From Clostridiales bacterium (GTDB lineage: Bacteria; Bacillota; Clostridia; Christensenellales; Aristaeellaceae): a stretch of 50,833 nt of DNA. The notes under the pieces were generated by a model. It searched no databases, had not been told where the DNA came from, and worked only from the letters and a program-made list of their open reading frames with translations. The position numbers and the translations under genes are program-made. The stretch is taken from NCBI GenBank assembly GCA_012729115.1, contig JAAYDR010000094.1:1-50833 (forward strand). Reading direction: 5' to 3'. Each line of letters opens with the position of its first letter. Position 1 is the first letter of the stretch. Below, piece by piece: positions 1 through 50,833 of this stretch.

Positions 1-527
1 AGGGTGTAGAGCACAGTGGCCCGGTTTTCCCGCTGCACCAGGAGGATGTCTTTCAGGTCGATGAAGCTGACGCCTTCCCTGTGATGGAGCATCATACGCC
101 CTGGGATGGCTTTGCCCGGGTCGGGTAGTCTGGTCGCCAATGGTTTACAGTCCAAAAGGGAGGCCCGGTCCCGGGCCCTTTCCAGGGTCTGGATCACCCG
201 GTTCATTTTGAAGGGCTTTACCAGGTAGTCAAAGGCATAAACCTCAAAGGCCTCGCCCATATAGGCTTCATGGGCAGTGGCAAAGACAATGAGGGTGGAG
301 GGGTCCATGTCCTGGATGATCCGGGCGCATTCCAGGCCCGAAGCTTCGGGCATTTCGATGTCAAGAAATACCAGATGGGGCTGCTGGGTTTCTACCAGTT
401 CCAGAGCCTGCTGACCGTTTTCTGCCTCGCCAACCAGCTGGCAGTCATCTACCATCGTCACCATGCGCTTTAGGATGTCCCTCATACCGGGGTCGTCGTC
501 GGCAATGAGTACGCGAAGCTTTTCCAT
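1..527 (-). CDS. LytTR-family response regulator (3' end cut by window)
   Basis: The reverse strand from an ATG at 527 reads a receiver domain: acidic pocket IADDDPG near residues 8-14, phosphoacceptor Asp in FLDIEMP, a Thr switch in VFATA, and the conserved Lys in YLVKPF. A second domain begins with the pattern of a LytTR DNA-binding domain (MMLHHREGVSFIDLKDILLVQ) and runs off the window, so the C-terminus is missing. Such proteins are transcription factors normally phosphorylated by a membrane histidine kinase. No kinase is visible here; it may lie beyond position 1. The start lies one base after the stop of the preceding minus-strand gene (TGA-C-ATG), so the two are probably translationally coupled. 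The family is clear; the target genes are unknown. Confidence 0.88.
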   Translation of the reverse strand, partial: MEKLRVLIADDDPGMRDILKRMVTMVDDCQLVGEAENGQQALELVETQQPHLVFLDIEMPEASGLECARIIQDMDPSTLIVFATAHEAYMGEAFEVYAFDYLVKPFKMNRVIQTLERARDRASLLDCKPLATRLPDPGKAIPGRMMLHHREGVSFIDLKDILLVQRENRATVLYT

Positions 528-528
528 G

Positions 529-1086
529 TCAGTGGCTGCCCCATTTCCGCTGGCCGGGGCGGGCTAATATCTCACTCATGACAAAACCTTGAACCAGTGT
601 GTCAGAGGTCACTGACAAGGGGAATATACCGGCGGAGGCGGGCCATGGGGATTGTGATACTGCTCCGTCGGGCTGGGCATCGCTTTCCCAGAAGGGGCGC
701 TCGCTGTGGCCAAGAAGGGATGGATCGCAAATATCCATCCCTTCTTGGGATGGGCGACTCTCGTGGGTGGAGGTTCCTTCCATAAAGGAGGACATCCCTT
801 CGCTTAAGGGTTGCCGATGATCTGCAGAGGCAGGAGACGAAGCTGCAGCATGGATGGGAGCTGCGACGCGTGTCGGTGTCTGCTTATTCTCCTGCTGGGC
901 ATCCTCAAAGATCGTTTTCCATGACTGGGGGGAAAATGGGTCGGTTGGGAATCGGTGTGCTGCCGGCCCGGTTCTTTGCGTGGAAGTCGTTCCTTGGCTC
1001 TGCTGCCGGATCGCTGCTTTCTTCACTTTTTCAATAACGGCGACGACAACGCCAAGGATGATCAGAATATTAATAAGCCCGTCCAT
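529..1086 (-). CDS. Hypothetical N-terminally anchored protein downstream of floA
   Basis: This encodes 185 residues. The start has a strong AAAGGAGG about eight bases upstream. Residues 4-20 form one hydrophobic helix (LINILIILGVVVAVIEKV), followed by a basic stretch and a long low-complexity region rich in Ser, Pro, Gln and His with no recognisable domain. The last 20 residues contain a hydrophobic MSEIL patch followed by ARPGQRK, which resembles a short C-terminal SEIL...P motif I recall from other small Clostridial membrane proteins. That resemblance is from memory and unverified. The gene sits between floA and a LytTR regulator on the same strand, so a membrane-associated role in that unit is plausible. 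No function can be assigned. Confidence 0.6.
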   Translation of the reverse strand: MDGLINILIILGVVVAVIEKVKKAAIRQQSQGTTSTQRTGPAAHRFPTDPFSPQSWKTIFEDAQQENKQTPTRVAAPIHAAASSPASADHRQPLSEGMSSFMEGTSTHESRPSQEGMDICDPSLLGHSERPFWESDAQPDGAVSQSPWPASAGIFPLSVTSDTLVQGFVMSEILARPGQRKWGSH

Positions 1087-1105
1087 GGCCGCGCCTCCTT
1101 TCCAA

Positions 1106-1130
1106 GCGGCGGGGCGGGATGCCCCGCCGC
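1106..1130 (-). other. GC-rich intercistronic hairpin between floA and the next gene
   Basis: A perfect 9-bp inverted repeat (GCGGCGGGG / CCCCGCCGC) with a 7-base loop lies between the floA stop and the ribosome binding site of the downstream gene. No U-run follows, so it is unlikely to be an efficient intrinsic terminator. It could stabilise the upstream message or lower downstream expression. Confidence 0.6.
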
Positions 1131-1140
1131 AGGCGATTGA

Positions 1141-2214
1141 TTATTTCTTATCAGCCAGCTGGTTGGAATCCGTGCCTGTCATGGGAGTACTGGCCTTGGC
1201 GATGCCTTCCCGCATGCTGGTATCCGCCATAACGTTTTGCATCTGGTAGTATTCCATCACGCCAAGCTTGCCTTCACGCAACGCGGTGGCAAGGGCTTTT
1301 GGCACTTCCGCTTCGGCCGCCACCACTCTGGCGCGCATTTCCTGAACAGCAGCTTTCATTTCCTGCTCATGGGCTACGGCCATGGCGCGGCGCTCCTCAG
1401 CGCGAGCCTGAGCAATCCGGCGGTCAGCTTCCGCTTGATCCATCTGGAGCTGTGCTCCGATGTTGCGGCCAACATCCACGTCGGCGATGTCAATGGAGAG
1501 GATCTCAAAAGCTGTCCCGGCGTCCAAGCCCTTGTTGAGTACGGTCCGGCTGATGGAATCGGGGTTTTCCAGCACCTGTTTGTGGTTTTCGCTGGAGCCT
1601 ACGGTAGTCACGATGCCCTCGCCTACACGGGCAATGATCGTTTCCTCACCCGCGCCGCCGACAAGCCGTTCGATGTTGGTGCGTACAGTAACCCGGGCTT
1701 TGGCCCGAAGCTCGATACCGTCCTTGGCAATGGCCGCTACCACCGGGGTCTCTATCACCTTTGGGGTAACGCTCATTTGGACGGCCTGAAGGACATCGCG
1801 GCCTGCCAGGTCGATGGCAGAGGCCTTTTCAAAGGGCATTTCAATGTTGGAACGTTGGGCTGCGATCAGGGCATTGATAACCCGGTCCACATTGCCGCCA
1901 GCCAGGTAGTGGGTTTCCAGCTTGGAAAGGGTTACGTCCAGGCCTGCCTTGCGTGCCTTGATCAGCGGCTCTACCAGGCGCTTGGGTTCGATGCGGCGCA
2001 AGCGCATGCCAATCAAGGAACTGATTCTCACATGAACCCCTGCGGCTATCGAGGTGATCCACAAACCCACCGGCACGAAGCGCAGGAAGATCACCACAAA
2101 AAGGAACGCCAGAAAGACCAGGAGAATAATCCACACGACGGAAGGGAATTCGGTTTCGCCGTAGGAACCGGAGAAGGAAAGCAGGGAAGCGAATAGTGAA
2201 TTAACAGACATCAT
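1141..2214 (-). CDS. floA: Flotillin-like protein FloA
   Basis: This 357-residue protein is close to the family length (Bacillus FloA/YqfA is about 331). A hydrophobic segment at about residues 26-48 inserts it into the membrane. It is followed by a long SPFH-type region ([20 protein letters not shown], then ...[20 protein letters not shown]), and an Ala/Glu/Arg-rich coiled coil at about residues 250-315 that drives oligomerisation. FloA organises functional membrane microdomains in Firmicutes. The start is chosen because AAGGAGG lies six bases before the first of two adjacent ATGs. nfeD lies immediately upstream, the usual NfeD-flotillin pair, and a small membrane protein and a LytTR regulator follow. 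Confidence 0.95.
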
Positions 2215-2274
2215 GACATTCCTCCTTATGATAGTTCATGGTCAGACGATGGTGGGGGTTGGATGGGGGTTGCG

Positions 2275-2781
2275 TTACCTCTCCGTGACTTTGCGCACAA
2301 CGATGCGAGAGCCTTCCACGCGATCCACCCGCACCGGGGTATCCTTGGGGATGAACTCCCCATCAGCAACCACGTTCAGTTTCACTCCGTCAAACTCCGC
2401 CATGCCTGTGGGACGCAGGGTTGTACTGGCCATGCCCTCCTTGCCAAGGAATACCTCCAGGTCAGAGGAGGCGGTATAGCCTTCCTCGGCCGTTTCCCGA
2501 TCCTTGAGGATAAGCCCGGATTTGGACAGCCGCCCCCGTGTGGCGGAGCGCAAGGCAATGGAAACGGTGATGCCAATGACTGCCAGAATGACGATGGTCA
2601 TGCCCAGCGCTGCCAAGCCGCCGTAGTTCGAATAGACCAGAACCACGCTGATGATTTCCAGCACGATTCCGGATATACCGGCCAGCCCGAAGCCGGGCAT
2701 AAACACTTCCACAATCAATAGTCCGATTCCCACCAGGAAGCATAAAACAATCGTTAGGTTAGCCGAAATGATTTCAACCAT
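2275..2781 (-). CDS. NfeD-family membrane protein (short form)
   Basis: These 168 residues have two to three transmembrane helices in the first 80 residues (IVLCFLVGIGLLIVEVFMPGFG, then two further hydrophobic stretches). A soluble C-terminal beta-barrel (OB-fold-like) runs from about residue 105 to 165, with the typical GMASTTLRPTG and ending in VRVDRVEGSRIVVRKV. This is the short NfeD1b type without the N-terminal serine protease. Members are nearly always encoded next to a flotillin/stomatin partner, as here with floA 60 bases downstream. The start has GAGGTGG just upstream and a sigma-A-like promoter at 2829-2857. Its probable role is assembly or turnover of FloA membrane domains; the exact function is not established. 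Confidence 0.88.
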   Translation of the reverse strand: MVEIISANLTIVLCFLVGIGLLIVEVFMPGFGLAGISGIVLEIISVVLVYSNYGGLAALGMTIVILAVIGITVSIALRSATRGRLSKSGLILKDRETAEEGYTASSDLEVFLGKEGMASTTLRPTGMAEFDGVKLNVVADGEFIPKDTPVRVDRVEGSRIVVRKVTER

Positions 2782-2828
2782 AATGCCACCTCTCTTTCCG
2801 CAGGCATCCGGCCTACCCGCCTGAGCTT

Positions 2829-2857
2829 AGCATAGCAAAAAGCCGTGGCTTTGTCAT
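2829..2857 (-). promoter_or_regulatory. Putative sigma-A promoter for nfeD-floA
   Basis: On the minus strand ATGACA (5/6 to TTGACA) and TATGCT are separated by exactly 17 bases, about 50 bases upstream of the nfeD start. A small AAAGC/GCTTT hairpin lies within the spacer and may mark the end of the preceding gene. Confidence 0.5.
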
Positions 2858-2882
2858 GGGAGTCCGTATGAATGGTACAAAT

Positions 2883-3521
2883 TCACTCCCCAAATGTCGC
2901 GGGGTGGGTTTGGGACAATCGCAGGGAATCCCGCAAGTGCTCCATGTCCCGCTGATAGGTCTCCTGAAGGCTTGCCCGGTAAATGACGGAGGCGGGATGA
3001 TACAGGGCGTACAGGGGCAGGGTCACGGCAACTCCCCGGGGAGGTCTCACCACGGCCTGATGCCACTGGCCATGGCATGCGCCAATGGTTTTTCCTTTGG
3101 GCAAAAAGGCATGGAGAGCCACATTGCCAAGGGTCACTAGCGCCATGGGCCTCACCAGGGTGATTTCCTTCATCAGCCAGGGCAAAAAAAGTTCCACCTC
3201 CTCCTTGGTTGGAGGACGGTTCACGATCCGTCCTGCCGGACTCCTTCTCGAGGGGCGGATTTTCACTACATTAGATAAATACACGTCATTTCGGGTAAGG
3301 CCTACGACCTGTAAAAACAAATCCAGGTTTTTTCCCGCTCGTCCCACAAAAGGCTTTCCCTGCAGGGCCTCCTGTTCACCCGGAGCCTCGCCGATGAGCA
3401 TCAGCACGGGTTCCTTCTCGTTTCCGTCACCAAAAACCAGGGGCTTGGCGTCACCCGCCCACAGATTGTTAAAAAAACGGTTGCAGTCCCGTTGAAGCCG
3501 CTTCATAGAAGGTTGCGCCAT
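2883..3521 (-). CDS. Family-4-like uracil-DNA glycosylase lacking the Fe-S cysteines
   Basis: This 212-residue protein belongs to the uracil-DNA glycosylase superfamily, which excises uracil from DNA. The water-activating motif GEAPGEQEALQGKPFVGRAG and a C-terminal HPASVIYR motif (equivalent to HPSxLLR) match family 4. Classical family-4 enzymes hold a [4Fe-4S] cluster on four Cys; here those positions are not Cys (for example NVVKIRP where NVVKCRP is usual), and the only Cys is near the N-terminus. The start at 3521 is preferred over an ATG 21 bases upstream because GGAAAGG lies seven bases before it. It follows an acidic membrane protein on the same strand. It could be an active cluster-less variant or a divergent superfamily member with another substrate. 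Confidence 0.8.
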   Translation of the reverse strand: MAQPSMKRLQRDCNRFFNNLWAGDAKPLVFGDGNEKEPVLMLIGEAPGEQEALQGKPFVGRAGKNLDLFLQVVGLTRNDVYLSNVVKIRPSRRSPAGRIVNRPPTKEEVELFLPWLMKEITLVRPMALVTLGNVALHAFLPKGKTIGACHGQWHQAVVRPPRGVAVTLPLYALYHPASVIYRASLQETYQRDMEHLRDSLRLSQTHPATFGE

Positions 3522-3616
3522 ACCTTTGCCTTTCCGCCCCATGGATGCGAGGGAAGTGGGCCTTGCCGATCAAATCTGCTGCTAGTGTGCTCATCCCGGG
3601 CAGCACAAATACCCTG

Positions 3617-4042
3617 TCATTGAATGCGGTTTTGCAAAATCACAAAGGAATGGGTGATGTCCGTACGCACCCAGGAGAGAAGACTGAATATCAACGCGGA
3701 TAGCGCAAAAATTACGATCACTCCCGCCAGTACGCTGGCTGTGTCAAAGACGTTCATGGCCAGATGAAAGCGGTGGGTGTTGTCCGTTTCATCGTCATAG
3801 ACCGAATAATCCTCATCCTCTGCGTCCTGGGGATCGTCATATTCCACGCCATAATCCTCATCATACTCCGGATCATATTGCGGCTCATACCCTTCAGGGT
3901 ACAACTGGAGCCCATCCCCGTAACCCTGGCCAGGAACCTCATAATCAGCTCGCCCGTCCCAATCCTGATCCCAGGCTTCTTCGGACTGGCTCTGGCTGGG
4001 GTTTCCGTAGTTGTTGTAAAAAACCCGTGTGTTTTGTTCCAA
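3617..4042 (-). CDS. Acidic, Tyr-rich protein with one C-terminal membrane helix
   Basis: These 141 residues start with a TTG that has AAAGGA about ten bases upstream. Residues 1-90 are strongly acidic and rich in Tyr, Asp, Glu, Gly, Pro and Gln (repeated YxPEY / DEDYG-like units), so probably disordered. Residues about 100-123 form a single transmembrane helix (VFDTASVLAGVIVIFALSALIFSLLSWV), with a short tail. This suggests a membrane anchor with a cytoplasmic acidic segment. I recognise no family. It lies between trmL and the glycosylase on the same strand and is probably co-transcribed with trmL. An overlapping ATG frame here encodes only low-complexity sequence and was rejected. Confidence 0.65.
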   Translation of the reverse strand: MEQNTRVFYNNYGNPSQSQSEEAWDQDWDGRADYEVPGQGYGDGLQLYPEGYEPQYDPEYDEDYGVEYDDPQDAEDEDYSVYDDETDNTHRFHLAMNVFDTASVLAGVIVIFALSALIFSLLSWVRTDITHSFVILQNRIQ

Positions 4043-4091
4043 GCTTCATCCATCCTTTCCTGGCAAGAGCCTCATAGATTGAAACGACCTA

Positions 4092-4607
4092 TTATACATA
4101 ATCCATCCAGGGATCGTGGAAATCATTCCGTCCCGTCAGTTCCCCTCGCTGCTCCAGGCCAGCAAAATCCTGGGTGCGAAGGGCTTCATACAGCACCACG
4201 GCCACGGAATTGCTTAGGTTCAGGCTGCGGGCACCCGGGATCATGGGGATGCGAAGACAACGCTCATAGACCCTGGCAAGAAGGCTTTCGGGCAGGCCGC
4301 GGGTTTCGCAGCCAAAAACCAAAAAATCTTCCGGAAGATAATGAGCCTCGGTATAGGACCGGGGAGCCTTGGTGGAGAGGAAGTGCATCCTTGCCTGAGG
4401 ATACAAGGCCAGCAGTTCCTCAAAGCTTTCGTAAGTGCGGTAGCGCAGCATGGACCAATAATCCAGCCCCGCCCGCTTAAGGTAGCGGTCATCCAGGGAA
4501 AAGCCCAGAGGCTTGATGAGATGAAGCGTGGAGCCGGTAGCTGCGCAGGTACGGGCAATATTCCCCGTATTCTGTGGAATCTCGGGATGAACCAGAACAA
4601 CGTGCAT
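4092..4607 (-). CDS. trmL: tRNA (cytidine/uridine-34-2'-O)-methyltransferase TrmL
   Basis: This 171-residue SPOUT-fold enzyme 2'-O-methylates the wobble base of tRNA-Leu isoacceptors using S-adenosylmethionine. The family motifs are all present: HPEIPQNTGNIARTCAATG at the N-terminus, FGCETRGLP in the middle (usual form FGxETRGLP), and IPMIPGARSLNLSNSVAVVLYEALR, which forms the trefoil knot at the C-terminus. The length is typical (YibK/CspR about 155-170). The ATG has GGAG seven bases upstream and a near-consensus promoter at 4641-4669. It heads a minus-strand unit with the acidic membrane protein and the uracil-DNA glycosylase. Confidence 0.95.
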   Translation of the reverse strand: MHVVLVHPEIPQNTGNIARTCAATGSTLHLIKPLGFSLDDRYLKRAGLDYWSMLRYRTYESFEELLALYPQARMHFLSTKAPRSYTEAHYLPEDFLVFGCETRGLPESLLARVYERCLRIPMIPGARSLNLSNSVAVVLYEALRTQDFAGLEQRGELTGRNDFHDPWMDYV

Positions 4608-4640
4608 ACATGTGCTCCTTTCACTGCATCCCCTTGATCT

Positions 4641-4669
4641 ATTGTACAGCGAAAGGGGTATGATTTCAA
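4641..4669 (-). promoter_or_regulatory. sigma-A promoter of trmL
   Basis: TTGAAA and TACAAT on the minus strand are separated by 17 bases, about 35 bases before the trmL start codon. Each box is one mismatch from consensus. Confidence 0.75.
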
Positions 4670-4689
4670 TGGGGGATGAAGACAGTGTC

Positions 4690-4718
4690 TTGCCACATGA
4701 CAGCGCATGTGATATGCT
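4690..4718 (+). promoter_or_regulatory. Putative promoter of the peptidoglycan-binding protein gene
   Basis: TTGCCA and TATGCT with a 17-base spacer lie on the plus strand, divergent from the trmL promoter. The implied leader to the ATG at 4893 is about 165 bases; I see no known riboswitch in it. The stretch 4608-4892 holds only these promoters and the leader. Confidence 0.45.
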
Positions 4719-4892
4719 TCAAAAGAGACGTACTTGCCCACAGCCATACCCGACATTTTGCTCAATCACAACCTGCCCCCGGGTTTGCGCCTTTCCCATT
4801 TGGAAAAACCCCCGGACAGGCATTTGGCCCGGCGCTTCCGGAACCAAGTACTGCGGGGTTCACAGCGACAGGAAAGAAAAGGAGAATTTCCA

Positions 4893-6116
4893 ATGGATCT
4901 GTTAAAGACGATTTTGATTTACATGTCCATGGTTTTTGTATCCTCCGTAAACACGGCACCGGAGGCGACCTCGCTGCCTCTGGAGCCGCTGGCGTCCCCC
5001 ACTGCCATCGTGCAGACGGTTACGCCGACGCCTGTTCCTACGGCTACGCCCACCCCTGTTCCCACCCCCGCCATCACCCCCAACAGCGTGTACAAAACCC
5101 TCAAAGTGGGAGATAAGGGCGACGCAGTCAAGACGCTTCAGCGCCGTTTGGCGGAGCTGGGATATTATACGGGCGATATCGACGGCGTTTTCGGAAACCA
5201 GACACGTCGGGCTGTGGAGCGCTTCCAATACTATCATGGGCTTACCGCCGACGGCATTGCAGGCAGGCGAACCCAGACGGTGCTTTACGAAAGCAAGGAC
5301 ATCGTGTTTGCGCCGGTGGACGTAACGCCTCCGCCGCCCACCCCCACGCCCACCCCCACCAGGACTCCCAGGCCGATTGCGACGACACCCATGCCTACCT
5401 TTGTGCCAACGCCTGCGCCTTCTGTGAAACCAACGGCGACACCCAAGCCGACGGACACTTTGCAGCCGACATATACGCCGGCAGATGCGTCTACAGCCTC
5501 CCTTCCTCCGACCGCGACCTCCACAGACAGTCTGATCCCCTCCGCATCTCCCGCCTCCACCATGACACCTCCAGAGGACACCCAGGCTTCTCCTCTCCCT
5601 GAGACGGGGGTTCCGCCCACAGATGCGTTGCCTCCGCAAGGGGAAGCAACCCCGGATGCTGAGGAGACGTTCCCCATGAAATTGGAGGAATACTCCTTCC
5701 GGCTGGATGGCATGGAGTCCCCTGTAATGTCTCTTCCCATTTCGGAGGGCGTAGAACCGATGGTTCTGTCGCCGCTGTCGGATGCCCAAGGCATGGTGTT
5801 TGTTCCGCTGGACAGGATTCTGCAGGACGGCGGTATTTACGTAATCCTTCAGACGAACGAGGAGGCTATGGAATATGGCTTTGCCTTGCCTCCTGATTTG
5901 TATCTGTTGACCTTTACCCTCAGTCCGGAAGGAACCCCCGCCGAGCTTTCCTTCTATAAAAACAGTGAGCCTCAACTGATGGAGAATCGCACGGCGCTGT
6001 TGATGGATGGAATCCTTTACCTGCCCATTGAGGATGTGCAGAGAATAACGGGGATCTCCTTCACCCTGGATGAAGAAACCAAGGTGTATACCATTACCCT
6101 GCCTGCCGCCCCGTAA
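4893..6116 (+). CDS. Secreted peptidoglycan-binding protein with Pro/Thr linker
   Basis: The product has 407 residues. The ATG at 4893 is chosen because AAGGAGAA lies a few bases upstream; longer in-frame starts lack a site. An N-terminal hydrophobic segment (TILIYMSMVFVSSV) acts as signal or anchor. A PG_binding_1 domain at about residues 68-125 shows LKVGDKGDAVKTLQRRLAELGY and DGVFGNQTRRAVERFQ. A long Pro/Thr/Ser-rich linker (about 130-265) follows. The C-terminal part (about 275-405) ends in a fold resembling the copper-amine-oxidase N-terminal-like wall domain (NRTALLMDGILYLPIEDV...). It probably binds the cell wall. No catalytic domain is visible. Confidence 0.82.
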   Translation: MDLLKTILIYMSMVFVSSVNTAPEATSLPLEPLASPTAIVQTVTPTPVPTATPTPVPTPAITPNSVYKTLKVGDKGDAVKTLQRRLAELGYYTGDIDGVFGNQTRRAVERFQYYHGLTADGIAGRRTQTVLYESKDIVFAPVDVTPPPPTPTPTPTRTPRPIATTPMPTFVPTPAPSVKPTATPKPTDTLQPTYTPADASTASLPPTATSTDSLIPSASPASTMTPPEDTQASPLPETGVPPTDALPPQGEATPDAEETFPMKLEEYSFRLDGMESPVMSLPISEGVEPMVLSPLSDAQGMVFVPLDRILQDGGIYVILQTNEEAMEYGFALPPDLYLLTFTLSPEGTPAELSFYKNSEPQLMENRTALLMDGILYLPIEDVQRITGISFTLDEETKVYTITLPAAP

Positions 6117-6182
6117 AGGAGCAAACATGGGAAGCACACCCATTTCCTGTACATTTCGCCATGTTTTACTGTACCATAAGCC

Positions 6183-6210
6183 TTGACATGTAAGCATTCG
6201 CAGATATAAT
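6183..6210 (+). promoter_or_regulatory. sigma-A promoter of ilvE
   Basis: A perfect TTGACA and a perfect TATAAT are separated by 16 bases, about 75 bases upstream of the ilvE start. Transcription would begin near 6217. No leader peptide or T-box was recognised in the short leader. Confidence 0.85.
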
Positions 6211-6284
6211 TAACCGTAAGCGTATATCGCGATATGGCCTGGTTTTGTGTGAAATTTCGCAGGCTGTGGGTGGGAGGAGAGACT

Positions 6285-7352
6285 ATGGAGATACAAATGA
6301 CGAGAACCAGTGCACCCAAAGCAAAGCCTGAGGATGAAAGCAAGCTGGCATTTGGCAAGATTTTTACGGATCACATGCTGATGATCGAGTATGATGAGGG
6401 CCGGGGATGGCATGACGCCCGGGTGGTTCCCTATGGTCCTCTTTCTCTTGATCCGGCCTGCTCGGTGCTGCATTATGGCCAGGAAATTTTTGAAGGGTTG
6501 AAGTGCTACCGCACTGCCCAAGGCAGGTTTCAGCTCTTCCGCCCCAGAGATAATTTTGAGCGGATGAATCGTTCCGCCCAGCGCATGGGCATGGCTCCCA
6601 TTGATGTTGAGCTTTGTATGAAAGGCTTGCTTGCGCTGCTTGATGCAGACAAGGATTGGACACCCCACAGCGAAGGCACGTCCCTGTACATACGGCCTAC
6701 CATGATTGCCGTGGATCCATTCCTTGGTGTTGCCGCTTCCAGCAAATACCTGTTCTACATTATCCTCTCACCTTCCGGGGCGTACTATGCCAGCGGCCTG
6801 GCTCCTGTTGGTATCTATGTGGAAGACCAGATGGTGCGGGCTGTGCGTGGCGGCGTCGGCTTTGCCAAGACCGGCGGCAACTATGCAGCCAGCATTGTGG
6901 CTGGGGCACAAGCCAAGCACAAGGGATATGCCCAGGTGCTGTGGCTCGATGGGGTTCATCAGCGCTTCATCGAGGAAGTGGGCGCGATGAACATGATGTT
7001 CGTTTATAACGGCAAGGAGATTGTCACCCCGGAATTAAACGGCAGCATTTTGCCGGGCATTACCCGGGACAGTGTGATGAAGCTGGCGCAGCTCATGGGT
7101 TATACGGTCTGTGAGCGTCAGATGGCCATTGATGAGGTGATTGCGGACGCCAGGTCCGGAAGGATCACCGAGGCCTTCGGCACCGGCACCGCTGCGGTTG
7201 TATCTCCAGTGAACACCATCTGTTACAAGGAAGAGGAAGTTCGCTTGGGGGATGGCGGAATTGGAACCATCACCCTAAAGCTGTATCAGCAGCTGACCGA
7301 CATCCAGCTGGGCAGGGCGGAGGATCCCTTTGGCTGGACGCTCCAGTTGTAG
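6285..7352 (+). CDS. ilvE: Branched-chain amino acid aminotransferase
   Basis: This 355-residue fold-type IV PLP enzyme interconverts Leu/Ile/Val and their 2-oxo acids with 2-oxoglutarate/glutamate. Evidence includes HYGQEIFEGLKCYR near residue 65, RP.DNFERMNRSAQRM, the PLP-binding Lys at about residue 195 in FAKTGGNYAAS, EEVGAMNMMFV, and ITEAFGTGTAAVVSPV near the C-terminus. The length fits the eukaryote-like/Firmicute IlvE group. The start at 6285 is preferred because GGGAGGAGA lies just before it; an in-frame ATG 51 bases upstream is too close to the transcription start implied by the promoter at 6183-6210. It is not flanked by other ilv/leu genes. Confidence 0.95.
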   Translation: MEIQMTRTSAPKAKPEDESKLAFGKIFTDHMLMIEYDEGRGWHDARVVPYGPLSLDPACSVLHYGQEIFEGLKCYRTAQGRFQLFRPRDNFERMNRSAQRMGMAPIDVELCMKGLLALLDADKDWTPHSEGTSLYIRPTMIAVDPFLGVAASSKYLFYIILSPSGAYYASGLAPVGIYVEDQMVRAVRGGVGFAKTGGNYAASIVAGAQAKHKGYAQVLWLDGVHQRFIEEVGAMNMMFVYNGKEIVTPELNGSILPGITRDSVMKLAQLMGYTVCERQMAIDEVIADARSGRITEAFGTGTAAVVSPVNTICYKEEEVRLGDGGIGTITLKLYQQLTDIQLGRAEDPFGWTLQL

Positions 7353-7399
7353 AGGGAACAACACATTCTCATTGATTTTATCGTAAAGGAGGTCGCCGT

Positions 7400-8437
7400 A
7401 TGCTCAGAGAGGTCACCATCCATTCCGATTGGGGTGAAAAGACAATGAGCATGATGCGAGAAAAGCAGTTCGAAGCATGCGAGCGACGCTTATCCGCCCA
7501 TCCGGGTCTCAGTCTTTTTTCTCCGGACACCACGGATGTGGAGGTCCAGGCGCTGATGGATAGCTCCTATTACCATCAGGAGATGGATCAAACCCTGGTG
7601 ACTGTGGAGAACTTGCGTAAACAGGTGTTTACCATGCTTCCCACAGAGACGCTTTACCTCTCCCAGGGAGAAAGCCAGCTGTTGGAACGGTTGCTGATTT
7701 CCGATGGCTCAATCAAACTGACCGAATGGGACGATATTGGAGCAGCGGAGGCCCTGGTCTCCCGGTTGTGGTGCTCCTTCCACATCACCGATGAGGACTG
7801 GATGCTGGAATTGCCCAAAGCGCTCCATGAGCCGATTTTGATTGCCATGAACACACCGGATTACGCACAAAAGAAGGAACTGCTTTTTCGCTACGATGCC
7901 ATGATGATGGGGCTGCTGTATATCGCGGGCTTTCTGCACTGTTCCCAGCCCATCCAGACGTTTACCCGAGATGTGATGGCAAGCTCCGGGCGTCAGGCGG
8001 AAAACCTGGCCCGGCGCTACCTGAAATCCTCCTTTGAGTACATGACCGACAGCAGCAACCAGATGATCCTTCTGCATCCGGGTCTGGCAGATCCCTACCG
8101 GCTGATCGCCGCGGTGAACAGCGATGAGTTGTTCACTTTGGAGCTCTCCCAGGAAATGATGGCTGGGGGAATGAATGGCCTCTTTCCCGAGGAGGAGCCG
8201 CTCCATGAAGCCATGTGCGGTGCGCTGGAGGGTTCTCTGCGACCGGAATATGATGTGGCGGAGGCCACGGAGGACTTGCGCATGCTTGCCAAACAGGGTG
8301 TGAGTCTGGTGGAGATGGAGGCAGTGATGGCTTCCATGCTCTGCGTGCTTCCCACGCAGGAGATGAAGCAGGCGCTGGAGCAGCTTCATCAATGCACACC
8401 CCATTGGATAGGACTCAGGGCGGATCTGCAGCATTGA
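7400..8437 (+). CDS. Conserved-looking hypothetical protein, soluble and helical
   Basis: This 345-residue protein has an excellent ribosome binding site (AAAGGAGGT eight bases before the ATG). It has no signal peptide or membrane helix and looks largely alpha-helical, with many Met and Leu. A hydrophobic patch (MMMGLLYIAGFLH, about residues 170-182) is too short and too polar-flanked to call membrane-spanning. I recognise no catalytic motif or family. It lies 47 bases after ilvE and 26 bases before an rRNA/tRNA-type pseudouridine synthase, so it may be co-transcribed with them. No function is proposed. Confidence 0.8.
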   Translation: MLREVTIHSDWGEKTMSMMREKQFEACERRLSAHPGLSLFSPDTTDVEVQALMDSSYYHQEMDQTLVTVENLRKQVFTMLPTETLYLSQGESQLLERLLISDGSIKLTEWDDIGAAEALVSRLWCSFHITDEDWMLELPKALHEPILIAMNTPDYAQKKELLFRYDAMMMGLLYIAGFLHCSQPIQTFTRDVMASSGRQAENLARRYLKSSFEYMTDSSNQMILLHPGLADPYRLIAAVNSDELFTLELSQEMMAGGMNGLFPEEEPLHEAMCGALEGSLRPEYDVAEATEDLRMLAKQGVSLVEMEAVMASMLCVLPTQEMKQALEQLHQCTPHWIGLRADLQH

Positions 8438-8463
8438 CATAGGACCGACCGTGAGGGCTCGTT

Positions 8464-9333
8464 GTGAACTTATATACGTTTGTGGTGCCGCCCGAAATTG
8501 GCGACGTAAGGTTGTATGCCCTTGCCAGGCGCATGTTGCCTGAGCTTCCTGAGTATGCCATCAAAGAGGCGTTTGCTCAAAAAGATGTGAAAATGAACGG
8601 CGTTCGTGTCTCAAAGGACGCGATTGCATTGCCCGGTGCCGGGGTGGCCCTGTATTCCCGCTATGGGGGAGAAAGGCTGGAGGTGCCGATTCTCTTTGAG
8701 GATGACCATGTGCTAGTGGTTCGCAAACCCATTGGGGTGAGCTGCCAGGCTGATGCCAAAGGTGGCAAAACCATTGTGGAGCTGGTATGGAGCGCACTGC
8801 AAAACGTCAATCCAAATGCCAGTGAGCCCCTGCTGTGTCATCGGCTGGATAACCAGACCGACGGGCTGCTCCTGCTGGCCAAGGATGAAGAGACGCAAGG
8901 GTTCATGATGGACGCTTTCAAGCGCCGACAGATTCACAAGACATACATCTGCCTGGTAAAGGGCGCACCTGCCCAGGAGCATGCGGTCCTGGAGGCTTAT
9001 CTGGTGAAAGATGCCGCCAAGGGGAAGGTGCGGGTGCAAGCGGATGCAAGATGCGGCGGTCTGCCCATTAAAACGGAATACCGGGTATTGGAGAGGGGCC
9101 CTATCTCACGGCTGGAGGTCACGCTGCACACCGGGCGCACGCATCAGATTCGCGCCCAACTTAACGCCATTGGCCACCCCATTGTAGGGGACGATCAATA
9201 TGGGGACCGGACGCTCAACAAGGCATACAAAGCCAAGGGGCTTATGCTCTGTGCAACAAAACTCACCTTTTCGCTCACAGGCCCCATGGACTATCTGAAT
9301 GAGTGCTCCTTTCAAATTGAACCACAGTTTTAG
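8464..9333 (+). CDS. RluA-family pseudouridine synthase
   Basis: This 289-residue enzyme converts uridine to pseudouridine in RNA. The start is a GTG with GAGGG six bases upstream. The N-terminal 75 residues resemble an S4-like RNA-binding module. The catalytic domain carries the RluA signature CHRLDNQTDGLLLLAKD, with the catalytic Asp at about residue 129, followed by KTYICLVKG and the late motif LHTGRTHQIRAQLNAIGHPIVGD, all diagnostic. TDG replaces the more usual TSG in the signature, a mild departure. Substrate (23S rRNA or tRNA position) cannot be deduced from sequence. A HAD phosphatase follows eight bases downstream. Confidence 0.9.
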   Translation: MNLYTFVVPPEIGDVRLYALARRMLPELPEYAIKEAFAQKDVKMNGVRVSKDAIALPGAGVALYSRYGGERLEVPILFEDDHVLVVRKPIGVSCQADAKGGKTIVELVWSALQNVNPNASEPLLCHRLDNQTDGLLLLAKDEETQGFMMDAFKRRQIHKTYICLVKGAPAQEHAVLEAYLVKDAAKGKVRVQADARCGGLPIKTEYRVLERGPISRLEVTLHTGRTHQIRAQLNAIGHPIVGDDQYGDRTLNKAYKAKGLMLCATKLTFSLTGPMDYLNECSFQIEPQF

Positions 9334-9341
9334 GAGAATAT

Positions 9342-10169
9342 ATGAACACCAAGGATATCAAGCTGATCGCCATGGACATGGATGGGACGCTTTTAAACGA
9401 AAACAAGGAAATCTCCAAGGAAAGCCGGGAAGCGCTCAAGGAGGCAGTATCCAGCGGCATTTCGATTGCCATTTGCAGCGGCCGCTCCAGCGGGGATAAC
9501 AGCATTTATGCTGTAAAGGCCGGCCTTACCCAGTGCTACATCATTGGCTACAATGGCGCATATTGCCTGGATGCCCCTCATGGGAAGGTCTATTCCCAGC
9601 ATTTCCTCAATAGGGATGCAGCTTTGGCCTGCCTCAAAGTACTGGATCAGCACGGCGTGAGTTATGCCTGCTTTCAGCCCCATCGGATTCTGGCCGTAGA
9701 AAACGAGCGTTGGCCTGCGGAGAAGGGGTGGGTCACCTATCGGGATGAGCCGGGTGCGCCGCAGGTATGTAAAGGACATGCGGAAGTAAAACGTGCCCAT
9801 GGCGAGGGCATCAATAAGATTCTTTGCGTGGAGCGTCATGAGGAAAAGCTGCTCAAAGAGCTTTACCATAAGCTGCTCCCCATCCCGGGGATTGATGTAA
9901 CCTGCTCCTGGACGAACAATCTGGAGCTGATGCCCGCCGGGGTCAACAAAGGCACTGCCCTTGGGGAGCTGGCGAATCGGCTGGGTCTTTTGCCGGAGAA
10001 TGTGATGGCCTTGGGAGATTTTGACAATGATATTCCCATGTTCCTCTACGCCGGGTGCAGTGTGGCCATGGGGAATGCATCTGAGAGGCTCAAGAAAGTC
10101 GCACGGTTTCACACCGCCACCAACGCCCGGGAAGGTGTGGCCCTGGCCATTCGGCAATATGCGTTGTAA
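9342..10169 (+). CDS. Cof-type HAD-IIB phosphatase
   Basis: This 275-residue member of the HAD superfamily has the four motifs in order: the nucleophile Asp12 in MDMDGTLL, ICSGRSS (motif II), a Lys in the cap region/motif III (GVNKGTAL), and ALGDFDNDIPMF (motif IV) near residues 223-231. The large type-IIB cap lies between. Relatives such as Cof, YidA and YbjI hydrolyse sugar phosphates, flavin or pyridoxal phosphates; the substrate cannot be predicted here. The gene starts eight bases after the pseudouridine synthase and is probably in the same unit. Confidence 0.9.
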   Translation: MNTKDIKLIAMDMDGTLLNENKEISKESREALKEAVSSGISIAICSGRSSGDNSIYAVKAGLTQCYIIGYNGAYCLDAPHGKVYSQHFLNRDAALACLKVLDQHGVSYACFQPHRILAVENERWPAEKGWVTYRDEPGAPQVCKGHAEVKRAHGEGINKILCVERHEEKLLKELYHKLLPIPGIDVTCSWTNNLELMPAGVNKGTALGELANRLGLLPENVMALGDFDNDIPMFLYAGCSVAMGNASERLKKVARFHTATNAREGVALAIRQYAL

Positions 10170-10224
10170 ACACCTGGTTCCAATCATTCAAAGATTCCAG
10201 CAATCACAAAGAATACAGATGTTC

Positions 10225-10246
10225 GGGCCATGTGTTCCATGGCCTG
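10225..10246 (+). other. Small hairpin upstream of the ABC exporter ribosome binding site
   Basis: GGCCATG and CATGGCC form a 7-bp stem with a 5-base loop just before the GGGGG ribosome binding site of the first ABC gene. It has no U-run. It may be fortuitous or may modulate translation. Confidence 0.35.
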
Positions 10247-10262
10247 GTTGGGGGATAACACC

Positions 10263-12089
10263 ATGAAAAAAGGGTTACAAGCCTTGCTTGCGCTGGTTCG
10301 GGAGAACTGGGCGCTGTATATAAGCGCGACCTTGGCCACATTCATTACCGTGGCAGTGGGCTTTGCAATACCGCTGGTGCTTTCGGAAACGGTGGACGTG
10401 GTGCTGGGGGAGGCTCCCAGCGCGATGCCGGAATGGCTGAAAGATTTGGTTGCTGCCCGGGGAGGCCGGGCATTTATTCGGGAGAACTACTGGCTGGTTC
10501 CCTTGGCCGTGGTGCTTTTCAATCTCATAAGCGGTGTATTTTCCTATATCAAGGAGCGAAACACCGCTCTTGCGGGGGAAAACATCGCCAAGAACCTGCG
10601 TGAGAAGATTTACCGCAAGCTCAGTTACCTGTCCTTTGGATATCACGCCAAGGCAGAAACAGGGGATCTGATTCAGCGCAGCACCAGCGACGTAGACACG
10701 GTGCGCCGATTCCTCTCCACCCAGTTGGTGGAGGCTTTCCGCTCCATCGTGATGACTGTCATCGCCTTCTGGGTGCTCTTTGACAGAGATGCTCAGACAG
10801 CCCTCTACAGCGTGATGCTCATCCCCGCCATGTTTACTGCTTCCTATGTGTTTTTTAAACGGATTACAAAGAATTTCCAGCTCAGCGACGCCAGTGAGGG
10901 CAAGATGAGCGCCGTACTCCAGGAGAACCTCACCGGGGTGAGGGTGGTTCGCGCCTTTGGGATGCAGCAAAAGGAAGTGGAGAAGTTTGACGCAGCCAGC
11001 AGGGATTTCCAGGCGAAAACCTACAGGCTGCTGAAAAACCTGGCCGTGTACTGGGGCAGCGCGGATTTTCTTACCATGCTCCAGATTATGATTACTCTGT
11101 TGGTATGCGTGTGGAAGGCCATTGCTGGAGAAATGACTGTCGGTACCCTGATTGTGTTCACCAGTTACATCTCCATGCTTGTCTATCCCATCCGGCAGTT
11201 GGGCCGCATCTTAAGCGACGCAGGTAAGAGCCTGGTGGCATTGGGCCGGATTAACGACATCCTCCATGAGCCCGCCGAGGAAGAGGAGGAAGGAGCCCTG
11301 AAGCCACCCCTGGACCGTGACATCGTCTTTGACCATGTTACATTTGGCTATGACCAGGGACAGCCGGTACTTGATGATCTATGCATGACCATACCCGCAG
11401 GCAGGACCGTCGCACTGTTGGGCAATACCGGCAGCGGCAAGAGCTCCCTCGTGCATCTTCTCCAGCGGCTTTACGCTCCCACCTCGGGGACCATTACCAT
11501 TGGCGGAGTGGACATCCAGAAGATTGACCGGAAACACCTGCGCGCTCATGTTGGGTTGATGCTCCAGGAGCCATTCCTCTATGGCCGCAGCATTTATGAA
11601 AACTTGTCCATCGCAATGCCGGGAGCCTCGGAAAATCAGGTGAAGAACATGAGCCGCATTGCCATGGCTGACGGCTTTATTACCGAGTTTGAGAAGGGCT
11701 ATGACACCCTGATCGGGGAGAGGGGCATCACCCTGTCCGGCGGTCAGCGGCAGCGCATCGCGATCGCTCGCACCCTGCTCAAGGACAACGACATCCTGAT
11801 CTTTGACGATTCGCTGTCTGCTGTGGATATGCAGACAGACCAATTGATCCGTCGGCAGCTTCGCCAGCATAAAAAGGACGTCACCACGATTATCATCAGC
11901 CACCGGGTCAGTACCCTGTGTGAAGCGGATTTGATAGTAGTGCTGGAAAACGGAAAACTGTCCGACGAGGGCACCCATGAGGAATTAATCCAAAGGCCAG
12001 GGCTGTACCAACAAATCTTCGCCATCCAGTCCGCCCTGGAGGACGACATTCAAAAGAGCCGCGAGGCTGTGGCAAAGGAGGGCTGTTAA
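10263..12089 (+). CDS. ABC exporter subunit 1 (degenerate catalytic site half)
   Basis: This 608-residue fused half-transporter has six predicted membrane helices (residues 1-320) and a C-terminal nucleotide-binding domain. Walker A is GNTGSGKSS near residue 387, the signature is canonical LSGGQRQR near 491, Walker B ends FDDSLSAVD near 515, and the H-loop is IISHRVST. The catalytic Glu after Walker B is Asp here, as in the degenerate partner of heterodimeric exporters (TM287, BmrC type). The ATG at 10263 follows GGGGG. A longer reading from 10230 lacks a site. The stop overlaps the start of the second subunit by one base, so the two are surely co-translated and form a heterodimer. Substrate unknown (drug or lipid exporters are common). 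Confidence 0.92.
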   Translation: MKKGLQALLALVRENWALYISATLATFITVAVGFAIPLVLSETVDVVLGEAPSAMPEWLKDLVAARGGRAFIRENYWLVPLAVVLFNLISGVFSYIKERNTALAGENIAKNLREKIYRKLSYLSFGYHAKAETGDLIQRSTSDVDTVRRFLSTQLVEAFRSIVMTVIAFWVLFDRDAQTALYSVMLIPAMFTASYVFFKRITKNFQLSDASEGKMSAVLQENLTGVRVVRAFGMQQKEVEKFDAASRDFQAKTYRLLKNLAVYWGSADFLTMLQIMITLLVCVWKAIAGEMTVGTLIVFTSYISMLVYPIRQLGRILSDAGKSLVALGRINDILHEPAEEEEEGALKPPLDRDIVFDHVTFGYDQGQPVLDDLCMTIPAGRTVALLGNTGSGKSSLVHLLQRLYAPTSGTITIGGVDIQKIDRKHLRAHVGLMLQEPFLYGRSIYENLSIAMPGASENQVKNMSRIAMADGFITEFEKGYDTLIGERGITLSGGQRQRIAIARTLLKDNDILIFDDSLSAVDMQTDQLIRRQLRQHKKDVTTIIISHRVSTLCEADLIVVLENGKLSDEGTHEELIQRPGLYQQIFAIQSALEDDIQKSREAVAKEGC

Positions 12090-13924
12090 TGCAGGCCCAT
12101 GATGAAATGGATTATTCCAAGAAACTGGATCTATCCCTGTGGAAAAGGCTCCTTGGAATCGCCAAGCCCTATCATAAGCATCTTTGGTGGATCATGATTA
12201 CCATGGCCATTTGCGCAGCCTGCGATGTGATCTTTCCCCTGCTGACAGGCTATGCCATCGACCATTTCATTGCCAACCAAACCACTATGGGTCTTGGCGG
12301 GTTTGTAGCGGTATACATGGCCGTGCTGCTGGTGCAGGTGGCCTCCATTTATACGTTTTTACTGCTGTCCGGGAAAACCGAAGTGGGTGTGTGCTATACC
12401 ATCCGCAGTCTTGGTTTCAAGAAGCTCCAGGAATTGCCCTTCTCCTATTACGACCGTATGCCTGTGGGTTATTTGCTCAGCCGCATGACCACCGATACCC
12501 AGCGCCTGGCGGACACCATCGGCTGGTCCCTGCTGGACCTGGTCTGGGGCGTTATTTTCCTGGTGATGTGTTCCATTCAGATGTTCATTCTGCGTTGGCA
12601 GCTGGCGGCGGTCATCGTACTGGTGCTTCCGCCTCTTGCCCTCATCAGCATGTATTTCCAGCGGAAGATCCTGGCGGCCTACCGGGAGGTGCGCAAGACA
12701 AACAGCAGGATCACCAGCGCCTTCAACGAGGGTATCATGGGAGCTCGGACCACCAAGACCCTGGTACGGGAGGAAGCCAACTTCGGGGAGTTTCAGGAGC
12801 TCACCACCCGAATGAAGAAGTACTCCGTACGCTCCGCCACCCTGTCGGCTGTCTTCCTGCCTATCGTCGTTTCTCTGGGCTCCCTGGCTACGGCCTATGC
12901 CATTTACAAAGGCGGCCTGGAGGTGATGGCTGTGCCTCAAATCATCACCCTGGGCACCTTGCAGGTTTTCGTCAACTATACCATTCAGTTCTTTCAGCCC
13001 GTGCGGGAAATTGCCCGCATTTTTGCGGAGCTCCAAAGCGCTCAGGCAGCGGCTGAGCGGGTGCTGACGTTGCTGTCCACCGAGCCGGACATCCAGGACA
13101 CCGAAAAGGTGGTAGCCCTGTACGGAGACAACTTCCACCCCAACAAAGAGAACTGGCCGGAGCTTTTGGGGGACATTCGCTTTGAGGACGTAAGCTTCCA
13201 GTACACGGACGGGGAAAAGGTGCTGGAGCACTTCAATCTCCATGTGAAGGCGGGGGAGAGCATCGCCTTGGTAGGCGAGACAGGGAGCGGTAAAAGCACA
13301 ATTGTCAACTTGCTTTGCCGGTTTTACGAGCCCACGGAGGGGCGCATTCTGATCGACGGAGTTGACTACCGGGAACGCAGCCTCCTCTGGCTCCAGAGCC
13401 ATCTGGGCTATGTGCTCCAACAGCCTCACATGTTCAGCGGCACCATCCGGGACAATATCCGCTATGGAAAGCCCGAGGCCACGGAGGACGAGGTTATAAG
13501 AGCCGCCAAACTGGCAAACGCAGATCCATTTATCACCAAGCTGCCCAAGGGATATGACACCCCTGTGGGCGAGGGGGGCAGCCTTCTCTCCTCGGGAGAA
13601 AAGCAGCTGATTTCTTTTGCCAGGGCCATTCTGGTGGACCCGGCCCTCTTCATCCTGGACGAGGCCACCTCCTCCGTAGATACCCACTCAGAAGCTCTGA
13701 TTCAGCAGGCCATTACCGGTATTCTCAGGGGCAGGACCAGCTTTATGATCGCCCATCGCTTGTCCACTGTGCGCAAGGCGGATCGGATTATCGTGATTGA
13801 GGATGGAAAGATCATCGAGGAGGGCAGCCATGATCAGCTCATTGTGAAGCAAGGGCACTACTACCAGCTCTATACCAGCCAGTTCCAGGATGAGCAGGGC
13901 CAGGCTGTGCTTAGGGGGGAATAG
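12089..13924 (+). CDS. ABC exporter subunit 2 (catalytically competent half)
   Basis: This 611-residue half-transporter has about six membrane helices in the first 330 residues, then a nucleotide-binding domain. Walker A is GETGSGKST near residue 396, Walker B is canonical (ILDEATSSVD near 522, with the catalytic Glu), and the H-loop is IAHRLST. Its signature is altered to LLSSGEKQ instead of LSGGQ. That is exactly complementary to subunit 1: one ATP site combines the Asp-Walker B with the altered signature (degenerate), the other is fully consensus. This asymmetry defines TM287/288-like exporters. It overlaps the preceding gene by one base and is followed by a metallo-beta-lactamase-fold gene. 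Confidence 0.92.
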   Translation: MQAHDEMDYSKKLDLSLWKRLLGIAKPYHKHLWWIMITMAICAACDVIFPLLTGYAIDHFIANQTTMGLGGFVAVYMAVLLVQVASIYTFLLLSGKTEVGVCYTIRSLGFKKLQELPFSYYDRMPVGYLLSRMTTDTQRLADTIGWSLLDLVWGVIFLVMCSIQMFILRWQLAAVIVLVLPPLALISMYFQRKILAAYREVRKTNSRITSAFNEGIMGARTTKTLVREEANFGEFQELTTRMKKYSVRSATLSAVFLPIVVSLGSLATAYAIYKGGLEVMAVPQIITLGTLQVFVNYTIQFFQPVREIARIFAELQSAQAAAERVLTLLSTEPDIQDTEKVVALYGDNFHPNKENWPELLGDIRFEDVSFQYTDGEKVLEHFNLHVKAGESIALVGETGSGKSTIVNLLCRFYEPTEGRILIDGVDYRERSLLWLQSHLGYVLQQPHMFSGTIRDNIRYGKPEATEDEVIRAAKLANADPFITKLPKGYDTPVGEGGSLLSSGEKQLISFARAILVDPALFILDEATSSVDTHSEALIQQAITGILRGRTSFMIAHRLSTVRKADRIIVIEDGKIIEEGSHDQLIVKQGHYYQLYTSQFQDEQGQAVLRGE

Positions 13925-13925
13925 G

Positions 13926-14621
13926 ATGGATCCCGCCATTCTGCGCATTTCCATCACCATGAACTTAGGGGGTGCCGAAAATACGGTATACCCTACCCTG
14001 CTTTGGGATGAGCGAGGCGTATTGCTGGTTGACTGCGGGTTTATAGGGGCACTTCCTCTCCTGGAATCGGAGCTGGGAAGGCATGGGCTGTCGGTGCGGG
14101 AAATCACCGGCCTGATCCTGACCCATCATGACCATGACCATATGGGGGCGGCAGCTGCCCTTAAAAGGGCAAATCCCAATCTCCTGATCTATGCATCAGT
14201 CCATGAAGCGCCCTTTATCTCGGCGACCCAAAAGCCCCTTAGGCTACGCCAGGCGGAAGAAATGCAAAAAAACCTGCCGCCTGAGAAAAAAGCCTTTGGA
14301 GAAGCATTCTGTGGGATGCTGCACCAGGTGGAACCTGTCCGGGTGGATCGCTTGCTCCAGGACGGAGAAATCCTGGATAGCTGTGGAGGATGCCGGGTCG
14401 TTGCCACACCAGGCCACACGCCCGGGCACATTTCACTTTGTGTCGAAAAGGACTCCATTGTGATTGCCGGGGATGCCTTTGCTTTGGAGGAGAGCGTACC
14501 CGTAATCGCAAATCCCCAGTTTACACTCGATATGGTGCAGGCAGCGGAATCGATGGAAAAACTGCTGTCCATGCAAGCCAAAGCGTACTTCTGTTATCAT
14601 GGCGGCATTTATTGTCCATAG
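13926..14621 (+). CDS. Metallo-beta-lactamase-fold hydrolase
   Basis: This 231-residue protein contains the di-zinc motif THHDHDHMG (HxHxDH, residues about 67-72), a later TPGHTPGHISL metal-ligand His, and IAGDAF with the bridging Asp. This is the glyoxalase-II-like/YcbL general fold. The start at 13926 has AGGGGG upstream and lies directly after the ABC exporter stop. An upstream in-frame ATG within the exporter gene is less likely. Substrates for such stand-alone proteins range from thioesters to lactones and nucleic acids; none can be inferred. Confidence 0.88.
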   Translation: MDPAILRISITMNLGGAENTVYPTLLWDERGVLLVDCGFIGALPLLESELGRHGLSVREITGLILTHHDHDHMGAAAALKRANPNLLIYASVHEAPFISATQKPLRLRQAEEMQKNLPPEKKAFGEAFCGMLHQVEPVRVDRLLQDGEILDSCGGCRVVATPGHTPGHISLCVEKDSIVIAGDAFALEESVPVIANPQFTLDMVQAAESMEKLLSMQAKAYFCYHGGIYCP

Positions 14622-14713
14622 GAGGAAACAGATTCCGGGGCCTATACTCCCATGGGCGAGCAGTAAAAAACGAGAGATGCAAGTCATCGTATCTGTATAC
14701 CAAGATCCTGTGC

Positions 14714-14755
14714 AAAGCCGGAGAATCGATTGAAGATTGATTCTTTGGCTTTTTT
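14714..14755 (+). terminator. Intrinsic terminator after the MBL-fold gene
   Basis: AAAGCCGGAGAATC pairs with GATTCTTTGGCTTT (14 pairs including two G-U) around a 10-base loop, followed by a run of T. The 3' arm overlaps the putative -35 region of the next promoter. Confidence 0.8.
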
Positions 14756-14765
14756 GCTGTATACT
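14737..14765 (+). promoter_or_regulatory. Putative sigma-A promoter of darA
   Basis: TTGATT and TATACT are spaced by 17 bases, 32 bases before the darA start. The -35 box lies inside the 3' half of the upstream terminator hairpin. Confidence 0.6.
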
Positions 14766-14796
14766 AAGATGAGGTTCCAAGTAAGGAGGGGTGCGA

Positions 14797-15126
14797 ATGA
14801 AACTCATCATTGCCATTGTACAGGACGAGGATGCTTCCCGCTTGATTGGACAGTTGATGAACGATGGGATCGGGGTTACCAAGCTTGCCACCACGGGAGG
14901 TTTTCTCAGGGCAGGCAACACAACCCTGCTCCTGGGTGTGGAAGATGATCATATGCAGCGCGCTATGGACATCATCGAGGAAGTGTGCAAAAGCCGCAAG
15001 CAGATAGCCCCTTCCCCTGCGTCAATGGTGGGTCTGCCGGGGGTGTACAGCCCCTATCCCATGGAGGTCATGGTCGGCGGTGCAACGGTGTTTGTGCTGA
15101 CGGTGGACCAGTTTATCAAGCTCTAG
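14797..15126 (+). CDS. darA: Cyclic-di-AMP receptor DarA (PstA)
   Basis: At 109 residues this matches the PII-like DarA/PstA/YaaQ family in length and sequence: MKLIIAIVQDEDASRLIGQL at the start, VTKLATTGGFLRAGNTTLLLGVED in the middle, and PYPMEVMVGGATVFVLTVDQF at the end. The trimeric protein binds c-di-AMP and is a signal-transducing receptor whose partner is unknown. The ATG at 14797 has AAGGAGG seven bases upstream. A GTG two codons earlier is less well placed. It precedes holB and ricT, the conserved yaaQ-holB-yaaT order. Confidence 0.95.
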   Translation: MKLIIAIVQDEDASRLIGQLMNDGIGVTKLATTGGFLRAGNTTLLLGVEDDHMQRAMDIIEEVCKSRKQIAPSPASMVGLPGVYSPYPMEVMVGGATVFVLTVDQFIKL

Positions 15127-15149
15127 GAGCTTAGGAGGATCGCGCATTC

Positions 15150-16172
15150 ATGGATGAAACCGCCGCGCAATCGCTGCCCGCGTGGATGGAGTACGAAAGC
15201 CTTAGCGCCGGTTGCGGGATTGTGCTGGATCAGTTTAAACGCAGGGAAACGGTACATGCATATTTGCTGACGGGCGCGCGAGGCCTTGGCAAGGGAGCCT
15301 TTGCCAAGGTTCTCACATGCGCCCTGTTTTGCACCTCCCAAAGCAAGCCTTGCGGCGTGTGTGAGGGTTGCATGGGGGTGCTTCGCGGTGCGAATCCCGA
15401 TGTGCTCCGGCTTGCCCCGGAAGGGGAGAAACAGATTGGCATCGAGAAGGTGCGGGAGGTCATCGACGCGATAAACCAGCACGCCTTTGGGGCAGGATAC
15501 CGGGTGGTGCTGATTGAGCCGGTGGAGAAGCTGACACCCCAGGCGCAGAATTGCCTGCTCAAGTCTTTGGAGGAACCGGCATCCAATGTGGTTTTCCTGC
15601 TTATGGCCCATGAGTTGACTGCGGTGTTGGGCACCATTGCCTCCCGGTGTTTGAGGGTAGCGATGACCCCCTGGCCTGATGAGAGAATGCTGACCACCCT
15701 GGAAAAACTGGGGTATGAGTCGGCCCGGGTGGAGTGGGTGGTTCCCCTGGCAGGGGGAAACATCGGACAGGCCCTGGATCTACTGGAGGGCCAGCAACAG
15801 GACCGGGAACTCCAGGCCTGGGTGCATCAAGCCCTATCCGCTTCCGGCGACAGGGAACTGGTGCAAATCAGCACCGGCCTGAAGGATGACAGGGAGGGGG
15901 CCCAGCGGCTCCTGGATGCCTTGGAGCAAGCGCTGCGCCTGGCTCTGCTGGTGAAAACAGGGCAATTAAGCCCCGGTGCTTTACAGGGATATCCAAAGCC
16001 TTGGCAGGAAGCGGTGGATGCCGCACCCATCCAGGGTCTCACCGGGTTGATGCATGCCATCGCCCAGGCCAGAAGGCTCAGGGCCAGCCAGGTGAACTGG
16101 CAGTCAACCCTGGATCATTTGATGATGAAACTACTGAGGGAGAGAATGAAATGGCGTCAGTTGTCGGCGTAA
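15150..16172 (+). CDS. holB: DNA polymerase III delta' subunit
   Basis: This 340-residue clamp-loader AAA+ protein opens the beta clamp for loading. It has a P-loop GARGLGKGA near residues 42-50 in which the usual Thr/Ser after GK is Gly, consistent with delta' not binding ATP productively. It also has a zinc module with clustered Cys (CGVCEGC, residues about 68-74 plus an upstream Cys), a Walker-B-like VVLIEPVEKL, LLKSLEEP, and the SRC arginine-finger motif (IASRC) near residue 169. The C-terminal third is helical. The gene lies 23 bases after darA, and its 3' end overlaps ricT. Confidence 0.93.
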   Translation: MDETAAQSLPAWMEYESLSAGCGIVLDQFKRRETVHAYLLTGARGLGKGAFAKVLTCALFCTSQSKPCGVCEGCMGVLRGANPDVLRLAPEGEKQIGIEKVREVIDAINQHAFGAGYRVVLIEPVEKLTPQAQNCLLKSLEEPASNVVFLLMAHELTAVLGTIASRCLRVAMTPWPDERMLTTLEKLGYESARVEWVVPLAGGNIGQALDLLEGQQQDRELQAWVHQALSASGDRELVQISTGLKDDREGAQRLLDALEQALRLALLVKTGQLSPGALQGYPKPWQEAVDAAPIQGLTGLMHAIAQARRLRASQVNWQSTLDHLMMKLLRERMKWRQLSA

Positions 16173-17275
16173 GATTTAAAAACGCAGGAAAACTTTATTA
16201 TTTTGATCCGGGCCCGCTATGGCCCATGGCCGGGAGCTTTGTGATTGTGGAAACGGCCCGGGGACAGGAGTACGGGCAGGTTATCACAGGAGTACGTCAG
16301 GTGGAGGATCAGCTGATTACCGTGCCCCTGAAAAAAGTGGTGCGTCTGGCCGACGCCAAGGACGCGGAGCATGCCTTGGAGAATGAACGTTTTCAGGCCG
16401 AGGCTTTCCGGCTGTGTCAGCGCAAGATCGAGGAGCACAAGCTGGATATGAAGCTGGTCAGCGTGGAACAGACCTTTGACAACGCGAAGATCCTGTTTTA
16501 CTTTACCGCCAATGGCCGGGTGGACTTCCGCTCCCTTGTGAAGGACCTGGCTTCTGTGTTCCGTACCCGCATTGAGCTTCGGCAAATCGGCGTACGGGAT
16601 GAGGCCAAGATGATGGGCGGGCTGGGCCCCTGCGGACGTCCCATTTGTTGCGGTACTTTCTTGGGAGATTTCCAGCCGGTGTCCATCAAGATGGCCAAGG
16701 AGCAGAACCTGTCCCTGAATCCCACGAAGATTTCCGGAGTGTGCGGAAGGCTCATGTGCTGCCTCAAATACGAGCAGGATCATTATGAGCAGACCCGCAA
16801 GCGGATGCCGAAAATAGGCAAGGAAGTAGAAACCCCGGACGGTATGGGCATCGTGGTGGACATTAGCGTACTGAAGGAAACCCTGACCGTGCGGATTCGC
16901 CGGGGCGACTCCTCAGAGCAGAAAACCTATGCCCTTGCGGATGTCAAATGGTCCCGCCCTGCACCCCAGCAGGGGGAGAGTGCTCAGCGGTTCCCCAAGG
17001 AAGGCCGGGAGTATGGCCGTAGCCAGGGACAGCCGCCTTCCACCATGGGCAGGGTGTCTGCGCCCCCAAGGCAGGAGGATGTGTTTGTCTCAGAGGATGA
17101 GATTGATACCGACGAGTTGGATCTGGATATCGTGGGTGACTCCGCACTGGAGCTTAACTTGCTGGAGGAGGAGTTGCCCCGTGAGGAAGCTGCGGCCGAC
17201 AGCCATGCGGAGGATTGGCGCCATGCAGTGGAGGAGGCCCTGAGCCGGGCGGAGAAAAATGGGTCCGGCAGTTGA
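16151..17275 (+). CDS. ricT: PSP1-domain protein RicT (YaaT)
   Basis: This 374-residue protein has the PSP1 signature: YFDPGPLWPMAGSFVIVET near the N-terminus, GGLGPCGRPICCGTFLGDF in the centre, and GVCGRLMCCLKYE. The clustered Cys can ligate an Fe-S cluster in the RicA-RicF-RicT complex, which directs RNase Y-dependent mRNA processing and promotes sporulation and biofilm pathways in Bacillus. The C-terminal 110 residues are acidic, low-complexity and variable. The start at 16151 overlaps the holB 3' end by 22 bases and is preceded by GAGGGAGAG. A much longer upstream reading is only holB out of frame. RicA and RicF are not in this window. Confidence 0.93.
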   Translation: MASVVGVRFKNAGKLYYFDPGPLWPMAGSFVIVETARGQEYGQVITGVRQVEDQLITVPLKKVVRLADAKDAEHALENERFQAEAFRLCQRKIEEHKLDMKLVSVEQTFDNAKILFYFTANGRVDFRSLVKDLASVFRTRIELRQIGVRDEAKMMGGLGPCGRPICCGTFLGDFQPVSIKMAKEQNLSLNPTKISGVCGRLMCCLKYEQDHYEQTRKRMPKIGKEVETPDGMGIVVDISVLKETLTVRIRRGDSSEQKTYALADVKWSRPAPQQGESAQRFPKEGREYGRSQGQPPSTMGRVSAPPRQEDVFVSEDEIDTDELDLDIVGDSALELNLLEEELPREEAAADSHAEDWRHAVEEALSRAEKNGSGS

Positions 17276-17327
17276 CCCAAAGACAGAACCGGTGACTTTC
17301 CCCGGTGGAAATCCTTCCTGGGGCCGC

Positions 17328-17356
17328 TTGCCAAATGAGAATCAGCGTGATATGAT
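17328..17356 (+). promoter_or_regulatory. Promoter of the ferredoxin gene
   Basis: TTGCCA and TATGAT are separated by 17 bases, about 55 bases before the ferredoxin start. Confidence 0.65.
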
Positions 17357-17412
17357 GTTTCCAAACTCCACGGATATGGGAGTTTGTGGATGAACGGCAG
17401 GAGGTGAACTGG

Positions 17413-17583
17413 ATGGCTTATCACATTACCGATGATTGTATCAGCTGTGGCGCCTGCATGGCCGAATGCCCGGTGGACGCGATCTCCGAAGGGGCTGACA
17501 AGTATGTGATCGACGCCGACAAATGTATCGAGTGCGGCGCTTGCGCGGATGTCTGTCCTGTGGATGCTCCCCAGCAGGGTTAA
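17413..17583 (+). CDS. 2[4Fe-4S] ferredoxin
   Basis: This is a classical clostridial ferredoxin of 56 residues with two CxxCxxCxxxCP motifs (CISCGACMAECPV near residues 8-20 and CIECGACADVCPV near 37-49). It carries low-potential electrons, for example between pyruvate:ferredoxin oxidoreductase and hydrogenase. The ATG at 17413 follows AGGAGGTG at a good distance. An upstream in-frame ATG would add nine atypical residues. It has its own promoter and terminator, so it is monocistronic. It is a plausible electron carrier for the hydrogenase encoded at 29798-34804. Confidence 0.96.
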   Translation: MAYHITDDCISCGACMAECPVDAISEGADKYVIDADKCIECGACADVCPVDAPQQG

Positions 17584-17619
17584 AGTCTGGGACGCATGGG
17601 AACTTAAAAGCAAGGTGGA

Positions 17620-17653
17620 GCAGAGTGGACAAGTCCCTCTGCTTTTCTTTTTG
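17620..17653 (+). terminator. Intrinsic terminator after the ferredoxin gene
   Basis: GCAGAG-t-GGAC pairs with GTCC-CTCTGC (one bulged T), followed by TTTTCTTTTT. Confidence 0.8.
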
Positions 17654-17708
17654 TTTAAGGAAAAATTGGCGTATCCATTCCGTTCTATATTTTGGCAATT
17701 GCATGTGG

Positions 17709-17737
17709 TGGACAGCCCACCCAAATTATGATAAAAT
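17709..17737 (+). promoter_or_regulatory. Putative promoter of the SpoIID/SH3 protein gene
   Basis: TGGACA and TAAAAT are separated by 17 bases, about 60 bases before the start. An overlapping TATGAT gives an alternative -10 with poorer spacing. A sporulation sigma factor is not evident. Confidence 0.5.
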
Positions 17738-17796
17738 CAAAAAGAGTTACAAAAGTATGAATTTTGTGACAAAGATACTAAGGAGGCCGCTATTTC

Positions 17797-20700
17797 ATGC
17801 GAGTATACCATCCCGGCACTTTACAAAAGATAGCAGTCGCCTTCCTGGTTTTGGTCCTGGTAAGCAGTGGATGGCCCGTCGCCTTTGGCGTCCAGGTAGC
17901 ATCCGCCCCCCTGAGCATCCAAAGTGGCGCGGTGAACGGTATGGTGCGGGTTTTCCTGTCATCCCTTGGCAACCCCTCCACCCTCGGTTTGACGATTGCA
18001 GGCAATTACAGCATCAATGGTGACCCGAACCTGAGCATTGGCAATGGAGAGAGCATCACGGTGGGGTTCAGCAGTGCCACCGGCGCGATCACCATGACCC
18101 GAAGCGGAGTCAAAACCAACATGGGTACCTATTTTGCCTTAAGGCGCCATAGCGCTGCGGGTGTCAACGGCATTAAAATCGCCCAGGCACGTGTGCCTGG
18201 CAATCCATATCCGGGTGACCTTTCCTTCCAGTCCGTCAAGCAGAGCAATGGAAGCTATAAGTTGTACACCATCGCTCATATATATTTAGAAAACTATCTC
18301 TACGGCGTTTTGCCCTATGAGATGGGAAACGGCGCACATATCGAAGCCCTGAAAGCGCAGGCGGTGGGGGCGCGTACCTATACCGTCGAAAAGATGCGGA
18401 CCCGGGCTTCGGGCCTGTATGATGTGGTGGACACCACCAACGACCAGGTGTACAATGGCACCCCCTCGGGTAACGCCAACTGTGTTACGGCGGTGGACTC
18501 CACCAAGGGTGTCGTGCTTAAAAACGGTTCCAGCTATACCGGAACCTATTATTCCGCCAGCAACGGCGGTCAGATGGAATCCGCCGCCAATCTTTGGAAA
18601 TCCTCCGGTTACGAGTATCTGATGGTCAAAGATGATCCCTTTGACTTGGCCAATCCGGATGCCTCAGTGAAGCGCAGCACAATATCGGCTGATTTGACGG
18701 GCGGTGTTGCCAACGCCTCCCTGCTGGCGCTGCTTCAAGCCAAAGCCATAACAGCCTTGAATAGTGCCGGATACAACGCTACCACCGCCAATACAGCGTT
18801 GCATACTGTTAAAAGCATCACCCCCCATACTCCCATGTATCCCGCTCCCAGCAAGTTGTACACCAAAATGGATTTTGTACTGACAGCCAGCACCCGTAAC
18901 AAGTCCGGTAATCAGGTCACAGCCACGGTGACAGTGACCTGCGGCATCTTTACAGAGCTGGAAAGCATGCTGGGAATGAGCATTCAGTCCGCCACCAACG
19001 AGTTGTGGACCGTTGCCAAAAGCGGTTCCAACTTTGTGATGGAAGCGCGGCGCTATGGCCATGGCATTGGCATGAGCCAGCGCGGAGCCATGCAAATGGG
19101 GAAAATGGGCTATACCTATGACCAGATTCTTGGCTTCTATTATAACGGATGCAAGCGCGTGCGCATCAGCTTTACCAACACCATTCTGGCCGCCGGTTCC
19201 TCCCAGCAGGAGACCACGGTGGAGGATCCTGCTGACTTTGAGGAGGAAGAGAGTTCTTGCACCGGTGTGGTCAAGTTGGTAGGTTCCACCGCCTCACTGG
19301 CCATTCGCAACGGAAAATCCCTGTCTGCGGCTATGCTGGGAGTCATCGCCAACAATTCCCCTGTGAAGATCTACGCCAATGACGGCACCTGGTGCTTCAT
19401 CGGCTTTGGAGCCATCAAGGGCTATGTACCTGCCAACGCCCTCACCATCACCGGTACCGCCCCGGTTTCCACCGATGAAACAGTCAGCCAGATCAGCGGC
19501 TTCGCAACGGTACAGGCCAATGGATATCTGAATCTGCGTGCCTCCGGAAGTTCTTCCGCTCCTGTGATAACCACAGCCCCCACCGGGGCTATCCTGACGA
19601 TCCTCAGCAAGAGCGGCGGCTGGGCCCGGGTGCAGTTCGGAGCGACGGTAGCCTATGCCTCCACAGATTTCCTGTCATTCTCCTCTACGTATCCGGGCAA
19701 CGTCACAAGCTCCGGTAGTCTGACGGCCACGGTCTTCCTGGAGGATTCTACCGCCAGTGTCCATCTTCGCAGTGCTCCCTCCACCTCCAGCGGTGTGCTT
19801 GCGCAACTGCCCAATGGAACCACCGTTTCCGTCACCCGTGATGACGGCTCATGGAGCACCGTGGTATATCATGGGGTCACCGGGTATATCGTCTCCTCCT
19901 GTCTGAAATTTGAGGACGGCGGGCTGGGAAACGAGCCGGGCGGCGACACACCGGGGACTCAGGATCCCACCGTTCAAACAGCAACAGTCAATGACGTCAG
20001 CGCTTATATCCGGCAGGATGCCATCGAGGCCTCTCCATCCTTGCTGCTCGTGGGTATGGGGCAGAGCGTGATAGTCCTCTCTCGAGGAGAACGCTGGTCC
20101 CAGGTCCGCTACGAAGGGGTTACAGGCTACATGCTTACCGCTTCCCTGACATTCCAGGATGAGGGCGGAAGCCATGGTGAAGGGGAGGCGGCAATTGTCA
20201 ATACTCAATCCGGCTCGCTGAACCTGCGCAGAGAGGCAATGGCGGGAAGCGCCATTCTCACCACCATACCCAAGGGAACCCAGATTACCGTAACCGCCAG
20301 GGGAACCTCTTGGTCTGCTGTCCGTTACAACGGGTTTGTCGGCTATGTGATGACCAGCTTCCTCCAGTTTATGGATGAGGGCACAAATCCGCAGCCTACC
20401 GATCCCACAGGAGATAGGACGGCAACCGTCGCAACTGAATCCGGTTCCCTGAATCTTCGAGCCCAGGCACGGGCTGGCAGCGCCATCCTGCGAACCATTC
20501 CCAAGGGGGCCCGTATCACCGTCCATCAGATGGGGACGGAATGGAGCAACGTAACCTATCTGGGGACGACAGGTTATGTGATGACCGTGTTCCTGGCTTT
20601 TGACGAGGAACTGGAGCCTACCCCCACCCCCCTGGAGCCCACTCCTACTCCCCAGGAGCCTACCCCCACGCCCGAACCTACGGATCCCGGTGATGTGGAA

Positions 20701-22011
20701 GACCCGGATGAGCCCCTGGAGCCTGAAGACCCCGATGCCGAGACGGCCTTGTATGCTGTGGTGAGCACTGTCTCCGGATCTCTGAATCTGCGGCAGGACA
20801 TCCTTCCCGGCAGTGCGATTCTGGCACAGATTCCCAAAGGGACCACCATCAGGATCACCCAGAAACTGGCCGCCTGGAGTCAAACCACCTACGCCGGCCG
20901 GCAAGGATATGTGATGAATGCCTATCTCACCTTTGTGGAGGGTCAGCCTTCTGTGGAGACCGGGTCCACAGCAACGGTCAATACTTCATCCGGCTCTCTG
21001 AATTTGCGCACAGAACCCTCCACCAGTGCGGGGATTCGCCTTCGGATTCCTCAGTATGCTACGGTTCTGGTGGGGCAGAGAGGGGATACGTGGTCCTATG
21101 TTACCTATAACGGCAAATTTGGTTATGTGATGAGCGCGTATCTGCTCTTTTCCACAGAACCTCCGGCCAGCCAGACTCCTGCCCCTGTAACCCCGTCGCC
21201 CCAGACGCCTCCAACCGCGACCCCGGCCCCGGAAGCACAAACCACCGCCTGGGTTTCTACATCAGGGGGCACGCTGAACCTCCGAAAGACCGCATCCACT
21301 TCGGCTGCAATCCTGGCTGCCATTCCCAACACCACGGCTGTCACCCTGCTCCAGCATGGCGATCAATGGTGCCAAGTGAACCATCAGGGCATTACAGGAT
21401 ATGTGATGACCCAGTTCCTTCGTATTTCCCAGACTCCGTCCACAGAAAGCAACGGTAATACCGATGTGAATACGGTTGCTGAAACGGAAACCGTCGCATG
21501 GGTAAACACGCTCTCCGGTTCTCTCAACCTTCGGGAAAGCATGTCCACTTCCGCCCGGATTCTGACCCAAATACCAAGACTGGCAACGGTATCGGTCCTG
21601 GGGGTAACGGGAACTTGGAGCCAGATTCGCTATGGCGGTTACCAGGGATATGTGATATCCTCCTATTTGACACACACAGACCCCAATGCCGTGGTAGCGG
21701 CTGCCGCCATCACAGAGAGCGGCAGCGGCGCTTCCGGGGATAGCAGTCCCGATAGCGATGGAAGCATCCTTGACCCCACATTGATGGATGTTGCGCAGGA
21801 GACATTCGCTTGGGTGAGCCCGGGGGTGGACGCAGGCCCGGTATACCTGTGGCCCCAGTGTAATCAGGAGGGCGAGCCTCTGGCTGTTTTACCGGGAGAA
21901 GTCCAGGTTCGGGTGCTTCAATTGGGCCAAAACTGGTGCCAGGTGATCTATCAGGACAACGTGGGATACTGCCTCACAGACTCTCTTTTGATTGGGGAAG
22001 CGGGATCGTGA
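17797..22011 (+). CDS. Secreted SpoIID-domain protein with eleven SH3-like repeats
   Basis: This 1404-residue protein begins with a signal peptide (hydrophobic core about residues 12-30). Residues about 100-460 form a SpoIID/LytB-type domain: LYGVLPYEMGNGAHIEALKAQAVGARTY with the likely catalytic Glu near 175, then ASNGGQMESA, and GHGIGMSQRGAMQMG near 420. SpoIID is a lytic transglycosylase acting on denuded glycan during engulfment. From about residue 485 to the end I count eleven bacterial SH3-like repeats, most with SGSLNLR...WS.V.Y.G..GYV, which bind peptidoglycan or proteins. A Pro/Glu/Thr linker splits repeats 6 and 7. AGGAGG lies ten bases before the ATG. The stop overlaps the following methylase gene. 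The length is far above ordinary SpoIID (about 340). Confidence 0.92.
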   Translation: MRVYHPGTLQKIAVAFLVLVLVSSGWPVAFGVQVASAPLSIQSGAVNGMVRVFLSSLGNPSTLGLTIAGNYSINGDPNLSIGNGESITVGFSSATGAITMTRSGVKTNMGTYFALRRHSAAGVNGIKIAQARVPGNPYPGDLSFQSVKQSNGSYKLYTIAHIYLENYLYGVLPYEMGNGAHIEALKAQAVGARTYTVEKMRTRASGLYDVVDTTNDQVYNGTPSGNANCVTAVDSTKGVVLKNGSSYTGTYYSASNGGQMESAANLWKSSGYEYLMVKDDPFDLANPDASVKRSTISADLTGGVANASLLALLQAKAITALNSAGYNATTANTALHTVKSITPHTPMYPAPSKLYTKMDFVLTASTRNKSGNQVTATVTVTCGIFTELESMLGMSIQSATNELWTVAKSGSNFVMEARRYGHGIGMSQRGAMQMGKMGYTYDQILGFYYNGCKRVRISFTNTILAAGSSQQETTVEDPADFEEEESSCTGVVKLVGSTASLAIRNGKSLSAAMLGVIANNSPVKIYANDGTWCFIGFGAIKGYVPANALTITGTAPVSTDETVSQISGFATVQANGYLNLRASGSSSAPVITTAPTGAILTILSKSGGWARVQFGATVAYASTDFLSFSSTYPGNVTSSGSLTATVFLEDSTASVHLRSAPSTSSGVLAQLPNGTTVSVTRDDGSWSTVVYHGVTGYIVSSCLKFEDGGLGNEPGGDTPGTQDPTVQTATVNDVSAYIRQDAIEASPSLLLVGMGQSVIVLSRGERWSQVRYEGVTGYMLTASLTFQDEGGSHGEGEAAIVNTQSGSLNLRREAMAGSAILTTIPKGTQITVTARGTSWSAVRYNGFVGYVMTSFLQFMDEGTNPQPTDPTGDRTATVATESGSLNLRAQARAGSAILRTIPKGARITVHQMGTEWSNVTYLGTTGYVMTVFLAFDEELEPTPTPLEPTPTPQEPTPTPEPTDPGDVEDPDEPLEPEDPDAETALYAVVSTVSGSLNLRQDILPGSAILAQIPKGTTIRITQKLAAWSQTTYAGRQGYVMNAYLTFVEGQPSVETGSTATVNTSSGSLNLRTEPSTSAGIRLRIPQYATVLVGQRGDTWSYVTYNGKFGYVMSAYLLFSTEPPASQTPAPVTPSPQTPPTATPAPEAQTTAWVSTSGGTLNLRKTASTSAAILAAIPNTTAVTLLQHGDQWCQVNHQGITGYVMTQFLRISQTPSTESNGNTDVNTVAETETVAWVNTLSGSLNLRESMSTSARILTQIPRLATVSVLGVTGTWSQIRYGGYQGYVISSYLTHTDPNAVVAAAAITESGSGASGDSSPDSDGSILDPTLMDVAQETFAWVSPGVDAGPVYLWPQCNQEGEPLAVLPGEVQVRVLQLGQNWCQVIYQDNVGYCLTDSLLIGEAGS

Positions 22012-22751
22012 ACGAGCTTGTTATGCCTCACGAACGGGTGGACGATCTCCAGTTGGATGGGCTTGCCATTATTCAGAATCCCTCGGCTTTTTGCTTTGGT
22101 ATGGACGCAGTGCTGCTGGCGGATTTTGCCTCCATCCGTTCTGGGGACCAGGTGGCGGATATGGGTACAGGCACGGGCATATTGCCCGTGCTTCTTTCGC
22201 ACAAAGCGCCAACAGCCTGGTTTCATGCCTTTGAGATCCAGGCCGACATGGCGGATATGGCTAAACGCACCATGAAATTGAATGGGCTGGAAAATCGGAT
22301 CTTCGTCTATGCCATGGACTTTCGGAAAGCGGCTGATCAATTGGGGCCTGAATCCATGGATGCGGTGGTATGCAATCCGCCTTATGGAAAGCGGGGTAGT
22401 ACTTTGCCCAGTGAGACCCCAGGTTTGCAGACAGCCCGTCATGAAACCGATGCCGCCCTGCCGGAGATTGTGGAGGCCTGTGCCAGGGTGTTGCGCAATC
22501 ACGGAAGACTAAGCATGGTATTTCCCGCGCCCAGAATGCTGGAACTCTGCGATGCCCTCCGGGCAAAAAGGCTGGAACCAAAACGGGTTCGTCTGGTTTG
22601 CGCCAAAGCGGACCGCCCGCCCTATCTGGTGTTGCTGGAAGCCATGAAGAACGCCAGGCCGTCCCTGCACTGGCTGCCGCCCCTTGTGGTGTATCATCCG
22701 GATGGAAAGGAGACCGACGAGCTGAAAAGGATCTATCACAAGAGGGATTAG
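22008..22751 (+). CDS. TrmN6/YabB-like tRNA1(Val) adenine-N6 methyltransferase
   Basis: This 247-residue class I SAM-dependent methylase has VADMGTGTGILPVLLS (SAM-binding motif I, about residues 45-60) and the N6-adenine catalytic motif NPPYGKRGS (about residues 122-130). The family methylates A37 of tRNA1(Val) in E. coli; the Firmicute homologue is YabB. The start is a GTG whose last two bases belong to the stop codon of the preceding gene (GTGA overlap), with GGGGAAGCGGG upstream. In Bacillus yabB lies close to yaaQ-holB-yaaT, matching the context here despite the two inserted genes. It converges with and overlaps the flippase gene by four bases. Confidence 0.88.
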   Translation: MNELVMPHERVDDLQLDGLAIIQNPSAFCFGMDAVLLADFASIRSGDQVADMGTGTGILPVLLSHKAPTAWFHAFEIQADMADMAKRTMKLNGLENRIFVYAMDFRKAADQLGPESMDAVVCNPPYGKRGSTLPSETPGLQTARHETDAALPEIVEACARVLRNHGRLSMVFPAPRMLELCDALRAKRLEPKRVRLVCAKADRPPYLVLLEAMKNARPSLHWLPPLVVYHPDGKETDELKRIYHKRD

Positions 22752-24043
22752 GATTTATCTTTTCTACGGTGGAGCCCTTTCCAAAGAATCACCAGGTTCC
22801 AAAGCAGCATCGTTCCCTGTCCCAGGATCTGGGCCAGAATGGCACCCAGAAGGCGATAGGAGGGCAGGGCGGTTAACCCATAGGTGAGCACCAACGTCGC
22901 TGCGGAGGTGGCAAGCGCGCCGTACATGGAGCGCTTTTGCTGTCCCAGGGCGGCAATCACTCCGGAAGCGATATGGCCCAGAGCGCTTAGCAGAACCAGA
23001 GGCCCGCAGAAACGAAACAACTCTGCCAACTCCGGGAGGCGGTAAGCCCAATTGGCCAGGACAGAGGCCAGCAGGTGAATGACAGCCCAGCTAACAAGGC
23101 CCACCCATGCGGCAGCCCCAAAACAGAGAAGAAGCATTCTCTTAAGCGCTGCACGATCCTGCTCCGCTTTGGCCAGCCTGGGGAGCGCCACCATGGATAG
23201 CGCGCTGGTGAAGATGCAGGGAAGCAGGACAATGGGCATCACCATGCCGTTAAGCATGCCCAGCCGTGCAGTGGCTTCAGCCGAAGCAAGGCCGGAGGCC
23301 TGCAGGCGCAAAGGCACCAAAATGGCGGTAAGGGAACGCAGGCCCGTGTTGATGAGGCGGATGAGAGTGGTGGGGGCAGCCAGGTGGAAGACGGGCTTCT
23401 GCCATTCCTTTGCCCGGGAGATATCCCGTGTGGGCACTTTGATCAGCCATAGCACATAGAATAGCCCCAGAATTTCCGCCACCATGGTGGCAAAAACGGG
23501 CACGGCTGCCAGCCAGGGGGTGGTCAGCTTTGTCAGCAGCATCACCAGGCCGATGGACAGCGCAAAACGCGCCACTTGCTCGATAAGCTCGGATACGGAT
23601 GGAATCCAGCTTTTTTCAATGCCATAGCAATAGCCGTTGTACACGGCGGAATAACCAAGGATCAGGATGCAGGGTGCGGTCATCCACAGGGAGGGAAGAA
23701 CCCGTTGATCACGCATCAGACCCGCCAGCAGGGGCGAAACGAGCAGCAGTGCCGGGATGAGAAACAAGGAGACCTTCCGCACCAGTAAAATGCCCGCCAG
23801 CAGCGGCATATTCCTGCTTTCTTCCTCTGCTTTGGCGGTCATGCGGCTGATGGCCAGGGGCAGCCCCGAGGTCAGCGGTGTGATGGCCAGCAGGTGGACT
23901 CCTGCGCATAGCTCCGCGATACCCATGATTTCGGCGCCCAAAAGGCGCGACAAGTGCACCCGCATGTAAAGCCCCAGAGCTCGTACGAAGGTATTCACCA
24001 CTGTCAGCAAAAGGGTCTGCCGTTTCGCACCGCGAGCGTTCAC
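22748..24043 (-). CDS. SpoVB/MOP-superfamily lipid flippase
   Basis: This 431-residue integral membrane protein has about twelve hydrophobic segments and belongs to the MOP/polysaccharide-transport group. N-terminal NTFVRALGLYMRVHLSRLLGAEIMGIAELCAGVHLLAITPLTSGLPLAISRM is close to stage V sporulation protein B (motif spans about residues 17-68, quoted in parts: LSRLLGAEIMGIAEL; TSGLPLAISRM). SpoVB-type proteins flip lipid-linked precursors for spore cortex peptidoglycan, while other family members serve vegetative wall synthesis. The start is GTG with GGGAGGCG upstream. It is monocistronic, divergent from the dCMP deaminase. Confidence 0.85.
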   Translation of the reverse strand: MNARGAKRQTLLLTVVNTFVRALGLYMRVHLSRLLGAEIMGIAELCAGVHLLAITPLTSGLPLAISRMTAKAEEESRNMPLLAGILLVRKVSLFLIPALLLVSPLLAGLMRDQRVLPSLWMTAPCILILGYSAVYNGYCYGIEKSWIPSVSELIEQVARFALSIGLVMLLTKLTTPWLAAVPVFATMVAEILGLFYVLWLIKVPTRDISRAKEWQKPVFHLAAPTTLIRLINTGLRSLTAILVPLRLQASGLASAEATARLGMLNGMVMPIVLLPCIFTSALSMVALPRLAKAEQDRAALKRMLLLCFGAAAWVGLVSWAVIHLLASVLANWAYRLPELAELFRFCGPLVLLSALGHIASGVIAALGQQKRSMYGALATSAATLVLTYGLTALPSYRLLGAILAQILGQGTMLLWNLVILWKGLHRRKDKS

Positions 24044-24102
24044 GTCATCGCCTCCCGCAAGAGGCTATGAACAGGAGGTGGAAGGCATGACAAAATGGTG
24101 CG

Positions 24103-24131
24103 TTGCCAAGCAGCCCCGGATGCGGTATAAT
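24103..24131 (+). promoter_or_regulatory. Promoter of the dCMP deaminase gene
   Basis: TTGCCA and a perfect TATAAT with a 17-base spacer lie 28 bases before the start codon. Confidence 0.75.
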
Positions 24132-24159
24132 TCACAAAACCGTACAGGAGGAAACCGGT

Positions 24160-24621
24160 ATGGATAAGTGGGACATTCGGTTTGTAAAAATGGCCCGGCT
24201 GATTTCCGAATGGTCGAGCTGCTTCAATGAGGGCAGAAACATCGGCGCGGTGATCGTAAAGGACAAGCGGATTATGACCACGGGTTACAATGGCGCTCCC
24301 GCAGGCATTAAGACCTGTAAGGAACGGGGGGAGTGTTTACGGCGCAAGCTGAATATCCCATCCGGTACCCGGGCTGAGGTATGCTACGCGATCCATGCGG
24401 AGCAAAATGCCATCTTGCAAGGTGCCAAGCTGGGCATCTCCATAGATGGGGCTACGTTATACTGCACCCATCAGCCTTGCTCCGTATGTGCCAAAATGAT
24501 CGTGAATGTGGGCATCAAGCGCGTGGTCTATGAACAGGGATACCCGGACCCCTTCGCGCTGGAGTTTTTTCAGGAGGCAGGAGTGCTGCTGGAACGCTTT
24601 GAGATGGCGCAGGAAGACTGA
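24160..24621 (+). CDS. comEB: dCMP deaminase (ComEB-like)
   Basis: This 153-residue zinc deaminase converts dCMP to dUMP, feeding thymidylate synthesis. The zinc site is His79-Ala-Glu81 (HAEQNAI) plus Cys107 and Cys110 in PCSVCAKMIVNVGIKRVVY, the standard cytidine/deoxycytidylate deaminase pattern. GAGGAAACCGGT precedes the ATG at 24160. A near-consensus promoter precedes it, which rules out an upstream in-frame start at 24103. It is monocistronic and faces a convergent gene. Confidence 0.94.
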   Translation: MDKWDIRFVKMARLISEWSSCFNEGRNIGAVIVKDKRIMTTGYNGAPAGIKTCKERGECLRRKLNIPSGTRAEVCYAIHAEQNAILQGAKLGISIDGATLYCTHQPCSVCAKMIVNVGIKRVVYEQGYPDPFALEFFQEAGVLLERFEMAQED

Positions 24622-24636
24622 TGGGGCTGCTATCCC

Positions 24637-25401
24637 TTATGCTTCATTTTGGCCTTCCGTGTAAGTCTCCTGATCAAACCCTCCCCGCAATCGCTTCACA
24701 GTCCTCTCCAAGGCGTTCTTGCTGTCCCCCCAGGGTCTCCCATGGTTGCGGTAGTCGAACTGCTGGGTAAAGAACGCCAACTCCTCTTCCTCCCGTGTCA
24801 TGCTGGCCTTGAGCAACGCAAGGGCGGAGCTCGCCAGTTCCTGCTGCCTGGAGCCATGCAGGCTTTTTTTAGCCTTGCGCAGAAGCTCGATGGTATGAGG
24901 CATGCACGCGCCCTGGGATGCCTCCCACAGGGTTTTGAAATGGACGTCTGTTTTCCAGAGATGTAAAAAAGTATGGAAGTACCGGTCCATATGGGTGTTT
25001 ACACTATCGCAGATCACGCAGCTCACCGTGCATTGCTCCAGTTGCTTAAGGAGTGTATCCATGGGTGAAGAGCCGCTGCCGCTCCATGGGAGAGAAATGC
25101 CTTTTCTTCCTTTTTGCACCAAGCCTGAAAGGTGGTCCAGCTTGGGGAGCAGCTCCCTGCAGTGGGAGTCGGTAAGCAGGGCATGGCCCAGGCGGTTGTT
25201 TTGCTCCAGCAGCTGACAGTGATGCTTCGCGCAGATCCCCAACTCATTAAAGCGAATCCGGGAGGCGGGCTCCATCACCTTCTCACCCAGTGCGCACTGT
25301 ACCTCCTGCCGCTCACTTTGGCTTTGCAGCGCGCAGAAAGGGCACTGGCAATGTCCCTGCATCACTTCCCACAGTGGGATCGTATCCAAATGGTATTGCA
25401 T
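24637..25401 (-). CDS. Cys-rich protein resembling DUF6062
   Basis: This 254-residue protein is soluble with no signal peptide. Cys/His pairs recur along it: CQCPFC near residues 18-23, CAKHH near 57-61, CVICD near 127-131, and CMPHT near 165-169. The spacing suggests one or two zinc or Fe-S sites built from two CxxC/CxxxH repeats. I believe this matches the uncharacterised DUF6062 family, from memory only. The C-terminal part is charged and helical. It is convergent with comEB. No function is known to me. Confidence 0.7.
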   Translation of the reverse strand: MQYHLDTIPLWEVMQGHCQCPFCALQSQSERQEVQCALGEKVMEPASRIRFNELGICAKHHCQLLEQNNRLGHALLTDSHCRELLPKLDHLSGLVQKGRKGISLPWSGSGSSPMDTLLKQLEQCTVSCVICDSVNTHMDRYFHTFLHLWKTDVHFKTLWEASQGACMPHTIELLRKAKKSLHGSRQQELASSALALLKASMTREEEELAFFTQQFDYRNHGRPWGDSKNALERTVKRLRGGFDQETYTEGQNEA

Positions 25402-25425
25402 CTTCCGCCTCCATGAAGGTATAAT
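25396..25425 (+). promoter_or_regulatory. Putative promoter of the SPOR-HydS unit
   Basis: TTGCAT and a perfect TATAAT are separated by 18 bases, about 110 bases before the first gene start. The -35 box overlaps the start codon of the divergent DUF6062-like gene. Confidence 0.5.
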
Positions 25426-25533
25426 GAACCCGTTCGCTTATGGTAACAGATGAGAGCGGATCGCGCAAGCTGCTCATTTTCGGCCCATGATATGCATAGG
25501 ATCAAGGGATGCGTAGCATGGGAGGGAAATATC

Positions 25534-26364
25534 ATGGAGGAGAACAAACGGGTTTATCCGCGCGGTCAGCTGTCTGGAAAGTGGCTGAACTATCTGTTGC
25601 TGTTTCTGTCCGCCGTGCTGCTTCTGTCCGGGTTTTTCTGGCGGGGCACAGGGGAGGACGTACAGCTCAGCCTGGTGGACACGCCTACACCCATTCCTTT
25701 GGATGCCGCCTTTGACGAAACCATTGAGAGCCGGGAGATCACCCTGCCTGGCGAGATTTGGTATGCATTGCAGCTGGGGGCCTTTGACAAGGAGGAACTG
25801 GCGGTGAAACTGGCCCAGTCCTACCAGACCAGGGGGGCGGCAGGTTATGTGTGGCAGGATACACGGTTTCGTGCCCTGGCGGCCCTGTACCCCTCCAAGG
25901 ATGAAGTGCAGTCGGTCCGAACCCAACTGAGTACCAAGCACTACATCGAAACCTACGCCTATGAGATCCGGCTGCCTCCGCTCAAGCTGCGTATACGCGG
26001 GATGAGAGGCCAGCTGGACATCATGGAAGCAGGTTTCCTTCATGGAGGGGACCTGGTGGACCAGCTTCAGGAAGTTTCCGTGCTAATGGACCGGCAGGAG
26101 CTGGGCGTGGCGGAAGCCATGGAAAAGTTGAAGAACATTCGTAGCCAGATGGACATTGTCTCCCAGCGCTTGAGCGAGCGTTTTTCTCCACCCAGGCACC
26201 AGGCGGTCCAGGGGCTTTTGGATTGTTTCGCAGGGTATAGGGCCTTTTGTGAAGAGCTGGGCGAAGAAATCAACTCGGTGTTGTTGGCAACTCAGGTTAA
26301 GTTCCAGGCCATTGCCGCGCTGGATGCGCTTCGAAAGATTTACGATGGGCTGGCCAGTTCATAG
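25534..26364 (+). CDS. Membrane-anchored SPOR-like domain protein
   Basis: These 276 residues have a short basic cytoplasmic tail, one membrane helix (LNYLLLFLSAVLLLSGFFW, about 18-37), a stalk, and a SPOR-like domain at about 73-140 (YALQLGAFDKEELAVKLAQSYQ, then ALYPSKDEVQSVRTQL). SPOR domains bind denuded glycan strands at division or engulfment sites. The C-terminal half (about 150-276) is helical, possibly coiled coil. The ATG at 25534 has GGGAGG upstream. Earlier in-frame starts lack a site. It ends 13 bases before the first DRTGG gene, so it may be the promoter-proximal gene of the hydrogenase-sensor unit, which would be an unusual partnership. Confidence 0.8.
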   Translation: MEENKRVYPRGQLSGKWLNYLLLFLSAVLLLSGFFWRGTGEDVQLSLVDTPTPIPLDAAFDETIESREITLPGEIWYALQLGAFDKEELAVKLAQSYQTRGAAGYVWQDTRFRALAALYPSKDEVQSVRTQLSTKHYIETYAYEIRLPPLKLRIRGMRGQLDIMEAGFLHGGDLVDQLQEVSVLMDRQELGVAEAMEKLKNIRSQMDIVSQRLSERFSPPRHQAVQGLLDCFAGYRAFCEELGEEINSVLLATQVKFQAIAALDALRKIYDGLASS

Positions 26365-26377
26365 GAAGGATGAGAAG

Positions 26378-26737
26378 ATGACCATACAAGAGGTGGTCCA
26401 GATTGTGGATGCCCGTGTGCTCTGTGGGGAGGACAAGCTGTTTAGGGAAATCACAACCGCTTGCGGAGCGGATTTGATGAGTGACGTGCTGGCGTTTGTG
26501 AAGGACAATACTGTTTTGATTACCGGGCTCACCAATATGCACGTCATGCGTACGGCGGAGATGTTGGACATCCATTGCGTAATCTTTGCCAGGGGTAAAC
26601 TGCCCCAGGAGGAGATTTTGCAGGAAGCGCAGAAGCTTGGGATTGTAGTGCTCAGCACCCGGCATACCACCTATACCACCTGCGGGCTTTTGTACCAGGC
26701 AGGCATCCGGGGCACGGAGAAGAGCAACCCAGCCTGA
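26378..26737 (+). CDS. DRTGG-domain protein 1
   Basis: These 119 residues match the stand-alone DRTGG fold: LMSDVLAFVKDNTVLITGLTN, RTAEMLDIHCVIFARGKLP, and ILQEAQKLGIVVLST. DRTGG domains are best known between the CBS domains of some pyrophosphatases and in phosphotransacetylase N-terminal regions, where they accompany ligand or nucleotide regulation. Small single-domain versions are typical neighbours of [FeFe]-hydrogenase genes in Clostridia. GAAGGATGAG precedes the ATG. Its biochemical role in these clusters is not established. A paralogue is encoded at 28551-28898. Confidence 0.82.
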   Translation: MTIQEVVQIVDARVLCGEDKLFREITTACGADLMSDVLAFVKDNTVLITGLTNMHVMRTAEMLDIHCVIFARGKLPQEEILQEAQKLGIVVLSTRHTTYTTCGLLYQAGIRGTEKSNPA

Positions 26738-26759
26738 AAATGAGACAAGAGAGGCTGAC

Positions 26760-27209
26760 ATGGAAGAAATCGCATTGGTGGATACCTATCAGGTACGTCC
26801 GGGAGATTTTCGGACTGCGGGAGAGGCAGCCGCCTCCATCAAACGCAAGCTCAAGCAACTCGGCATCAACAGTGCGGTTTTGCGGCGAATCTCTGTGGCC
26901 AGCTACGAGGCGGAACTCAATTTGATCATCCACAGCTTTGGGGGATCGCTGACCATGGAGATGACCCCAGTTGAGCTGAGGCTGTATTCCAGGGATATAG
27001 GGCCGGGCATTGCCGATGTGGACAAGGCCATGGAAGAAGGATACTCCACCGCCAGCGAGGAAGCCCGGGACCTGGGCTTTGGTGCGGGAATGGGTTTGCC
27101 CAATATGCGGCGCAATGCCGACGCTTTTCGGATCCAAAGCAAGGTGGGGAAGGGCACCACCATCGAAATGTGCTTTGCCCTGCAACCGGCTGCTGAAGGA
27201 AGCCGCTAA
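26760..27209 (+). CDS. Stand-alone HATPase (RsbW/anti-sigma-type) protein 1
   Basis: This 149-residue GHKL ATPase domain has no dimerisation/His domain. The N-box is EAELNLIIHS (about residues 47-56), the G1 box RDIGPGI (about 79-85), and the G2 box GFGAGMGLPNM (about 105-115), ending with GKGTTIEMCF. Such proteins act as Ser/Thr kinases of the RsbW/SpoIIAB type or as nucleotide-controlled switches. The usual antagonist (STAS) and sigma factor are not present nearby. It lies 22 bases after DRTGG protein 1 and 27 bases before the HydS-like gene, so a regulatory link to the hydrogenase homologue is likely. Confidence 0.85.
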   Translation: MEEIALVDTYQVRPGDFRTAGEAAASIKRKLKQLGINSAVLRRISVASYEAELNLIIHSFGGSLTMEMTPVELRLYSRDIGPGIADVDKAMEEGYSTASEEARDLGFGAGMGLPNMRRNADAFRIQSKVGKGTTIEMCFALQPAAEGSR

Positions 27210-27236
27210 TGCAGCGGGAAGGGAGGAGGGATCACC

Positions 27237-28541
27237 ATGGTAGACAGGCGGTATCATTCGGTTCGTCTGGATAAGGGAAGATGCAAGGGCTGCACCGTTT
27301 GTCTGAAACGCTGCCCAACGGATGCCATTCGCGTGCGGGGCGGGCGGGCGCATATCATTGACGAGCGCTGTATCGATTGCGGGGAGTGTATTCGCGTTTG
27401 CAGTTATCACGCCAAGTATGCCCAAACCGATCCCCTGGCCAGCATCAATGGCTTCAAGTATAAAATCGCGCTGCCCGCCCCGTCTCTTTATGGGCAGTTC
27501 AAGAAGCTGATTTCCCCCTCCCAGGTGCTGGAAGGGTTATTGAAAATGGGATTTGACGATGTGTTTGAGGTGGCCCAGGGGGCAGACATCGTCACCCGGG
27601 CCATTCGGGAGCGGATGCGGAGCATGGACAAGGAGCGCCTTCCTGTCATTTCTTCCGCATGTCCTGCCATCACCCGGCTGATCCAGGTGCGTTTCCCGGA
27701 GTTGATCCCCCATATCATCGACATCCGTCAGCCCATGGAGCTGGCAGCCATGGTGGCAAAGCGGGAATTTTGTCAGAAGCACGGTGCTGCCCCTGAGGAG
27801 GTGGGTTGCTTTTTTATCACCCCCTGCGCAGCCAAAGTGACCGCAATCCGCAACCCAATCGGCCATGAGAACTCCAGCGTAGACGGAGCCATCTCCATGC
27901 TTGAAATCTACGGTCTTTTGGCCAGCCAGATGAAGAGCTATACCAGGGGAGTGAGCCTGTCCAAAGCGACCGCCTATGGGGTAGGCTGGGCCAACAACGG
28001 CGGAGAGTCCCAGGCGGTGTCTCCGGAGAACAGCATGGCCGTGGACGGCATTGAGAATGTCATCAGAGTACTGGAAGAGATTGAAAACAACAAGCTGCAG
28101 GACCTTGTGTTTTTTGAGGGGTCGGCATGCACAGGCGGCTGTGTAGGAGGGCCTTTAACCTTTGAGAACAGCTATGTAGCCCGTGGAGCCATTCGCGTGT
28201 TGATGAAGGGTTGCGATCTGACCCATCCCGACGACAAGGTGAACGCCTCCTATCTGAACAAGTATTCCATCAGGACGGACAAGCCCATTCACTCCAACAG
28301 TGCTTTGCGGCTGGATGAGGATGTGGTGGAAGCCATGCGCAAGATGGAGCAGATGGACGAGATTGTCAAGTCATTGCCGGGGTACGATTGCGGCAGCTGC
28401 GGCAGCCCGACCTGCCGTACCTTCGCGGAGGATATCGTACGGGGTTATTGCGACAGGATGGATTGCATCCATATTTTGAAGGATCAGCTGAAGATCATGG
28501 CGCAGAGAATGGTAGAACTGGCCAAAACGACCAGGAGGTAG
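27237..28541 (+). CDS. Sensory-type [FeFe]-hydrogenase homologue (HydS-like)
   Basis: The product has 434 residues. Two N-terminal [4Fe-4S] motifs (CKGCTVCLKRCP, CIDCGECIRVC, residues about 16-55) precede an H-cluster domain, and a C-terminal CGSCGSPTCRTFAEDIVRG (about 382-400) matches the 4Fe-4S domain of Fe-S sensor/acetyl-CoA synthase-type proteins. The H-cluster motifs are altered. L1 is SSACP (TSCCP in catalytic enzymes), so the proton-relay Cys is Ala while Cys142 remains. L2 is TPCAAK without the usual Glu. L3 is SACTGGCVGG. This is the pattern of group C/D putative sensory hydrogenases such as HydS, not of a bulk H2 enzyme. Neighbouring HATPase, DRTGG and PHP genes support a signalling role. 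Confidence 0.9.
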   Translation: MVDRRYHSVRLDKGRCKGCTVCLKRCPTDAIRVRGGRAHIIDERCIDCGECIRVCSYHAKYAQTDPLASINGFKYKIALPAPSLYGQFKKLISPSQVLEGLLKMGFDDVFEVAQGADIVTRAIRERMRSMDKERLPVISSACPAITRLIQVRFPELIPHIIDIRQPMELAAMVAKREFCQKHGAAPEEVGCFFITPCAAKVTAIRNPIGHENSSVDGAISMLEIYGLLASQMKSYTRGVSLSKATAYGVGWANNGGESQAVSPENSMAVDGIENVIRVLEEIENNKLQDLVFFEGSACTGGCVGGPLTFENSYVARGAIRVLMKGCDLTHPDDKVNASYLNKYSIRTDKPIHSNSALRLDEDVVEAMRKMEQMDEIVKSLPGYDCGSCGSPTCRTFAEDIVRGYCDRMDCIHILKDQLKIMAQRMVELAKTTRR

Positions 28542-28550
28542 AAAGTACAT

Positions 28551-28898
28551 ATGAAGGTCCAAGACTTGATGGAGATATTGTCTGCCCGCTGCCTGACTTG
28601 TCAGGCCAACCTGGAGGCGGAAGTCAGCTGCGGATATGCCTGCGATCTGCTCAGTTGGGTGCTGGCCCACGGCAGGAAGGGAATGGCCTGGGCCACCGTG
28701 CAAACTCATCTGAACGTCATTGCGGTGGCAGTGCTGATGGAAATGGCCTGCGTCATCCTGGTGGAAGGGGTTCTGCCGGAGGAGGCTACCCTGCGCAAGG
28801 CAGAGGAGGAAGGGCTTGCGATTCTATCCTCGGACAAAACCGCCTATGAGCTCTGCGGCCTGATGGCGAAGGCGGGGGTTTTGCCCCCCGAGGCTTAA
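28551..28898 (+). CDS. DRTGG-domain protein 2
   Basis: These 115 residues are paralogous to the protein at 26378-26737, with similar segments in order: a central HLNVIAVAVLMEMACVILVEG, then EATLRKAEEEGLAILSSDKTAYELCGLM. It lies nine bases after the HydS-like gene, with AGGAGG upstream of the ATG. The second DRTGG copy in the same unit suggests a two-component or heteromeric arrangement. No enzymatic residue can be pointed to. Confidence 0.8.
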   Translation: MKVQDLMEILSARCLTCQANLEAEVSCGYACDLLSWVLAHGRKGMAWATVQTHLNVIAVAVLMEMACVILVEGVLPEEATLRKAEEEGLAILSSDKTAYELCGLMAKAGVLPPEA

Positions 28899-28900
28899 CC

Positions 28901-29605
28901 GTGCTGGTCTACTGCGATCTCCATATCCATAGCTGCCTCTCACCCTGCGCCCAGGATGACATGACCCCAGCCAATGTGGTGGGCATGGCCTGTGTGAAGG
29001 GTCTGGATGTGATTGCTCTCACCGACCACAACTCCGCACTCAATCTGCCGGCAGCCATGGCTGCCGGCAAAGCCATGGGTGTTCAGGTAATTCCGGGTCT
29101 GGAGGTAACCAGCAGGGAGGATGTCCATGTGCTGGCATACTTTGATACCCTGGAGAATGCCCTGGCATTTGGAAAGATAATCGATACCCATCTGCCCTGT
29201 GTCCGCAACGAACCCTCTCTGTTTGGCAGGCAGAAGGTTGTGGATCCTCAAGACCAGGAGCAAGGCGAATGGGACAAGCTGCTCATTCATGCTACGGATT
29301 TTGGCCTGGAGGAGCTTTGCGCGCTGATTACCCGTCAGAGAGGCGTACCCGTGCCCGCCCACATCAACCGCGGCAGCAATGGCATGCTGGGCGCTCTGGG
29401 GCTGATGCCCGATTTGCCTGCCCACCCTGTGGTAGAGGTATCCCCATTCTCTGACTGTCCCTCCTATGCCACCCGGGGCAGGCTTGTCCTGCGCTCCTCG
29501 GACGCCCACCGCCTGGGGGACATCGCGGAGCGGGTTTTCGCTCTGGAGATACTCACACCTACGGCAAAGGGTGTTCTGGACCGGTTGCGGTATGGGCCAG
29601 CTTAA
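28901..29605 (+). CDS. PHP-domain metal-dependent phosphoesterase
   Basis: This 234-residue protein starts with GTG. PHP motifs are clear: DLHIHSCLSPC near residues 5-15, ALTDHNS near 40-46, a glutamate in GLEVTS near 67, PAHINRGSNG near 150, and RSSDAHRLGD near 202. These His/Asp residues bind two or three metals. PHP proteins hydrolyse phosphoester bonds (for example histidinol phosphate, 3',5'-pAp or short RNA). In hydrogenase-linked clusters the substrate is unknown. It starts two bases after DRTGG protein 2 and is the last gene before a strong terminator. Confidence 0.86.
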   Translation: MLVYCDLHIHSCLSPCAQDDMTPANVVGMACVKGLDVIALTDHNSALNLPAAMAAGKAMGVQVIPGLEVTSREDVHVLAYFDTLENALAFGKIIDTHLPCVRNEPSLFGRQKVVDPQDQEQGEWDKLLIHATDFGLEELCALITRQRGVPVPAHINRGSNGMLGALGLMPDLPAHPVVEVSPFSDCPSYATRGRLVLRSSDAHRLGDIAERVFALEILTPTAKGVLDRLRYGPA

Positions 29606-29636
29606 CAGTTTCACACGTGCTGATGGATGAAGAGAT

Positions 29637-29669
29637 AGATGTCGATTTTGCTCGACATCTGTTTTTTTT
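29637..29669 (+). terminator. Strong intrinsic terminator separating sensor and catalytic units
   Basis: A perfect 9-bp stem (AGATGTCGA / TCGACATCT) with a 6-base loop is followed by eight T residues, 31 bases after the PHP gene. Confidence 0.92.
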
Positions 29670-29700
29670 CAAAGATCGTCAAAAAAATATCATTTTCCTA

Positions 29701-29729
29701 GTGCAATTCGAGATTGGATATGGTAAGAT
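29701..29729 (+). promoter_or_regulatory. Putative promoter of the hydrogenase operon
   Basis: TGGTAAGAT is an extended -10 element (TGn-TAAGAT). A weak GTGCAA lies 17 bases upstream. It lies about 70 bases before the first gene and directly after the terminator at 29637-29669, consistent with an independent start. Confidence 0.5.
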
Positions 29730-29797
29730 ACATCTGCTGTGCTTGCAGGGTCGCAGCGCAGGATCACAGGCAGATGTTGAGGAGGGTACAGGCCGAC

Positions 29798-30274
29798 ATG
29801 TCCATGCAAAATGAGAAATACGATAAGCTGCGGCAAGTCATCGACGCCCATAAAGGCCAGTCGGGCGCGTTGATGCCGGTGCTGCAGGAAGCCCAGGGGA
29901 TTTTCGGGTGTGTTCCCATGGAGGTACAGGAAATCATTGCCGATGAACTGGGGACCACCCTTAGCGAAGTCTATGGTGTGGCCACGTTTTACTCCCAGTT
30001 TTCGCTTGAACCCAAGGGCAAGTACGTATGCGGCGTTTGTCTCGGAACGGCATGTTATGTGAAGGGCTCCCAGAAGGTACTGGATCGGCTTTGCAAGGAG
30101 CTGGACATTCCCACAGGTAAAACCACCCCGGATCAGCTCTTCACCATAGAGGCCACCCGTTGCCTGGGGGCTTGCGGCCTTGCTCCCGTGATGATGATCA
30201 ATGAGGACGTTTACGGACGCCTCACGGAAGATGAAATCCCCGATATTCTCGAAAAGTATCGGATTGCCCAATAA
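29798..30274 (+). CDS. NuoE/HndA-like [2Fe-2S] hydrogenase subunit
   Basis: This 158-residue thioredoxin-like ferredoxin subunit corresponds to NuoE/HydC/HndA. It has VLQEAQGIFGCVP, VYGVATFYSQF, CLGTAC (first Cys pair, near residues 80-85) and CLGACGLAPVMMIN (second pair). These four Cys bind [2Fe-2S]. The subunit shuttles electrons between NAD(P)H and the hydrogenase in the trimeric/tetrameric enzyme. The ATG at 29798 has GGAGGG eleven bases upstream; a more upstream start would precede the likely promoter-proximal leader. A HATPase gene follows three bases downstream. Confidence 0.92.
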   Translation: MSMQNEKYDKLRQVIDAHKGQSGALMPVLQEAQGIFGCVPMEVQEIIADELGTTLSEVYGVATFYSQFSLEPKGKYVCGVCLGTACYVKGSQKVLDRLCKELDIPTGKTTPDQLFTIEATRCLGACGLAPVMMINEDVYGRLTEDEIPDILEKYRIAQ

Positions 30275-30277
30275 ACC

Positions 30278-30829
30278 ATGATGCGGGATTTGTCGATGCA
30301 TGTGCTGGACATCACCCAGAACAGCATTCAGGCAGGAGCCGGAGAGGTCGGCATCTTCTTTGACATCGATGCCGGGAGGCGCATGACCCTCACAATCCGG
30401 GACAATGGCAGGGGCATGGAGCCGGAGCTGCTTTACAGGGTTACGGATCCCTTTACCACGACACGAACCACCCGCAGGGTGGGGCTGGGAATCCCGATGC
30501 TCATGCAAAGCGCCCAATTCTGCGGCGGCTCCTTTACCATCGACAGTGAGCTTGACCGGGGAACGGTTGTAGAAGCAGTCTTTCAGTTGGATCACATCGA
30601 CTGCCCGCCCATGGGCGCGATGTGCGACACGCTTTTTGCTTTGGTGATGCTCAATCCCAGTAAGCCTGAGTTCATGTTTGAAGCCAGGTCCCCATGCGGA
30701 TTTGCTTCCTTCGACACCCGGCTGGTGCGGGAGGCGGCAGGGGGAATCCCGCTCAGTGAGCCGGAATTGGCCCGGTGGATCAGGGAAGCCATTGAGGAAG
30801 AATTCAAACCGATTTTGGAGGTGCCATGA
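30278..30829 (+). CDS. Stand-alone HATPase protein 2
   Basis: The product has 183 residues. A GHKL ATPase domain carries DITQNSIQAGA (N-box, residues about 11-21), IRDNGRGM (G1), and VGLGIPMLM (G2). It has no sensor or His-phosphotransfer segment. The last 70 residues are an additional helical extension. Its position inside the hydrogenase operon between the HndA- and HndB-like genes is known for other Clostridial hydrogenase clusters. The role there, perhaps regulation or assembly, is unproven. Its stop overlaps the start of the next gene (ATGATGA). Confidence 0.86.
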   Translation: MMRDLSMHVLDITQNSIQAGAGEVGIFFDIDAGRRMTLTIRDNGRGMEPELLYRVTDPFTTTRTTRRVGLGIPMLMQSAQFCGGSFTIDSELDRGTVVEAVFQLDHIDCPPMGAMCDTLFALVMLNPSKPEFMFEARSPCGFASFDTRLVREAAGGIPLSEPELARWIREAIEEEFKPILEVP

Positions 30830-31203
30830 TGAAATCTCTTGCCGAATTGGAAGCGATCCGTCAGAAGACGTTAGACAAGGTAGCCATGCGCAAGGATACC
30901 GAGGATGGAATTCGCGTGGTGGTGGGGATGGCCACCTGCGGTATTGCCGCCGGCGCAAGGCCTGTGATGCTGGCTTTCCTGGAGGAGATCAACAAGCGTC
31001 ATCTCACCAACGTTACCGTGTCCCAAACCGGCTGCATCGGCGTATGCCGTCTGGAGCCCATGGCCGACGTGATGATCCCGGGCCAGGAAAAGGTCACCTA
31101 TGTAAATCTTAAGCCCGAAATGGTTCCACGGATTGTGGCGGAGCACATCGTGAATCGCCGGCCGGTGACCGAATACGCCATCGGCGCTGCCGAAAAACAA
31201 TAA
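30826..31203 (+). CDS. HndB-like [2Fe-2S] thioredoxin-fold protein
   Basis: This 125-residue protein matches the HndB subunit of NADP-reducing hydrogenase: VVVGMATCGIAAGARPVM near residues 31-48 and SQTGCIGVCRLEP near 66-78. Only three Cys are in the cluster region (one plus a CxxxC pair), where typical [2Fe-2S] ferredoxins have four; HndB-type proteins often show this. It may be an electron-transfer or structural subunit. It is overlapped by the HATPase stop and followed by the flavoprotein 23 bases later. Confidence 0.85.
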   Translation: MMKSLAELEAIRQKTLDKVAMRKDTEDGIRVVVGMATCGIAAGARPVMLAFLEEINKRHLTNVTVSQTGCIGVCRLEPMADVMIPGQEKVTYVNLKPEMVPRIVAEHIVNRRPVTEYAIGAAEKQ

Positions 31204-31226
31204 ACGCAGGTTGGAGGGGAAGTATT

Positions 31227-33020
31227 ATGGATCTTTATCGCGCGCACGTGCTGGTCTGCGGCGGCACCGGCTGTACCTCGTCCGGCTCTGCGGATCTGAT
31301 CAAACGCTTTGAGGAGCAGCTGGCGCTCCATGGCCTGGACCGGGAGGTCAAGGTTGTTCGCACGGGTTGTTTCGGCCTATGCGAGGCAGGCCCTGTGGTC
31401 ATCGTGTATCCCGAGGGTACGTTCTATTCGCGCATTGCCCCCACGGACGTGGATACGATTGTTGCGGAGCATCTATTAAAAGGCCGCATCGTGCAGCATC
31501 TGGTCTACAAGGACAAAACCAAGCAGGATTCCACAGACTTGTCCCTTGAACAGATTGATTTTTACCGCTCTCAAAAGCGCATTGCCCTGCGCAACTGTGG
31601 TGTGATCGATCCGGAGAACATCGATGAGTACATCGCCTTTGACGGTTACAAGGCCCTGGGTAAAGCTCTTACCCAAATGACCCGGGAGCAGGTTATCGAT
31701 GAAATTCTCAAGTCCGGTTTGCGGGGCCGTGGCGGCGGAGGGTTCCTGACAGGCCTTAAGTGGAAGTTTACCTACAACTCCCAGTCGGATCAAAAATACG
31801 TAGCATGCAACGCCGATGAGGGTGACCCTGGCGCGTTCATGGATCGCTCGGTCCTGGAAGGCGATCCCCACGCGGTGATAGAGGCGATGGCCATCGCGGG
31901 CTATGCCATTGGAGCCAACACCGGCTATATTTACGTCCGCGCTGAGTACCCCATTGCGGTAAAGCGCCTGCAAATCGCCATCGACCAGGCCCGTGAGTAT
32001 GGGCTGCTGGGGAAGAGAATTTTTGGCACAGACTTTGATTTTGAGCTGTTCATTCGCCTTGGCTCCGGTGCCTTTGTCTGCGGCGAGGAAACGGCGTTGA
32101 TGGCCTCCATCGAGGGAGGCCGCGGCGAACCCCGGCCCCGTCCTCCCTTCCCGGCGGTGAAAGGCCTCTTTGGCAAGCCCACCATGCTTAACAATGTGGA
32201 GACCTACGCCAACGTACCGCAAATCATTCTCAATGGCTGGGAGTGGTTTGCTGGAATCGGCACCGAGCGCAGCAAGGGTACCAAGGTCTTTGCCCTGGGT
32301 GGCAAAATCAACAACACGGGCTTGGTGGAGGTGCCTATGGGCACGCCTCTTCGGGATATCGTCTACCACATCGGCGGCGGTATCCCTGGGGGCAAGAAGT
32401 TCAAGGCTGTGCAAACCGGCGGGCCCTCCGGCGGATGCATTCCCGCCGAGCACCTTGACATTTCCATCGAATATGACACTCTGGTGGAAATTGGCTCCAT
32501 GATGGGCTCCGGCGGTATGATTGTCATGGACGAGGACAACTGCATGGTGGACATCGCTCGCTACTTCCTGGACTTCACCGTGGATGAAAGCTGCGGCAAA
32601 TGCACACCCTGCCGTATCGGAACCAAGCGCATGCTGGAGATTCTGGAGCGCATCGTAGCGGGTAAAGGCGAGGAAGGCGACATTGAAAAGCTGGAAAACC
32701 TCGCCAAAAACATCAAGGCGACAGCCCTTTGCGGCCTGGGCCAGAGCGCACCCAATCCGGTGCTGTCCACTCTGAAGTTCTTCCGCTCCGAGTATGAGGC
32801 CCATATCAAAGACAAGCGCTGCCCGGCTCACCATTGCCAGAGCCTGCTCAATTTCTTCATCACCGATAAATGCCGTGGCTGCACGGCCTGCACCAAGGTA
32901 TGCCCCGTCAATGCCATCAGCGGTACGGTCAAAGAGTTGCACCACATCGATCTGGAAAAGTGCATCAAGTGCGGCTCCTGCATAGAAAAATGCCGCTTTG
33001 GCGCTATCACCAAGAACTGA
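31227..33020 (+). CDS. NuoF/HydB-like flavoprotein subunit of the hydrogenase
   Basis: The product has 597 residues. Domain order: an N-terminal [2Fe-2S] thioredoxin-like domain (CGGTGCTSSGS ... TGCFGLCEAGP), the NuoF FMN/NAD-binding core (LRGRGGGGFLTGLKW near residue 168, ACNADEGDPGAFMDR near 192, GAGAY-equivalent GSGAFVCGEETAL near 280), an SLBB segment, a [4Fe-4S] site (ESCGKCTPCRIGT), and a C-terminal 2[4Fe-4S] ferredoxin domain (CRGCTACTKVCP, CIKCGSCIEKCRFG). The architecture is that of HydB/HndC, the NAD(P)H-oxidising and presumed electron-bifurcating subunit. AGGTTGGAGGGG precedes the ATG. Confidence 0.96.
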   Translation: MDLYRAHVLVCGGTGCTSSGSADLIKRFEEQLALHGLDREVKVVRTGCFGLCEAGPVVIVYPEGTFYSRIAPTDVDTIVAEHLLKGRIVQHLVYKDKTKQDSTDLSLEQIDFYRSQKRIALRNCGVIDPENIDEYIAFDGYKALGKALTQMTREQVIDEILKSGLRGRGGGGFLTGLKWKFTYNSQSDQKYVACNADEGDPGAFMDRSVLEGDPHAVIEAMAIAGYAIGANTGYIYVRAEYPIAVKRLQIAIDQAREYGLLGKRIFGTDFDFELFIRLGSGAFVCGEETALMASIEGGRGEPRPRPPFPAVKGLFGKPTMLNNVETYANVPQIILNGWEWFAGIGTERSKGTKVFALGGKINNTGLVEVPMGTPLRDIVYHIGGGIPGGKKFKAVQTGGPSGGCIPAEHLDISIEYDTLVEIGSMMGSGGMIVMDEDNCMVDIARYFLDFTVDESCGKCTPCRIGTKRMLEILERIVAGKGEEGDIEKLENLAKNIKATALCGLGQSAPNPVLSTLKFFRSEYEAHIKDKRCPAHHCQSLLNFFITDKCRGCTACTKVCPVNAISGTVKELHHIDLEKCIKCGSCIEKCRFGAITKN

Positions 33021-33046
33021 CGGACACCGTCGTGGGAGGAACAGCT

Positions 33047-34804
33047 ATGGAACAAATGATTCAATTAACCATCGATGGCGTAAAGGTGGAGGTTCCTGCC
33101 GGTACCACCGTGCTGGAGGCAGCCCGGGCAGCAAATGTGATTATTCCCACCCTTTGCTACCTAAAGGATATCAATGAAACCGGCAACTGCCGCATTTGCG
33201 TAGTGAACAGCGGAGCGCGCTCTCTGCAGGCGGCCTGTGTACTGCCTGTGTCCCAGGGCATGGTGGTGAAAACCAACACCCCCGAGGTTCGGGAAGCCCG
33301 CAAGGTAAACCTGGAGCTGATTTTGAGCAATCATGACAAGAAATGCCTTTCCTGTATCCGCAGCCAGAACTGCGAGCTTCAGAAGCTCTGTCTGGATTTG
33401 GGTGTGGACAATGGTGACCGCTTTGCCGGGGAGAGGAACGAGTATGAAGTGGACGACGTCTCCCCCTCCATTGTGCGGGACAACAACAAGTGTGTCCTTT
33501 GCCGCCGCTGTGTGGGCGTCTGCAACCAGGTTCAGAAGGTGGGTGTGATTGGGGCCGTCAAACGGGGTTTCCATACAGCCATCGAATCCCCCTGGGATCT
33601 GAAGCTTGCTGAGATGGCTTGCATCAACTGCGGCCAGTGCATCACGGTTTGCCCCGTCGGTGCTCTGAGGGAAAAGGACGAAACCGCTCTGGTTTGGAGT
33701 TATCTCAGCGACGATAAAAAGCACGTGGTCGTCCAGCCTGCTCCCGCTGTCCGCGCTGCCTTGGGCGAGGAGTTTGGTCTGCCCATTGGCACCAGCGTTA
33801 CAGGAAAAATGGCTGCCGCTCTACGCCGCCTTGGCTTTGACAAGGTGTTTGACACTGATTTTGCCGCGGACCTGACCATCATGGAGGAAGCCAACGAGTT
33901 GGTGGGCCGTATCCAAAACCATGGGGACTTGCCCATGATCACCAGTTGTTCCCCGGGCTGGATCAAGTTCTGCGAGCACTATTATCCACAGTTCCTGCCC
34001 AATCTGAGCACCTGCAAATCTCCCCATGAGATGGAAGGAGCCATGATCAAGAGCTACTATGCCCAAAAGGCAGGTTTGAATCCCAAGGATATTGTGGTGG
34101 TGTCCGTGATGCCTTGCACAGCCAAGAAGTATGAAGCCAAGCGGCCCGAGCTTAGCGGTACCGGATATCCTGATGTGGATGCGGTAATCACCACCCGTGA
34201 GTTGGCGCGGATGATCAAGGAAGCGGGTATCAACTTTGCGAACCTGCCTGACGAGGATTTTGACGACCTGTTGGGTGAAAGCTCCGGCGCCAGTGTGATT
34301 TTCGGAGCCACCGGCGGCGTCATGGAGGCGGCCCTGCGGACTGCATATAAGATTATCACCGGTCAGGAACTCGCCGATGTAGAGTTCCATGCCGTGCGCG
34401 GCGTGGAGGGCATCAAGGAAGCCACAGTCAAAGTGGGTGATATGGATGTCAACGTGGCCGTGGCACACAGCACCGGTGAGGCCGCCAAGCTTCTGGATGC
34501 GGTTAAGAGCGGTGAAAAGCAGTATCACTTCATCGAGGTCATGGGCTGCCCGGGCGGATGCGTAAATGGGGGAGGCCAGCCCATCGTACCCTCCTCCATC
34601 CGTTCCTTTACAGACATCCGGGTGGAGCGTGCCAAGGCTCTCTACAACGAGGATGTATCCAAGCCGATCCGCAAGAGCCATGAAAATCCTCAGATCAAGA
34701 AGGTATACGAGGACTTTCTGGAGAAGCCAAACAGCCACAAAGCCCACCGCCTGCTCCACACCACGTATACGAAGAGGCCCAAGTATAAGCCCGCGGAAAG
34801 CTGA
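33047..34804 (+). CDS. hydA: Catalytic [FeFe]-hydrogenase subunit HydA
   Basis: The product has 585 residues. In order: a plant-type [2Fe-2S] domain (CYLKDINETGNCRICVV, residues about 34-50), a His-Cys [4Fe-4S] site (HDKKCLSCIRSQNC, about 95-108), two [4Fe-4S] motifs (CVLCRRCVGVC, CINCGQCITVCPVG, about 150-205), then the H-cluster domain. H-cluster motifs are TSCSPGW (L1), MPCTAKKYE (L2) and EVMGCPGGCVNGGGQP (L3). L2 and L3 are fully canonical; L1 has Ser where TSCCP is usual. The small C-terminal subunit-like tail (SHENPQIKKVYEDFL) is present. The ATG at 33047 has GGGAGGA upstream. It catalyses 2H+ + 2e- to H2. With the upstream subunits it is a trimeric, probably bifurcating (group A3-like) enzyme. 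Confidence 0.97.
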   Translation: MEQMIQLTIDGVKVEVPAGTTVLEAARAANVIIPTLCYLKDINETGNCRICVVNSGARSLQAACVLPVSQGMVVKTNTPEVREARKVNLELILSNHDKKCLSCIRSQNCELQKLCLDLGVDNGDRFAGERNEYEVDDVSPSIVRDNNKCVLCRRCVGVCNQVQKVGVIGAVKRGFHTAIESPWDLKLAEMACINCGQCITVCPVGALREKDETALVWSYLSDDKKHVVVQPAPAVRAALGEEFGLPIGTSVTGKMAAALRRLGFDKVFDTDFAADLTIMEEANELVGRIQNHGDLPMITSCSPGWIKFCEHYYPQFLPNLSTCKSPHEMEGAMIKSYYAQKAGLNPKDIVVVSVMPCTAKKYEAKRPELSGTGYPDVDAVITTRELARMIKEAGINFANLPDEDFDDLLGESSGASVIFGATGGVMEAALRTAYKIITGQELADVEFHAVRGVEGIKEATVKVGDMDVNVAVAHSTGEAAKLLDAVKSGEKQYHFIEVMGCPGGCVNGGGQPIVPSSIRSFTDIRVERAKALYNEDVSKPIRKSHENPQIKKVYEDFLEKPNSHKAHRLLHTTYTKRPKYKPAES

Positions 34805-34841
34805 TGAATTCAGAGTCAAAGCCTGAAAAAGAATAAACCGT

Positions 34842-34867
34842 ACGGCGAGGCATCCCTCGCCGTTTTC
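34842..34867 (+). terminator. Intrinsic terminator of the hydrogenase operon
   Basis: ACGGCGAGG / CCTCGCCGT is a perfect 9-bp stem with a CATC loop, followed by TTTTCCTTT, 37 bases after hydA. Confidence 0.88.
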
Positions 34868-35065
34868 CTTTCCCTTGTGTGTTTTCCTTAAGAAGAACTT
34901 TTTTATGGCAGATGCGATAGGTGCCAGAAAATCCAAGTATATAAAGGATTTGAAGGCAGATCATGCCTCCTGTTTTCATACCATGGCCCTTGCTATTTTT
35001 TGGAAAGAATGTTTTAATAATAATTCCTTGGTATACAATGAGAGGGAACGAAAGAAGGGATCGCG

Positions 35066-35950
35066 CTGGATATTCAATGGTATCCTGGGCATATGGCCAA
35101 GGCAAAGCGTCTGTTGCAGTCCCAGCTCTCCAAGATTGATCTGGCCATTGAGCTTTGCGATGCCAGGCTTCCTCTCTCAAGCCGCAATCCTGTCCTGGAT
35201 GGTTTGCTTCGCAACAAACGGCGGGTGTTGTTGCTTTGCAAGGCTGATTTGGCAAGACCCGAGCAGACCAAGGCCTGGCTTTCATACTATAAAAGCCAGG
35301 GCATTGATGCCATGGAGTACGATGCCGGGCCGCAAAGGACAAAACAGGCAAGGGCTCTGATTGAGAAAGCCGCCGCCCGGGTAATCCAGCGGGGTTTGGA
35401 GCGGGGTATGCAAAAGACCATCCGAGCCATGGTTGTGGGTGTGCCCAATGTGGGAAAGAGTACTTTTATCAACCGGCTGTATGGAAGCGGTATCACCCAG
35501 GTGGCGGACCGCCCCGGCGTCACCCGCGCCAACCGCTGGGTCAAGGTCGGTCCTTACCTGGAAGTGATGGATACCCCCGGAATGCTTTGGCCCAAAATCG
35601 ATGATCCTCTTGCCGCCACCCGCCTGGCCTTTATCGGCACCATCCGGGATGCGGTGTATGATCAGGAGGCATTGTGCGTCCATCTGCTCCAGGATTTGAT
35701 GAGGGTCATGCCCCAGGCTACCGCACAGCGGTACAGGATCAAAAATCCGGACGCCAAAGGCCATGAGCTCCTGGAGGAGGTCTGCCGTGGCAGGGGCTTT
35801 TTAATGCGGGGGGGTATTTTTGATTTCGAGCGGGCCTGCGCGGTCATTCTGGATGAGTTCCGGGATGGCAAGGTGGGTCGCATCACCCTGGAAGAGGCCC
35901 CTGCAGCTGGCGTACCTGAGCCGTCTCCCAAGGAGCCCTCCAATGAATAA
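35066..35950 (+). CDS. rbgA: Ribosome biogenesis GTPase RbgA (YlqF), likely CTG start
   Basis: This circularly permuted GTPase matures the 50S subunit. From a CTG at 35066 the product has 294 residues beginning xDIQWYPGHMAKAKR, the near-invariant family N-terminus. The first ATG (35093) would delete IQWYPGH. No ATG, GTG or TTG exists in frame between the upstream stop at 35039-35041 and 35093, whereas AAGGGA lies five bases before the CTG. G4-like LLCKADLARP, G1 GVPNVGKSTFINRL near residue 126, and G3 DTPGMLWPK near 175 follow in the permuted order. It is the first gene of the rbgA-rnhB-comM-dprA-topA region and overlaps rnhB. Confidence 0.92.
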   Translation: MDIQWYPGHMAKAKRLLQSQLSKIDLAIELCDARLPLSSRNPVLDGLLRNKRRVLLLCKADLARPEQTKAWLSYYKSQGIDAMEYDAGPQRTKQARALIEKAAARVIQRGLERGMQKTIRAMVVGVPNVGKSTFINRLYGSGITQVADRPGVTRANRWVKVGPYLEVMDTPGMLWPKIDDPLAATRLAFIGTIRDAVYDQEALCVHLLQDLMRVMPQATAQRYRIKNPDAKGHELLEEVCRGRGFLMRGGIFDFERACAVILDEFRDGKVGRITLEEAPAAGVPEPSPKEPSNE

Positions 35951-36593
35951 GGCGATGCCCTCCCCCAAGCGTCTGGCACATTTTGAAGAGTTGGTGACTC
36001 ATGACCGGCAGTTTTCCGGCTTTGGCGTGTCTCTGGCGGGCATGGATGAAGTGGGCCGGGGCCCTTTGCTGGGTCCAGTGGTCACAGCCTGCGTCATCAT
36101 GCCCCCGCAGCCTCTTCTCCCCTGGATTGACGACAGCAAAAAGCTTTCTGCCGCCAGGCGAGAGGAAGTCTTTGAGGAAATCTGCCGTTGTGCGATGTTT
36201 ATCGGAGTGGGGGAGGCAAGCGCGGCGGAGATCGATGAGATGAACATCCTTGGCGCTACCAGGATGGCCATGGAACGGGCAGCAGAAAAAGCCCCTGCGA
36301 CCCTATGCCTGGTGGATGCGGTGCAGGGTCTGCGCCTTCCTTTTCCCACCAAGCCCATCCTCCACGGTGACTCTCTCAGCTATCATATCGCGGCGGCCAG
36401 CATTGTGGCCAAGGTCATCCGGGACCGGATGATGGCAAAGATGGATGCATTATATCCAGGCTATGGTCTTGGCAGAAACATGGGCTATGGAACAGCGGAG
36501 CATATCCGGGCCATCGCCGCCTTTGGACCTACCCCCATGCATAGGAGGACCTTCATCGGCAAATTCCTGCGGGAAAGAAGGAGCGATCCATGA
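35943..36593 (+). CDS. rnhB: Ribonuclease HII
   Basis: This 216-residue enzyme removes ribonucleotides and RNA from RNA-DNA hybrids. The catalytic acidic residues are visible: GMDEVGRGPLLGPVV (DE near residues 33-34), DSKKLSAARR, LVDAVQG (Asp near 120), and YHIAAASIVAKVIRDRMM. AAGGAG lies eight bases before the ATG at 35943, which overlaps the rbgA end by eight bases. Its stop overlaps the ATG of the glycosyltransferase gene (ATGA). The rbgA-rnhB pairing is widely conserved in Firmicutes. Confidence 0.95.
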   Translation: MNKAMPSPKRLAHFEELVTHDRQFSGFGVSLAGMDEVGRGPLLGPVVTACVIMPPQPLLPWIDDSKKLSAARREEVFEEICRCAMFIGVGEASAAEIDEMNILGATRMAMERAAEKAPATLCLVDAVQGLRLPFPTKPILHGDSLSYHIAAASIVAKVIRDRMMAKMDALYPGYGLGRNMGYGTAEHIRAIAAFGPTPMHRRTFIGKFLRERRSDP

Positions 36594-39500
36594 GATATCG
36601 GCTTTTGCGGTGGATGTTTCTTTTGGTGTTGCTGCTTGCGTTGTTGCCCGGCCTACGCTCTATTGGGGAGGCCTATCCCAACCTGGTTCCCAACGGCAGC
36701 TTTGAAGAAATAGACGATCAGCAAAAGCCTGTGGATTGGTTTGCCTATGCCTACCGCGCTCAGGCCGGATACTCTCGCATGGTGGTTACAGACGAAAAGG
36801 CCCACAGCGGTCAGTTTAGCGCGCTGGTGGAAAATGCCAACGCCAATGATGCCCGCTTTGTGTGTACGCTGGCGGTGGAGCCGGAAAGGCTTTACCGGTT
36901 TTCTGGCTATATTCTGGTGGAAACCATGGGCGATCAGGGCAAGGGGGCAAATTTGGCTCTTGAGGAGCTTTATGCATCTTCCCAGGGGCTTTTTGACACC
37001 CAAGGCCAGTGGCAGTATGTGGAATGGTATGGGGAAACCGGGCCCGGTCAGCGATTGGTTGAGATTGGCGTACGGGTGGGCGGCTATGGTGCGGAGAGCA
37101 TCGGCAAGGCCTATTTTGATGATATTGTCGTCCAGGAGGTGAACAGCCTGCCAGAGGAAGCCGTGGCCTCCCTCTGGTACAAGTCGGAGAGTTCCCGCCA
37201 GGTTGATTCCGAAACGGACGAAGAAAGCGGTCAAAAGAGTACGGCCTGGTTTGTGGCCCTGGCCATCTTGTATGTAGTGCTTGCGCTGATGATACAACCC
37301 CTGCTGGAGGGGGAGAGGGAACGGTTGATTCCTGCCGGAGAGAAGCGCGGCCATCGCCTGCTTTGGGCAGTATTCGGCCTCCTGCTGTTTGTGGCATTCA
37401 TGATACGGGTTGTGCTGGCCTACCAGGTGGAGGGCTACCAGGTTGACATCAACTGCTTTACCGCGTGGAGTACACGCATGGCCGAGGTGGGTCCTGCCAA
37501 GTTCTACGCTGAGGGTTATTTCTGTGACTATCCTCCCGGTGCTTTGCTGGTGCTGTGGCCCATTGGCCTGTTGATCAAGGGCATTGATCAATCGTTGCTG
37601 GGGATGGTCCTGTTGCCTCTGGAGCAGCGCCTGCTTTTCATCAAACTTATCCCCATCCTTTGCGATTTGATCGGGGCTTTGTACCTGTTCTCCTTTTCTC
37701 GCAAACGTATTCCCAATAAAGCGGCGATGACCTTGTCCCTGCTGTATGCCCTAAACCCCGCCACATTGGTGAATGGCGCTGCCTGGGGCCAGATCGACTC
37801 CCTGTTGGCGCTTCTTATGATGCTCACAGCCTCCTTCGCCATCCGCCGTCAATGGAGGGTGGCGGTGCCTCTTTTTGTGGTTGGCGTGCTCACCAAACCT
37901 CAAGCGCTGTTGCTGGCTCCCGTCGCCCTAATCTGGTTGTTGGTATCCATCACCCGTGAAAAGGGGAGAGGGAAGGAACTTAAGGAATTTCTATTGGGGC
38001 TGTTAATCGCTCTTGTCTGTGCCGTTGCGATTGTATTCCCCTTTGCAATTGGTCAACCCAAGCCCCTTGCCTGGCTCATCGGCCTGTATGGGGAGACGCT
38101 GGGCTCCTATGGCTATGCCGCCGTCAATGCCGCCAACCTGTATTACCTGCTGGGAGCCAACTGGGTCAGCATCGATGTACTGGTGCCCGCCGCAACCGCC
38201 TTGGTATTTGGAGCGGCTTTGCTGGGTCTGGGTGTTCTGGGGCTGATCGTAAACCGAGTAAAAATCAACCCGCGCGCCGGGGATCAACAGAGCCGCAGTC
38301 GGGTTGTGGGACCGGGGGCCGGGGAAGACAGTACGAGGCGATTTGCGCTTTCCGTGTTGTTAGCCGTGGCCGGGGTTCTGATTGCGATTCTGGGCCTGAT
38401 TGGTTTATCCTATGGCATATTGGGAACTCTCCTGATGGTATTTGTCTTTGCTTGGGTTGCGGTGTGCTGCTTTACGGACCGCAGGCCCGAGCGCCTCCCC
38501 TTCTGGATGACCATGGCTTTGATTGGGGTCTATGTCCTGGGTGTGAAGATTCACGAGCGGTATCTCTTCATAGGCCTGCCTCTGCTGCTGATGGCTTATG
38601 CGACCACCAGGGACAAGCGGATGCTGGGGCTGCTCACGGGCTTTTCAGCCACCACCTTTGTCAATACCGCCATTGTGCTGGATAACTCCATTCTCTTTGG
38701 GTCCAAGCAGGGGCATCTGAACCCCGATACCCTGGGACTGAACGTGATTTTGTGTCTCATCAACCTGTTTCTTTGCGCCTACGCCGGATATATCAGCTTT
38801 GTCGGTGTGCGTGAGAGCAAGCCTGTCCCTCAAGCACAGGCAGCAAAACGGGCACACACGCCCTACAAAGAGGCACTGCTTTGTCCCAGGGATGCGAGGC
38901 TGCACCTGGAGGGAAAAGATTGGCTGATCATGGGAATTACCACCGTGCTTTATGCCTGCCTGACTTTCACCAATCTGGGCAGTACCGTAGCACCCCGGAA
39001 AGGCTGGGTCTCCACATCTCCCCAGGAAACCATCACCTTTGAGCTGGAAGCCCGGGAGGATTTCTCCCTGGTCTATTATGCCGGTGTCAGTTATGAAAAC
39101 TTCAGCGTGGCCGTCAGCGAGGATGGAGTCGTCTGGTCCCAGGAGTACCCCTGCGAGATGCGCCAGGGCTTGTGCTACCGCTGGCAGTATGCGATCCGAA
39201 TGAAGGAAGATGGATCCGGTTTTTTAGAGGATTATCCCCAGAACATCCTTTGGTTAAACGGCAAATACCTTCGGTTGACAGCCGGACAAGCAGGCTTGAA
39301 TCTGCTGGAAATCATGGCCCGCGATGCGGAGGGTACAGCCCTGCCCATGCAGGTGGTAGGACACGCCCATGCCAAGGACACAATTCTGGGGGAGGCCCAG
39401 CCCCCCGAAAACCTGCTGGACGAGCAAAATACCCTCCGGGGGGAGCCGGGTTGGTTCAATGGTACCTATTTCGATGAAATCTATCATGCTCGGACCGCCT

Positions 39501-40804
39501 ATGAACATCTCCACGGTTTGCCTCCCTATGAAACTACCCACCCACCGCTTGGGAAGCTGATGATGGCGGCTGGAATTGCCCTTTTTGGCATGACGCCCTT
39601 TGGCTGGCGCTTTGCCGGAGCCCTGGTGGGCGTTCTGATGCTGCCCGTCCTGTATCTGTTGGCCAAGCAGCTCACCCGCAGGCGCGACCTGGCGACGTTC
39701 GCCATGCTGCTGTTTGGCTTTGACCTCATGCACTTCACCCAGACCCGCATTGCCACCATCGACTCCTTTCCTGTGCTGTTCATCCTGTTGAGTTTCTTGT
39801 GCATGGCAAGATACCTGATGACGGATGTGTTTGCCCTTGAGGAAGGTGAGCCTGGCCGGTTATTCAGCCGCGCCTTCTGGAAAAGCCTGATCTCCTTGGC
39901 CTTCAGTGGTCTGTTTATGGGCCTGTCCATCGCCAGTAAATGGATTGGCCTCTATTCTGCTGTTGGCTTGGCTGTGCTGTTCTTCATCGCGGTTTACCGT
40001 CAGTTCCGTATGCACCTGGTGTCCTTTGAGCCGGACTTGGGAGACAAGGAGCTCACTTCTCTCCAGCAGGCGCGCTTGAAGAACGTTCAGGATTTTACCC
40101 TTCCAAGAATTCTCATCACCTGTGGATTTTGCTTGTTCTTCTTCTTGCTGGTGCCCGGTATGCTCTATTTCCTGAGCTATGTGCCCTACCTTAAGCCCAC
40201 CGGAGCAGTAACGATCCAGCGTGTCTGGCAGGCCCAGCAGGGGATGCTGAACTACCACAGCACACCGGGCCTGGGTATGGATCATCCTTTCCAGTCCCCT
40301 TGGTGGCAGTGGCCTTTGATATTAAAGCCCATGTGGTTTGCCCAGGACAGGTTTGAACCGGAGGGTTTTGCCTCCACCATTATATGCATGGGCAATCCGC
40401 TGATCTTTTATGTGGGAGCGGTGGCCATGGTGGCAGTGATGGCGCTGTTTGTGCGCAAGTACCTGTCCTTTGAGGGCGGCATCCGCTTGCGGGACGGTGA
40501 TGGCAACATGGCACTCACAGTGCTGGTGGTAGGTTTCCTTGCCCAGTTCCTGCCCTGGGTGCTGGTGCCCAGGTCCATGTTCATCTACCATTATTTTGCC
40601 AGCGTACCCTTTATCATCCTGGCTACCACCTGGATTTTCTCCTGCCTGCCCGAGGGGATGCCAAGGCTCCGTCGGACTCTCCTGTGGGGCTATGCAGCCC
40701 TGGCTGCGGTCTTCTTTGTGATGTTCTATCCCTATGCCTCAGGCATGCTCACGCCCACAGCCTGGCTGGATGCCATGAAATGGTTCCCCAAGCTGTATTA
40801 CTAA
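36590..40804 (+). CDS. Giant two-module GT-C glycosyltransferase (GT39-like C-terminus)
   Basis: The product has 1404 residues. An N-terminal signal/anchor helix (about 6-24) precedes a beta-rich carbohydrate-binding-like domain (about 30-190, starting VPNGSFEE). The first membrane module (about 218-775) has an early acidic residue D286 in GYQVDIN and a KIHERYLF motif near 653, as in GT-C mannosyltransferases of the GT87/DUF2029 sort. A soluble beta domain (about 810-945) resembles an F5/8-type module. The second module (about 950-1404) is protein-mannosyltransferase/GT39-like: YFDEIYHARTAYEHLHG with D962/E963, then HPPLGK and TRIATIDSFPV. Both transfer sugars from polyprenyl phosphate donors. 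Two full GT-C modules in one chain is unusual. Acceptor unknown. Confidence 0.88.
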   Translation: MRYRLLRWMFLLVLLLALLPGLRSIGEAYPNLVPNGSFEEIDDQQKPVDWFAYAYRAQAGYSRMVVTDEKAHSGQFSALVENANANDARFVCTLAVEPERLYRFSGYILVETMGDQGKGANLALEELYASSQGLFDTQGQWQYVEWYGETGPGQRLVEIGVRVGGYGAESIGKAYFDDIVVQEVNSLPEEAVASLWYKSESSRQVDSETDEESGQKSTAWFVALAILYVVLALMIQPLLEGERERLIPAGEKRGHRLLWAVFGLLLFVAFMIRVVLAYQVEGYQVDINCFTAWSTRMAEVGPAKFYAEGYFCDYPPGALLVLWPIGLLIKGIDQSLLGMVLLPLEQRLLFIKLIPILCDLIGALYLFSFSRKRIPNKAAMTLSLLYALNPATLVNGAAWGQIDSLLALLMMLTASFAIRRQWRVAVPLFVVGVLTKPQALLLAPVALIWLLVSITREKGRGKELKEFLLGLLIALVCAVAIVFPFAIGQPKPLAWLIGLYGETLGSYGYAAVNAANLYYLLGANWVSIDVLVPAATALVFGAALLGLGVLGLIVNRVKINPRAGDQQSRSRVVGPGAGEDSTRRFALSVLLAVAGVLIAILGLIGLSYGILGTLLMVFVFAWVAVCCFTDRRPERLPFWMTMALIGVYVLGVKIHERYLFIGLPLLLMAYATTRDKRMLGLLTGFSATTFVNTAIVLDNSILFGSKQGHLNPDTLGLNVILCLINLFLCAYAGYISFVGVRESKPVPQAQAAKRAHTPYKEALLCPRDARLHLEGKDWLIMGITTVLYACLTFTNLGSTVAPRKGWVSTSPQETITFELEAREDFSLVYYAGVSYENFSVAVSEDGVVWSQEYPCEMRQGLCYRWQYAIRMKEDGSGFLEDYPQNILWLNGKYLRLTAGQAGLNLLEIMARDAEGTALPMQVVGHAHAKDTILGEAQPPENLLDEQNTLRGEPGWFNGTYFDEIYHARTAYEHLHGLPPYETTHPPLGKLMMAAGIALFGMTPFGWRFAGALVGVLMLPVLYLLAKQLTRRRDLATFAMLLFGFDLMHFTQTRIATIDSFPVLFILLSFLCMARYLMTDVFALEEGEPGRLFSRAFWKSLISLAFSGLFMGLSIASKWIGLYSAVGLAVLFFIAVYRQFRMHLVSFEPDLGDKELTSLQQARLKNVQDFTLPRILITCGFCLFFFLLVPGMLYFLSYVPYLKPTGAVTIQRVWQAQQGMLNYHSTPGLGMDHPFQSPWWQWPLILKPMWFAQDRFEPEGFASTIICMGNPLIFYVGAVAMVAVMALFVRKYLSFEGGIRLRDGDGNMALTVLVVGFLAQFLPWVLVPRSMFIYHYFASVPFIILATTWIFSCLPEGMPRLRRTLLWGYAALAAVFFVMFYPYASGMLTPTAWLDAMKWFPKLYY

Positions 40805-40824
40805 AGCGGAAAGAAGGTGCCCTG

Positions 40825-42357
40825 TTGCTGGCACATACCCTATCCTGTGGCCTGGAGGGTGTCCATGGCTTTGTAGTGGATGTGGAGGCTTTTCTCAGCA
40901 ATGGTCTACCGGGGTTTGACCTGGTGGGTCTGCCCAGCGCCGCGGTCAAAGAGAGCAGGGATCGCATCCGCGCCGCCCTATTGGTCAGCGGATTTTCCTG
41001 GCCTTTTCAGAAGATGACCATAAACCTTGCTCCTGCGGATATCCGCAAGGAGGGCACCAGCTTTGAATTGGCCATTGCCATCGCCCTGCTGGCTGCGGAG
41101 AAGCCCGAGGAATATCATGACCTTGACAAGACCCTGTTGTTGGGAGAGCTGTCTCTGGAAGGGAAGCTGATGCCCATCCACGGAGCGCTGGGTATGGTAA
41201 TCACCGCAACCGGCCACGGGATTGCACGGGTGATTTTACCCAGGCAAAACGCCCGGGAGGTGGCCTGCATCACAGGGATCGATGTGTATCCGGCGGAGAA
41301 CCTGCTCCAGGTGATCGATCACCTCAATGGCAAGGAGCATCTGAACAGGCAAGTTCCCGTGTCCTATGAGGGGCTGCTCAAGGAACGGGTAATTCGTCAC
41401 GACATGAAGTACGTAAAGGGCCAGGCGATTGCCAGAAAGGCGCTGGAGGTGGCCGCAGCAGGCGGTCATAACTTGCTGATGGTTGGTATTCCCGGTAGCG
41501 GAAAGACAATGCTGGCCCGCTGTTTGCCCGGTATATTGCCCCCCATGAGCTATGAGGAGGCATTGGAAACAACTTTGATTCATTCCGCATCAGGAGAACT
41601 GGGGGAGGATGAAGGGCTCATCACGGAGCGGCCTTTTCGTTCCCCTCATCACAACATCTCCATGCCCGCCATGATTGGCGGCGGGGGAAGGGTCAGGCCT
41701 GGTGAGGTGTCACTGGCTCACAACGGAGTGTTGTTTTTGGATGAATTACCGGAGTTTCAGCGCCCAACCCTGGAGAGCCTTCGCCAGCCCCTGGAAGATG
41801 GGTGCGTATATATCAAGCGGGTGGCCAGCAAGGCCAGTTATCAGAGCCGCTGCATGCTGGTAGCGGGTATGAATCCCTGCCCCTGCGGGAACCATGGGAG
41901 CCGGGTAAAACAGTGCCGCTGCACCCCGGCCGAAATCAACCGCTATATGGGAAAGATCAGCGGGCCTCTGCTGGACCGGATGGATATGCAGGTGGAAATG
42001 GACGCGGTATCCATTCAGGAAATCGAGGGAACGGGGGAGCAGGAGGACAGCGCTACCGTCCAGACCCGGGTATGGAAGGCCAGGTTACGCCAGCAGGAGC
42101 GATACAGAAATGAAGCGTATTTCTGCAACGCACACTTGCCTCAGGAGGCAATAGAGAGGCATTGCCGGATGGATGACCAGGCCAAAGCGCTTTTGCACCA
42201 GGCGGTGGAAAGGTTTCACATCAGTATGCGGGCTTATGCCCGCATTCGCAAGGTAGCGAAAACCATCGCTGATCTGGCGGAGCGAGATATAATCAACGCT
42301 CAGGATATGGCACAGGCCATCCGCTTTCGTAACGCGGAAGGCTTGCTGGGGAGGTGA
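40825..42357 (+). CDS. comM: ComM/YifB-family AAA+ ATPase (TTG start)
   Basis: The product has 510 residues, the usual ComM length. The start chosen is a TTG with AAGAAGG seven bases upstream, giving the typical N-terminus MLAHTLSCGLEGVHG. An ATG 141 bases earlier lies within the preceding gene. It has GLPGFDLVGLPSAAVKESRDRIRAAL, Walker A GIPGSGKT near residue 224, the Mg-chelatase-like LFLDELPEF, and a zinc motif MNPCPCG...CRCTP near 353-375. ComM is a helicase promoting branch migration during natural transformation. It precedes dprA, another transformation/recombination gene. Confidence 0.93.
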   Translation: MLAHTLSCGLEGVHGFVVDVEAFLSNGLPGFDLVGLPSAAVKESRDRIRAALLVSGFSWPFQKMTINLAPADIRKEGTSFELAIAIALLAAEKPEEYHDLDKTLLLGELSLEGKLMPIHGALGMVITATGHGIARVILPRQNAREVACITGIDVYPAENLLQVIDHLNGKEHLNRQVPVSYEGLLKERVIRHDMKYVKGQAIARKALEVAAAGGHNLLMVGIPGSGKTMLARCLPGILPPMSYEEALETTLIHSASGELGEDEGLITERPFRSPHHNISMPAMIGGGGRVRPGEVSLAHNGVLFLDELPEFQRPTLESLRQPLEDGCVYIKRVASKASYQSRCMLVAGMNPCPCGNHGSRVKQCRCTPAEINRYMGKISGPLLDRMDMQVEMDAVSIQEIEGTGEQEDSATVQTRVWKARLRQQERYRNEAYFCNAHLPQEAIERHCRMDDQAKALLHQAVERFHISMRAYARIRKVAKTIADLAERDIINAQDMAQAIRFRNAEGLLGR

Positions 42358-42365
42358 GATGGCAG

Positions 42366-43457
42366 ATGTGGAGCGAGGAGCAAAAATGTCTTCTATGGCT
42401 ATCCTCGGCCGAGGTGAGCGCTGACCGTGTACACTCGTTGCTGGAGAAGTACGGCTCTGCTCAGGAAATCTGGGAAGCCTTTGGTACGGCTGGCCGGCCC
42501 ATTTTTTCCCCCAGAACATCGGAGATTCTGGGAAAATGGCACAGTCGGGACGCTCTGGAGGATTTGATTGACCGCCTGCAGAGGCAACGAGTTCATGTGC
42601 TGTTTCAGAAGGATGCACTCTACCCGGAACTGCTGAATGCTATTGACGATCCACCCTATCTCCTGTACTATATGGGCGACCTGAAAGGCCTGGTCAGGCC
42701 CATGGTAGCTGTTGTGGGCACCCGGATACCCAGCCGCTACGGGAAGGAAATGGCGTTTTCCATAGCTCAGGGGCTGGCAGATGTTGGCGTGGGCGTGGTC
42801 AGCGGGCTGGCCCGTGGCATCGACAGCAGCGCGCATGAAGGTGCCCTGAAGGCCCAAGGGGTCACCATAGCGGTACTGGGAAGCGGGCTGAACGTGTGCT
42901 ATCCTCCGGAGAAAGGGCCCCTGCTGCGAGCCATTGTGGAGGGCGGCGGGCTTGCCCTGAGCGAATATCCCTTGGACGCGGAGCCCGTCAACTATCACTT
43001 TCCCCATCGCAACCGGGTGATTGCGGGCCTGAGCCATGGCCTGGTGTTTGTTGAGGGGAAGGTGCAAAGCGGCGGCATGACCACCGTTTTTCTCGCCTTA
43101 AAGCAAGGACGGGAGGTCTTTGCCGTACCGGGCCAGGTGGGGACCTCCGGGTCAGAGGGTCCCCATGCCATCCTTCGGGAGGGTGCCAGGCTGGTGACCT
43201 GCGCTGGGGATATCCTGGAGGATTTATCCATTACGCTAGCGCCCAGTCAGTCAAGGCCCGGGGCGATGAGCAGCGAATCGCCCACGGAGGAAGCGATCCT
43301 TTCAGCCCTTGGGAGAGAAGCAATGGGACTGGATGCTTTATGCAAGACTGTCGGGGTTTCAGAGGACGAGATGATTGCGCAGCTGAGCGTGATGGAGATC
43401 ACAGGGCAGGTCGTCAGGGAGGCGGGAAATGTTTTCCGCCTGTCCTTGCTGCGGTAG
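42366..43457 (+). CDS. dprA: DNA-processing protein DprA
   Basis: This 363-residue recombination mediator protects incoming single-stranded DNA and loads RecA. It has an N-terminal SAM/HhH-like segment, then the Rossmann-like DprA domain: VVGTRIPSRYGKEMA near residue 115, VVSGLARGIDSSAHEGAL, LGSGLNVCYP, SEYPLDAEPVNYHFPHRNRVIAGLS and VEGKVQSGGMTT. A C-terminal winged helix (about 300-360) completes it. The ATG at 42366 has GAGGTGAG upstream; a GTG at 42354 overlapping the comM stop is an alternative without spacing for a ribosome binding site. Its neighbour is topA, as in Bacillus. Confidence 0.94.
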   Translation: MWSEEQKCLLWLSSAEVSADRVHSLLEKYGSAQEIWEAFGTAGRPIFSPRTSEILGKWHSRDALEDLIDRLQRQRVHVLFQKDALYPELLNAIDDPPYLLYYMGDLKGLVRPMVAVVGTRIPSRYGKEMAFSIAQGLADVGVGVVSGLARGIDSSAHEGALKAQGVTIAVLGSGLNVCYPPEKGPLLRAIVEGGGLALSEYPLDAEPVNYHFPHRNRVIAGLSHGLVFVEGKVQSGGMTTVFLALKQGREVFAVPGQVGTSGSEGPHAILREGARLVTCAGDILEDLSITLAPSQSRPGAMSSESPTEEAILSALGREAMGLDALCKTVGVSEDEMIAQLSVMEITGQVVREAGNVFRLSLLR

Positions 43458-43482
43458 CTCAGGAGTGAAGGAGGAACAGCCC

Positions 43483-45618
43483 ATGGCCACAACATCTACC
43501 AATCCAAACGCGAAATTGGTGATCGTGGAATCCCCTGCCAAGGCCAAGACCATCGCGAAGTTTTTGGGTAAGGGGTATAAAGTGGAGGCCTCACAGGGTC
43601 ATGTGCGGGATCTGCCAAAGTCTCAGCTGGGGGTGGATCCCCAGCAGGATTTTGCCATGAAATATATCACCATCCGGGGCCGTGGTGACATCTTGGCCCG
43701 GATCAAGAAAGAAGCCAAGACCGCCTCCAGCATCTACCTGGCAACTGACCCCGATCGGGAGGGTGAAGCCATTTCCTGGCATTTGGCCAACACCCTGGAT
43801 ATTGATCCCAGCAAGCCTTGCCGCATCGAGTTCCATGAGATCACCAAGAAGGCAGTGAAGGACGCCATTGATCATGTGCGGCCCATCGACATGCACCGGG
43901 TGGACGCTCAGCAGGCTCGCCGGGCGTTGGATCGGCTGGTGGGATACAAGATTAGCCCGCTTTTATGGGCCAAGGTGAAAAAAGGCCTTTCCGCAGGCCG
44001 GGTTCAAAGCGTTGCAACCCGCATGGTGGTCGAGCGGGAGCAGGAGATTGAGAGCTTCATCCCTGAAGAATACTGGGATATTCTTGCCACCTCCTCCGCT
44101 ACCAACCAGAAAGGCAAGAAGATTCTTTTCCAGAGCAGGTTGACGAACCTGGATGGAAAGAAGGCGACAATCACCAACGAAAAGGATGCCTTGGCGGCCA
44201 AGGACCGTATTCTGAAGGCGACCTTTACTGTCGGTTCCGTTAAAACCGGTGACAAGCTTCGCAGGCCGCAGCCGCCCTTTACCACATCCAGCCTCCAGCA
44301 GGAGGCCAGCCGCAAGCTCAACTTTTCCACCGCGAAGACCATGCAGGTGGTACAGCAGCTCTACGAGGGGATCGACCTGGGCAAGGCCGGGACGGTAGGC
44401 CTGGTCACCTACATCCGTACGGACAGCGTACGGGTCAGCGCGGAGGCCATCACAGCGGTCAGGGAGTATATCACGAACCAGTATGGGGAGGCTTACTGTC
44501 CTCCCAAGCCCAACGAATATAAGGGCCGCAAGAATGCACAGGATGCACACGAAGCCATCCGTCCGACCTATATGACCCATAGCCCCGAGAGCGTTAAGGC
44601 CTATCTGACACGGGAACAGAACAACCTTTACAAGCTGATATATAATCGCTTTGTGGCCAGCCAGATGCAGCCGGCGGTGTTTCAGACCCTGACGCTGGAT
44701 ATTCGCGGAGATGGGGTGGAGTTGCGCTATTACGGCGAGCATATGACCTTTGCCGGTTATCGGGCCATCTATGTGGAAAGTGAGGATGAAGAGGTGGAGG
44801 CACCCGAGTCCGCCATGCCTATGCTGAAGGAAGGGGATCCGGTGGCAATCCAGTCCGTGGACGCATCTCAGCATTTTACCCAGCCACCGGCCCGGTATAC
44901 GGAAGCCTCTTTGGTGAAGACCCTGGAAGAAAAGGGGATCGGGCGCCCAAGCACATACGCCCCAACCATTACCACCATCATCACACGGGGCTATGTGTCC
45001 AGGGAAAAGAAGCGCCTCTTTCCCACGGAGCTTGGCAGGATGGTCACCAGCATGATGACGGAGTATTTTGCTCCCATCGTGGACACGGAGTTTACCGCCT
45101 CCATGGAGGACCGGCTGGACACTGTTGAGGAGGGCAAGACCGATTGGCGGCAAATCTTGCGGGAGTTCTACCCACCCTTTGAGAAGATGCTGGGAGTGGC
45201 GGAGGAACAAATTGAAAAGGTTGAGGTGAAGGACGAGGTCAGTGATGTGACCTGCGACAAGTGCGGGTCCATGATGGTGTACAAGATGGGCCGCTTTGGT
45301 AAGTTTCTGGCCTGCCCCAACTTTCCGGAATGCCGCAATGCCAAGCCCATCGTGCACTATATCAATGCACCCTGCCCCAAGTGCGGCGCGCGGCTTATGG
45401 AAAAAAACAGCCGGAAAAACCGGAAATTCTTTGGCTGTGAAAGATACCCGGACTGTGACTTCGTAAGCTGGGAGATGCCCATTGAAGCGAAATGCCCACA
45501 ATGCGGCAGTTATATGGTGGAAAAGCAGGGCAAGAAGGGCGAGAGGATCCACCTGTGCGCCAATGAGACCTGCCGCCACAAGGTAACGGTAAAGCCACAA
45601 GAGGATGACGAAGCATGA
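43483..45618 (+). CDS. topA: DNA topoisomerase I
   Basis: This 711-residue type IA topoisomerase relaxes negative supercoils. An N-terminal TOPRIM domain ([34 protein letters not shown]) is followed by the active-site Tyr near residue 310 in [11 protein letters not shown]. The C-terminus has three zinc ribbons: [43 protein letters not shown] and [22 protein letters not shown] (each split here by up to 20 residues). AAGGAGG precedes the ATG at 43483. The stop overlaps trmFO by four bases (ATGA). Confidence 0.97.
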
Positions 45619-46967
45619 GGGCGACGGTGATTGGTGGAGGGCTGGCCGGCTGTGAAGCAGCATGGCAGTTGGCCCGGCAGGGAGTCCGGGTGGATTTGTA
45701 TGAAATGAAGCCAAGCAGGAAAACACCGGCCCAAGCGCTTTCTACCATGGCAGAGCTGGTGTGCAGCAACAGTTTGCGCTCCGACCGTCTGTCCAATGCT
45801 GTGGGGTTGCTCAAAGCGGAGATGCGAAAACTGGATTCCCTCATCATGCGGGTAGCAGATGAGACTGCCGTGCCTGCCGGAGGGGCCCTGGCCGTAGACA
45901 GGGAACTCTTTTCTGCGGGGGTGGACGGGGCTATCCGTTCCCATCAACAGATAACGGTCCATGAAAAGGAAGTCACGGAGATTCCCCGTGAGGACCCGGT
46001 GATCATTGCTACAGGGCCGCTTACCAGCGACGCGCTATCCCATTCCATTGCCAGGATGGAGGGTTTGTCTTTGCTTCATTTCTATGATGCGGCAGCTCCC
46101 ATCGTCACGGCGGACTCCCTGGATATGGACAAGGTATTCCCCATGTCCCGGTATGAGAGAGGGGAGGACTACCTCAACTGCCCTATGGACCGGGAGGAGT
46201 ATTATGCATTCTGGGAGGCTTTATGCGCCGCACAGACTGTACCGGTTCATGGCTTTGAGGAAAAGGCCGTTTTTGAGGGCTGTATGCCCATCGAGAGCAT
46301 GGCGAAACGGGGAGAGATGGCCATGGCTTTTGGTCCGTTGAAGCCTGTGGGGCTTACAGACCCTCGCACCGGACGGGAGCCCTTTGCTGTGGTGCAGCTC
46401 CGCAGGGACAACAGGGAAGGGTCTCTGTACAATTTGGTGGGCTTTCAGACCAGGCTTACCTTTCCGGAGCAGCGGCGGGTTTTTTCCATGATCCCGGGGC
46501 TTTCACAGGCGGAATTTGCTCGCTACGGTGTCATGCATCGCAATACATTTTTGAACAGTCCTGGTTTTCTGGATGATACCTATCAGGTGGTGGGTAAGCC
46601 CGGCATCTATTTTGCCGGGCAGATCACCGGGGTGGAGGGCTATGTGGAGAGCGCGGGAAGCGGCCTCCTGGCGGGCATTGCACTGGCAGCTTGCCTTCAT
46701 GACCAGGCACCACCCCGGTTTTCCGGCAGGACGGCTTTGGGAGCCATGGCCCGGTATGTCAGCACGCCCAATCGGCATTTTCAGCCCATGAACTGCGCCT
46801 TTGGCCTGATAGACCCTCTGGAGGTCGTGCCAGGACAACGGAAAATCCGAAATAAACAACAGCGCTATGAAGCTATCTCTCAAAGGGCATTGGCAGAAAT
46901 CGATGAGATTTTACATGCCCCGTCCACGAGTCCCACCTCCCTTTCTGGCAAATATATGCTATACTGA
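45615..46967 (+). CDS. trmFO: Folate-dependent tRNA (uracil-5-)-methyltransferase TrmFO
   Basis: This 450-residue FAD enzyme makes m5U54 in tRNA using methylenetetrahydrofolate. The FAD-binding [18 protein letters not shown] is at the N-terminus, then [37 protein letters not shown], and [21 protein letters not shown], all hallmarks of the Gid/TrmFO family. It starts within the topA stop, so translation is coupled. The topA-trmFO-hslVU order matches Bacillus. Confidence 0.96.
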
Positions 46968-46995
46968 TTTCAAAGCGGACGAAGGAGATTTTGCG

Positions 46996-48309
46996 ATGAT
47001 GAAACGTCATGTGGCCTTGATCTTGACTCTTTGCGTGATGTTGTGGACAGTCCCGGTGACCTCCTTGGCTGCCGCCAGGCAAATGCGGGATGGGGTACCG
47101 GTCTGGAACGAACAGACGGTGAAGGAATATGCCCGGGACTATATGGCAGGCGAAAACCTTGAGACGTTGCTTGGTTATTATGACCTGCAGGTTCGTCGCT
47201 ATATGCCCATGGCCACTTACGAAACCATGCTTAGCGAAATTGAGTGGATGACCGGAGAGTTTATCGAGTTTGGCACTTACAGCTCCTATGTGGAGCCAGA
47301 GCACATGACCAAGACCCATGTGCTTCACCTTTGCATGGAAAAGCAGGACCTGGATATGTACTTTGTCCATAAGGACAAGCCCGATGACTGGGAAGTCATG
47401 GCCATCGAATTCGTACCTGCGGCAAAGCAACTCGTCAGTGACGGGCGGGACATGTTGGTATCGGATGGGCAGCAGGAAACCGGAAACGCCCCAGTGAAAA
47501 GCAAGCCCGCCTACGCTGAGATCCAGGTAGTGGTGGGCACAGCTCCCTATGAGCTTAAGGGTATTCTGACTTTACCCCAAGGTGCGGACAAGGATCACCC
47601 GGTTCCTGCCTGTGTTCTGGTCCATGATTTTGGCCCCCAGGATATGGATGAGTCCCTTGGGCAAACGAAATTGTTTGCGGATATTGCGGGTGAGTTTGCA
47701 AAAAAGGGCATCGCTACCCTGCGTTATGACAAGCGCACCTACACCTATCGCTCTGTGGAACCCCAGAATCAATTGTCGGCGATTTCCCTGGAGAGAGAAA
47801 CAGTTCAGGATGCCCTTTCCGCCGGGACGCTGCTAAGGAATCATGAAGCCATCCGCTCGGATCGGATTGTATTGGTAGGCCATGGTCTGGGAGCCATGCT
47901 GGCGCCAAAGATCGCCACAGATGGGGATGGGTTGTTCTGCGCCATGGTGATGATCGCAGGCAGGCCCCTCGCTTCTGATGATCAGCCAGCCCTGCGTGAG
48001 ATCAATCAAATTCGTCAAATTCGTGAACTGAAAATACCCACATATATCGTGCAGGGGAGCCGGGATGGCCGTGTCGCGGTTGAAAGTGGCGTGGAAGCCT
48101 ATGAAGACGCACTGGGCGATAAAGCCAGATTTGTGGATTATACAGTCTATCGGGGACTGAACCACTATCTGATGAAAAGCGCCGGAGGTGGAAACGGTGG
48201 CAAGGAAACCAACGAGGAATACGACATTCCCATGAAGCTGGATTCCGCTGCCGCCAGAGACATGACGGCATGGCTGAAGGGCCTTTGGGAAGTAGAAGAA
48301 ACGGAATGA
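46996..48309 (+). CDS. Secreted alpha/beta hydrolase-like protein with Gly in the nucleophile elbow
   Basis: The product has 437 residues. A signal peptide (residues about 5-25, [19 protein letters not shown]) precedes a DUF3887-like N-terminal domain (about 40-135). The C-terminal alpha/beta hydrolase domain (about 165-435) contains [14 protein letters not shown], a putative elbow VGHGLGAM near residues 295-301, and candidate acid and base residues D357 (GSRDGRV) and H390 (GLNHYL). The elbow GxSxG Ser is Gly297 (codon GGT), so a classical Ser hydrolase mechanism is lost unless another residue serves. AAGGAGA lies seven bases before the ATG. It occupies the place usually held by xerC/codV between trmFO and hslV. 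It may be a wall- or carbohydrate-binding protein. Confidence 0.85.
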
Positions 48310-48319
48310 GGAACGTAGA

Positions 48320-48865
48320 ATGACATTTCATGGAACAACCATCTGTGCTGTGAAGCGCGGAAATCAGGTAGCCATCGCTGGGGATGGCCAGGTGACCATG
48401 GGAGAGAATACAGTATTTAAATCTTCCGCCAGGAAGGTGAGACGGCTCTATCGCGGTCAGGTCATAGCGGGCTTCGCGGGTTCGGTGGCAGACGCATTTA
48501 CCCTCTGTGAGCGCTTTGAGGAAAAGCTTACCCAGTGCGGGGGCAACCTGGAAAGGGCAGCTGTCAACCTGGCCCAGGACTGGCGGGGAGATAGCGTGAT
48601 GCGCAAGCTGGAAAGCATGCTCATCGTTGCGGACGCCGGCAACATGCTGGTTCTCAGTGGCAACGGAGAGGTTATCGATCCGGACGATGGCGTAGCTGCC
48701 ATCGGGTCCGGCGGCAATTACGCCTTGGCTGCCGCCAGGGCTCTGGTGCAGAATACCGGCTTGTCTGCCCAGGAGATCGCTGTAAAAGCGCTGGAGGTAG
48801 CTGCTTCCATTTGCGTATTTACCAACGACCATATCTCTGTGGAGGTTATAGGAGGCGCGTCATGA
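48320..48865 (+). CDS. hslV: ATP-dependent protease peptidase subunit HslV (ClpQ/CodW)
   Basis: This 181-residue proteasome-type peptidase is close to Bacillus ClpQ. Processing after FHG would expose the nucleophile Thr in TTICAV near residue 6. It has [33 protein letters not shown] and [15 protein letters not shown]. Twelve subunits dock with HslU hexamers. The start follows GAGGAACG. The stop overlaps hslU by four bases. Confidence 0.96.
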
Positions 48866-50229
48866 AGGAGTATACCCCCCGGGAGATCATGCGCGAGCTC
48901 GACCGGTATATCATCGGTCAGGACGAGGCCAAACGTGCTGTGGCGGTGGCTCTTCGCAATCGTTACCGCCGCTCACAGCTGGACGAGGAGCTTCGCAACG
49001 AAATCAACCCAAAGAACATTCTCATGATTGGACCCACCGGCGTAGGCAAGACCGAAATTGCACGCAGACTGGCCAAGTTGGTTAACGCACCTTTTATCAA
49101 GGTGGAGGCAACCAAGTTTACCGAGGTTGGCTATGTGGGCCGAGATGTGGATAGTATCATCAGAGACTTGATGGAGAATTCCATTCGGATGGTGCGGGAT
49201 GAGTATGCAAAAAAGGTAGAGGCTCGGGCTATGGTGCTGGCGGAGGACCGCCTGGTGAGCCTGCTGGTGCATCCGCCCAAGAAGAGCAGCAGCAATCCTT
49301 TTGAATTTTTGATGGGCGGTCGAAAAGAACCGGATGTCCCTCAGGAGGAACAGGAGAAGCTCGCTACACGCCGGGGCGAGGTGTTGGAGCAGCTAAAAAG
49401 CGGAGCACTGGAGGACAGGGAAATCGAAATTGAGGTGGAGGAAGCCGCACCCCAGTTGGAGGTGGGCGGCAGCGCCATCAACATCGGAGATATGATGGGC
49501 GGCATCATGCCCAAACGGACCAAAATCCGTCGGGTTAAGGTGAAGGATGCCAGGAAGATTCTGCTGCAGGAGGAGTCGGAGAAACTCATCGATGAAGATG
49601 CGGTTCGGGAGGAGGCTGTGCGCCGGGCGGAGCAGCATGGGATTGTCTTCATTGACGAGATCGATAAGATCGCCGGGCGTTCCGCAGGTGGCCATGGGCC
49701 GGATGTAAGCCGGGAAGGGGTACAGCGGGACATTCTGCCCATTGTGGAAGGCTGCACCGTCAACACCAAATACGGGGCCGTGCGTACAGATTTTATCCTG
49801 TTCATCGCAGCGGGAGCTTTCCATGTGGCAAAGGTCACGGATGTGATCCCGGAGCTCCAAGGCCGCTTCCCTGTGCACGTTCACCTGAAAAGCCTGTCAC
49901 GGGAGGATTTCAAGGCGATTTTGACCCAGCCGGAGAATGCGCTGACCCGCCAGTACGAGGCTTTGCTGGCAGTGGACAAGGTATTTTTGTCCTTTGAGGA
50001 TTCAGCCATCGATGCCATTGCCAACGCGGCCTATATGATCAACGAGACGAAAGAGGACATTGGGGCCCGTCGCCTTCACGCTGTGTTTGAGAAGTTGCTT
50101 GAGGATATTTCTTTCAATGCCGGTGGCGAAGAAATGCCAAACGTCTATCTCAACATCAACGGGGATTATGTGATGGAACACCTGGGCAAGGACGATGTAC
50201 CAATGGACTTCAAGAGGTTTATCCTATAA
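48862..50229 (+). CDS. hslU: ATP-dependent protease ATPase subunit HslU (ClpY)
   Basis: This 455-residue AAA+ unfoldase partners HslV. It has [20 protein letters not shown], Walker [10 protein letters not shown] near residue 57, an I-domain of typical length (about 110-240), Walker [10 protein letters not shown] near 262, and the HslV-docking C-terminus DFKRFIL. AGGAGG precedes the ATG at 48862, which overlaps the hslV stop. No codY follows; instead tRNA-Ser genes do. Confidence 0.96.
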
Positions 50230-50260
50230 ACCTGATGGGAGCATCCCCTTCAAGTTGAAC

Positions 50261-50299
50261 ACCGTTCGACATGTGCTTGCCCGGCATATGCCGAACGGT
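50261..50299 (+). other. Long hairpin downstream of hslU without a U-run
   Basis: ACCGTTCG pairs with CGAACGGT, and inside it CATGTG pairs with CATATG (one G-U), around a 9-base loop. The next bases are TAAAGATTCGG, so it is not a classical intrinsic terminator. It may stabilise the hslU message 3' end or be a protein-binding palindrome. Confidence 0.5.
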
Positions 50300-50367
50300 T
50301 AAAGATTCGGTTTGCGGGCGCGGTTTGCGGGGCATGGTGCAAAACGCGAAAAAACCGAACTTGGTCG

Positions 50368-50396
50368 TTGACTTTGCCGCAGAACTCTGTTATAAT
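50368..50396 (+). promoter_or_regulatory. sigma-A promoter of tRNA-Ser(UGA)
   Basis: TTGACT (one mismatch) and a perfect TATAAT with a 17-base spacer lie 24 bases before the tRNA. Confidence 0.88.
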
Positions 50397-50420
50397 CACT
50401 TTCGCTGGTTCGTAAACGAT

Positions 50421-50509
50421 GGAGAGATGGCCGAGCGGTTGATGGCGCTGGTCTTGAAAACCAGTGATACCGAAAGGTACCGGGGGTTCGAATCCCTCTC
50501 TCTCCGCCA
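50421..50509 (+). tRNA. tRNA-Ser (anticodon UGA), CCA encoded
   Basis: This 89-base class II tRNA has acceptor arms GGAGAGA / TCTCTCC, discriminator G and an encoded CCA. The anticodon stem CTGGT/ACCAG encloses loop CTTGAAA (anticodon TGA). A long variable arm (TACCGAAAGGTA) and the T-arm GGTTCGAATCC are present. It reads UCA/UCR codons. Confidence 0.97.
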
Positions 50510-50584
50510 GCATACCCGGTAATCCTTCCCGCATGACAGGATAAACCGGGATGTAAGGGAACAGGAATGATCAACCGTCCATAT

Positions 50585-50675
50585 GGAGAAGTACCCAAGT
50601 GGCCGAAGGGGCTCCCCTGCTAAGGGAGTAGTGTGCGAAAGTGCAGCGAGGGTTCAAATCCCTCCTTCTCCGCCA
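50585..50675 (+). tRNA. tRNA-Ser (anticodon GCU), CCA encoded
   Basis: This 91-base class II tRNA has acceptor arms GGAGAAG / CTTCTCC, discriminator G and CCA. The anticodon stem CTCCC/GGGAG encloses loop CTGCTAA (anticodon GCT). The variable arm is extended and the T-arm GGTTCAAATCC is present. It reads AGC/AGU and is 75 bases after the first tRNA, probably in the same transcript. Confidence 0.97.
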
Positions 50676-50712
50676 AAAGCCCGCCGCAGTAACGATTGCG
50701 GCGGGCTTTTCA
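50676..50712 (+). terminator. Intrinsic terminator of the tRNA-Ser unit
   Basis: AAAGCCCGCCGCA pairs with TGCGGCGGGCTTT around an 8-base loop, followed by a short T-run, immediately after the second tRNA. Confidence 0.85.
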
Positions 50713-50737
50713 TTTGTATGCTTTAGCAAGAAATAAC

Positions 50738-50754
50738 CACCAGCAGAGCTGGTG
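50738..50754 (+). other. Small hairpin downstream of the tRNA terminator
   Basis: CACCAGC and GCTGGTG form a perfect 7-bp stem with an AGA loop. No U-run or other context explains it. Confidence 0.35.
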
Positions 50755-50781
50755 AGGATAAAGAACTTAAGATACAGGAAA

Positions 50782-50833
50782 CCTCCTTTGCTATAATGAT
50801 GCTGGTCTGGCAACCGCAACAAAGCAAAGGAGG
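50782..50833 (+). repeat. 11-bp inverted repeat enclosing a -10 box and ending in a ribosome binding site
   Basis: CCTCCTTTGCT (50782-50792) is the exact inverse of AGCAAAGGAGG (50823-50833). TATAAT lies at 50792-50797 between the arms. The right arm is a strong Shine-Dalgarno for a gene that must begin just beyond the window. Confidence 0.6.

Follow-up and report, generated by a model that had tools for sequence, protein, structure and literature searches.

A conserved five-gene module around a group D [FeFe]-hydrogenase in Clostridia as a candidate route for hydrogen signalling

Introduction

Which genes accompany a sensor-type [FeFe]-hydrogenase, and could they pass on a hydrogen signal together with it? 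This question is raised by a locus of a Clostridiales bacterium (Aristaeellaceae; assembly GCA_012729115.1). The window, by which we mean the whole stretch of DNA that was analysed, comprises 50,833 nt of contig JAAYDR010000094.1 on the forward strand. An initial annotation had proposed that six genes at 25534-29605, encoding in order a SPOR protein, a first DRTGG protein (DRTGG1), a HATPase, HydS, a second DRTGG protein (DRTGG2) and a PHP protein, form an H2- or redox-sensing unit. It was already known that HydS lies beside a 'kinase', and in the literature searched we found no description of the full five-gene module or of its exclusivity.

Results

The six genes are co-directional on the + strand and lie where the initial annotation had placed them, separated in order by 13, 22, 27, 9 and 2 bp (Table 1). 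Every Pfam domain scored above its cut-off (in brackets): SPOR 26.9 bits (21), DRTGG1 48.7 (25.2), HATPase_c_2 28.1 (27.4), Fe_hyd_lg_C 128.7 (22.1), DRTGG2 26.4 (25.2, thus marginal) and PHP 36.4 (26.4). The tight packing that had been claimed is borne out. The end of the PHP gene is followed by 192 bp up to the next operon, which is the catalytic hydrogenase operon that had been expected there: its HydA passes the model for A6 NADH-dependent hydrogenases at 927.7 bits (cut-off 765). The strong terminator described between the two could also be read from the sequence, as the hairpin AGATGTCGA-TTTTGC-TCGACATCT followed by GTTTTTTTT, in a region (29606-29680) that folds at -25.3 kcal/mol with z about -3.7; the list returned by a simple terminator scan did not contain this hairpin. 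As a conserved feature the terminator was rejected, a crude test for a hairpin plus T-run being positive in only 10 of 37 PHP-NuoE gaps, and it is not a general rule among the relatives.

Table 1. Features of the HydS locus in the window
Feature	Position	Strand	Basis
SPOR-domain membrane protein, 276 aa	25534..26364	+	Pfam SPOR residues 77-139, E 6e-6
DRTGG1, stand-alone DRTGG-domain protein, 119 aa	26378..26737	+	PF07085 E 7e-13
SpoIIAB/RsbW-like GHKL ATPase, probable serine kinase, 149 aa	26760..27209	+	PF13581
HydS, group D (M2e) [FeFe]-hydrogenase, putative H2 sensor, 434 aa	27237..28541	+	PF02906 3.7e-37
DRTGG2, stand-alone DRTGG-domain protein, 115 aa	28551..28898	+	PF07085 26.4 bits
PHP-family metallo-phosphoesterase (predicted), 234 aa, GTG start	28901..29605	+	PF02811 E 8.7e-9
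Intrinsic-terminator-like hairpin + T-run	29637..29669	+	fold of 29606-29680, z -3.71
Catalytic operon: NuoE-like, second GHKL ATPase, Trx-ferredoxin-like, NuoF-like, HydA (group A6)	29798..34804	+	Pfam + curated models

Conservation of the gene set was followed in two collections. The first consisted of 80 loci (L005-L084) from the closest relatives, reduced to 78 by removing one with a truncated HydS (L079) and one whose contig starts in HydS (L041); L004, which is the window itself, was left out. Such a collection is biased towards conserved neighbourhoods, and a sample of 40 Clostridia genomes, the first 40 of 147 drawn, is free of that bias. DRTGG1, the SpoIIAB-like ATPase, group D HydS, DRTGG2 and PHP were found together in 64 of the 78 related loci, with median gaps of -1, 28, 15 and 2 bp for script-chosen starts. 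The ATPase and HydS stood alone in 3/78, and PHP has been lost in one further case (G031/L095). In the 40 genomes, 36 of 41 stand-alone DRTGG genes lay within 3 kb of a PF02906 gene (about 0.8% expected), as did none of the 22 DRTGG domains in longer proteins. The module-type ATPase was present in 19 of these genomes, spread over 18 families; in 18 of the 19 HydS was 235-394 bp away, and the 19th was cut by the contig end. All 19 module-type PHP matches, counted by hand, lay within 4.3 kb of PF02906. ATPase and PHP occurred together in 18 genomes, were both absent from 20 and occurred singly in 2 (Fisher 3e-9, n=40). This arrangement is far beyond chance, and the module subfamilies are hardly found elsewhere within the genomes sampled. 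The claim that HydS, the paired DRTGG proteins, the HATPase and PHP belong together, for which a survey of HydS neighbourhoods had been proposed as the check, has thus held up well. Catalytic hydABC-type genes followed HydS in 34 of the 58 loci with at least 6 kb of downstream sequence, and no catalytic genes followed within the locus in the other 24. Taken together, these results show a conserved set of five co-directional, nearly contiguous genes, which frequently precedes a hydrogenase operon of the bifurcating type.

The SPOR protein, which had been counted as an unexpected partner at the head of the unit, did not withstand this comparison. It preceded DRTGG1 in 11/78 related loci and the module in 5 of the 19 modules of the sample, counts which strongly diverged SPOR genes upstream of other modules could have escaped. 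At E < 1e-8 a SPOR gene was present in 9 of the 40 genomes, four of which lack the module ATPase; at E ≤ 0.001 the number rose to 11, the two extra ones being away from any module. The family also occurs beside maf-radC-mreB (L090) and pcrA (L088), both by Pfam, beside groESL-like genes in L089 (by eye; profile match 8e-18, no Pfam SPOR match), and upstream of hydABC at a locus that has no module (L087). The DRTGG pair is found in 8 of 10 genomes of the genus of T. wiegelii, with SPOR just upstream in all 8. SPOR was therefore rejected as a core member; it may be a loosely linked minority neighbour that is a frequent head gene in some lineages.

HydS had been described as a sensor-type protein, and its residues agree with this assignment. 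In Pfam it shows PF02906, two Fer4 domains and PF04060, and no PAS domain. The H-cluster cysteines C142, C197, C298 and C302 were kept in 79/79 sequences, as was the C-terminal motif C385-x2-C388-x4-C393-x16-C410. Excerpts of the literature give as criteria for group D an Ala in place of C299 and Ser or Thr in place of M353 (PMC8163306), and the residues E252, D265 and E289 in the numbering of TamHydS (PMC10407848). At A141, which corresponds to C299 of CpI, 74 of 79 sequences have Ala and 5 have Ser; at T195, the M353 position, there are 62 Thr, 16 Ser and 1 Ala. The three acidic residues correspond to E257 (78/79), D270 (79/79) and E294 (79/79), using the T. wiegelii homologue, which gives TamHydS residue numbers once four frame residues are removed. 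At the position of TamHydS S249 the window has Asn254 rather than a hydroxyl residue, where 58 of 79 sequences have Ser and 8 have Thr. Since this position is only moderately conserved according to excerpts of the TamHydS paper (PMC10407848), and hence not defining, Asn254 does not exclude group D membership. By its residues, HydS fits group D (M2e) except at this one position. TamHydS from Thermoanaerobacter mathranii, as portrayed in excerpts of PMC8163306 and PMC10407848, belongs to the same class, with two N-terminal [4Fe-4S] motifs and no PAS domain; it shares with the window HydS the Ala for C299, the Thr or Ser for M353, the equivalents of E252/D265/E289 and the Cx2Cx4Cx16C motif.

The HATPase had been called a nucleotide-binding switch. 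The protein could be placed more narrowly. SpoIIAB was the best match in a profile search of the PDB (1e-11) and was also found by fold (1til, E 3.7e-10), with RsbW among the closest. Residues E50, N54, D79, G81, G83, G108, G110, M111 and G112 were kept in 79/79 sequences. The protein thus shows the GHKL fold, the DxGxG and GxGMG motifs, and E50 and N54, which we take to be the Glu base and the Mg-binding Asn. These two residues form the E-x-x-x-N pair of SpoIIAB-type serine kinases. These features suggest that the HATPase is probably a SpoIIAB/RsbW-like GHKL protein of the serine-kinase type. By its score it is not SpoIIAB itself, because the SpoIIAB equivalog TIGR01925 gave 52 bits against a cut-off of 135.

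Both DRTGG proteins carry a D-x-x-S motif, of which D32 and S35 are invariant in DRTGG1 (75/75) and in DRTGG2 (69/69); T49 is kept in 74/75 and 69/69, respectively. The AlphaFold2 model of DRTGG1 has a mean pLDDT of 89.4, and of 65 in the block 31-40 that holds the motif. In Foldseek, DRTGG1 matched 2ioj (AF1212; TMq 0.80) and the DRTGG region of CnPPase (TMq 0.71). The module proteins thus have the fold (TMq 0.70-0.80) and the family PF07085 in common with AF1212 and the CBS-pyrophosphatases, but differ from them in being stand-alone, paired and hydrogenase-linked. They also differ from AF1212 by the invariant D-x-x-S, whose D32 and S35 align, in a weakly aligned stretch, to Met and Gln. Lone DRTGG genes that do not adjoin a HydS occur at three loci (L091, L092, L093), and two of them lack Ser35 by eye.

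The PHP protein is a predicted metallo-phosphoesterase that keeps the His/Asp/Glu set of its family. H8, H10, D42, H43, E68 and H76 were found in 66/66 sequences, H154 in 64/66, and D201 and H203 in 63/66, the remainder being gaps; we take these nine positions to be the metal ligands.

The neighbourhood was searched for reading frames of at least 90 aa, from 7 kb upstream to 9 kb downstream. By eye, the 40 neighbour clusters listed included no sigma, STAS or HTH family, and in none of them did a transcription factor, a sigma factor or a STAS family occupy a constant position near the module. A response-regulator-like family occurred near 5 loci among the clusters listed, at scattered positions on both strands and with no fixed place.

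Discussion

We propose, at a probability of roughly one half, that the five genes form a dedicated H2- or redox-signalling module in which a serine-kinase/phosphatase switch, gated by HydS, acts on the DRTGG domains. HydS would bind H2 at its H-cluster and change shape, and this change would alter the activity or the binding of the SpoIIAB-like ATPase. The ATPase would then phosphorylate DRTGG1, DRTGG2 or both, with the invariant Ser35 as the most plausible site, and PHP would take the phosphate off again; we know of no DRTGG protein that is phosphorylated. The phosphorylation state of the DRTGG pair would set the output, which is perhaps control of the bifurcating hydrogenase itself at the protein level.

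Such a protein-level output seems to us more likely than a transcriptional one, because no module protein matched a DNA-binding family, no regulator was seen at a fixed place among the neighbour clusters listed, and many relatives carry Rex-type sites at the hydABC promoter. Such sites were found in the PHP-NuoE gap of 18 of 38 sequences, a set that includes the window, and none of 104 permuted palindromes reached 18 (maximum 11). The window's own gap has no Rex-type site (best 5 mismatches). Rex control of the module itself is not claimed: a site was present in 10 of the 73 regions upstream of it, a number that 2 of 104 permuted palindromes equalled or exceeded.

By analogy, we infer that the module works like the partner-switching systems of SpoIIAB and RsbW. 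The module ATPase is alike to these anti-sigma serine kinases in fold, ATP-binding motifs and the E-x-x-x-N pair. It differs from SpoIIAB in falling below the equivalog cut-off, and from both in having DRTGG domains as candidate partners and in that no STAS antagonist or sigma factor appeared among the 40 neighbour clusters listed. A full hydrogen-gated form of partner switching, with stand-alone DRTGG proteins replacing STAS proteins as phospho-serine acceptors, PHP as the phosphatase, a group D hydrogenase as the gate and the electron-bifurcating hydrogenase instead of a sigma factor as the directly controlled target, is a tentative suggestion. The group C sensory [FeFe]-hydrogenases (TmHydS, Cthe_0426) are also putative H2 sensors encoded near bifurcating hydrogenases. 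According to excerpts of PMC3848806 and PMC3561251, the annotated neighbour of the group C gene in C. thermocellum is a SpoIIE-type gene, Cthe_0427, so both groups adjoin relatives of the SpoII switch. In the type strain of Acetivibrio thermocellus the group D gene is Cthe_0335 (PMC3561251), and judging from the A. mesophilus locus (L069) the module there probably comprises Cthe_0333-0337. In contrast to group C, which carries a PAS domain according to excerpts of PMC13104023, the group D HydS of the window lacks PAS and is accompanied by DRTGG and PHP.

Several observations speak against a signalling module. These are the likeness of PHP to nucleases and nucleotidases, no STAS-type substrate nearby among the neighbour clusters listed, the partial modules (3/78, G031/L095), the 24/58 loci that have no catalytic genes, the lone DRTGG genes, the sub-cut-off ATPase and the response-regulator-like family near 5 loci.

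The module might instead handle a nucleotide signal: the DRTGG proteins would bind a nucleotide that PHP degrades, with the GHKL protein as a reader of the ATP level and HydS as the part that determines the state. The folds closest to DRTGG1 are AF1212, the regulatory region of the C. perfringens pyrophosphatase and HPr kinase, and the DRTGG/CBS region of the clostridial pyrophosphatase sits in a nucleotide-regulated enzyme. Moreover, PHP is similar in profile to nucleases and nucleotide phosphatases of the EndoQ and RNase AM type, not to known protein phosphatases. However, in the clostridial pyrophosphatase it is the CBS domains that bind nucleotides, and Pfam found none in DRTGG1 or DRTGG2. 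Inspection by eye of the 40 listed neighbour clusters revealed neither a nucleotide synthase nor a cyclase, and this reading would not explain why the ATPase has serine-kinase residues. We consider this reading unlikely.

A role in assembly, in which the ATPase, the DRTGG pair and PHP build, stabilise or load clusters into HydS or the bifurcating hydrogenase, with HydS a partner subunit and no sensor, appears less probable still. It would suit the second GHKL gene, which sits inside the hydABC operon itself, and two genomes that have no module ATPase (L091, L092), where DRTGG lies inside or directly after the hydABC genes. Against it, 17 of 36 PF02906 genomes of the sample lack the module ATPase. 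In addition, excerpts of PMC8163306 and PMC10407848 describe TamHydS as produced in a heterologous host and supplied with a synthetic cofactor, name no partner there, and give HydEFG as the maturation machinery.

A two-component system is implied by the way in which the TamHydS operon was described in print: the ATPase would supply the catalytic part of a histidine kinase, and an AraC-type regulator would take the signal to DNA. The scattered response-regulator-like family would fit, but the 149-aa ATPase has no HisKA phospho-acceptor domain in Pfam and carries the Glu of serine kinases. Furthermore, T. wiegelii has the same five genes followed by hydABC, with HydS flanked by the ATPase and DRTGG (Pfam assignments for the ATPase and the two DRTGG proteins). 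Local profiles recover this gene set in seven more genomes of its genus; in one of them a foreign gene separates HydS from DRTGG2. An AraC regulator beside HydS was found neither in T. wiegelii (Pfam) nor at these seven loci (local profiles). Judging from these eight loci, the published 'AraC regulator' is most likely a DRTGG protein; unlike the operon as published, both T. wiegelii and the window have PHP, two DRTGG proteins and an ATPase of the SpoIIAB type around HydS. A two-component system is thus very improbable.

Neutral co-inheritance, in which the genes travel as a cluster but share no biochemical pathway, has equally little to recommend it: correlations of 0.65-0.86 between the pairwise distances of the five proteins (64 loci plus the window) are what any co-inherited operon would show, and with no outside control they carry little weight, whereas the 19 genomes with the ATPase span 18 families, identities to the window proteins fall to 28-41% with catalytic positions invariant, and the subfamilies hardly ever occur separately.

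The signalling module that we favour is a concrete candidate for the route by which a hydrogen signal is passed on in these bacteria, and it narrows the choice to a few dedicated partners, which about half of the sampled Clostridia genomes encode (ATPase in 19/40) and which are open to purification and mutation. If the proposed mechanism is true, stand-alone DRTGG domains would gain an assigned function, and the mechanism would explain how fermenters, gut and rumen lineages included, might tune H2 production to the H2 level.

Conservation of the module in related loci

The six genes lie where the initial annotation had placed them, tightly packed on the same strand with gaps of 13, 22, 27, 9 and 2 bp, and a fold computation gave a hairpin with a T-run 3' of the unit. 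The catalytic hydrogenase operon expected after the unit is present 192 bp downstream, and the corresponding NCBI model assigns its HydA to the A6 NADH-dependent [FeFe]-hydrogenases. A profile search of the window's genome (3.15 Mb, 124 contigs) returned two DRTGG matches, both inside the unit; PF02906, the hydrogenase large-subunit family, has four matches there, two of them within the window.

Scanning species genomes with HydS gave at least 567 confirmed relatives. We retained the 80 best and left out two truncated loci (n = 78). The five-gene module (DRTGG1, ATPase, HydS, DRTGG2, PHP) was complete in 64/78 of these loci, with median intergenic gaps of -1, 28, 15 and 2 bp for script-picked start codons. 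Seven loci had DRTGG1, ATPase and HydS only, three had ATPase and HydS without other module genes, and four lacked one module gene; some of these 14 incomplete loci end at contig ends. Wherever 1 kb or more of upstream sequence was available (77 loci, the window's copy counted), the ATPase was present. Catalytic hydABC-type genes followed 3' of HydS in 34 of the 58 loci with at least 6 kb downstream, and the link between module and hydABC is therefore common, not universal.

Features at and around the module (L, related or further loci)
Sequence	Position	Feature	Observation
Window	24637-25401 (-)	DUF6062 protein gene	divergent to the unit
Window	29606-29800	PHP-NuoE gap	no Rex-type site (best, 5 mismatches)
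Window	30278-30829	different, second GHKL ATPase	inside hydABC operon, also in relatives; Asp in place of SpoIIAB catalytic Glu (by eye)
L049 (T. wiegelii)	8403-20226	SPOR and maf-radC-mreB	on either side of module + hydABC
L090	4128-7661	SPOR and maf-radC-mreB	directly adjoining
L091	3475-3801	lone DRTGG, genome without module	inside hydABC; Ser35 missing (by eye)
L092	7965-8306	lone DRTGG, genome without module	after hydA; Ser35 missing (by eye)
L093	4708-5037	lone DRTGG, genome without module	flanked by tyrS-like and hslO-like genes (names by eye)
L110 (genus of T. wiegelii)	5557-6891	opposite-strand transposase-like gene (by eye)	separates HydS from DRTGG2

Co-occurrence across Clostridia

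Because the 78 loci are the closest relatives of the window HydS, we additionally listed all PF02906, DRTGG and module-type ATPase matches in 40 genomes, the first 40 of 147 drawn evenly across the class. Stand-alone DRTGG genes (frames of at most 160 aa) had a PF02906 gene within 3 kb in 36/41 cases (positional expectation ~0.8%) and within 6 kb in 39/41; the 3-kb count was 0/22 for DRTGG domains in longer frames. The 19 module-type ATPases (E ≤7e-41; next GHKL match 1e-14) were spread over 18 families, and 18 had a HydS frame of 422-473 codons at 235-394 bp, the remaining one being at a contig end. Module-type PHP genes also numbered 19 (E ≤2e-82; next match 2e-20); by a count made by hand, every one had a PF02906 match no more than 4.3 kb away, and for 16 the distance was at most 1.5 kb. 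Eighteen genomes had both ATPase and PHP, 20 had neither and 2 had a single one of them (Fisher p 3e-9). In one of these two (G031) PHP is absent between DRTGG2 and NuoE, and in the other (G020) the contig ends immediately 5' of HydS. The neighbourhood survey proposed in the initial annotation thus confirms the co-occurring gene set, with an association beyond chance.

The SPOR gene

SPOR comes first in the unit in the window and in 11/78 related loci (from the best 80 of at least 567), and it heads the unit in eight Thermoanaerobacter genomes, T. wiegelii and seven others. Nine sample genomes carry SPOR at E < 1e-8; in five it lies 37-203 bp 5' of DRTGG1. In the other four it stands upstream of hydABC with the module absent (L087) or near maf-radC-mreB (L090), pcrA (L088) or groESL-like genes (by eye; L089). 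Since maf-radC-mreB lies directly 3' of hydABC in T. wiegelii and adjoins SPOR in L090, the block of module plus hydABC has either entered an envelope-gene cluster or dropped out of one. The proposed partnership of SPOR with the module was not borne out: SPOR is a neighbour, not a required partner, and is perhaps co-transcribed.

HydS and its partners

Judged by group D (M2e) criteria in the available text of PMC8163306 and PMC10407848, HydS carries Ala in place of C299, Thr or Ser in place of M353, the E252/D265/E289 set and the C-terminal motif Cx2Cx4Cx16C; Pfam found no PAS domain. Its identification as a sensor-type H-cluster protein is thus consistent with published features. The S249 position, on a proposed proton path and rated moderately conserved (PMC10407848), is Asn in the window. 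After subtraction of four frame residues, T. wiegelii HydS matches the numbering of TamHydS, from Thermoanaerobacter mathranii, at 137, 249, 252, 265, 289 and 379 (PMC10407848, PMC13104023). HydS is thus closely equivalent to the only group D enzyme that has been characterised. PMC13104023 reports that the C-terminal cluster is not reduced by H2.

By profile, the nearest solved structure to the ATPase is SpoIIAB (1til, E 1e-11), and the folds nearest to its model (pLDDT 93.8) are SpoIIAB and RsbW (1til, E 3.7e-10, TMq 0.75). E50 and N54 align with the corresponding SpoIIAB Glu and Asn and are kept in 79/79 sequences; this Glu is the catalytic base in serine kinases. Pfam found no HisKA domain in the ATPase. 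The predicted fold of DRTGG1 resembles that of AF1212 and that of the clostridial pyrophosphatase DRTGG region. D32 and S35 are kept in DRTGG1 (75/75) and DRTGG2 (69/69), whereas AF1212 has Met and Gln at these positions, in a weakly aligned stretch; the T49-G50 pair is common to both. In the model, Ser35 of DRTGG1 immediately precedes a short helix (block 31-40, mean pLDDT 65). PHP keeps its metal ligands in an alignment of relatives. Comparison with curated models and with solved structures places it among nucleases and nucleotide phosphatases, and a rival, nucleotide-based reading of the module therefore stays in play.

Group D enzymes have been classed as sensory on the grounds that kinases and bifurcating hydrogenases are encoded nearby (PMC3561251, in part), and in Thermoanaerobacter a group D-like gene is described, together with a histidine kinase, 5' of the bifurcating operon (PMC3608648, in part). 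Growth-phase expression of the group D gene Cthe_0335 (PMC3561251) is unlike that of other [FeFe]-hydrogenases in the text available (PMC3478167), as would be expected if it were transcribed separately. In the open-access papers searched we found no hydrogenase-DRTGG link beyond a co-mention in one unrelated paper, and no account of a hydrogenase with PHP domain and HATPase or of a sensory HydS with kinase and phosphatase; the clostridial-hydrogenase survey of Calusinska et al., which these papers cite, may show some of the neighbours.

A possible target of the signal

All frames of at least 90 aa from 7 kb upstream to 9 kb downstream of the module were clustered, and the 40 largest clusters, the smallest holding 5 loci, were inspected by eye. 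They included no family of the sigma factor, STAS, SpoIIE or HTH type; a response-regulator-like family lay near 5 loci at scattered positions on both strands. Recurring at fixed places were mainly hydABC parts, DUF6062, a deaminase (each of the last two near the module in 12 loci) and SPOR. The remaining clusters comprised shadow frames, ABC transporters at scattered positions and minor neighbours of particular lineages, groESL among them.

In 18/38 sequences (37 loci and the window) the PHP-NuoE gap holds a Rex-type operator, and 104 permuted palindromes reach at most 11. The window's own gap has no such site (best, 5 mismatches), so that hydABC may not be under Rex control in this lineage. 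A DAP-seq study placed a Rex peak at Clo1313_1885-1881, a hydrogenase operon of A. thermocellus (PMC8457756, in part). From the A. mesophilus locus and type-strain gene numbers, we infer that this operon follows the group D module, so that NADH-responsive hydABC transcription would already have a regulator there. Given these sites and this peak, the module would probably add H2 input by a route other than Rex-type NADH-responsive transcription. DRTGG genes inside or just after hydABC in L091 and L092, two genomes without the module, likewise point to the enzyme, not DNA, as the likely target.

The gene arrangement described in the initial annotation is confirmed, and the signalling reading of the unit is partly supported. 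A known putative H2 sensor has a conserved set of dedicated, apparently undescribed partners, whose predicted chemistry points to a serine-kinase switch.
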